A stretch of DNA of 30,394 nucleotides from an uncultured archaeon (lineage in GTDB: Archaea > Halobacteriota > Methanosarcinia > Methanosarcinales > Methanoperedenaceae): NCBI GenBank assembly GCA_902386085.1, contig CABMIA010000185.1, positions 1 through 30,394 on the forward strand, read 5' to 3'. The notes beneath the pieces are model-generated. The model worked only from the letters and a program-made list of their open reading frames with translations. It did not search any database and was not told the DNA's origin. The position numbers and the translations under genes were made by a program. Position 1 is the stretch's first letter, and every line of letters starts with the position of its first letter. This document shows, in pieces, positions 1 through 30,394 of this stretch.

Positions 1-1
1 G

Positions 2-1699
2 TTTCTCTGGAGTTCATTCGAGCTGTACGGCGGCACGGCAGGTTTTTACGATTATGGACCGCTGGGCGCGATGCTCAAGCGCAGAGTAGAGAATATCTGG
101 CGCGACATTTTTGTCATCAACGAAGGATACTACGAGATAGAGGCGCCCACCATCGGAATAGAAGATATTTTCATTGCATCAGGGCATGTGGGAGGTTTCT
201 CTGACCCTCTGACCGAGTGCTCAAAGTGCAACGAAGCATTTCGGGCAGACCATCTCGTCAAGGATGTTGTGGATAATCCTGATACTCTTAGCGCAGATGA
301 GCTTTCCGATGTAATCGGCAAGAACAACGTAAAATGCCCTGAATGCGGGGGGCGGCTTGGTAATGTCTACGAGTTCAACCTCATGTTCAAGACAAGCATC
401 GGTCCCGGTGGGAAACGCGCAGGATACCTCCGCCCCGAAACTGCGCAGGGTATGTTCGTGGACTTCCCGCGCCTTTTGAAATTCTACCGCGACCGCCTGC
501 CTTTTGGGGCCACACAGATAGGGAAAGCCTACCGCAACGAGATATCCCCGCGCCAGGGTGTGATACGCCTTCGGGAATTCACCCAGGCAGAGGCCGAGAT
601 ATTCATAGACCCGAGGGACAAGACGCATCCGAAATTTGCGGAAATCTCCGATATTCTCTTGAACCTTTATTCAAGAGAAGGGCAGGAGTCAGGCGAATCT
701 ATGAAAATGACCATCGGAGAAGCAGTATCAAAGGGAATAATCGCCCACGAATTCCTTGGATACGCCCTTGCCCAAACATACCGATTCCTAACACGCGTCG
801 GGGTGTTGCCTGATAGACTGCGTTTCAGGCAGCACATGAAGGACGAGATGGCACATTATGCTGCCGACTGCTGGGATGCAGAGATCCAGAGTGAACGGTT
901 CGGATGGGTTGAGGTGGTTGGTATAGCGGACAGGACTGATTATGACCTGAAGGCCCATGCGAAGCAGAGCGAGACCGAATTATCAGTTTATGTTCCATAT
1001 GACAAACCGAAAAAGGCAGAGCGTTTTGCAGTCAAACCAAATATGGGGATTCTTGGACCGAAGTTCAAGGGAAAAGCAGGGAAGATTGCAAATGCGCTGA
1101 AGGCATTAAAATCCGAAGACCTGTCAGCAGATATGATAGAAATTGTAATCGATGGTGAGACAATTCGCCTTGAAAAAAATATTGTGACATTTGAAACAGT
1201 GACAGAGGAAGTGCATGGCGAGAATATCATCCCGCATGTAATAGAACCCTCTTTCTGGATTGACAGGATAACGTATTCTTTGCTTGAACACTCATATTTT
1301 GAAGAAGAGGCTGTCGAAGAAGGAGAAGAGGAAAAGACGAGGATAGTGCTGCGCCTCCCTGCCGAGGTTGCGCCTGTCCAGGCAGCGGTGCTTCCTTTGC
1401 TTACACGGGAAGAACTCATAAAACCTGCGAACGAAATAGTTAAAATGCTTCGCAAAGCAGGGATACTAGTGGCTTTTGATGACTCCGGCACCATCGGCAG
1501 GAGGTATCGAAGGAATGATGAGATCGGTACGCCCTACTCGATAACAGTGGACTACCAGACGCTTGATGACGGCACTGTTACGATCAGGAACCGGGATACG
1601 ATGAAACAGGTGCGTGCAGGAATTGATGACATTGCGGACAACATATGTGCCCTGATATACGAGGGCAAGTCATTTGATGACGCAGGCAGGAAAGTATAG
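2..1699 (+). CDS. glyS: Glycyl-tRNA synthetase, 5'-truncated by the window edge
   Basis: Class II aminoacyl-tRNA synthetase that charges tRNA-Gly in the cytosol. The frame is open from base 2 and reads SSFELYGGTAGFYDYGPLG before the first ATG at 71. This is the conserved N-terminal motif of the archaeal/eukaryal alpha2-type enzyme, so the true start lies upstream of the window and 71 is an internal Met. Visible landmarks are two CxxC pairs (CSKC, CPEC) of the zinc-binding insertion, motif 2 around YLRPETAQGMF and FRNEISPRQG-like residues, motif 3 around GIADRTDYDL, and a C-terminal anticodon-binding domain (LRLPAEVAPVQAAVLPL, GIGRRYRRNDEIGTPY-like). It ends with TAG, 5 nt before the next gene, so the two are probably co-transcribed. 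The identification is secure; only the first residues are missing. Confidence 0.96.
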   Translation, partial: FLWSSFELYGGTAGFYDYGPLGAMLKRRVENIWRDIFVINEGYYEIEAPTIGIEDIFIASGHVGGFSDPLTECSKCNEAFRADHLVKDVVDNPDTLSADELSDVIGKNNVKCPECGGRLGNVYEFNLMFKTSIGPGGKRAGYLRPETAQGMFVDFPRLLKFYRDRLPFGATQIGKAYRNEISPRQGVIRLREFTQAEAEIFIDPRDKTHPKFAEISDILLNLYSREGQESGESMKMTIGEAVSKGIIAHEFLGYALAQTYRFLTRVGVLPDRLRFRQHMKDEMAHYAADCWDAEIQSERFGWVEVVGIADRTDYDLKAHAKQSETELSVYVPYDKPKKAERFAVKPNMGILGPKFKGKAGKIANALKALKSEDLSADMIEIVIDGETIRLEKNIVTFETVTEEVHGENIIPHVIEPSFWIDRITYSLLEHSYFEEEAVEEGEEEKTRIVLRLPAEVAPVQAAVLPLLTREELIKPANEIVKMLRKAGILVAFDDSGTIGRRYRRNDEIGTPYSITVDYQTLDDGTVTIRNRDTMKQVRAGIDDIADNICALIYEGKSFDDAGRKV

Positions 1700-1704
1700 C
1701 TGCC

Positions 1705-2328
1705 ATGTTTGAGCTGTTTTTCAGGGAGATTCGAAGAAAATCCTTCCATTTAACAGGTTCTTTGATCCCGATCGTTTATTATTTCCTGAGCAAAGAAACT
1801 GCGGTGCTCGGGCTTTCCGTTATAAACCTCATCCTTTTTTTAATGGAATGGCTTCGCCTTAAAGGAAAAATAACATTGCCTGAGATGTTGCTGCGCCCGC
1901 ATGAAAACAAACAGGTCGCAGCATATATTTATTTCCAGATGGCTGCACTTTTCTCGATTATCCTATTTGATAAAACTGTAGCCATAGCCGCGATATTGAT
2001 GCTGGCGATCGGGGATACTGTATCCGGGCTGGCTGGATCTCTGATAAAAGGAGGAAATGTCCGGAGTAAGGATAAAAGGTTTGCAATTAAACCTTTTCCA
2101 ATAATGGCAGCAATGTTTCTCGCATGCGTCGCGATAGGGCTTATTTTCTTAAGTCTGCCTCTGGCGCAGGATATGATTCATTTATCCTATTACGTATACA
2201 TTGCTGGCGCGCTCGGTGCAACGCTTGGGGATGCTGTGGCAGTGAGGATAAAAGGCAGGGTTGTGGATGATAACCTGATGATACCTCTCGTAGCAGGGGT
2301 GTTTATGACTGCCACAGGGTTTGGTTAA
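1705..2328 (+). CDS. Dolichol/phytol kinase-like integral membrane protein (CTP-dependent lipid kinase family)
   Basis: A 207-aa hydrophobic protein with about six membrane segments. The N-terminus has the IRRKSFHLTG signature of the SEC59/DGK1/VTE5 polyprenol kinase-phosphatidate cytidylyltransferase superfamily. A second family motif follows in the middle (LAIGDTVSGLAGSLIKG, with the conserved GD..A/S..G pattern) and a third near the end (GALGATLGDAVAVRIKGRVVDDNLMIPLVAG). Family members phosphorylate isoprenoid alcohols with CTP, so a role in archaeal lipid or dolichol metabolism is plausible; the substrate cannot be read from sequence. The start lies 5 nt after glyS. Confidence in the family is good, in the exact reaction low. 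Confidence 0.8.
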   Translation: MFELFFREIRRKSFHLTGSLIPIVYYFLSKETAVLGLSVINLILFLMEWLRLKGKITLPEMLLRPHENKQVAAYIYFQMAALFSIILFDKTVAIAAILMLAIGDTVSGLAGSLIKGGNVRSKDKRFAIKPFPIMAAMFLACVAIGLIFLSLPLAQDMIHLSYYVYIAGALGATLGDAVAVRIKGRVVDDNLMIPLVAGVFMTATGFG

Positions 2329-2452
2329 TTCGGTAAGTGAAAATCCATCAAGATTCGTGTCATCGTGGTTCGGTTCAGATTGCTATTCGCATAGCAGGGA
2401 AGAACGGGAAAAAAACAAATTAGACTGCCATCGTTGCTCATTCAGGGCGCCC

Positions 2453-2580
2453 AAAATTAAAATGATTTATCGTTAAAAATAGCGATGCGCAATAACCAAA
2501 CCTCCTCTAAAATCGAATGATTTATGTAGGTGCTCCTATGTACAAGAGGCAAAACGTATGACTATTATTGCATAACGAGG
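2453..2580 (+). promoter_or_regulatory. Promoter region of the ATP synthase operon
   Basis: The 258-bp gap before ahaH holds two near-identical A/T-rich boxes, 2453-2470 and 2509-2525. Both end in AATGATTTAT and lie about 55 bp apart. Either could be a TATA-type element or a binding site for a regulator. A clear Shine-Dalgarno GAGG at 2577-2580 lies 6 nt before the ahaH ATG. No other gene is visible between 2329 and 2586. Confidence 0.45.
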
Positions 2581-2586
2581 AATTGA

Positions 2587-2913
2587 ATGACACGAGCTGA
2601 AATTTTATCTGAGATAAAAAAAGCTGAGGAAGAAGCCAAAGCCATGGTGGCCCAGGCGGCCGAGGCTAAAAATAAAAAAATTTCTGAGGCTAAGATGGCG
2701 GTCAGGGAGATAATGAGGAAAGCAGAGGAGGATGCGGCAGGAATAGCAGAATCCCAGATAAACGAGGCAAGGAAAAGAATTCAGGAAGAAAAAGGGAAGA
2801 TCATAGAAAAAGGCAACCTTGAAGCTTCCGAGATAAAACAGAAAGCAAGAAAGAATATCACAAAAGCCACAAAATTTATTTTGACTGATTTCGAGAGGGC
2901 AGCCAATGCTTAA
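2587..2913 (+). CDS. ahaH: A-type ATP synthase subunit H (peripheral stalk)
   Basis: A 108-aa, almost wholly alpha-helical, highly charged protein (EILSEIKKAEEEAKAMVAQAAEAKNKK...) with the hendecad/heptad Ala-Glu-Lys pattern of the archaeal H subunit, which pairs with subunit E to form the peripheral stalks of the A1Ao ATP synthase. It is the first gene of the operon, with a good Shine-Dalgarno (GAGG, 6 nt upstream). It overlaps the start of ahaI by 8 bp, implying translational coupling. The first-gene position is the same as in the Methanosarcina aha operon (established knowledge). Confidence 0.92.
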   Translation: MTRAEILSEIKKAEEEAKAMVAQAAEAKNKKISEAKMAVREIMRKAEEDAAGIAESQINEARKRIQEEKGKIIEKGNLEASEIKQKARKNITKATKFILTDFERAANA

Positions 2914-4879
2914 ACCCACAAAAATGACCCGTGTGGTCATCGCTGGAACAAAAGAACATATTGAAAATACAATATCTACCCTTCACAAATTGAACCTGCT
3001 TCATGTAACAGATTATAATGAAGAAACCGAAGACTTTAAGATGGGCCGACCGCTGAAACCTGCATCAGAACTCTCAGATCATCTTCTTTCTTTGAGAGGG
3101 ATTGCAAACCAGCTCGGAGTCATGGGAAAAGAATCTGCAACGAAACTGAGTTCAAAACAACTCCCATCACAGATCGATGAGAAAATTACATTTCTCCAGA
3201 AAGAAGTATCATCCCGTTTTGATGAATTGAGGAACATAGAATTCAGGATAAAGGAGAAAGAAGACCTGATCTCCGCTGTAAAACCATTGATGGCTCTCCC
3301 GTTATCAATAGATGCTTACCACGGGTATGAGAGTGTGATAATGTATTCTGGATTTATCGCTGAAGATTTAGAATTAAAACTCTCCAAGATAACGACCAAT
3401 TACGAATTATTTAGCGGGGATTACGAAAAAAGGAAAGTATTTGCGCTTTTCATTCCGAAAATTTTCGAGGAAGAAACCCAAAAACTCCTTCAGGAAGAGC
3501 GGACATATGTTGAATTAAAGATCCCTGAGCTGAAAGGCAATCCTCCTGTAATTCTTGAAGCACTGGAAAAAGAGGTCCAGGAGCTCAAGGAAAAACAGGC
3601 ATCAATAAAATCCGAACTTGATAACCTCAAGAAGGAATATTCAGAATTCATAATTGCCGCTGATGAACATCTTTCCATAGAGACCCAGAAGGCAGAAGCT
3701 CCGCTGAGATTTGCCACAAGCCCCAATGCATTCATTATCGACGGATGGGTACCATCAAGAAGATTCGATGAACTTGACTCAATATTACAGGAAAGCACGC
3801 AGGGACAGGTATATTTAACCAGGATTGAAGAGAACGTAAACGAGGAAGATATACCAATAGAACTTGAGAATCCAAGTGTAGCAAAGCCCTTTGAACTCCT
3901 CATCGACACCTTCGCAACACCAAAATACAAAGAAATCGATCCTGCGACAGTGATTTTCATAACTTTCCCGCTTTTTTATGCCATCATGCTGGGTGACGTC
4001 GGGTACGGCCTTATTGTCGCAGCTATGGCTATGATTATCAAAAATAAATTCAAGACCGGTGGTCTCAATGCACTTGCATTGATATTGTTCTTTTCAGCTA
4101 TCCTCTCGATAATATTCGGCATTATATACGGGGAATTCTTTGGCTTTCCAATATTTAATGTTGTTGTTAAAGGAGAACTGGAACACGGTATTCTTGGAAT
4201 GGCAGGCCCTGCGGTCGCGGGATTTCATCTGCCAGTGCACAGGTTTGAGGCAGTCCAATCTCTTCTACTAATGACGCTGGTCATCGGAATATTACATATC
4301 TTTCTGGGATTGGCCATCGGTTTTCGCAATATTGTAATCGAGCACGATTTGAAGCATGCGATTTTTGCAAAGGGAAGCTGGATCATGATACTGGCAGGCG
4401 GTGTCGCGGCCATAGCTAAATTAATGCCTGCCATGATGTCGGGTTTACCTGTTCCCTCAAAGGACCCTGTATTTATGATGGGAGCGGTGCTGGCCATAAT
4501 AGGGATCATACTCCTGGTGAAAGGCGAAGGAGCCATCTCCATAATGGAGATACCTACACTTCTTTCCAATGTCCTTTCGTACACAAGGATACTTGCAATA
4601 GGTTTATCCTCGGCGGGGATAGCTCTCGCGGTAAATACTCTTTCGATGAACCTTTTCATAAGGCCGGGCGGTGTTTTGCTGGGCGGCGGGATCGGTCTCG
4701 CACTGATTGGGGTGGTAGTACTTTTTATCGGGCATCTGATAAATTTATTACTTGGCATCCTCGGGCCCGGGCTTCACTCGCTAAGGCTTCAATACGTGGA
4801 ATTTTTCACTAAATTTTATGAAGGGGGAGGTAAGAAGTACGCCCCCTTTGGTTATAATAGAAAATATACGGAGGAATAA
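2906..4879 (+). CDS. ahaI: A-type ATP synthase subunit I (membrane subunit a)
   Basis: A 657-aa stator subunit that forms the ion half-channels facing the proteolipid ring. Residues 1 to about 345 are a soluble coiled-coil arm that binds the peripheral stalks. From about 346 (FITFPLFYAIMLGDVGYG) to the end there are seven to eight membrane helices. The essential Arg is expected at R561 in the LSNVLSYTRILAIGLSS segment, as in the V/A-type a-subunit family. It overlaps ahaH by 8 bp and is followed 5 nt later by the proteolipid gene. Length and motifs match full-length family members. Confidence 0.96.
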   Translation: MLKPTKMTRVVIAGTKEHIENTISTLHKLNLLHVTDYNEETEDFKMGRPLKPASELSDHLLSLRGIANQLGVMGKESATKLSSKQLPSQIDEKITFLQKEVSSRFDELRNIEFRIKEKEDLISAVKPLMALPLSIDAYHGYESVIMYSGFIAEDLELKLSKITTNYELFSGDYEKRKVFALFIPKIFEEETQKLLQEERTYVELKIPELKGNPPVILEALEKEVQELKEKQASIKSELDNLKKEYSEFIIAADEHLSIETQKAEAPLRFATSPNAFIIDGWVPSRRFDELDSILQESTQGQVYLTRIEENVNEEDIPIELENPSVAKPFELLIDTFATPKYKEIDPATVIFITFPLFYAIMLGDVGYGLIVAAMAMIIKNKFKTGGLNALALILFFSAILSIIFGIIYGEFFGFPIFNVVVKGELEHGILGMAGPAVAGFHLPVHRFEAVQSLLLMTLVIGILHIFLGLAIGFRNIVIEHDLKHAIFAKGSWIMILAGGVAAIAKLMPAMMSGLPVPSKDPVFMMGAVLAIIGIILLVKGEGAISIMEIPTLLSNVLSYTRILAIGLSSAGIALAVNTLSMNLFIRPGGVLLGGGIGLALIGVVVLFIGHLINLLLGILGPGLHSLRLQYVEFFTKFYEGGGKKYAPFGYNRKYTEE

Positions 4880-4884
4880 AAAAT

Positions 4885-5109
4885 ATGGATCCAACACAAG
4901 CAGGAATGGTAGCTGTAGGAGCAGGAATAGCGGTAGGACTTGCAGGGATAGGCGCAGGTATGGGTGAACAGGCCATTGGTGCCGCAGCAGTGGGTGCAAT
5001 GGCAGAAGATGAGAAATTCTTCGGCAAAGGCCTGTTGATGACAGTCATCCCGGAATCCATCGCAATCTTCGGTCTCGTCGTGGCATTGATATTATTGTTT
5101 GTCTTCTAA
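4885..5109 (+). CDS. ahaK: A-type ATP synthase proteolipid subunit K (c subunit)
   Basis: A 74-aa helical hairpin that forms the rotor ring. TM1 (about residues 6-28) is Gly/Ala-rich (GAGIAVGLAGIGAGMGEQAIG), the polar loop is AEDEKFFGK, and TM2 (about 50-74) carries the ion-binding carboxylate E57 in PESIAIFGLV. It is a single-hairpin type, unlike the duplicated or triplicated proteolipids of some methanogens. E28 and Q29 near the end of TM1 lie where Na+-binding rings carry liganding residues, but H+ versus Na+ coupling cannot be settled by eye. A GGAGG-type Shine-Dalgarno lies about 10 nt upstream. Confidence 0.96.
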   Translation: MDPTQAGMVAVGAGIAVGLAGIGAGMGEQAIGAAAVGAMAEDEKFFGKGLLMTVIPESIAIFGLVVALILLFVF

Positions 5110-5122
5110 AAAGTGAACGAAT

Positions 5123-5674
5123 ATGGGACTTGATGCGATAGTTCAGGAGATAAAGGCCAAGGGCAAGGCTGAAGCTGAGAGAATAAGCGGTGAGGCTTAT
5201 AAGGAAGCTTCGCAAATTATTGCAGAAGCCCAGTCCCAGGCAGAAAAAACCAAGGCAGCCAGACAGGAAGCTGCCCGAAAAGAAATCGAGAGGCTAAGAC
5301 AGCAGGAATTATCCAGTGCCAATCTTGAAGTCAAACGGGCGAATCTCAACGCTCGCAAGGAGGTTCTTGATGAAGTAGCAGAGAAAGCAAAGGAGCTTCT
5401 TCTTAAACTTCCTGCCGAAAAGAACAGAAAACTTCTCCAATCCATCATTGAAAAGAACCAAGACGGGAACAGCAAAATCTACTCAAATAGTAAAGATAAG
5501 GCTCTTGTCAAAAAACTCACGAAGCTTGAATATGCCGGGGAAATTGACTGCACTGGTGGAGTTGTCATAGAGAATGCCGATGGAACGGAATATCTTGATT
5601 TCAAATATGAAACTATTTTGAAAAATGTGAGCGAGCAATCATTAAAACAGGTCTTTGATATCTTGTTTGGGTGA
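5123..5674 (+). CDS. ahaE: A-type ATP synthase subunit E (peripheral stalk)
   Basis: A 183-aa protein with a long N-terminal helix rich in Ala, Lys and Glu (EIKAKGKAEAERISGEAYKEASQIIAEA) that pairs with subunit H, followed by a globular C-terminal domain (about 110-183, GGVVIENADGTEYLDFKYETIL) that caps the A3B3 head. The C-terminal GGV.....G..... pattern is typical of the vATP-synt_E family. Its TGA stop overlaps the GTG start of ahaC (GTGA). Confidence 0.94.
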   Translation: MGLDAIVQEIKAKGKAEAERISGEAYKEASQIIAEAQSQAEKTKAARQEAARKEIERLRQQELSSANLEVKRANLNARKEVLDEVAEKAKELLLKLPAEKNRKLLQSIIEKNQDGNSKIYSNSKDKALVKKLTKLEYAGEIDCTGGVVIENADGTEYLDFKYETILKNVSEQSLKQVFDILFG

Positions 5675-6702
5675 AAAAATACATGGGTGTTTCAAACGCT
5701 GTCAAATACGCATATATTGTAGCCAGAGTCCGGGCTATGAAAAGCAAACTTATCCCGAGGGAGATGTATCCTAAATTCCTCAATATGGATATACCTGAGA
5801 TAATCCGTTTTATCGAGGAATCCGAGTACAAAAACGATGTTGATGAACTAAGCAAGAAATACAAAGGCACGGACCTTTTTGAACATTCACTGAGCCGGAA
5901 CCTTGCGCTTACCTATCGCAAACTGATAGAAGTCTCGCAAAACGAGGCGAATTTCCTGATCACGGAATATCTTCGTTCATGGGACATATGGAACATAAAA
6001 ACCATACTGCGCGGAAAGTTTTCAGGGGCGAGCGAAGAGGAAATACTTGAAGGCGTGGTTTCCGCAGGCCAGTTGAGGTACAGGGACCTGACCGAACTTG
6101 TAAAGATTGACACCGTTGAGGGCGTTATTGCCGCACTTTCCGGGACGCCTTACTACCCCGCACTTGAAGGATACAAAGGTGACCTTGCGGAGATCGAGAA
6201 CGCACTGGATAAATGGTATTATTCCAAACGCATTGCAGCCGCTACTGAAACCGGGAATAAACTGTTCTTGAAATTCCTGAGAACTGAGATCGATCTCAAA
6301 AACCTGAACATTCTTTTCAGGATGAAAAAAGCAGGTATGGAACGTGATGATATAGCCAAACTCCTTATACCAGGGGGCCTTGAGCTTAAAGAGGCGGACC
6401 TGAATCGCTTAGCATCGCTGCCGTTTCCTGAGTTCGTACGCGCGCTTGAGGAGTATTCATACTGGAGCACGATAGCTGATATTAGCAACGACCTGACATC
6501 TCTTATACAAATAGAGACACGCCTTGAAAAACACGCCCTTGTATACGCTTCGCAGATCTCGCATTATTATCCTCTTTCCATCCTGCCAATACTTGATTAC
6601 ATTCTAAGCAAAAAAATCGAAGTTGATAATTTGAGAATAATCGTGCGCGGAAAAGAAACAAAACTTCCCGAAGAGATAATAAAATCCCACCTGGTGATGT
6701 AG
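5671..6702 (+). CDS. ahaC: A-type ATP synthase subunit C (d-type socket subunit)
   Basis: A 343-aa protein of the V-ATPase subunit d / A-type C family. It sits on the proteolipid ring and connects it to the central stalk. Family features are the N-terminal NAVKYAYIVARVRAMKSKL segment, three related helical repeats, and a C-terminal ILSKKIEVDNLRIIVRGKETKLPEEIIKSHLV. The GTG at 5671 overlaps the ahaE stop by 4 bp. An ATG at 5683 would give a slightly shorter product (MGVSNAVKYAY) and is a reasonable alternative start. It ends in TAG directly abutting the ahaF ATG. Confidence 0.93.
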   Translation: MKKYMGVSNAVKYAYIVARVRAMKSKLIPREMYPKFLNMDIPEIIRFIEESEYKNDVDELSKKYKGTDLFEHSLSRNLALTYRKLIEVSQNEANFLITEYLRSWDIWNIKTILRGKFSGASEEEILEGVVSAGQLRYRDLTELVKIDTVEGVIAALSGTPYYPALEGYKGDLAEIENALDKWYYSKRIAAATETGNKLFLKFLRTEIDLKNLNILFRMKKAGMERDDIAKLLIPGGLELKEADLNRLASLPFPEFVRALEEYSYWSTIADISNDLTSLIQIETRLEKHALVYASQISHYYPLSILPILDYILSKKIEVDNLRIIVRGKETKLPEEIIKSHLVM

Positions 6703-7002
6703 ATGGAAATCGCAGTTGTCGGAAGTAGCGATTTTGTTGTAGGCTTCAGGCTTGCAGGTATCCGGAAAACCTATGATACAACCCCTGATAATATCGAAGC
6801 CAAAGTGCAGAACGTATTGAACGATAAAGCAATTGCTATCCTTGTGATGCATGATGATGATATTAAAAAATTATCAGCGCAGATGCGAAAAACCCTGGAA
6901 GACTCTGTTGAGCCCACGATAATAGCCATTGGAGGAAAAGGCGAGAGTACGAATCTCAGGGAGAAAATAAAACAATCCGTAGGTGTTGATCTCTGGAAAT
7001 GA
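6703..7002 (+). CDS. ahaF: A-type ATP synthase subunit F (central stalk)
   Basis: A 99-aa central-stalk subunit with the Rossmann-like fold of the ATP-synt_F family: MEIAVVGSSDFVVGFRLAGI at the N-terminus and IAILVMHDDDI in the middle. It binds subunit D within the rotor and modulates catalysis. Its ATG follows the ahaC stop without any gap. A 23-nt spacer separates it from ahaA. Confidence 0.95.
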   Translation: MEIAVVGSSDFVVGFRLAGIRKTYDTTPDNIEAKVQNVLNDKAIAILVMHDDDIKKLSAQMRKTLEDSVEPTIIAIGGKGESTNLREKIKQSVGVDLWK

Positions 7003-7025
7003 ATGTATAAGAAGGTGTCTTGTAA

Positions 7026-8762
7026 ATGAAAACAAAAGGTGAAATTTATAGAATCTCCGGACCAGTTGTTATCATAAGCGGTTTAAATACCAAAATGTAC
7101 GATGTGTTCAAGGTCGGTAAAGAAGGCCTCATGGGCGAAGTCATCGGTATTGAAGGCGACAAATCCACGGTACAGGTATACGAAGAAACCTCCGGTATAA
7201 GGCCGGGTGAACCTGTTGAAAATACAGGAATGCCGCTTTCAGTCGAACTCGGTCCGGGACTGCTTGAAAGCATATACGACGGTATCCAGCGTCAGCTTCC
7301 GGTTCTAAAAAGCAGCATGGGTGACTTTATCCAGCGCGGCGTTACGGCAAACGGGCTCTCGCGGGAAAAAGAATGGGATTTTGTGCCAAAGGTGAACAAG
7401 GGCGACAAGGTGAACCCTGGCGATATAATTGGAACTGTCCAGGAAACACAGAATATCGAGCACAGGATAATGGTCCCGCCCAATATTTCAGGTACAGTTG
7501 ATGAAATCAAAAGCGGGAAATTCAAGGTCGATGCAGTGATATGTACTCTCGCAGGCGGAAAAGAACTCACAATGATGCAGAAATGGCCGGTACGAAAGCC
7601 GCGGCCTGTGAACAAGAAACTTATGCCGAACACGCCCTTGATCACGGGCCAGAGAATCCTTGACGGGCTTTTCCCGGTGGCAAAGGGCGGTACTGCCGCC
7701 ATTCCCGGTCCATTCGGGAGCGGAAAAACCGTGACGCAGCAACAGCTTGCAAAGTGGAGCGACACCGAGATCGTGGTGTATATCGGATGTGGAGAACGCG
7801 GCAATGAAATGGCTGATGTTCTGAGCGAATTCCCGGAACTTGAAGACCCGAAAACCGGGAGACCTCTAATGGAAAGAACTGTTTTGATAGCAAATACCTC
7901 TAACATGCCTGTGGCAGCAAGGGAAGCTTCTGTTTACACAGGAATTACGATTGCAGAGTATTACAGGGACATGGGATATGATGTATCGTTGATGGCCGAC
8001 TCGACTTCGCGATGGGCGGAAGCTATGAGGGAAATCTCATCACGGCTTGAAGAAATGCCAGGCGAAGAAGGGTATCCGGCATACCTTGCGGCAAGGCTCT
8101 CGGAATTCTACGAGCGTTCTGGCAAGGTCAAAGCGCTGTGCGGGAGAGAAGGATCGATCACAGTCATAGGCGCGGTCTCACCTCCTGGAGGTGACTTCTC
8201 AGAACCTGTGACCCAGAACACGCTGCGTATCGTGAAGGTATTCTGGGCACTTGATGCAAAACTTGCACAGCGGCGGCATTTCCCTGCAATCAACTGGCTC
8301 AACAGCTATTCGCTGTACTCAAAAGCGCTTGAAGAGTGGTACAGCGCGAAGGTCTCTCCAGAGTGGGTAAAACTCAGGAAGGATCCGATGGAACTGCTGC
8401 AGAAAGAGGCAGAACTCCAAGAGATCGTCCAACTCGTGGGCTCGGATGCACTTCCTGAAGATCAGCAGCTCACACTTGAGATTGCAAGAATGATACGGGA
8501 ATACTTCCTGCAGCAGAACGCCTATCATGAAGTGGATACTTTCTGTTCGATGGACAAACAGTACAAGTTGCTAAAATCCATCACTGCGTGGGGCAATAAA
8601 GCCCAGAATGCTCTCGAAGGCGGGGCTGCAATTGAAGAAATCATGAAATTGAAATCAAAAGACGACCTTGCGAAGGTCAAATTCGAGAAGGATTTTGACA
8701 GTGCCCTTTCTGTGATCACAAAGAGGATGGAAGAAGAGTTTGCAAAACTCGGAGGCAAGTAA
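7026..8762 (+). CDS. ahaA: A-type ATP synthase catalytic subunit A
   Basis: A 578-aa nucleotide-binding catalytic subunit of the A3B3 head, with full family length. The Walker A loop is GPFGSGKT at residues 228-235 (K234, T235), with the Pro/Phe-containing form typical of A-type rather than F-type catalytic subunits. Other visible marks are the non-homologous insertion region at about 110-200, the GERGNEM motif, the Walker B region ([35 protein letters not shown]) and the conserved [13 protein letters not shown] segment. It is followed after 1 nt by ahaB, whose Shine-Dalgarno lies in the end of ahaA. Confidence 0.98.
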
Positions 8763-8763
8763 C

Positions 8764-10155
8764 ATGGCAAAGGAATACAAGACAATCAGGGAAATAGCAG
8801 GTCCTCTCATCTTTGTTGAAAAGACCGAACCTGTAGGGTATAACGAGCTTGTCAATATCACTCTCCCTGATGGCACAAGCAAGAGGGGACAGGTGCTCGA
8901 TACTTCCAATGATGTGGTCGTGGTGCAGGTATTTGAAGGAACAGGCGGTCTTAATAAGGAATGCGGCGTCAGGTTCACAGGAGAGACAATCAAACTACCT
9001 GTCTCAAAGGACCTGCTCGGCAGGATACTTTCAGGCTCAGGCGAACCGCTTGACGGCGGGCCGCGCATCGTGCCTGAGGACAGGCTTGAAATAACAGGCG
9101 CAGCAATAAATCCGTACGCGCGCCTTCCCCCGAAGGAATTCATCCAGACTGGCATTTCTACTATCGACGGGATGAATACGCTTGTCCGTGGCCAGAAGCT
9201 TCCGATTTTCTCAGGTTCCGGTCTTCCCCATAACGAGATTGCCCTGCAGATTGCACGGCAGGCAAGGGTAAGGGGTTCGGGAGAACAGTTCGCGGTTGTG
9301 TTCGCTGCAATGGGCATAACGAATGAAGAGGCACAGTATTTCATGCGCGACTTTGAGCGAACGGGCGCACTTGAGCGGGCGGTAGTGTTCCTCAACCTGG
9401 CTGACGACCCTGCTGTGGAGAGGCTTATCACGCCGAGACTGGCTCTCACCGCTGCAGAGTACCTTGCATACGAACATGATATGCACGTACTTGTGATTCT
9501 TACCGATATCACAAATTACTGCGAAGCGCTCCGCCAGATGGGCGCGGCGAGGGAAGAAGTGCCTGGAAGGCGCGGCTATCCGGTGTACATGTACACAGAC
9601 CTTGCTTCGCTGTATGAACGCGCAGGCGTGGTTAAGGGAAGAAAAGGTTCGGTTACGCAGTTCTCCATCTTATCCATGCCAGGCGATGATATCACACACC
9701 CGATACCAGACCTTTCAGGATACATCACAGAAGGGCAGATTGTGATCTCACGGGAACTACATCGGAAAGGAATTTATCCGCCCGTCAATGTACTGCCTTC
9801 TCTATCAAGACTGATGAATTCAGGCATAGGCGCTGCAAGAACGCGGGAGGATCATAAAGCGGTCTCAGACCAGTTATACGCTGCCTATGCAGAAGGCAAG
9901 GATCTGCGCGGACTTGTTGCAATCGTGGGTAAGGATGCTCTCTCGGACAGGGATAAGAAATTCCTTGAGTTCGCAGACATGTTCGAGGACAGGTTCGTGA
10001 GGCAGGGAGTAGATGAGAACAGGGATATCGAGACCACTCTTGATATCGGCTGGGAACTCCTTTCGGCATTACCTGAAGCCCAGCTCACAAGGATTGACAA
10101 CAAGTATATCCAGAAGTACCACCCGGCACATCGGGCAAAAGAGAAAAAAGAATAA
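8764..10155 (+). CDS. ahaB: A-type ATP synthase regulatory subunit B
   Basis: A 463-aa non-catalytic partner of subunit A in the A3B3 hexamer. I chose the ATG at 8764 ([15 protein letters not shown]) because GGAGG at 8751-8755 is well placed for it and it begins just after the ahaA stop; an in-frame codon at 8740 would overlap ahaA without need. The degenerate P-loop ([20 protein letters not shown]) lacks the Walker Lys, as expected for B subunits. The motif [22 protein letters not shown] ([34 protein letters not shown]) is diagnostic. Confidence 0.97.
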
Positions 10156-10156
10156 T

Positions 10157-10777
10157 ATGGCTGTAAAGGATAATATAAAACCCACACGCTCGGAACTTAT
10201 CGAGCTAAAGAAGAAAATCAAGCTCAGCCAGAGCGGGCACAAGCTCCTAAAAATGAAGCGCGACGGCCTGATACTTGAACTTTTTGCCATTCTTGAGAAG
10301 GCAAAGGACATAAGGGCTGAGGTGGAGAAACAGTTTGCCCTGGCCTCGCAGAAGCTTGCCATTGCAAAATCGGTTGAGGGCGTGATAGTGGTGAAGTCCA
10401 TCGCTTTTGCGCTCAAGGATACGCCAAAGCTAGAACTTGAAAGTAAGAACGTTATGGGCGTTGTAGTGCCGAAGATCGAAGCATCAAGCGTGCATAAGAA
10501 GCTCGACGAGCACGGCTACGGTATTATTGGAACGACCTCCCGTATAGATGAGGCTGTGGACGCCTATGAAATACTGGTGGAAAAGATCATCCTCGCTGCA
10601 GAAATTGAGACAACGATGAAGAAGCTGCTTGAGGATATCGAGAAAACGAAGCGCAGGGTGAACGCGCTTGAGTTCAAGGTCATACCTGAGTTAAGCGAGG
10701 CAAAGGATTTCATTGTGCTGAGGCTTGAGGAAATGGAACGGGAGAATACCTTCAGGCTGAAGAGGATAAAAGGCTGA
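10157..10777 (+). CDS. ahaD: A-type ATP synthase subunit D (central rotor shaft)
   Basis: A 206-aa long antiparallel coiled coil that acts as the rotor shaft inside the A3B3 head. It starts at ATG 10157 (MAVKDNIKPTRSELIEL), directly after the ahaB stop; an earlier in-frame start would lie deep inside ahaB and is rejected. The N-terminal PTRSELIELKKKIKLSQSGHKLLKMKRDGL and the C-terminal RRVNALEFKVIPEL...FIVLRLEEMERENTFRLKRIK are hallmark segments of the family. It is the last gene of the operon. The unit ends at 10777, and no ahaG-like small ORF was seen. Confidence 0.96.
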   Translation: MAVKDNIKPTRSELIELKKKIKLSQSGHKLLKMKRDGLILELFAILEKAKDIRAEVEKQFALASQKLAIAKSVEGVIVVKSIAFALKDTPKLELESKNVMGVVVPKIEASSVHKKLDEHGYGIIGTTSRIDEAVDAYEILVEKIILAAEIETTMKKLLEDIEKTKRRVNALEFKVIPELSEAKDFIVLRLEEMERENTFRLKRIKG

Positions 10778-10844
10778 ACCATTTACGAAGCATTACCTGT
10801 ATCTTTTCAACATTGTCTTACTAATGTGGTTTTCGCCGCCCCGC

Positions 10845-10857
10845 AAACTATAAATTA
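10845..10857 (+). promoter_or_regulatory. TATA-like promoter before the Mo protein gene
   Basis: An AAACTATAAATTA element lies in the 197-bp gap between ahaD and the next gene. It is the best TATA-box match there, leaving a leader of roughly 90 nt before the GTG start at 10975. The gap otherwise holds no gene. The separation suggests the redox pair is transcribed independently of the ATP synthase operon. Confidence 0.4.
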
Positions 10858-10974
10858 ACTAAAACCTAACTATTAATTTAGCGAGTAAGTCCCAGTGGAA
10901 ATAGCTTTGCATCTGATGCATGAATTCCAAGCAGGATTCGCTTTTCTATTTTAGAACATCGGGGGAATCTTTCA

Positions 10975-11619
10975 GTGGCTCAAGAAAAAGAATCCAAATC
11001 CACCTTTGATACTGTCACCCGCAGGAAGTTCCTGGTATACCTCGGAATTTTTCTTGGCATAATAATTGCAGGCATAAGCCTCCTCAAAAAAGCAGGCATA
11101 AAAACAATCAACAGTTTCCGCATAAGGAGCGTCGAGCAAACCCCTTCATTTGACCCAGAAACATGGAAACTCACCGTGGAAGGACTTGTAAACACGCCCT
11201 TTATTCTCAGCTATGACGAACTTCTTCAACTTGAAAGCGAAGAGCAGGTATCCGATTTTCACTGTGTGGAAGGATGGTCTGTCGATAATGTCAAATGGAA
11301 AGGCGTGCGGTTAAAAACCATTTTTGACAGGGCAGGTCTCAAGCCGGACGCGGCATTTGCAACATTCCATTCGGGAAGTGACATATACAGCGACAGTCTC
11401 TCAATCCAGGAAGCACTCGAACCTTATGTCATGCTGGCTTACATGATGAATGACGAAATGCTGCCCGAAGATCAGGGAAGACCCCTGCGCCTTGTAATGC
11501 CGAGGATGTTCGGTTATAAGAATGTGAAATGGGTCAACAGGATTACTCTTGTAAGAGAACAGGAGACCGGCTACTGGGAAAACCTCGGATACAAGACCGA
11601 CGGAGTGTCGTACCCGTGA
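10975..11619 (+). CDS. Membrane-anchored sulfite-oxidase-like molybdopterin protein (SorA/MsrP-type Mo domain)
   Basis: A 214-aa protein with one oxidoreductase molybdopterin-binding domain of the sulfite oxidase/MsrP superfamily. The N-terminus carries a twin-Arg motif (RRKFL, residues 16-20) followed by a hydrophobic segment (about 20-38), so Tat export with a retained membrane anchor is likely. C97 in SDFHCVEGWS is at the position of the Mo-coordinating Cys. The downstream patterns VKWKGVRLKTIFDRAGL, MNDEMLPEDQGRPLRLVMPRMFGYKNVKWVN and the final YWENLGY are conserved in the family. The GTG start is supported by GGGGGAA about 9 nt upstream. The stop overlaps the start of a cytochrome b gene, so the two likely form one complex on the outer face of the membrane. 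The substrate (sulfite, Met-sulfoxide or other) is not readable from sequence. Confidence 0.88.
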   Translation: MAQEKESKSTFDTVTRRKFLVYLGIFLGIIIAGISLLKKAGIKTINSFRIRSVEQTPSFDPETWKLTVEGLVNTPFILSYDELLQLESEEQVSDFHCVEGWSVDNVKWKGVRLKTIFDRAGLKPDAAFATFHSGSDIYSDSLSIQEALEPYVMLAYMMNDEMLPEDQGRPLRLVMPRMFGYKNVKWVNRITLVREQETGYWENLGYKTDGVSYP

Positions 11620-12212
11620 AAATACTGAGGTTTGATTTTACCGCCAGAGTCTTCCACTGGTCTCACGCCATGATTTTCATCTGGCTCCTCACAACAGGAA
11701 TCCAGCTTTTCCTCACATCGAAATCACTTCTTGGAAACCCATTAATAAGGATTATCCATATATACGCATCCTTACCTTTCGTTTTATTGCCGGTTATCAT
11801 CTATATTTCAGGCAGCGCATCGCTCCGTAACGATGTAAAAGAGTTGATTTCGTGGAGCAGGGGTGATGTAAGGTGGTTCATCGATTTTTTAAGAATGAAA
11901 GGAACTTTCGCTGCCGGTAAATTCAACGGAGGGCAGAAAGCCAATTTTATGGCATCACTGATTGTCGTTATCGGGCTTTTGCTATCCGGTTCTGTTGTAT
12001 GGATGAAATCGATGTTCAGTGTGAACTTTGTGGAGGCAAGCTTCTTAATCCACGATTTCTTTGCTGTTATTTCCATCCTGCTGGTCTCAGGCCATATCAT
12101 TTCCAGTTTATACTATAGCGAGTCGCTGTACGGCATTGTTTATGGATATGTTAATGCAGAATGGGCAGAAAAGCATTATCCTGAATGGTCTGAACAGAAA
12201 AATCAAAAATGA
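11616..12212 (+). CDS. Membrane cytochrome b (b561/formate dehydrogenase gamma type)
   Basis: A 198-aa, four-helix b-type cytochrome. The start is the GTG at 11616, overlapping the stop of the Mo protein by 4 bp (GTGA). The frame stays open further upstream, but only inside the neighbouring gene. Candidate haem ligands are H14/H17 (RVFHWSHAMIF), H48 (IRIIHIYASLP), a His in FLIHDFFAV and a His in LVSGHIISSLYY. The ending SESLYGIVYGYVNAEWAEKHYPEW matches the C-terminus of cytochrome b subunits paired with periplasmic oxidoreductases. Its inferred role is electron exchange between the Mo domain and the quinone or methanophenazine pool. Confidence 0.85.
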   Translation: MKILRFDFTARVFHWSHAMIFIWLLTTGIQLFLTSKSLLGNPLIRIIHIYASLPFVLLPVIIYISGSASLRNDVKELISWSRGDVRWFIDFLRMKGTFAAGKFNGGQKANFMASLIVVIGLLLSGSVVWMKSMFSVNFVEASFLIHDFFAVISILLVSGHIISSLYYSESLYGIVYGYVNAEWAEKHYPEWSEQKNQK

Positions 12213-12214
12213 AA

Positions 12215-12835
12215 CTATGTTTTCTTTTCAAGAAATTCGGCAAAAGCAAGATTCCCGGTAATCTTCTTTATTTTTATTTTAACTATATCACCTTTGGCAG
12301 AACCGGGCACATAAATAGTATATTTCTCCTTTTTGGCAATACCGTCGCCTTTACTTCCTACAGCTTCTATTCTTACTTCGTAGGTTTCGCCCTCCACCAG
12401 AGGTGCCTCTTTTACAAGAACGGATGCCTGGCGTTTCGTGACAGGCCGGTGTGCGCCACAGGCATCGCACCGCAGCGTCAATATCCTGTCGCTTTTTATC
12501 AGGTGCGTATCAGGGCGGCCGCATTCCGAACACGTTACATAATCGCTCACATAGACGTTAATAAGTTCGGAAACTACGGCTGTTGAGAACTTGCCATGAA
12601 AGATCGCCCTTGTACCTTCAAGTTTACCAGCAGTGCCGAGTTCCTTCAAAAGGAATTTAAATACGTGCTCAGGATCACGATTTAATTTATCAGCTATGGC
12701 TGCAAAATTTTCAAGTACAGTTGTCTTTCCTTCAGTAAGCAATTTGGGCTCAGGAACTACAAAACGCTCCCCTGTACCGTTAATATCAGGGAGTTTAAGC
12801 ATTGCCCTGTCAAGGTCTGCCAGATAATCGTTCAT
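12215..12835 (-). CDS. Translation initiation factor aIF2 subunit beta with C-terminal TRAM domain
   Basis: A 206-aa protein. Residues 1 to about 135 are the archaeal IF2-beta core, with a helical domain that includes [18 protein letters not shown], then a zinc ribbon with [11 protein letters not shown] and [12 protein letters not shown]. Residues of about 142-205 form a TRAM-type beta-barrel ([53 protein letters not shown]). This TRAM fusion occurs in some methanogens. The protein helps the heterotrimeric aIF2 deliver initiator Met-tRNA. It lies 3 nt downstream of L10e on the same strand, so the two are co-transcribed. Confidence 0.95.
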
Positions 12836-12838
12836 AGT

Positions 12839-13360
12839 TTAGGTTAAAGCCAGCTCCTGGCCTTTTTCCACGATCAGCCTGATCGGGGTTGGCAGTTTAT
12901 GCCCTGCCGAGACAAGTGATTTTTTTGCCTGTTTGAAATTAGCGGGATTCACCATTAATGTCATGATCTTGTGGCCTGCTCTTACTCTGGCAGCAGTGCC
13001 TACTGCTTTCCCGAAAGCCTGGCGCATTCCCTGGGAAACCCTGTCCGCACCCGCCCCGGTTGCCTGCTTATTTTCCCTGAGAACTTCATGCGGGAAAACC
13101 CGGATCTTCAGGTGGTAATTCGTCGGCCCGATGCCTTCGAGTAATACCCTGTTTGCCGCGATGCGTGCAGCTTCAAGAGCGCTGTGCCTTATCTGGCATG
13201 CTTCTTTTGCGATCAGGGATATCTCAACAGGGAACTCATCTTTCAAATTTCCTATGTCATAGGTTACTATTTTGCTTCCCGGCACACCGCCCATATATTC
13301 CCGTCTTGTATACGAGCGCTGGGTGATGTTCCTGTACATTCTTCCTGGTTTTCTTGCCAT
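12839..13360 (-). CDS. rpl10e: Large subunit ribosomal protein L10e (uL16)
   Basis: A 173-aa protein with the L10e signature from the start ([30 protein letters not shown]) and the conserved [38 protein letters not shown] segment. It binds 23S rRNA near the peptidyl transferase centre. The ATG at 13360 is preceded by GGAGG (minus strand, 13372-13376 region). A TATA box lies at about 13433-13442. The downstream neighbour on the same strand is aIF2-beta. Confidence 0.97.
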
Positions 13361-13432
13361 TGAATAATCCTCCGATAATCGGAATATTTATTAAAAATGC
13401 CTTATGCGATTTCAGTCCACCATGACTTTTGA

Positions 13433-13442
13433 GTTTATAAGC
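13433..13442 (-). promoter_or_regulatory. TATA box for the L10e-aIF2-beta unit
   Basis: On the minus strand GCTTATAAAC lies about 73-82 nt upstream of the L10e start, in the divergent intergenic region. The transcript would have a leader of about 50 nt that includes the GGAGG Shine-Dalgarno. The Shine-Dalgarno lies inside a short inverted repeat (CCGAT/ATCGG, 13372-13382). Confidence 0.5.
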
Positions 13443-13474
13443 TTTATTGAAATCCGATGTTACGATGTTACAGA

Positions 13475-13487
13475 GAATATATATATG
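13475..13487 (+). promoter_or_regulatory. TATA-like element for the TRAM gene
   Basis: GAATATATATATG lies in the divergent region between L10e and the TRAM gene. It would place the transcription start near 13510 and leave a leader of about 90 nt before the TRAM ATG at 13603. A GAGGTA Shine-Dalgarno sits near 13592. Confidence 0.45.
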
Positions 13488-13602
13488 AATACGTTGCTTG
13501 ATGTATTATCAGTTGGCTTATCAGGTAGTTATAGAGCGCGGGGTAATCCCCTATGTTCTTGCTTTTTTAGGTAGATTGATTAAAAATAAACAGAGGTAAC
13601 AG

Positions 13603-13821
13603 ATGTTTACAGAACAAGATAGAGAATCTCCTGTCTCAGCAGGCGGTGTCCACGATGTCGCAATTGAGGGCATTGCCAGGGAAGGAGATGGAATAGCACG
13701 TATACAGGGCTTTGTGATCTTTGTGCCTGGCACAAAGGTCGGAGACCATGTTACGATAAAGATTGACCGGGTAATGCGAAAATTTGCAATCGCGGCCCTT
13801 ACAGAAACTAAGAAGAATTAA
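13603..13821 (+). CDS. Solo TRAM-domain protein
   Basis: A 72-aa stand-alone TRAM beta-barrel: VAIEGIAREGDGIARIQGFVIFVPGTKVGDHVTIKIDRVMRKFAIAAL. The TRAM fold binds RNA, and solo TRAM proteins of methanogens have been linked to RNA chaperone or cold-response roles (family knowledge). It has a good Shine-Dalgarno (GAGGTA). The next gene starts 17 nt after its stop. It faces away from an aIF2-beta gene that carries the same domain at its C-terminus. Confidence 0.93.
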   Translation: MFTEQDRESPVSAGGVHDVAIEGIAREGDGIARIQGFVIFVPGTKVGDHVTIKIDRVMRKFAIAALTETKKN

Positions 13822-13838
13822 TCAACGGAGATAACAAC

Positions 13839-14027
13839 ATGAATTACGAAAATAGAGGCGGTTTCAGGCCAAGCGGTCCGAGAAATATGCATATGGGTCC
13901 CAGAGAGATGCACAAAGCAACATGTGCAGACTGCGGTCAGGAGACCGAGGTACCTTTTGTGCCATCCGGCGACAGACCTGTATACTGCAGGGATTGCTAC
14001 CAGAACCACAGACCAAAGAGATACTGA
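13839..14027 (+). CDS. Small CxxC...CxxC zinc-binding protein
   Basis: A 62-aa protein with a Gly/Arg/Met-rich N-terminus (MNYENRGGFRPSGPRNMHMGPREMHK) and a C-terminal zinc-ribbon-like module: CADCGQETEVPFVPSGDRPVYCRDCYQNHRPKRY. This is the widespread CxxC-x17-CxxC family found in archaea and bacteria, with no established function. It has a GGAG Shine-Dalgarno and lies 17 nt after the TRAM gene, suggesting a common transcript and possibly an RNA-related role. Confidence 0.85.
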   Translation: MNYENRGGFRPSGPRNMHMGPREMHKATCADCGQETEVPFVPSGDRPVYCRDCYQNHRPKRY

Positions 14028-14095
14028 ATATAAAATAAACTGAATATAGAATAAGACGGATTTTTTAATAAAACGGGCACTGATATAAACCATAT

Positions 14096-14160
14096 CGATA
14101 CCCCAGCGTCCTTGTATCGGGGGGAAATATTATCCCTTCGATCTGTTTTTTAGCCATTAT
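14096..14160 (+). terminator. Hairpin and T-run after the zinc-ribbon gene
   Basis: A hairpin with 6-bp arms, CGATAC (14096-14101) and GTATCG (14114-14119), is followed by T-rich stretches (CTGTTTTTTAG, then ATTTTTTTAATAA near 14156). This is consistent with transcription ending for the TRAM/zinc-ribbon unit. Confidence 0.35.
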
Positions 14161-14200
14161 TTTTTTAATAATACCAGTTTATTTGATTCTTGATTAACAT

Positions 14201-14210
14201 AACTATATAG
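14201..14210 (+). promoter_or_regulatory. TATA-like element before the small Cys-rich gene
   Basis: AACTATATAG lies 36 nt upstream of the ATG at 14246, a normal spacing for an archaeal promoter with a short leader. A GAGGT Shine-Dalgarno at 14235-14239 sits between them. Confidence 0.45.
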
Positions 14211-14245
14211 CTTCAGGAAATGATTACATCCTAAGAGGTAAAAAG

Positions 14246-14425
14246 ATGATTTTTAAAGAAGATTGTGCCGATTTTGGCTATTCAAAGAATGATATTACTG
14301 AAACTGGGGCAGAGCAAAGGAGATTTATGAATATTCCTGATTGTAAAATACATAAAATGTCCCTGTGCGGATGTTCTGAAACCTGCACATATTATTCTGG
14401 TAATGTTTTAACTGTCTCCGAATGA
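14246..14425 (+). CDS. Small Cys-rich protein of unknown function
   Basis: A 59-aa ORF: ATG 14246, TGA 14423-14425. It has a clean Shine-Dalgarno (GAGGT, 14235-14239) and an upstream TATA-like box. It has five Cys, three of them clustered as CGCSETC (residues 41-47), plus C7 and C33. This suggests metal or Fe-S binding, or a small redox protein. I do not recognise a named family. It converges with the DUF488 gene and their stops are 16 nt apart. Confidence 0.6.
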   Translation: MIFKEDCADFGYSKNDITETGAEQRRFMNIPDCKIHKMSLCGCSETCTYYSGNVLTVSE

Positions 14426-14441
14426 AAAAATAAAGCCTCTG

Positions 14442-14771
14442 TCAAAGCTTATTTATCATATCTATTAAAATAAACCTGTGGCAGTGGTTTTCGTTGTTAT
14501 GGCAGGAGCATACAAGATAAACATCGGCGTCTTTTGAAAGTTTTTTGATATCTTTCATAAGCGTCCTTGCTTCAAATGAAGATGACATTTCATTCCTGAA
14601 TCGCTCTTCATATTCTTCCCAGTTTATTCTTCCCGCCTGCGAATCTCTCAGTAGGTCCCAGGATGGTGCGAGAAAACTGCCGCTACATCGCATTACAGAT
14701 ACTTTATGTGCCTCTTTGGGAATCTCTGTCCCCCATCCTTTAAATTGGTTATAATAAGTTTCTTTTAACAT
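14442..14771 (-). CDS. DUF488 family protein
   Basis: A 109-aa protein with the DUF488 C-terminal motif VYLVCSCHNNENHCHRFILIDMI (Cys and CHR close together), a central WDLLRDSQAGRINWEEYEERFRNEM helix and a basic N-terminus. DUF488 proteins are small, often stand-alone cytosolic proteins; no biochemical role is assigned here. The ATG at 14771 was used; no strong Shine-Dalgarno is visible. Confidence 0.78.
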   Translation of the reverse strand: MLKETYYNQFKGWGTEIPKEAHKVSVMRCSGSFLAPSWDLLRDSQAGRINWEEYEERFRNEMSSSFEARTLMKDIKKLSKDADVYLVCSCHNNENHCHRFILIDMINKL

Positions 14772-14878
14772 TTTTCGGTATGCTCCTGTCTGTATTACAG
14801 CATCTCCTATTAGATAACTTTAAGCCTTAGCATGGGCAAGCCATTGACCTAAAAGGTATGGTGCCGCACCTTTTCTTG

Positions 14879-15892
14879 TCATGCGATCTTGCTTATTATC
14901 GCATCCACCATCTCACTTGACCTTGCATTTCCGCCAAGGTCGTAGGTCAGGTACTTTCCCTCTGCGATCACGTTCTCTGTAGCATCGAAAATCGCTTTCG
15001 AATTCTCATGCTCGCCGAGATAATCAAGCAGCCAGGCACCTGCAAGCACCGTGGCAACAGGATTCACCTTATCCAGCCCCGCATACTTTGGCGCAGAGCC
15101 GTGGGCAGGTTCAAACAGCGCATAGTTATCCCCGATGTTCGCAGAGTAAATGAGACCAATGCTGCCTACAAGGGCAGAGCACTCCTCGCTCAGGATATCC
15201 ATGAAAAGATTCGTTGAGAGGAGGACTTTCCGGTTGAAAATCTGCGGGTTCTTGATCAACTGCTGTGCTATATTATCGATATGGTATTCCTCTACCTCAA
15301 CAGGATAATTTTCACCGGCCTTTTTCACTTCTTCAAGGAATGTCCCATCCGTCTCCTTCAAAATGTTGCTCTTGTGGATCGCCACCACGCCATTCCACCC
15401 GCGGCGAACCGCTTCTTCAAACGCGTACCTGGCCACATTCCTGCAGGCAGGCCTTGTGATTTTACGGATAGAGATAAGAACATCGTCCGTCAGCCTGATC
15501 TCTTTTGCAAAATAAAAACCCTCCGTACCTTCGCGCACGCACACGAAATCAACGTCCCCGAGCGGCTTCTGGGTATTGGGGAATGATTTGATCGGCCTGA
15601 CATTGGCATAGAGGTTGAATTTCTGGCGGATGGACACAGCCACGCTCTTCGGGGAACCCGGACCGCCAGGCGTTGTGGTCGGGCCCTTGAAGCCCGCATC
15701 TGTGCTGCCCAGAATATCCCATGTCTCCTCGGGAATAAGCGAATCCCCGCCATGCTGCTGCCACCATTCCGCACCTGCTTCGCACATGATGAACTCAACA
15801 TTTGTTCCTGCCGCTTCCATTACCCGAAGCATGTTATCCACAAGCTCAGGGCCTACGCCGTCACCTTTTATTACTGCTGCTTTCTTGCTCAT
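14879..15892 (-). CDS. Isocitrate/3-isopropylmalate dehydrogenase family enzyme
   Basis: A 337-aa NAD(P)-dependent beta-decarboxylating dehydrogenase. Seen are the N-terminal GDGVGPELVDNML, the substrate-binding SVAVSIRQKFNLYANVRPIKS, the Tyr/Lys catalytic regions (EGFYFAKEIR; AIHKSNILKETDG), the metal-binding NLFMDILSEECSALVGSIGL and the cofactor region (ALFEPAHGSAPKYAG). The group includes isocitrate, isopropylmalate and homoisocitrate dehydrogenases. The VRPIKSFPNTQKPL loop and the EGTEGFY motif fit a monofunctional IDH-like member, but substrate and cofactor are not settled by eye. It stands alone, with its own upstream region. Confidence 0.88.
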   Translation of the reverse strand: MSKKAAVIKGDGVGPELVDNMLRVMEAAGTNVEFIMCEAGAEWWQQHGGDSLIPEETWDILGSTDAGFKGPTTTPGGPGSPKSVAVSIRQKFNLYANVRPIKSFPNTQKPLGDVDFVCVREGTEGFYFAKEIRLTDDVLISIRKITRPACRNVARYAFEEAVRRGWNGVVAIHKSNILKETDGTFLEEVKKAGENYPVEVEEYHIDNIAQQLIKNPQIFNRKVLLSTNLFMDILSEECSALVGSIGLIYSANIGDNYALFEPAHGSAPKYAGLDKVNPVATVLAGAWLLDYLGEHENSKAIFDATENVIAEGKYLTYDLGGNARSSEMVDAIISKIA

Positions 15893-16033
15893 GATTATCT
15901 CTCTGTGCCCCTTTCATAAACACAAATGAGTATTAAGTTTATCATCAGGAGACCGTTTCAATTCATGTAGGTAGTTTGGTCTATGTGTTGCACACTTTCA
16001 CTGCATATAACTTTTTGTTGGTAGTTATCCTAA

Positions 16034-16052
16034 GATAGATACAATATCTATC
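16034..16052 (-). terminator. Hairpin at the 3' end of the membrane-protein unit
   Basis: A near-perfect hairpin (8-bp arms GATAGATA/TATCTATC, 3-nt loop CAA) overlaps the stop codon of the 415-aa gene. It is A/T-rich and not followed by a long T-run on the minus strand, so its role as terminator or RNA-stability element is uncertain. Confidence 0.3.
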
Positions 16053-17298
16053 ATTGGAATGAGTCAAGCAAATCGCTGATAATTTCGCTTGCAAGAAAAT
16101 CGTCCTTAATTACATTATACTTCTTCAAATGGCTTTTTAATGACCAGAGCAAATCATTATTTGCTACATAGATAAAGACTAAAGCGGATAGCAACACTAA
16201 AGCAATTATTACACTTGAATAAAAACTATAACTTTGCTTTACATTGACTGGTAAATTAATCATTGAGAATGCAAAAACTAAAAATATTGCCGTAGTTGAT
16301 AGTAATAGAGCCATAGAAAATTTTGTCCTAAGCTTTGTATATTTAAATTCAGTACCAATTCTAAAAAAATATGTATCCTCGCCCCTCTTATACCGACAAA
16401 AATGTCCTATAGCAATCAAAACTGATGGATATTCTCCGTATTTATCTATCAATTCATCCAAATATTCTTTGGATAGATTCTTACGCCTCTTGCTCAAAAA
16501 AATACATACAGCCGAGGATGTCCATTTGATATTAATTGGAAGTGTTTCGATAATTGCTTTCTTGCCTTGCTCAAACTGCTCCTGTTCTTGAACGGGATTA
16601 ATAATGACAGGTTTAATAAAAGAGTCTTGAATTAATTGCATAATATCTATTCGATATATTGAATTATTGAGGAGCAAGCTACTTTGAATATTTGGAGTAA
16701 ACTGTCCACTATCAATTAATTTTTTTATAATATCTTTAATTTGATTGTAACTGAAGCTTAAATCAGACAATTCATACTCTAAATCCTCATAATTAATACT
16801 ACCATCCATGATTTTTTCATAAGTGTATTCTATTCTTCGCCCGAGCCTTCTGAAAAATCTATTTATTTCTTCTCTATTGTTAGCTAAGTCAACAAGAGAG
16901 TAACATAAAAATATTAGGGATACCCAATATAATTTTAATCCATCCATTAGCGTTTTAGGCATTTCGGTATTTGTATAAAGTAAGCCAGCGGTTAGTAAAA
17001 ATAATAACAGCGCATTAACACCATTTTTTGATAAACCACGTCCTTTAGTAATATATTTAGAAAATTGAATTATTAGCTCTACTAAATAGGCTATTGAACC
17101 ACTGAAACCAATAGTCTTTTCTTCCCCTTTTATCGTTTTACTTTTAAATGTAGGTTTAAGCCTGATTTTTAAAATGTTATCCTCAAAAGTAAATCCTTGT
17201 CCAACAAACTCTGTGCCTCTTGTCGGTTCGGCAGGCGCTGTTTGAGATGTTTGTAGTGATGCTGTTTGTTCATGTTGATTTGTCTGTTCAGGGGGCAT
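16051..17298 (-). CDS. Unknown four-helix membrane protein
   Basis: A 415-aa protein that I do not recognise. It has a Gln/Thr/Pro-rich N-terminal tail (1-30), TM segments at about 94-109 and 121-138, and a 190-residue cytosolic-looking central region (about 140-325) rich in charged helices (NREEINRFFRRLGRRIEYTYEKIMDG; winged-helix-like DLSFSYNQIKDIIKKLIDSGQF). TM3 is at about 327-345, TM4 at about 361-378, then a charged C-terminal tail. Composition is distinctly AT-rich against the flanking core genes, suggesting transfer. It starts 3 nt after the 129-aa gene, so the two form one transcription unit and may work together. Confidence 0.7.
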   Translation of the reverse strand: MPPEQTNQHEQTASLQTSQTAPAEPTRGTEFVGQGFTFEDNILKIRLKPTFKSKTIKGEEKTIGFSGSIAYLVELIIQFSKYITKGRGLSKNGVNALLLFLLTAGLLYTNTEMPKTLMDGLKLYWVSLIFLCYSLVDLANNREEINRFFRRLGRRIEYTYEKIMDGSINYEDLEYELSDLSFSYNQIKDIIKKLIDSGQFTPNIQSSLLLNNSIYRIDIMQLIQDSFIKPVIINPVQEQEQFEQGKKAIIETLPINIKWTSSAVCIFLSKRRKNLSKEYLDELIDKYGEYPSVLIAIGHFCRYKRGEDTYFFRIGTEFKYTKLRTKFSMALLLSTTAIFLVFAFSMINLPVNVKQSYSFYSSVIIALVLLSALVFIYVANNDLLWSLKSHLKKYNVIKDDFLASEIISDLLDSFQ

Positions 17299-17301
17299 CG
17301 G

Positions 17302-17691
17302 TTAGCGCATCCCGACAAGCAGAAAGTTTGCTAAACGGCGATAGTCATTCCTCAATTCATTATGAATAGTATTAGCTGAATAGAATGGAACATTACTATT
17401 ATTTGAATCAAAAATATTAATAATGTATTGGCTACCATTGTACGATTCATCAATTCTCCTTATCTGCCGTAATCCGAGCGTATGCACATCAACTTTTCGG
17501 CCATCAAAACTAAAATAGAATAAGATGTTCTCGTGTACCACAATAATCTGATAAATTGAACCACTAATAGCTGTTATCCAGAATTGTAAGTTAGCATTGC
17601 CAAAAAAGGATTGTAGATATTCTATCAACAAATTAGGCTGCAAATTCATACTTTGAAGACCAGCTTGAATTTGCTGTGTAAGTCTATACAT
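17302..17691 (-). CDS. Unknown small soluble protein, partner of the 415-aa membrane protein
   Basis: A 129-aa protein without a recognised domain. It has an amphipathic N-terminal helix (MYRLTQQIQAGLQSMNLQPNLLIEYLQSFFG) followed by alternating beta-strand segments (FWITAISGSIYQIIVVHENILFYFSFDGRKVDVHTL, SQYIINIFDSNNSNVPFYS) and a C-terminal helix. The strand pattern is loosely reminiscent of a PH-like fold, but that is only an impression. AT-rich. Expressed from a TATA box just upstream, and lies 3 nt ahead of the membrane-protein gene. Confidence 0.65.
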   Translation of the reverse strand: MYRLTQQIQAGLQSMNLQPNLLIEYLQSFFGNANLQFWITAISGSIYQIIVVHENILFYFSFDGRKVDVHTLGLRQIRRIDESYNGSQYIINIFDSNNSNVPFYSANTIHNELRNDYRRLANFLLVGMR

Positions 17692-17710
17692 TCAGCTTTA
17701 TCATCTCAAG

Positions 17711-17723
17711 CTATATATTTAAG
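17711..17723 (-). promoter_or_regulatory. TATA box for the two-gene membrane unit
   Basis: On the minus strand TCTTAAATATATAG lies 20-32 nt upstream of the ATG at 17691. That spacing predicts a leaderless or nearly leaderless transcript. Confidence 0.5.
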
Positions 17724-17841
17724 ACTTTCCTATATTTATTTATGATTGTTATATTAATGCTATTGATGATAATTTTGTTCCATCTCACAAAAATCCATCT
17801 CCTATTTTCTTAGCGGTCAATTATCGTATATGAGCCAAGAC

Positions 17842-18137
17842 GGGTATGAGCGCCCCCACATCCGGGCGCGCCGCCGAGGTTCGGCAAAAGCCGAATCCCT
17901 GCGGGGACGGCGCGCCTTGAAGCGTGGGGAGGCTGGGCGACCCTTCGAACTGCGAAGCTTGCAGATTTCTGTTCATTAAGGTTTGAAGTTGTTCACAAAA
18001 ACGATTGCCTGGGAGTCATTGCGATAACATACATCAAAGCACGCTCCGCAAGGGCAACGTATCGCCGTTGCATTACTCACAAATCATGAGGATTGCCCCC
18101 CGCCCTAAAGGGAGCACGCAAAAGCGAATGTGCGCCC
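17842..18137. ncRNA. GC-rich, highly structured non-coding block (candidate RNA)
   Basis: Part of a 518-bp stretch without a coding gene (17692-18209). Its GC content is far higher than the AT-rich surroundings. Nested pairing on paper: GGGT 17842-17845 with ACCC 17940-17943, CGCCC 17851-17855 with GGGCG 17935-17939, CCAC with GTGG 17924-17927, GGCGCGCCG 17865-17873 with CGGCGCGCC 17908-17916, and an apical hairpin TTCGGC-AAAA-GCCGAA 17880-17895. Three further hairpins follow: CTTCG/CGAAG 17943-17957, GCAACG/CGTTGC 18054-18071, and GCAC/GTGC with an inner GC-AAAA-GC 18114-18133. It does not look like SRP RNA, RNase P RNA or a C/D-box RNA. It could equally be a remnant mobile-element end. Strand is unknown. 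Confidence 0.4.
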
Positions 18138-18209
18138 ACCCGCGAGAACAACCCTTCAGGACATTTTAGCAGAATATACCTGCGGCGCAGGACAGGTTGA
18201 AAAAATAAT

Positions 18210-18590
18210 TCAGGGTGATTCTTGTGCTAATTTTTTTCGTATAAATTCCATAAAATTTCTCATTTGCATTTCAAGCGTAGCAGGCATATCGCTTTCGATC
18301 ACTATTTTCTCATCTTTATTATGAAAATGATGCGGGAATGTGGTTAGATTTGCCCAGGCTTTATGCGGCGCATTATCCTAACGGTATATCGTTCCGTCGG
18401 TCTCAAGCCTGTCCCACTGATAGGAATATTTTCCGGAAATCGAGACCCAGACATCTGCAAAGCTGCCATCGATCAGTTCGATTCTCAGTTTAGCAGGTTC
18501 GCCTGAGGGAAGTTTGATTATTTTTGTTTCAAGAACAACTTCGTTGAACTGCTTCGCTACTGATTCAAGAAACAGGTATGTTTCCAACAT
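18210..18590 (-). pseudogene. TumE-like (DUF6516) toxin gene interrupted by an in-frame TAG
   Basis: The frame from ATG 18590 gives MLETYLFLESVAKQ...GKYSYQWDRLETDGTIYR, then TAG at 18380-18378, then continues in the same frame as DNAPHKAWANLTTFPHHFHN...FIRKKLAQESP to a TGA at 18212-18210. In the TumE/DUF6516 toxin family this junction normally reads RYDNAPHH, so the TAG replaces a Tyr codon by one base. Both halves match the family and total length (126 codons) is normal, so this is one gene with a nonsense mutation. It overlaps the upstream putative antitoxin by 26 bp. TAG is an ordinary stop elsewhere in this window (glyS, ahaC, aroA), which argues against routine readthrough. Confidence 0.75.
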
Positions 18591-18870
18591 GCGAGAGTTC
18601 TTTTTTCAGCTTCTTGATTGTATTTTCAAGATTTTCAAGAGTAATCAAGTCCTCCCAGCCGGGATGTTCTGGGATACTGCCTTCTTTTACCTTTCTTTCA
18701 AATTCTTCCAGTGAAGATACTTTATATCGGGAGATGATCTCAAGTCTATCCCTCATGCTTGCTTTGATCCTGGATTTAATGTATTCTATAATTCCTTCAC
18801 GGATGAGAACATCTTCATTTATTCCAAGATCTTTTGATAAATGCTTAACAGCCTCAATAGAGCCAGCCAT
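18565..18870 (-). CDS. Putative antitoxin paired with the TumE-like toxin
   Basis: A 101-aa, helical and charged protein: MAGSIEAVKHLSKDLGINEDVLIREGIIEYIKSRIKASMRDRLEIISRYKVSSLEEFERKVKEGSIPEHPGWEDLITLENL. Its first 45 residues resemble a short helix-turn-helix or RHH-like segment, followed by a domain with the HPGWEDLITLEN motif seen in proteins encoded next to DUF6516 toxins. Order (antitoxin first, 26-bp overlap) is typical of type II systems. A TATA-like box (CATATATTTAAAG on the plus strand, near 18910-18921) lies upstream. Confidence 0.6.
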   Translation of the reverse strand: MAGSIEAVKHLSKDLGINEDVLIREGIIEYIKSRIKASMRDRLEIISRYKVSSLEEFERKVKEGSIPEHPGWEDLITLENLENTIKKLKKELSHVGNIPVS

Positions 18871-18953
18871 GTGAAACCTTATGTTGTCGATATTTTAAAA
18901 TTCTTTTGTCATATATTTAAAGCTGTTGCAATCGATTTATAGAGGGTGTTTTT

Positions 18954-19130
18954 ATGGATATCAAAGAATATACCAATGTGCTTTGTGCGCGGAAGATCGG
19001 AGGGTTAGAATATAAATGGCGCAATATCGGTTTGTTTTTATGTTCCAATAGATATCATATAAGTCATCACAAAGAAAAACAAGATAATGTAATAAATTTA
19101 GCTTCCATTATTTCAAAGGGTTGGTTATAA
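18954..19130 (+). CDS. Small ORF upstream of the second toxin-antitoxin pair
   Basis: 58 codons from ATG 18954 to TAA 19130, one base before the next gene. The product (MDIKEYTNVLCARKIGGLEYKWRNIGLFLCSNRYHISHHKEK...) is not recognised. GAGGG about 7 nt upstream could serve as a Shine-Dalgarno. Its tight spacing to the 93-aa gene supports expression, but it may be a decayed fragment. Confidence 0.35.
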   Translation: MDIKEYTNVLCARKIGGLEYKWRNIGLFLCSNRYHISHHKEKQDNVINLASIISKGWL

Positions 19131-19131
19131 T

Positions 19132-19413
19132 ATGAACATACGTTACTACATAGATCCTGCAACAGGTAAACCCCATATCTATAACCATCATGTATCTGAA
19201 GATGAGGTTCAGGACGTTTTATTAAAGCCAGCGGAAGACCGCTCAGGCAAAGATGGTTCCCGGGTTGCCATAGGCCAGACCCGAAATGGACGTTTTTTGA
19301 GGGTTATCTACGTTCTTGATACTCAGCCAAAAAGTATTTTTGTCATAACGGCCTTTGATTTAATTGGTAAACCATTGATAGCATACAGGCGCAGGAGCCG
19401 AAAGAACAAATGA
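19132..19413 (+). CDS. Putative type II toxin (small, RelE/BrnT-like fold)
   Basis: A 93-aa basic protein: YYIDPATGKPHIYNHHVSEDEVQDVLLKPAEDRSGKDGSRVAIGQTRNGRFLRVIYVLDTQPKSIFVITAFDLIGKPLIAYRRRSRKNK. The pattern (helix with D/E residues, GxTxxGR.LRV.Y, then a strand ending in FVITA and a basic tail) matches small ribonuclease-type toxins of the BrnT/RelE kind. A 4-bp ATGA overlap with the following gene gives the classic toxin-antitoxin layout, here with the toxin first as in brnTA. The family assignment is by eye. Confidence 0.65.
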   Translation: MNIRYYIDPATGKPHIYNHHVSEDEVQDVLLKPAEDRSGKDGSRVAIGQTRNGRFLRVIYVLDTQPKSIFVITAFDLIGKPLIAYRRRSRKNK

Positions 19414-19640
19414 AAAGTAAATTTCCAAAAGGCTGGGACGAAAAGAGAGTGAGAATAGTTCTGTCTCATTATGAAGAACAAAACGAAGATGAAGCCGAGG
19501 CAGAAGATGAAGCTGCATTTAAGAATAGAAAGAAAACAGCTATGGAAGTCCCGATTCAGTTAGTTTCAAAAGTCCGAGAACTTATTGCGAAACATCAGGC
19601 AATCCGGAATGCTGAAACAACGGTAGATAATACGTCTTGA
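19410..19640 (+). CDS. Putative antitoxin partner of the 93-aa toxin
   Basis: A 76-aa protein with FPKGWDEKRVRIVLSHYEEQNEDEAEAEDEAAFKNRKKTAMEVPIQLVSKVRELIAKHQAIR. It has an acidic centre and a C-terminal segment (AMEVPIQLVSKVRELIAKH) that looks like a CopG-type ribbon-helix-helix DNA-binding end, as in antitoxins of small toxin-antitoxin modules. It overlaps the toxin by 4 bp. Its stop is 17 bp before the left copy of the IS target duplication. Confidence 0.6.
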   Translation: MKSKFPKGWDEKRVRIVLSHYEEQNEDEAEAEDEAAFKNRKKTAMEVPIQLVSKVRELIAKHQAIRNAETTVDNTS

Positions 19641-19657
19641 AATCTTTTATATTATTT

Positions 19658-19666
19658 CACCACTTC
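19658..19666. repeat. IS target-site duplication, left copy (9 bp)
   Basis: CACCACTTC immediately left of the terminal inverted repeat. The identical 9-mer follows the other end at 21234-21242. Confidence 0.9.
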
Positions 19667-19678
19667 AGCCTTGCACTT
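19667..19678. repeat. Left terminal inverted repeat of the IS
   Basis: AGCCTTGCACTT; the reverse complement AAGTGCAAGGCT is at 21222-21233. Homology between the two ends fades after these 12 bp. Confidence 0.9.
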
Positions 19679-19738
19679 TTTAAAATAATTTTGTCATAAT
19701 AACATAATAAATATATCCATTAAGTGTTCAAAGAAATG

Positions 19739-20794
19739 TTATCCACGTACTTTCTGAGGCAAAACACAAGTTGCCACAGGCACAAAACCATCATTTTTAT
19801 GATACAAAAAAGAGCTATTGACATCGATTTTCATGTAGTATGCGACTTCTCCTAATCTACATAGGTTATAGGCAAGAACCTTAAACAGCATTTCATTCAA
19901 CTGCCCTTCGATCCTTCTTGAAGACACAGTACTACCGAAATAATTCTTGATGACAAAGAAAACACTTTCCACCTTTGATCGCTGATGATAGTGTTTCTTG
20001 AATACTTCGAGATTTTTCTTAAACATGGTTATCATGTCTGCCCATGAATAACTTCCTTTGCTCTTAGCAGTGCTATTGGATTTTGGCCAGAAAAAAGGAA
20101 TACCATGTTGTTTTGATACGAGATTACATGCTTCCCTGGAAAGATAACCGGCATCTCCTAACCATTCTTTGATCTTGAAGATTGATGATACCATTTCTAC
20201 CATCGTCTTGAATTGCGTTGGTTCTCTTTGTTTACCGATTGTTGAAACAGCACAGACAACCATCTGGGAAAACGTTCCGATAGTAATGTGGAGTTTTACA
20301 AAATCTTTCTTTTTCGTCTTTTGCCGCAGTTTTTTATTTTTCGAATCTTTTTTCTTTGCCTGTGATTTCAAAATAACTCTGAAATATTCACTTTTGCGAT
20401 CTGTGCCGAAACCAGTAGCATCAGAGGCAAATATTGTTTCCAATGCAGCTATTGGTTGCAGTAGAAAGACCAGAAGTATCCCTAGTAGAATGGTAATTCT
20501 TGGATCTACCATATACCTACGCAGAGTATTGAAATGGGGAACTTTTGCCAGTCCCAGTTCTTTTTGGTATTTTCGTAACTCTCCAATCAAGTTTCTATAG
20601 CTTATTTTATAATATATTTTGAAAATAAGACATATTATAATATCACGTGTTGGCGGTGGTTTTCTTCCTCTCCCTTTATATAATGATGGAAGTGGTACAA
20701 TATCCAAAACAAGTAACAATAGAGATAGAAAAATTTGGAACCTTTGGGTTTTTGTTTCATTATATTCAAACCAGTCACGTTTGGTCGTGCTCAT
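19739..20794 (-). CDS. DDE transposase of the insertion sequence
   Basis: A 351-aa IS4/IS5-type transposase. Likely catalytic triad: D125 (FASDATGFG), D214 (WLGDAGYLS) and E276 (QRSKVESVFFVIKNYFG, the Y(2)R(3)E(6)K-like region). An N-terminal helical DNA-binding part includes RGRKPPPTRDIIICLIFKIYYKISYRNLIGEL. A lysine-rich insert (SQAKKKDSKNKKLRQKTKKKDF, about 144-165) sits between the first two Asp residues. Full length and uninterrupted, so probably active. The ATG overlaps the stop of the preceding 115-aa ORF by 4 bp. Confidence 0.93.
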   Translation of the reverse strand: MSTTKRDWFEYNETKTQRFQIFLSLLLLVLDIVPLPSLYKGRGRKPPPTRDIIICLIFKIYYKISYRNLIGELRKYQKELGLAKVPHFNTLRRYMVDPRITILLGILLVFLLQPIAALETIFASDATGFGTDRKSEYFRVILKSQAKKKDSKNKKLRQKTKKKDFVKLHITIGTFSQMVVCAVSTIGKQREPTQFKTMVEMVSSIFKIKEWLGDAGYLSREACNLVSKQHGIPFFWPKSNSTAKSKGSYSWADMITMFKKNLEVFKKHYHQRSKVESVFFVIKNYFGSTVSSRRIEGQLNEMLFKVLAYNLCRLGEVAYYMKIDVNSSFLYHKNDGFVPVATCVLPQKVRG

Positions 20795-21138
20795 GGTTTG
20801 TTTTTTTCAAGTTTTTCCAAATCTTCTTTTTGCAGTTTGATTTCTTTGCAATATATCTCAGCATCAAATTCTTTTAAAAATTCGAGTACCTTTTTTGCAT
20901 CATTTCTTTTGACGATTATTATGCTTCTGATAGGGTTGATCAGAATGTTGGGTATTTCATCCAGTAGCCCCTTTCTTTCATAGATATATTTTCCTTTCTG
21001 GGAATGATCTTTGTATCCAAATAAACGATTGCAGAATCGTTTCATATCCTTAGATTCGGTTTTTGGTTTATTTCTGAAAGCTATGATTACACCCTCATCG
21101 TCACCATTTTTCCTCTTTAATATTGATGTCAAGAACAT
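20791..21138 (-). CDS. Accessory ORF of the insertion sequence, unknown function
   Basis: A 115-aa charged protein inside the IS, translated ahead of the transposase with ATGA coupling. It shows MFLTSILKRKNGDDEGVIIAFRNKP, a Lys/Arg-rich KRFCNRLFGYKDHSQKGKYIYERKGLLDEIPNILINPIRSIIIVKR and a helical C-terminus (AKKVLEFLKEFDAEIYCKEIKLQKEDLEKLEKN). It may be a DNA-binding helper or regulator of transposition. I do not recognise a named family. It is preceded by a promoter overlapping a 7-bp inverted repeat. Confidence 0.75.
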   Translation of the reverse strand: MFLTSILKRKNGDDEGVIIAFRNKPKTESKDMKRFCNRLFGYKDHSQKGKYIYERKGLLDEIPNILINPIRSIIIVKRNDAKKVLEFLKEFDAEIYCKEIKLQKEDLEKLEKNKP

Positions 21139-21143
21139 AAGTG

Positions 21144-21171
21144 TACGGTATGCAACTTACCGTATAAATAT
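21144..21171 (-). promoter_or_regulatory. IS promoter with overlapping operator-like palindrome
   Basis: On the minus strand a TATA-like CATATTTATACG (21160-21171) lies 22-33 nt before the ATG of the 115-aa ORF. Next to it, 7-bp inverted repeats TACGGTA (21144-21150) and TACCGTA (21158-21164) span the expected transcription start, as a repressor site would. Confidence 0.5.
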
Positions 21172-21206
21172 GTATTGGTCGACCTTTAGGCTACAAAATG
21201 AACTAT

Positions 21207-21884
21207 TTAAAGAAATAATTTAAGTGCAAGGCTCACCACTTCATAACCCAGATACATCTTTAATGAGATCAGCGAGAGTGAAGTTGAAGTGATGTCTCCC
21301 CAGTTGCCTTTATCCTGTTTTCCCAAAAGCCACTGTATAGATGACTCAATATCAGCTTCTCCTGCCAGTATCAATGCCTGCATCGCAAGGTTGCTTGTGG
21401 CTATATGAGTCCATCCGCCAGACTGCCTTTTTGAAAGAAGCCAGCGTGAGCGGTCTTTTATGAAATCATGGTATTTTTTCTTGTTTTGCTTCAAAAGTGC
21501 CGTGATTATCAGGGATGTTGTGCCCACATGTTCCCATTTTTCTCCGTAATTACGCCGCAGCCATTCGCATCCTGACTCGTTTTCTATACCAGCGTCTGCA
21601 AGAGCTACCAGTGCATATGAGGTATCGATCTCGCTATTGCTCCAGTTAGTGTTCTTTTGCTGCTCCAGGATCCAGTTTACAGTATCGGATTGGATTATCC
21701 CGCATCCGGCCAGCGCACCGCACGCTCTTGCCGTATCTAAAACTGATCTGTCCGTTTCCCAGAATGGGCCTTTTTTCTTTGATAACAGTATTTCAATCAG
21801 GCCTGAAGTTGTCTCTTCCCATAACGACAATGCCTGGACGGCTCTGGATAAATCTTTAATTTCCTCGATTTTCTGGTGTTTCAA
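21207..21884 (-). CDS. Squalene-cyclase/prenyltransferase-type alpha-alpha repeat protein, 3' end altered by the IS
   Basis: About 225 aa of alpha-toroid repeats. Units show WL..QQ.....W....DTSYAL.AL..AG (residues about 70-105), W..VGTTSLIITALL, WLLSKRQSGGWTHIATSNLAMQALILAG and WLLGKQDKGNWGDITSTSLSLISL. The catalytic DXDD of true cyclases is not seen, so this is probably a related repeat protein. The first canonical start is TTG 21884, but the repeat pattern continues upstream in frame (STSGIEWLKHQ) to a stop at 21959. A GAGG at 21937-21934 suits a start at CTG 21926 or ATT 21929, so the N-terminus is unsure. The last residues come from the IS: without it the gene would end EVV-K-stop. It lies just downstream of aroA on the same strand. 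Confidence 0.75.
   Translation of the reverse strand: MKHQKIEEIKDLSRAVQALSLWEETTSGLIEILLSKKKGPFWETDRSVLDTARACGALAGCGIIQSDTVNWILEQQKNTNWSNSEIDTSYALVALADAGIENESGCEWLRRNYGEKWEHVGTTSLIITALLKQNKKKYHDFIKDRSRWLLSKRQSGGWTHIATSNLAMQALILAGEADIESSIQWLLGKQDKGNWGDITSTSLSLISLKMYLGYEVVSLALKLFL
21222..21233. repeat. Right terminal inverted repeat of the IS
   Basis: AAGTGCAAGGCT, the exact complement of the left end. It supplies the last codons of the cyclase-repeat ORF. Confidence 0.9.
21234..21242. repeat. IS target-site duplication, right copy (9 bp)
   Basis: CACCACTTC, identical to 19658-19666. On the minus strand it encodes Glu-Val-Val at the end of the cyclase-repeat protein. Confidence 0.9.
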
Positions 21885-21949
21885 CCACTCAATCCCGGAA
21901 GTAGAAGCATTTTGTATAACAGTCAGAATGTTACCTCGATTTTTATCGA

Positions 21950-23224
21950 CTATAATTCAGGCGACTCAACGCCTGCGCCAATCCCCTTCAGATCCTCAAA
22001 GAATCCAGGATAAGAGATGCTCACCGACTCCACCGTATCGATAGTCGTCCCCCCTGCCACCATCCCGGCCACTGCCAGCGCCATCACGATCCGATGGTCG
22101 TCCCAGCCGTGAACTTCTGCCCCCTTCATGCTCCCGCCTTTAATGATCAACCTGTCTTTTTCCTCTGTAATATCAACGCCCATCTTTTTCAGTTCAACAG
22201 TCATTGCATGGAGCCTGTCAGTTTCCTTGTATCTCACATGCTCTGCGTTCTCGATGGCCATCGTCCCCTCCGATGCCGCGCCCAGAACCGCAAGCGTGGG
22301 AACAAGGTCCGGCGTCTTCCCGACATCCACCGTGATGCCTTTCAGCCTGCTCTTGCTAACCCTGACCTCGCCTTTTGTCTCATCCCATGAGATCTGCGCT
22401 CCCATTTTCCGGAGTATCCCGATCAGCGCCGAGTCGCCCTGCTCAGAAGGGTAGAGGTTCTTGATAGTAACATTTCCGCACAGCGCCCCAGCAGCCATCA
22501 TGTAGGAAGCTGAAGAGAAATCACCTGGAACGTTATACGACTTCATATCGTACTCCTGCTCAGGCGGGATGGTAAACTCGTCCGGGCTTTCGGCGATTAT
22601 TTCAGCGCCTGCGCCTTTTAGCATATCGATCGTGATATTGACGTAAGGGCGGGATTTCAGTTCCCCTTTTATCATGACTTTTGTCTCGTTCTCTGCGAAC
22701 GGGCATGCGATAAGAAGTGCGGAAATGAACTGGGAACTCATGGAGCCGTCGATATGGACGTGTCCTCCTCTCATCTTACCCCTCACCACTATCGGCGCCA
22801 TGCCGTTGGCGCGCGTGGAGAACGCCTCGGCCCCAAGGTCGTTTATCGCATTGAGAAGCGGTATATTCGGTCTTGTCCTTATGCTGGCATCCCCGGTTAG
22901 AACCGTAGCGCCGTTCACAAGCGATGCGACTGCTGTCATTATGCGAAGCGTGGTCCCTGAGTTGGCCACATCGATCACATTGTCAGGGATTTTTAATTTC
23001 CCGTCAAACCCCCTGACTATGAGCGAATCTTTTCTTGTCTCTACATTTGCCCCGAAAGCCTCGGATGCCCTTATGGTGGCCTTTGTATCCTCTGAAATCA
23101 GCGGATTGTTGACCTGTGCTTTTTTTGAAAGTGCCGCTATTGCGATCGCCCTGTGCGTATAACTTTTCGATGGAGGAGCGTTGACGGTTCCTTTTACTTC
23201 CGATTTCTGGATCGAGAGTTTCAT
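21950..23224 (-). CDS. aroA: 3-phosphoshikimate 1-carboxyvinyltransferase (EPSP synthase)
   Basis: A 424-aa shikimate-pathway enzyme that transfers enolpyruvyl from PEP to shikimate-3-phosphate. The start at ATG 23224 (MKLSIQKSEVKGTVNAPPSKSYTHRAIAIAAL) gives the usual family length; the open frame upstream to 23341 lies beyond the promoter. Landmarks are PPSKSYTHR, NSGTTLRIM (P-loop-like S3P site), RTRPNIPLL, DGSMSSQFISALLIACPFA, PDLVPTLAVLGA, ENAEHVRYKETDRLHAM and the C-terminal DDHRIVMALAVAG. It ends with TAG at 21952-21950. No Shine-Dalgarno; the start is 26-37 nt from the shared TATA box, so the message is likely leaderless. Confidence 0.96.
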   Translation of the reverse strand: MKLSIQKSEVKGTVNAPPSKSYTHRAIAIAALSKKAQVNNPLISEDTKATIRASEAFGANVETRKDSLIVRGFDGKLKIPDNVIDVANSGTTLRIMTAVASLVNGATVLTGDASIRTRPNIPLLNAINDLGAEAFSTRANGMAPIVVRGKMRGGHVHIDGSMSSQFISALLIACPFAENETKVMIKGELKSRPYVNITIDMLKGAGAEIIAESPDEFTIPPEQEYDMKSYNVPGDFSSASYMMAAGALCGNVTIKNLYPSEQGDSALIGILRKMGAQISWDETKGEVRVSKSRLKGITVDVGKTPDLVPTLAVLGAASEGTMAIENAEHVRYKETDRLHAMTVELKKMGVDITEEKDRLIIKGGSMKGAEVHGWDDHRIVMALAVAGMVAGGTTIDTVESVSISYPGFFEDLKGIGAGVESPEL

Positions 23225-23249
23225 GGAATACGCTAATTGATAATGCGAG

Positions 23250-23261
23250 TATTTATATTTG
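23250..23261. promoter_or_regulatory. Shared bidirectional TATA box between aroA and the coiled-coil gene
   Basis: TATTTATATTTG reads as a TATA box on both strands (minus: CAAATATAAATA). It is 26-37 nt from the aroA ATG (23224) and 42-53 nt from the TTG start of the divergent gene (23303), the only strong TATA element in the 78-bp gap. Confidence 0.5.
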
Positions 23262-23302
23262 ATACGTTTGCTAATTGTGAGTATAAACGAGAAGGGTTTA
23301 AG

Positions 23303-24562
23303 TTGAACTGGATTGAAAGGATTTTTGGGAAAAAGGAACAAGCTTCGCCCGAAATAGGGTTTGATGAACTTACGGGCTGGGTTGAGTCGAGGTCAGGAAA
23401 AATATCCGAAGAAGTAAGCAGGCATGCAGTTTCCCTGTATCCGGATATCGAGAACGCGCTTGGGAAAATTAAGAAAAGCACGGCTTCGCTTGAGAAATCA
23501 ACGCCAGAAGGAAGATTTCATCTCAAACTGGTGAAAATCGCTGCGAGTAACAGGGATAACATGGTAAAACAGATCAGGATGCTTATAGAAAATATAACCA
23601 TCCCGGATGACTCTGACATTAAAACTGTAGTTGGTTTCCATGAAAATTCCATGCAAACCCTGACAGTATGCCTTGAAAATATAATGAAAAGTTACCAGTA
23701 TACAAAAATGGTGTTTTTCGAGGAGTCAAGAGATGTGATCGGGGATGTGAATGCTCTCGGGCGGCTTCTGAACCAGCTTATGGATCCCATCAATGAAAAT
23801 AAAGAAACAATTGATGCTTTCGAGCATGTGTCAGATGCAACTAAGGCCATCAAAAATATGCATTCTGATATTGAAAAAGAGAAAAAAACCATTAAGGACA
23901 GCGATGAAACTGTCGTTCGTTTGAAAAAGGAAATCGAAGATACTCGTAATGATCTTTCAAGACTGAAGGAAAGTAATGAATGGAAACAATACCTCAGTTA
24001 CAGAAATGAACTCGCAGATCTTGAGAAAAAGGCAGAAGAAACGGAATCCGAGATCAATGCCCTGGTCCTGCCCCTGAATAAAGCTCTGGGAAGGCTTCGG
24101 CAATTGAGCGAAAGCGGAAGATATACCATGGCGCCAGACGTCAAAAAAGGTCTCCATTTATGCCTGACAGATCCGAAGTGCATAAATCCCGGGTTCCTTT
24201 TTGAATTTAAAAAGATAATTGAAAGCGACGTAATGGACATCGCTTCGGATAAAAAAAATAAGATGCTTGAACAAATAGGGCTTGTCGAGGCATCTTTCGG
24301 CTCATATAAAGACCGGTATCAAACTCTTATACAGGGAATCGAGGCGAAGAAAAATGATATCTCCAGGCTCAATCTTGCAGCTAAGGAAAATAACCTGGAC
24401 AAAAGGAGTACTGAATTACACAATAAACTGGCTCTTGTTGAAAAAGAACTGGAAATATCAAAAAAGAATTTTGACTCACTTAAATTAAGCATCGAATCAA
24501 AAAAACAGGAACTGCAAGATATTGTTTCGACAGTTGACAGTAAGGTGAAGATTCGTTTTTAG
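23303..24562 (+). CDS. Coiled-coil protein of unknown function
   Basis: A 419-aa protein. I chose TTG 23303 (MNWIERIFGKKEQ...) because GAAGGG at 23291-23296 is 6 nt upstream and the TATA box at 23250 lies inside the longer open frame that begins at 23237. It has a globular N-terminal helical region (about 1-150, including SRHAVSLYPDIENALGKIKKSTASLE) and two long coiled coils: about 185-255 (KNMHSDIEKEKKTIKDSDETVVRLKKEIEDTRNDLSRLKE) and about 310-415. A short hydrophobic-poor hinge carries two Cys (LCLTDPKC). It has no membrane segment and no ATPase motif. It resembles conserved methanogen coiled-coil proteins without an assigned role. Confidence 0.75.
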   Translation: MNWIERIFGKKEQASPEIGFDELTGWVESRSGKISEEVSRHAVSLYPDIENALGKIKKSTASLEKSTPEGRFHLKLVKIAASNRDNMVKQIRMLIENITIPDDSDIKTVVGFHENSMQTLTVCLENIMKSYQYTKMVFFEESRDVIGDVNALGRLLNQLMDPINENKETIDAFEHVSDATKAIKNMHSDIEKEKKTIKDSDETVVRLKKEIEDTRNDLSRLKESNEWKQYLSYRNELADLEKKAEETESEINALVLPLNKALGRLRQLSESGRYTMAPDVKKGLHLCLTDPKCINPGFLFEFKKIIESDVMDIASDKKNKMLEQIGLVEASFGSYKDRYQTLIQGIEAKKNDISRLNLAAKENNLDKRSTELHNKLALVEKELEISKKNFDSLKLSIESKKQELQDIVSTVDSKVKIRF

Positions 24563-24572
24563 AATAGAGCGG

Positions 24573-25364
24573 CTACAACCTTTCCGTTGCATACTCAACC
24601 GCGTTCCTGAATATCGCAACACCTGCCCCTTCTTCTGGTAATTCTTCTCTTGTCCATGATGGATGATTAGTCCTGTGCGTGAACGCTTCAGGGTGCGGCA
24701 TCATTCCGAAAACTCTGCCTGTCTCATCGCATATTCCTGCGATGTTATCCTCCGAGCCGTTGGGATTATGGGGATATCCGGCAAGATTTCCATCTCTGTC
24801 CGCATACCGGAAGACGATGTGGTTGTTCTTTTTCAATCGTGAAAGCACCTGCGGGTTCTTGACAACGAACTTCCCCTCTCCATGTCGAACCGGCAGGTAG
24901 ATGCTGTTAATTCCTTTTGTGAATACGCATTTTGAACCTGCACTGGCACGCAGGTGCACCCACCTGTCCTCGAACCTGCCAGAATCGTTGAAAGTGAGTG
25001 TAACCTCCTGTGTGGTGTAATCACTATCAAAAGCCGGCAGCAGCCCCATCTTTACCATCGCCTGGAAACCATTGCAGATGCCGATGATCAACTTCCCGGA
25101 ATCTATGAAATCCCCGACCTGTTCGCCAAGGTTGTATTTTATCATGTTGGCAAGGACTTTGCCAGACGCTATATCATCCCCGAATGAGAATCCACCCGGC
25201 AGCGCCAGGATATGAAAATCCGAGAGTTTCTTTGTCCCGTTGATGAGGTCTGTGAGATGCACTCGCTCCGCGTCCGCACCTGCAAGTTTGAAGGCATGTG
25301 CTAATTCCATGTCGCAGTTTATGCCGTAGCCTGTGAGGACGAGTGCTTTTGGTGTCATTTTCAT
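24573..25364 (-). CDS. purQ: Phosphoribosylformylglycinamidine synthase, glutaminase subunit PurQ
   Basis: A 263-aa class I glutamine amidotransferase that supplies ammonia to PurL in purine synthesis. The triad is visible: C97 (GICNGFQ), H224 and E226 (MMPHPEAF). It also has ALPGGFSFGDDIASGKV and the VRHGEGKF segment typical of PurQ rather than other amidotransferases. Slightly longer than bacterial PurQ (about 225 aa), as is usual for this archaeal type. ATG 25364 is used; an ATG two codons later is possible. A TATA-like GTTATAAATAAAAT (minus strand, about 25378-25392) lies just upstream. Confidence 0.95.
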   Translation of the reverse strand: MKMTPKALVLTGYGINCDMELAHAFKLAGADAERVHLTDLINGTKKLSDFHILALPGGFSFGDDIASGKVLANMIKYNLGEQVGDFIDSGKLIIGICNGFQAMVKMGLLPAFDSDYTTQEVTLTFNDSGRFEDRWVHLRASAGSKCVFTKGINSIYLPVRHGEGKFVVKNPQVLSRLKKNNHIVFRYADRDGNLAGYPHNPNGSEDNIAGICDETGRVFGMMPHPEAFTHRTNHPSWTREELPEEGAGVAIFRNAVEYATERL

Positions 25365-25433
25365 TATCTCTATAGTTCTATTTTATTTATAACTGCATCT
25401 GTTAGGAATCTGGAATGTATTATTTGCATCAAT

Positions 25434-25470
25434 CGTTATTTATTTGTATATCAAATCATATTTAATAACG
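25434..25470 (+). promoter_or_regulatory. Promoter and operator-like palindrome of the RHH/PIN module
   Basis: Outer inverted repeats CGTTATT (25434-25440) and AATAACG (25464-25470) enclose an inner TTTG-TATAT-CAAA (25443-25455), which doubles as a TATA box about 20-25 nt before the ATG at 25472. There is no Shine-Dalgarno, so the antitoxin message is probably leaderless. The layout fits autorepression by the ribbon-helix-helix antitoxin. Confidence 0.5.
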
Positions 25471-25471
25471 T

Positions 25472-25789
25472 ATGACAACAAATGTAGTACAGGTACGAAT
25501 GCCATCTGCAATACTGAAAAATATCGAAGACCTTGTCAAGAAAGGTTTCTACAAAAATAAAAGCGAGGTAATCATCGACGCGGTGCGACATTTTGTGGGC
25601 ATGAGTCAAACTGAGAGCGATGTGGCTCTGTTCATAAGGGAAGAACTGCACGGAAGACATGTCAAGTGCGACTACTCGGCCAGAGACATCGATGCTCTCT
25701 GGGAGAAAATCAGGCGGGGAGGGGAATGGAAAGAGCGTTTCGGGACAAGTGCAGAGAGCGTGATGAAAGAACTTAGGGGAAGAAAATGA
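25472..25789 (+). CDS. Ribbon-helix-helix antitoxin (CopG/ParD-like)
   Basis: A 105-aa protein. The N-terminus VVQVRMPSAILKNIEDLVKKGFYKNKSEVIIDAVRHFV is a textbook ribbon-helix-helix DNA-binding domain, with the strand VQVRMP and helices around SEVIIDAVR. The C-terminal half (EELHGRHVKCDYSARDIDALWEKIRRGGEWKERFG) would wrap the toxin. It overlaps the PIN gene by 4 bp (ATGA) and follows an operator-like palindrome. Confidence 0.88.
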   Translation: MTTNVVQVRMPSAILKNIEDLVKKGFYKNKSEVIIDAVRHFVGMSQTESDVALFIREELHGRHVKCDYSARDIDALWEKIRRGGEWKERFGTSAESVMKELRGRK

Positions 25790-26229
25790 TTTTCATTGAC
25801 ACGGATATTTTTGTGATCGAAAAACTCTTCAAAGATGATGACAGGTATAGCACTGCGAAAAAGTTCCTGAACAACGATTTAAAGGATAAGTGCACCTCGA
25901 TCTACAATTTGTTTGAACTTCTTGGCATAGCATCCTATAACCTGAACACATCCGAATTGAAAAAATTGCTTAAGGGATTCCCTGAAGTCTATAATATAAA
26001 AATATTGTTTCCTTCAACAGCATACGAATCTCCTGAAGCTTTTATGGAACAGATGTTAGATAAAACATTTATAAAAATTAGGTTAAAAATGAATTTTATG
26101 GATGCATTGATACTGAATGTGGCTGAAGAGCATAATTGTTCTAAATTTGTTACGTGGAATGTGAAACATTTTGAAGGGAGGACAGATATCCCTGTAACGA
26201 CTCCTGATTTGATGCTTGCACCAAAATAA
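25786..26229 (+). CDS. vapC: PIN-domain ribonuclease toxin (VapC-like)
   Basis: A 147-aa metal-dependent RNase of the PIN superfamily. Conserved acidic residues are visible: D5 and D7 (IFIDTDIFV), E44 (YNLFELLGI), D106 (NFMDALIL), with N125 in FVTWNVKHF at the position often Asp or Asn in this group. It is coupled by ATGA to the RHH antitoxin. Its stop lies 5 bp from the 3' end of the convergent tRNA-Leu gene. Confidence 0.88.
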   Translation: MIFIDTDIFVIEKLFKDDDRYSTAKKFLNNDLKDKCTSIYNLFELLGIASYNLNTSELKKLLKGFPEVYNIKILFPSTAYESPEAFMEQMLDKTFIKIRLKMNFMDALILNVAEEHNCSKFVTWNVKHFEGRTDIPVTTPDLMLAPK

Positions 26230-26233
26230 GAGA

Positions 26234-26318
26234 TGCGAGGGATGGGATTTGAACCCACGAACCCCTACGGGATTGGACCCTAAATCCAACGCCTTTGACC
26301 GGCCTGGGCAACCCTCGC
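26234..26318 (-). tRNA. tRNA-Leu (anticodon UAG)
   Basis: Cloverleaf on the minus strand: acceptor GCGAGGG/CCCTCGC with discriminator A, D arm within GCCCAGGCCGGTCAAAGGC, anticodon stem TTGGA/TCCAA with loop TTTAGGG (anticodon TAG), long variable arm CCCGTAGGGG, and T arm GTGGG-TTCAAAT-CCCAT with one G-U pair. The long variable arm and anticodon give Leu. No CCA is encoded. Its 5' half is part of a 43-bp direct repeat repeated at 29795-29837, so the gene is the target of the adjacent integrated element. The original upstream promoter DNA is now displaced to the far side of the element. Confidence 0.95.
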
Positions 26319-26319
26319 A
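26277..26319. repeat. attL, 43-bp core inside tRNA-Leu
   Basis: Identical to 29795-29837. It covers the tRNA from one base before its 5' end through the anticodon loop, and restores a complete tRNA gene at this side. Confidence 0.92.
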
Positions 26320-26866
26320 ACAGCTTTTTGAAAAAGCTGGCAAAAACGGTATCGATACCATTTTGAAATTAAGGGGTTTATCTGATACTACAATCAAATC
26401 ATATAAGTGTTGTTATAACCAATTCAAAAGAAGCGTAGGCAAAAAACATATCACAAAAGGATTACTTCAAGAATATTGGTTAAATCATTCTGATAAGAGG
26501 AACAATCTTGCTCTATTGCGCTCGGTATTCGCAAGTGAAATAAGGGTTCTGGGGTTTGCTATTGCTATTATTGCAATATACTGGTTGATATACAATTGGA
26601 AACCCCAAATATTATACATGCAGTAGAATCATTTTAGAAGCTGAAAAGAGGCTTATTTATTTAGATTCTGAAGAAAAACGTGTCATTCTAGAAGCTGCAA
26701 AGAAAATTTTATCCACAACTATATAATTAGAACGAGAATAGACAAGGTTCAAAAGTGAATTTTGTTTTTGTTAGCTTATAGGAGGCTTTGCAAGACATTA
26801 TAGCGATTTCAGCCCAGAGTCTTGAAAGATATTTATGAAAAGGCAGGGTTGAAGATATTATGTTGA
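26320..26866 (+). pseudogene. Decayed SSV-type tyrosine integrase, main part
   Basis: Directly after the att core the frame reads QQLFEKAGKNGIDTILKLRGLSDTTIKSYKCCYNQFKRSVGKKHITKGLLQEYWLNHSDKRNNLALLRSVF, a SAM-like core-binding N-terminal domain of archaeal tyrosine recombinases. It then degenerates (stop at 26626). At 26784-26822 the frame encodes GFARHYSDFSPES followed by a TGA; a one-base frameshift continues as LKDIYEKAGLKILC to TGA 26864-26866. This resembles the C-terminal end of archaeal integrases, with the Tyr of RHYSDFSPE as the likely nucleophile. Regions with the catalytic Arg and His are missing, so there has been an internal deletion plus a frameshift. The start is at the right end of the element (29779). 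Confidence 0.7.
26321..26339. repeat. 9-bp inverted repeat beside the attL core
   Basis: CAGCTTTTT (26321-26329) and AAAAAGCTG (26331-26339) separated by one base, starting one base after the 43-bp core. It could be an integrase-binding arm, or a terminator-like hairpin. It also lies where the promoter of tRNA-Leu should be, immediately 5' of the tRNA. Confidence 0.45.
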
Positions 26867-26960
26867 TATAAAAAGAAATAAATATCAAAAATAACGACTA
26901 TTACAATAGAAAAGAAAAGTATTAGGCTCAAAAAAAAATGTATAAATGAAGGTATTTTGT

Positions 26961-27095
26961 ATGACTAATAAGAAGGATCGAGTCCAAGCTTACAATCCTC
27001 GAACAGGAAGATGGGTGAAAATCGATACAGATACTGGGAAAATAATCGCTCATAAAAAAACAGAGGGGAAATATAAAGGAATTCGCAGGGTCTAA
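26961..27095 (+). CDS. Small basic protein (44 aa) of the element
   Basis: ATG 26961 to TAA 27095. Its product (MTNKKDRVQAYNPRTGRWVKIDTDTG, then KIIAHKKTEGKYKGIRRV) belongs to a recognisable type of very short basic proteins with the NPRTGRWVKIDT.TGKII.HKKT.G.YK pattern, which I recall from archaeal and phage-related genomes with no known role. TATA-like TATAAATG at 26941-26948 and AAGGT 26949-26953 lie upstream. It sits 21 nt before the TIR-like gene, so they may be co-transcribed. Confidence 0.6.
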   Translation: MTNKKDRVQAYNPRTGRWVKIDTDTGKIIAHKKTEGKYKGIRRV

Positions 27096-27116
27096 TCCTA
27101 AGTGAAGAATTAAAAA

Positions 27117-27803
27117 ATGATAATTATTTGTCCTAATAATGGAGATGAATGTGATAAGCACATACAATTTATTCCAAAATCTGCTTTTTTAATTACAGCT
27201 TATCTTAACAAGAATGAAGGTTCTTATGAAGAAATCACTAATATTGAAGAAACATTACGTTCTATTTTAAAAAGAAATGATTTTTCACTGGAAATCGCAA
27301 AAAACAAATTTAATACCGGAAATATGTTGTGTAAAATTTGTGAGTATATACAAGCAACGTCATTTTCAATAGCATTATATACTTCGAAAACTCCTATTAG
27401 GAGTGTCCCAAATATTTTTTACGAAATTGGAATTGCTCAAACATTTGGAAAATCTGTTTACTTAATGGGTGGAAATAATAAAAAGAGACCATCAGATTTG
27501 GGTGGTTTGGAATGGATAAAATTTGATGATATTAATGATTTAGACCAAAAATTTGGGGACATATTTAATAAAGTTAATATAAAATCTGATTATTATAATA
27601 AAATTGGTAATTTAAAATTTAATGCTAAAAATTATGGCGAAGCATTTTGGTATTACAAGACGGCATATCTATTAAATCCTACAACAGAAATTAAAAATAA
27701 TATAATTAAAATCAATGAAAAATTAAAATCTTTAAATAATAATATAGACATATCACTACAAAGAGAAATAGATTCAATTACGAAATTTCTTGCCTTTCTT
27801 TGA
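27117..27803 (+). CDS. TIR-like / nucleoside-deoxyribosyltransferase-like protein with C-terminal TPR
   Basis: A 228-aa protein. Residues of about 20-150 show a Rossmann-type TIR-like fold: AFLITAYLNKNEG at strand 1, FSIALYTSK.PIRSVPNIFYEIGIAQTFGKSVYLMGG in the second half, where E103 of NIFYEIGIA sits at the conserved Glu of TIR/NDT-like NAD- or nucleotide-processing domains. Residues 159-190 (YYNKIGNLKFNAKNYGEAFWYYKTAYLLNPT) form one TPR repeat, then a Lys/Asn-rich tail. Composition is extremely AT-rich. Such domains act in NAD cleavage or nucleotide sensing in antiviral systems (family knowledge); the activity here is inference. Confidence 0.6.
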   Translation: MIIICPNNGDECDKHIQFIPKSAFLITAYLNKNEGSYEEITNIEETLRSILKRNDFSLEIAKNKFNTGNMLCKICEYIQATSFSIALYTSKTPIRSVPNIFYEIGIAQTFGKSVYLMGGNNKKRPSDLGGLEWIKFDDINDLDQKFGDIFNKVNIKSDYYNKIGNLKFNAKNYGEAFWYYKTAYLLNPTTEIKNNIIKINEKLKSLNNNIDISLQREIDSITKFLAFL

Positions 27804-27938
27804 TAAACAAAATTTAGTAATTCTTTTGATGGGAGTTAATGGTGAAGATCAATTATCGGACCTTAACTGATTCTCCAGCTTTTTTATAGGATTCCTTGTA
27901 AAAATAAGATTAATGCTTCTAACGCAAAATTAGCAGTT

Positions 27939-28163
27939 TTATCTCCAGTTGATTATTCTTATTTCTCTGAGCGTTTTTATATCGATTCCCATTAATATAC
28001 AGCTTGTCAATATGAACAAAGGAATAAAAGGAGCAATCAATAGCGGGTTTTTCACATCGGAATAAATTCCTGTGAGGAGGACGTATAAGCTGATTATAAA
28101 AACAACAAATACCATTAATGTTCTTGGTTTTTCTGTTTTGACTTCAGTTTCTTTTTCATCCAT
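27939..28163 (-). CDS. Small two-helix membrane protein of the element
   Basis: 74 aa from ATG 28163 (MDEKETEVKTEKPRTLMVF...); a TTG nine codons earlier is possible. There is a charged N-terminus, then TM1 (about 15-33, LMVFVVFIISLYVLLTGIY) and TM2 (about 40-60, LLIAPFIPLFILTSCILMGI), and a basic C-terminus. Not recognised. Small two-TM proteins next to TIR proteins could be effectors or anchors, but nothing proves this. Confidence 0.5.
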   Translation of the reverse strand: MDEKETEVKTEKPRTLMVFVVFIISLYVLLTGIYSDVKNPLLIAPFIPLFILTSCILMGIDIKTLREIRIINWR

Positions 28164-28219
28164 ATTTATGCTAATAATACCCTGCAACACATAACTGCGT
28201 CAAAATGCTCATTCATTGA

Positions 28220-28519
28220 TTAGCCCCATCTTACATTATACCCACAATTTGGACATGGGGATTGATTTAGCTTAAGTACCCAATTGCAATTTCCACACCT
28301 GTGAATAGTAACATCCTGCCCTTTGACGCCTGCTTTTGCTATTTCTTTTAATATGTATAAAAATAACCATATTACAATTACAGCCAAAACCAACTTTGCT
28401 ACAGCATCATTTCTTCCCATTTTTTGCGACCAGGCCAGTAATCGGCTATCGAGATTAATATAGTTAACTCTAAGGTAATACCTTTTCTTATCGTGCTCTG
28501 CGTCTCCTTTTAGAACCAC
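28220..28519 (-). CDS. Membrane protein with C-terminal zinc ribbon
   Basis: A 99-aa protein from GTG 28519. It has a basic N-terminal part (MVLKGDAEHDKKRYYLRVNYINLDSRLLAWSQKMGR), one TM helix (about 41-58, AKLVLAVIVIWLFLYILKEI) and a C-terminal zinc ribbon with C75-x2-C78 and C89-x2-C92 (HRCGNCNWVLKLNQSPCPNCGYNVRWG). Not recognised as a named family. The start codon is supported only by the upstream stop; no strong Shine-Dalgarno is visible. Confidence 0.55.
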   Translation of the reverse strand: MVLKGDAEHDKKRYYLRVNYINLDSRLLAWSQKMGRNDAVAKLVLAVIVIWLFLYILKEIAKAGVKGQDVTIHRCGNCNWVLKLNQSPCPNCGYNVRWG

Positions 28520-28819
28520 GCCTTTGCCATTTCATACTATGTTTTTTTGTGGTTTACTGGTTCCCAGAGCCGACTGGCAGCCCAAAGACAACGTAAAATA
28601 GGTGGAGGCTCTTCCCAAATCATGCGATTGGAATGGTGGGAGGGAAGCCCAGCATTTTGAACGTAACGAGATTTATAGATTGCTAAGTGTTTCGCAAATT
28701 ATTCTTAATCTTCCTCTGTGGTTGTAGAAATGGAAAATAAGACTTCAAATCATGGTTTTTTTCAAGCTCTCTGACGATAAGGTTGCTTCTTCAAACGCAG
28801 CTCTACCTCTATACTCACC
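28520..28819. other. 300-bp gap with a decayed repeat and a weak hairpin
   Basis: No intact gene. It holds a long-loop hairpin (AGAGCC 28566-28571 with GGCTCT 28607-28612). At 28762-28796 is a 35-bp segment 30/35 identical to 28896-28930 inside the TIR gene. In the matching minus-strand frame the copy encodes V-stop-RSNLIVREL against VCRGELIVSEL in the gene. Confidence 0.5.
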
Positions 28820-29440
28820 CTACAGTATAATATCATCTAAACTATCATTAAAGGTTGCAGCTCTATCTTTAAACATATATATAATATCAGAAGTATCAAG
28901 CTCACTGACGATAAGTTCGCCTCTGCAAACTGGGCATTTATATTTCTTGCCATACACAAATCTATAAAAAGTGGCTTTACAAGTTTCTTTTCCACAGTGA
29001 GTGATTTTGAATTTTGGCATTATTTCGGGTTGGTCTGTAGGGATTGTAGTCCCCGCACTTTCGACTATTGGAAAAAAAGGGAAAGTTTTCTTTGTATTAA
29101 CTTTTTTTGGATATTGAATATAACCAGTAACATATGGAATGGGAACATCGATTTTTTCATCTTTTGGTTCAAAGACCCATACATTTAACTTTAATGCAGC
29201 AGCTAAGCCAACTTCGTAACTAACCCAAGTACGAGTGTGGGTTTTCTCCATTGGTTTTGAGAGCACAACAAACAATGAATCAGAAGCTTTCAGAGCATCT
29301 AAAATTGTTTTTGCGTGTGGGGGTTTTGGTCCTTCCCATGAATACCAATATGCTTTATGGTCTGATGAATCAAAGAATTTAGCAAAAAAAGTTCTTCCTG
29401 CTTCGTCATCCTTACTGTGAGACATAAACACTCTGCCCAT
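28820..29440 (-). CDS. TIR-domain protein with C-terminal zinc ribbon
   Basis: A 206-aa protein. TIR domain at about 2-92: RVFMSHSKDDEAGRTFFAKFF (strand 1 and BB-loop side), SDSLFVVLSKPM, and WVSYEVGLAAALKLNVWVFEP with E76 at the place of the catalytic Glu of NAD-cleaving TIR domains. A linker (about 93-145) has two hydrophobic strands. A zinc ribbon with H148/C149, C154, C169 and C172 (ITHCGKETC..., YKCPVCRGEL) follows, then a short acidic tail. AT-rich. TIR domains are widespread effectors of prokaryotic immunity, and the ribbon could bind nucleic acid or protein. The combination and location suggest a defence gene; function is inferred. Confidence 0.75.
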   Translation of the reverse strand: MGRVFMSHSKDDEAGRTFFAKFFDSSDHKAYWYSWEGPKPPHAKTILDALKASDSLFVVLSKPMEKTHTRTWVSYEVGLAAALKLNVWVFEPKDEKIDVPIPYVTGYIQYPKKVNTKKTFPFFPIVESAGTTIPTDQPEIMPKFKITHCGKETCKATFYRFVYGKKYKCPVCRGELIVSELDTSDIIYMFKDRAATFNDSLDDIIL

Positions 29441-29778
29441 TCTGTCACCTATTTTTGTTGTTTCAGCTTCCTTTTATTAGTCTTAGTGGCATAAAACTTC
29501 CTGTTCAGGAGTTCCTATCTCAACTTTCTTGAACCGCCCTTTCTTATCCCTTGGACATTTGCATTTCTTGGGCTTGCAAATGCAGTAAAGATTTGTTTCT
29601 TATTCAAATGTCTAAATCAATGTGCTTGCATCCTTGGAAGGAATAGCAAAGAAGGTCGAATAGAATGAGTAAAATCGGTTGGACATCGGTATTAATCAGA
29701 GTCTTTACACGGCATCTTAAGAGAAAATGCAAAAGAGCAGAAAATCGCTATACATGAACTCATTTCTCGTGGAGTTAT
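29441..29778. other. Non-coding or decayed stretch at the right end of the element
   Basis: 338 bp without an intact gene. The minus strand at 29483-29599 is open for 38 codons and Cys-rich (CICKPKKCKCPRDKKGRFKKVEIG) but lacks a usable start. A stem CATTTGCA/TGCAAATG near 29553-29580 lies in it. On the plus strand a short ORF starts MSKIGWTSVLIRV at 29666, which begins like the MSKIGWT start of phage Gp37/68-type (DUF5131) proteins but ends after 30 codons. All look like remnants. Confidence 0.4.
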
Positions 29779-29871
29779 ATGGGTATCTTCCCCCACCCTA
29801 AATCCAACGCCTTTGACCGGCCTGGGCAACCCTCGCATTTCTGTGCCATAATTTGCCTTTGCTCTAAATGA
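29779..29871 (+). pseudogene. 5' stub of the split integrase gene
   Basis: ATG 29779 with GGAG at 29771-29774 (4 nt spacing) reads MGIFPHPKSNAFDRPGQPS through the 43-bp core, then runs into chromosomal DNA and stops at 29869-29871 (30 codons). Joined to 26320 as in the excised circle, the frame continues without interruption into QQLFEKAGKNGIDTILK. This is the proper start of the element's integrase. Confidence 0.78.
29795..29837. repeat. attR, 43-bp copy of the tRNA-Leu 5' half
   Basis: Identical to 26277-26319. It lacks the 3' half of the tRNA, so it is not a second tRNA gene. The DNA to its right was probably the original tRNA-Leu upstream region. Confidence 0.92.
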
Positions 29872-29949
29872 TTTCTAATGCATAAAGCTTATTATGGATA
29901 CCATTTCAGTGCGTAAACATGGGAATAATGACAAATTAGATTGAACAGC

Positions 29950-30309
29950 ATGAAAGGAGTTTACATATTAATCCTCAAACTGGATAACAATGCAGGTATT
30001 AAAATCGGGAAGCTTGGAAATCTGAATTTCAAAAATGGTTATTATGCCTACATCGGCTCAGCCCTCGGAACAGGTGGGTTCAAGCGCGTAACAAGGCATT
30101 TCAATGTAGCTTCAGGCAAAAACCGCACAAGGAAATGGCATATCGATTACCTGCTGCCCCATTCCAGCGTCGTGTGTGCCGTACTCTTGCCAACAGGTGA
30201 AGCCCTTGAATGCGCCGTTGCAAGAACGCTTGCGAAATTCGCAGATCGTGTTCCGGGATTCGGGTGCACCGACTGCTCCTGTCCAACGCATCTCCTCTAT
30301 TCCGAATAG
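29950..30309 (+). CDS. DUF123 / GIY-YIG-like nuclease-family protein
   Basis: 119 aa from ATG 29950 (MKGVYILILKLDNNAGIKIGKLGNLNFKNGYYAYIGSALGTGGFKRVTRHF). A TTG three codons earlier is in frame but less likely. DUF123 proteins share GVY.L.....G.....G.Y.YIGSA......R..RH and KWHIDYLL, all present here, with C-terminal Cys residues (FGCTDCSCPTHLLY). They are related to GIY-YIG endonucleases, and in some archaea the domain is fused to endonuclease III. A DNA repair or processing role is possible but unproven. It lies on the chromosomal side of attR. Confidence 0.85.
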   Translation: MKGVYILILKLDNNAGIKIGKLGNLNFKNGYYAYIGSALGTGGFKRVTRHFNVASGKNRTRKWHIDYLLPHSSVVCAVLLPTGEALECAVARTLAKFADRVPGFGCTDCSCPTHLLYSE

Positions 30310-30394
30310 GATTTCAAAGACAGGATAATTGAATCCTGCAATAAGCTCACGGGAAACGATAGTATCATAATAAGCCCGAACATTTAGGAGCTAA
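30310..30394. other. Window end, no gene seen
   Basis: 85 bp after the DUF123 gene. GGAG at 30385-30388 could be the Shine-Dalgarno of a gene beginning just outside the window. Nothing else is supported. Confidence 0.3.

Follow-up and report, generated by a model that had tools for sequence, protein, structure and literature searches.

Organisation of the locus

Near the right end of the window, by which we mean the whole analysed stretch of 30,394 nt, a complete tRNA-Leu(UAG) gene adjoins about 3.5 kb of AT-rich DNA, in which decayed integrase halves, one of them a weaker match, lie at opposite ends and five open genes between them (Table 1). The window belongs to a metagenome-assembled genome (MAG) of Candidatus Methanoperedens, a methane-eating archaeon, with 207 contigs, 63.6% completeness and 2.4% contamination. 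All gene features named in the sequence-only reading, i.e. the TIR-type and small ORFs, VapBC and DUF123, were recovered, VapBC lying to the left of the element and DUF123 to its right.

The tRNA reaches 45.9 bits with the Rfam tRNA model, and its anticodon UAG was taken from the sequence (output as 'tag'). The perfect 43-bp direct repeat reported earlier is indeed exact, with 43/43 positions matching between copies spaced 3518 bp apart, and from the coordinates of repeat and tRNA it comprises the tRNA 5' half through the anticodon loop plus one preceding base. Since, over the 5.9 kb examined, the runner-up direct repeat is only 35 nt long with 86% identity (134 bp apart), a chance origin of the 43-bp repeat is unlikely. 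Both ends of the element are thus marked by tRNA-derived direct repeats, as in SSV-type elements. The base composition differs from the flanks as described, with a GC content of 33.2% in 26320–29794 compared to 43.7% in 1–26231 and 43.3% in 29838–30394, and none of 92 segments of the insert's length in the left part is equally AT-rich.

Table 1. Features of the element and its borders, in positions of the window
Feature	Position	Strand	Basis
tRNA-Leu(UAG), complete, integration target, rebuilt at int(C) end	26232..26319	-	ARAGORN, Rfam
Left attachment-site copy, 43 bp, 5' half of complete tRNA	26277..26319	.	exact repeat
int(C) relic, frame from attachment site into core-binding domain, then apparent internal deletion	26285..26560	+	best relative E 9e-17, 42%
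Possible replacement promoter box within int(C), on the opposite strand	26399..26412	-	7.9 bits; 49/1000 shuffles reach 7.9
Integrase gene tail, frameshifted	26788..26866	+	90% DNA identity over 80 columns to L039 int 3' end
PDC-S38 candidate-defence family ORF, 49 aa	26946..27095	+	PADLOC PDLC05010, E 3.7e-14
TIR protein 1, CAP12/Pycsar-type TIR	27117..27803	+	PF10137 24.9 bits, cut-off 24.7
Small ORF, 83 aa	27939..28190	-	ORF; membrane-like, by eye
Small ORF, 99 aa, zinc ribbon and hydrophobic segment (by eye)	28220..28519	-	PF13240 E 0.0011, below cut-off
TIR protein 2, ThsB-like TIR and zinc ribbon	28820..29440	-	PADLOC ThsB models, best E 4.5e-4, below cut-off
Putative int(N) relic, frameshifted	29665..29794	+	matched part 29699–29794; start by eye
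Right attachment-site copy, 43 bp, orphan tRNA 5' half on native promoter side	29795..29837	.	exact repeat
Native tRNA promoter box, now 3.5 kb from complete tRNA	29880..29893	-	9.3 bits

Empty sites in related genomes

Integration into tRNA-Leu(UAG) is directly supported by empty sites. The joined flanks without the insert align unbroken from the tRNA through the DUF123 gene at 7 of 21 fetched loci, one of them from the window's own MAG, and the insert DNA was found at none of the 21. An empty site with VapC, tRNA-Leu and DUF123 adjacent had been proposed as a check; the part from tRNA-Leu to DUF123 is seen at these seven loci, and the window's left flank is shared with none of the 15 relatives whose left flanks were compared. 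Consequently, the left junction rests on the continuity of the tRNA. Left flanks generally differ among relatives, with the exception of one pair, and PurQ, part of the window's left flank, adjoins different tRNAs in different genomes. We rejected an integrase-driven inversion as the origin of the PurQ flank, since PurQ lies beside varying tRNAs and its orientation is not the one that a simple exchange would give. We also dismissed the insertions next to this tRNA in G016, G018 and G007 as larger relatives of the element, because their ORFs differ by eye and the insert DNA has no match there.

Integrase relics and their relatives

The proposed splitting of the integrase by its own attachment site is clear for int(C) and weaker for int(N). 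The int(C) frame begins inside the left repeat copy and reads out of the attachment site; it matches the L039 integrase with an E-value of 9e-8, and the PF16795 catalytic domain, for which four relatives score above cut-off, is deleted in the window. At the opposite end, sequence resembling int(N) runs into the right repeat copy, as in L089 and L039. The match is weak: in tblastn, the int(N) sequences of L089 (E 0.014) and L032 (E 0.017) each found their best place in the window here, and the third query, L039 int(N), missed it, so that the assignment as int(N) is supported, with less confidence than that of int(C). Loss of the integrase has two layers, the split by integration itself and subsequent deletion and frameshifts. 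Of the earlier suggestion that the element was fixed after integrase loss, the loss stands, and fixation is no more than a possibility, the element being carried by one MAG.

The suggested SSV-type kinship was supported through relatives. Those in Candidatus Methanoperedens with a complete catalytic domain show similarity both to PF16795 and to integrases of Sulfolobus viruses, and the 22 phage records matched all belong to Sulfolobus viruses, establishing at the level of sequence similarity that the integrase family is akin to the SSV type. Larger relatives with an intact integrase had been proposed as something to look for; L039 and L089 keep the complete catalytic domain, which is also present in L088 and L037, although no far end was located for these two. 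Across the genus, 19 of 32 relic loci have a tRNA at most 300 bp away, and the relic reads in the direction leading off from that tRNA; the other 13, without a tRNA within 300 bp, count against our preferred explanation. The form seen in the window, with a tRNA 5' half, the integrase antisense to it and the intact tRNA joined to int(C), is a minority (6/19, one doubtful). Ten proteins from the sister elements L039, L089 and L032 gave no defence match in PADLOC except for a weak homing-endonuclease-like one, and scans of viral contigs with the window integrase, the integrase alignment and both TIR-family alignments returned nothing useful.

Cargo genes

Both TIR ORFs are still open, in contrast to the broken integrase. 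TIR 1 has a weakly TPR-like C-terminal part and a glutamate at position 103 that is invariant across six sequences; it has no PADLOC match, and its predicted structure was set aside at a pLDDT of 47.3. TIR 2 likewise has an invariant glutamate kept by homologues, and a fold search with its predicted structure (pLDDT 82.8) placed ThsB first (E 0.0013). Sequence searches of solved structures with both TIR alignments yielded nothing useful, no NCBIfam match of the cargo exceeded cut-off, and the 83-aa ORF has no significant family in profile scans. Scans of the five cargo ORFs turned up neither ThsA nor a nucleotide cyclase, and we recognised no gene for replication and no complete defence system in the element. 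The description as a mobile defence cassette is plausible insofar as the cargo matches parts of known systems, but the ThsA and cyclase partners are missing from these five ORFs. We consider it most likely, judging from the domains, that the TIR proteins would be immune effectors, either consuming NAD or turning it into a signal, and an immune role of the cargo as a whole is suggested by the same matches. Vertical conservation of the cargo, which would have spoken against recent integration, was not seen: TIR 2 and PDC-S38 occur in 1 of 31 genomes of the genus, the window's own, and TIR 1 in three, two of these being distant matches with 30–39% identity. Close cargo homologues are known only as proteins on metagenome contigs, among them the TIR 1 homologues P0001 and P0002 with 94% and 90% identity.

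Discussion

We propose, with high though not full confidence, that an integrative plasmid or virus of Candidatus Methanoperedens, with a self-splitting integrase and TIR-type cargo, left the 3.5-kb stretch behind as its decayed remnant. The element would have entered tRNA-Leu(UAG) by tyrosine-recombinase exchange, presumably at the anticodon loop, and, since the attachment site lies inside the integrase gene, integration would have cut this gene into int(N) at the right and int(C) at the left end. Both halves would then have been ruined by deletion and frameshifts, in what would once have been a larger element; the genes still open encode the PDC-S38 protein, two TIR-type and two small proteins, and the cargo may be the reason why the remnant persisted. 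Because the tRNA 5' half is carried antisense to the integrase, the complete tRNA is rebuilt at the int(C) end, with the native promoter 3.5 kb off at the int(N) end. This reading is favoured by the exact repeat ending in the anticodon loop and the contiguous flanks at empty loci, by an int(C) that leaves the left copy and sequence resembling int(N) that enters the right one, by the PF16795 relatives and the relics near tRNAs, by the TIR and PDC-S38 matches with the invariant glutamates, and by the precedent of pTN3 at tRNA-Leu; it is weakened by the faint int(N) match, the unshared left flank, a MAG that is only 64% complete, the lack of a recognised replication gene or complete defence system, and the near absence of defence matches among the ten sister-element proteins.

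Integration of the SSV type is already known; new here are host, geometry and cargo. As with SSV-type (type I, 'suicidal') integrases of PF16795, the attachment site lies in the integrase gene, which is split into int(C) and a putative int(N) at a tRNA target, the plan outlined in the parts of PMC8371274 compared here. The window differs in its host, in the decay of both halves and in an int(N) that by eye resembles a ribbon-helix-helix segment. Similar in target is pTN3 of Thermococcales, known here by description: in the portions of PMC5495485 and PMC8371274 compared, it likewise targets tRNA-Leu in its 5' half, where the shared site measures 41 bp and the minimal one 43 bp (PMC5495485), and parts the tRNA from its own promoter. 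Its rebuilt tRNA is, according to review (PMC5495485/PMC8371274), expressed from the integrase promoter and therefore adjoins int(N), whereas the window's adjoins int(C) in antisense orientation. The pT26-2 family of Thermococcales, by its published description in the part of PMC6972569 compared, is also integrated by suicidal type I integrases, with replication genes lost after integration, but all its att sites lie at tRNA 3' ends and not in a 5' half. The cargo shares a TIR-type domain and conserved glutamate with Thoeris ThsB and the CAP12 effectors of Pycsar/CBASS, with profile matches that are weak to borderline; in contrast to Thoeris, the ThsB match comes without ThsA among the cargo, in contrast to Pycsar/CBASS, TIR 1, just over cut-off, comes without a cyclase there, and TIR 2 carries its own zinc ribbon, unlike ThsB.

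The alternative to be taken most seriously accepts the integration but regards the TIR-type and small proteins as serving the element itself or as decaying hitchhikers rather than as defence. We hold it to be somewhat improbable: it would account for the lack of a complete known system, for the marginal scores of TIR 1 (no PADLOC match) and TIR 2 and for sister elements which, as far as scanned, carry no recognised defence genes, but it sits poorly with two open TIR ORFs beside a broken integrase, a glutamate kept in homologues and the PDC-S38 match.

An assembly chimera, in which the left and right parts originate from separate places or strains and became linked through the 43-bp repeat, appears very unlikely. 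The MAG is fragmented and contains a second tRNA-Leu(UAG)–DUF123 contig, C107, and the left flank differs from those of relatives; these flanks vary anyway apart from one pair, however, with PurQ beside varying tRNAs, while the promoter and DUF123 stand by the orphan 5' half on the right flank, as expected, and decay at both integrase ends is not what the wrong joining of a free, active element to an empty site would give. We give scarcely any credence to a repeat left by another recombinase or by tRNA duplication, with the integrase relic stemming from an earlier insertion of unrelated origin next to this tRNA. Elements with a different recombinase do leave tRNA halves at this locus (G018; decayed in G008 and G002), but here int(C) starts in frame within the left copy, the sequence resembling int(N) stops at the right copy, and the copies are identical with the 5' half alone duplicated, unlike in tRNA-splitting elements.

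Under the remnant reading, self-splitting integrases of the SSV type recur as a mobile system in Candidatus Methanoperedens and have left many dead copies by tRNA genes, and TIR-type genes survive in a minimal, one-way-integrated element. The int(C)-side geometry of integration into a tRNA 5' half is without description in the portions of the literature compared. Whether one-way integration stably installs cargo becomes a testable question. A further, rather unlikely possibility is that, in this branch of integrases, the antisense 5' half causes every integration to cut the host tRNA off from its promoter and to set it behind int(C), that the box inside int(C) then drives this essential tRNA, and that the resulting host dependence retains the remnant together with its TIR cargo. 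The native box is conserved upstream of relatives' tRNA-Leu. Five antisense loci were scored, the sixth, L110, being left out, by a motif trained on 43 tRNA upstream regions that include related tRNA-Leu loci: a search at L036 (2.8 bits, 519 of 1000 shuffles) and L088 (2.5 bits, 474) found nothing, and L034 reached 7.2 bits (86/1000 shuffles) and L101 7.5 bits (57/1000). Separately, a second strategy is seen at the tRNA-Leu target in Candidatus Methanoperedens, where elements with a different recombinase break the tRNA gene and bring a replacement.

The integrated element

We conclude that the insert at tRNA-Leu(UAG) is a genuine integrative element of the self-splitting type, now decayed, whose cargo is likely immune-type. 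It is of an already-known kind, with a new host, new cargo and a minority geometry. The sequence-only reading had described the repeat, the tRNA and the cargo, and this description was borne out, with the two repeat copies identical at 43/43 positions. GC content is 33.2% in the insert versus 43.7% on the left side, where none of 92 equal-sized windows was as low.

The frame of int(C), one piece of the split integrase gene, leaves the left repeat copy rightward and matches the integrase core-binding domain in Candidatus Methanoperedens (best relative E 9e-17, 42%), such matches being present in 8 of 31 genomes of the genus at E 0.01, the element's own included. The gene's middle is absent from the window, and its final 80 bases are frameshifted and share 90% DNA identity with locus L039 (G000:C48) of the same MAG. 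The stretch reading into the right repeat copy is, from its sequence matches, likely int(N): it matches int(N) of loci L089 (E 0.014) and L032 (E 0.017) and is the top-scoring place in the window for both queries, while int(N) of L039 gave no match there. Palindromes of 19 and 12 bp adjoin the complete tRNA, where int(C) starts.

Coordinates of features in the window and in fetched loci (L)
Feature	Locus	Coordinates	Strand
tRNA-Leu(UAG)	window	26232-26319	minus
Direct repeat, left	window	26277-26319	
Palindromes	window	26321-26359	
Candidate box inside int(C)	window	26399-26412	minus
Integrase gene's final 80 bases	window	26788-26866	
Likely int(N)	window	29699-29794	
Direct repeat, right	window	29795-29837	
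Native promoter box	window	29880-29893	minus
ORF containing int(N)	L089	2740-3117	
int(C)	L089	9640-10524	
Self-splitting element	L039 (G000:C48)	8284-17649	
Self-splitting element	L032 (G012:C5)	4415-11614	
tRNA-splitting element at tRNA-Leu(UAG)	L043, L079, L044 (G018:C5)	L043 8898-9131; L044 3187-4439	
tRNA-splitting element at tRNA-Leu(GAG)	L188 (G005:C65)	2738-2977; 14602-15855	
Integrase relic	L188 (G005:C65)	15838-16077	
tRNA-Leu(UAA) arrangement	L187 (G015:C1)	655032-668885 (contig)	
tRNA-Leu(CAG) with partial copies	L052 (G019:C149)	3390-5534	

Empty sites

The tRNA was searched in 40 genomes and the right flank in the 31 of the genus, and the two lie near each other in many of them. 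DUF123 is present in 19 of the 21 fetched loci (L040-L060); tRNA-Leu lies less than 500 bp away in 13 of these 19 and 1.7-6.6 kb off, with other genes in between, in three (L045, L043, L042), and was not found within the fetched stretch in three (L053, L054, L056). The empty tRNA-Leu(UAG) site that the earlier reading had proposed to look for in related genomes was recovered: with both window flanks joined and the insert left out as query, 7/21 loci (L040, L048, L049, L051, L055, L057, L058) align continuously from tRNA to DUF123, and insert DNA was found in none of the 21 at E 1e-5. The window's left flank matched none of the left flanks of 15 relatives, which are also mutually unmatched except for the pair G016/G007, and the left junction therefore rests on tRNA continuity.

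L040 (G000:C107) is a second tRNA-Leu(UAG)-DUF123 locus of the window's own MAG, with 79.5% identity to that of G014, and perhaps stems from a contaminating strain. At L052, tRNA-Leu(CAG) is followed 1.3 kb on by an exact 41-bp copy of its 3' half and then by an 18-bp copy, as in another small integrated element or a tandem array.

Integrase geometry and family

Distance to the tRNA was taken for 33 integrase pieces (the window, L034, L038 and 30 of the 32 order-search rows, the other two lacking a locus), and 20/33 lie within 300 bp. The L095 and L115 rows are pieces of one relic, counted once with its adjoining tRNA because the nearest tRNA of the L095 row is another one, toward which the relic reads. 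This leaves 19 of 32 relics within 300 bp, every one reading away from the tRNA, with L039 and L032, whose ends bear partial tRNA sequence, scored as misses. Thirteen lie sense on the tRNA 3' side and six antisense on the 5' side (the match of one of them, L110, is weak and could reflect another integrase class), so that the window's 5'-half antisense form is a minority form. According to PMC8371274, 5'-half use in archaea is unique to pTN3-like integrases, the tRNA then being expressed from the integrase promoter; PMC6563490 reports one 5' case in Thaumarchaeota. In contrast to the pTN3-like arrangement, the complete tRNA of the window abuts int(C), with the native promoter box left at the far end. 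The candidate box within int(C) bears a weak resemblance to a promoter; of four other antisense loci given this test, two did not pass it.

The cut-off of PF16795, according to PMC8371274 a marker of suicidal integrases (pTN3-like, pT26-2-like, SSV), is passed by the catalytic domains of L039, L037, G005:C83 and G013:C9, for a total of 3/31 genomes of the genus. All 22 phage matches of the L039 integrase are Sulfolobus viruses, 18 of the best 20 being named as spindle-shaped, and its ten plasmid matches divide into five from Sulfolobales and five from Bacillus relatives. Of 185 genomes from the order, 20 matched in a search with the integrase alignment, 15 of them belonging to the genus. A named collection (29 loci) holds relatives also in Bathyarchaeota, Hadesarchaea, Nitrososphaeria and other archaea, and the family is thus not limited to Candidatus Methanoperedens.

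Among related elements, both integrase pieces of L089 are clear by reading. L039 holds a second self-splitting element of the window's MAG (~9.3 kb), bounded by a perfect 57-bp repeat of tRNA-Thr(CGT), whose int(C) retains a complete catalytic domain. Two proteins encoded by this element, one large and the other ArdC-like, by eye resemble two L089-element proteins. Both ends of the L032 element contain ACTCTTAATCC (tRNA-Lys anticodon loop) with no adjoining tRNA gene, possibly an off-target insertion marking the strand-exchange region.

Cargo

TIR protein 1 scores 24.9 bits against PF10137, barely over the 24.7 cut-off, and has five homologues (identity up to 94%), with glutamate 103 kept in 6/6 aligned sequences. 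TIR protein 2 shows weak similarity to ThsB models (best E 4.5e-4). Its predicted structure is good (pLDDT 82.8), and the fold search is led by ThsB, SPARTA and other TIR chains, none reaching E 0.001 and the fourth hit being a CTP synthase domain; glutamate 76 is kept in 15/15 aligned sequences. A conserved glutamate is the catalytic residue in TIR enzymes. The 49-aa ORF matches PDC-S38 (E 3.7e-14; two homologues found). Within the genus, TIR protein 1 occurs in 3/31 genomes (own; G018 and G008 at 30-39% identity), TIR protein 2 and PDC-S38 each in the own genome (1/31); among 149 genomes sampled from the order, TIR protein 1 occurs in six and TIR protein 2 in two, own included. None of the known defence systems was found in complete form in the five cargo ORFs, and we consider it rather probable that the cargo encodes immune-type effectors.

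tRNA-splitting elements

A second strategy was observed at tRNA-Leu, in which elements with a common tyrosine recombinase split the native gene (UAG, GAG, probably UAA) within its anticodon arm and bring a complete same-anticodon tRNA-Leu immediately within one end. In G018, the halves of tRNA-Leu(UAG) lie 19.4 kb apart and match those of G021 at 43/43 (5') and 58/58 (3') positions; a different, complete tRNA-Leu(UAG) lies immediately within the left end, and the right end bears a tyrosine recombinase of 381 aa (PF00589, 59.6 bits). The same arrangement is seen at tRNA-Leu(GAG) in G005, whose recombinase is 74% identical. In G015, a recombinase of 77% identity accompanies a complete tRNA-Leu(UAA) and a tRNA-Leu(UAA) 3' half. 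With flanks joined at the common core (16, 7 and 14 bp in G018, G005 and G015), a same-anticodon tRNA-Leu was called in G018 and G005 (2/3); the joined G015 flanks gave no tRNA call, nor did any of the six single junctions (0/6). In G020 and G046, where one end is seen, the recombinase has an adjoining tRNA-Leu 3' half, and G002 (L185) and G008 (L047) look like decayed cases.

These elements resemble the tRNA-dependent lysogeny of mycobacteriophages as described in PMC10865867, and may, by analogy, be an archaeal counterpart of it. Literature searches on this term and on Methanoperedens integration gave no archaeal case among the matches listed, which is not proof of absence. In L188, the split tRNA-Leu(GAG) has a self-splitting integrase relic immediately behind its 3' half, indicating that one tRNA gene was used by both kinds of element.
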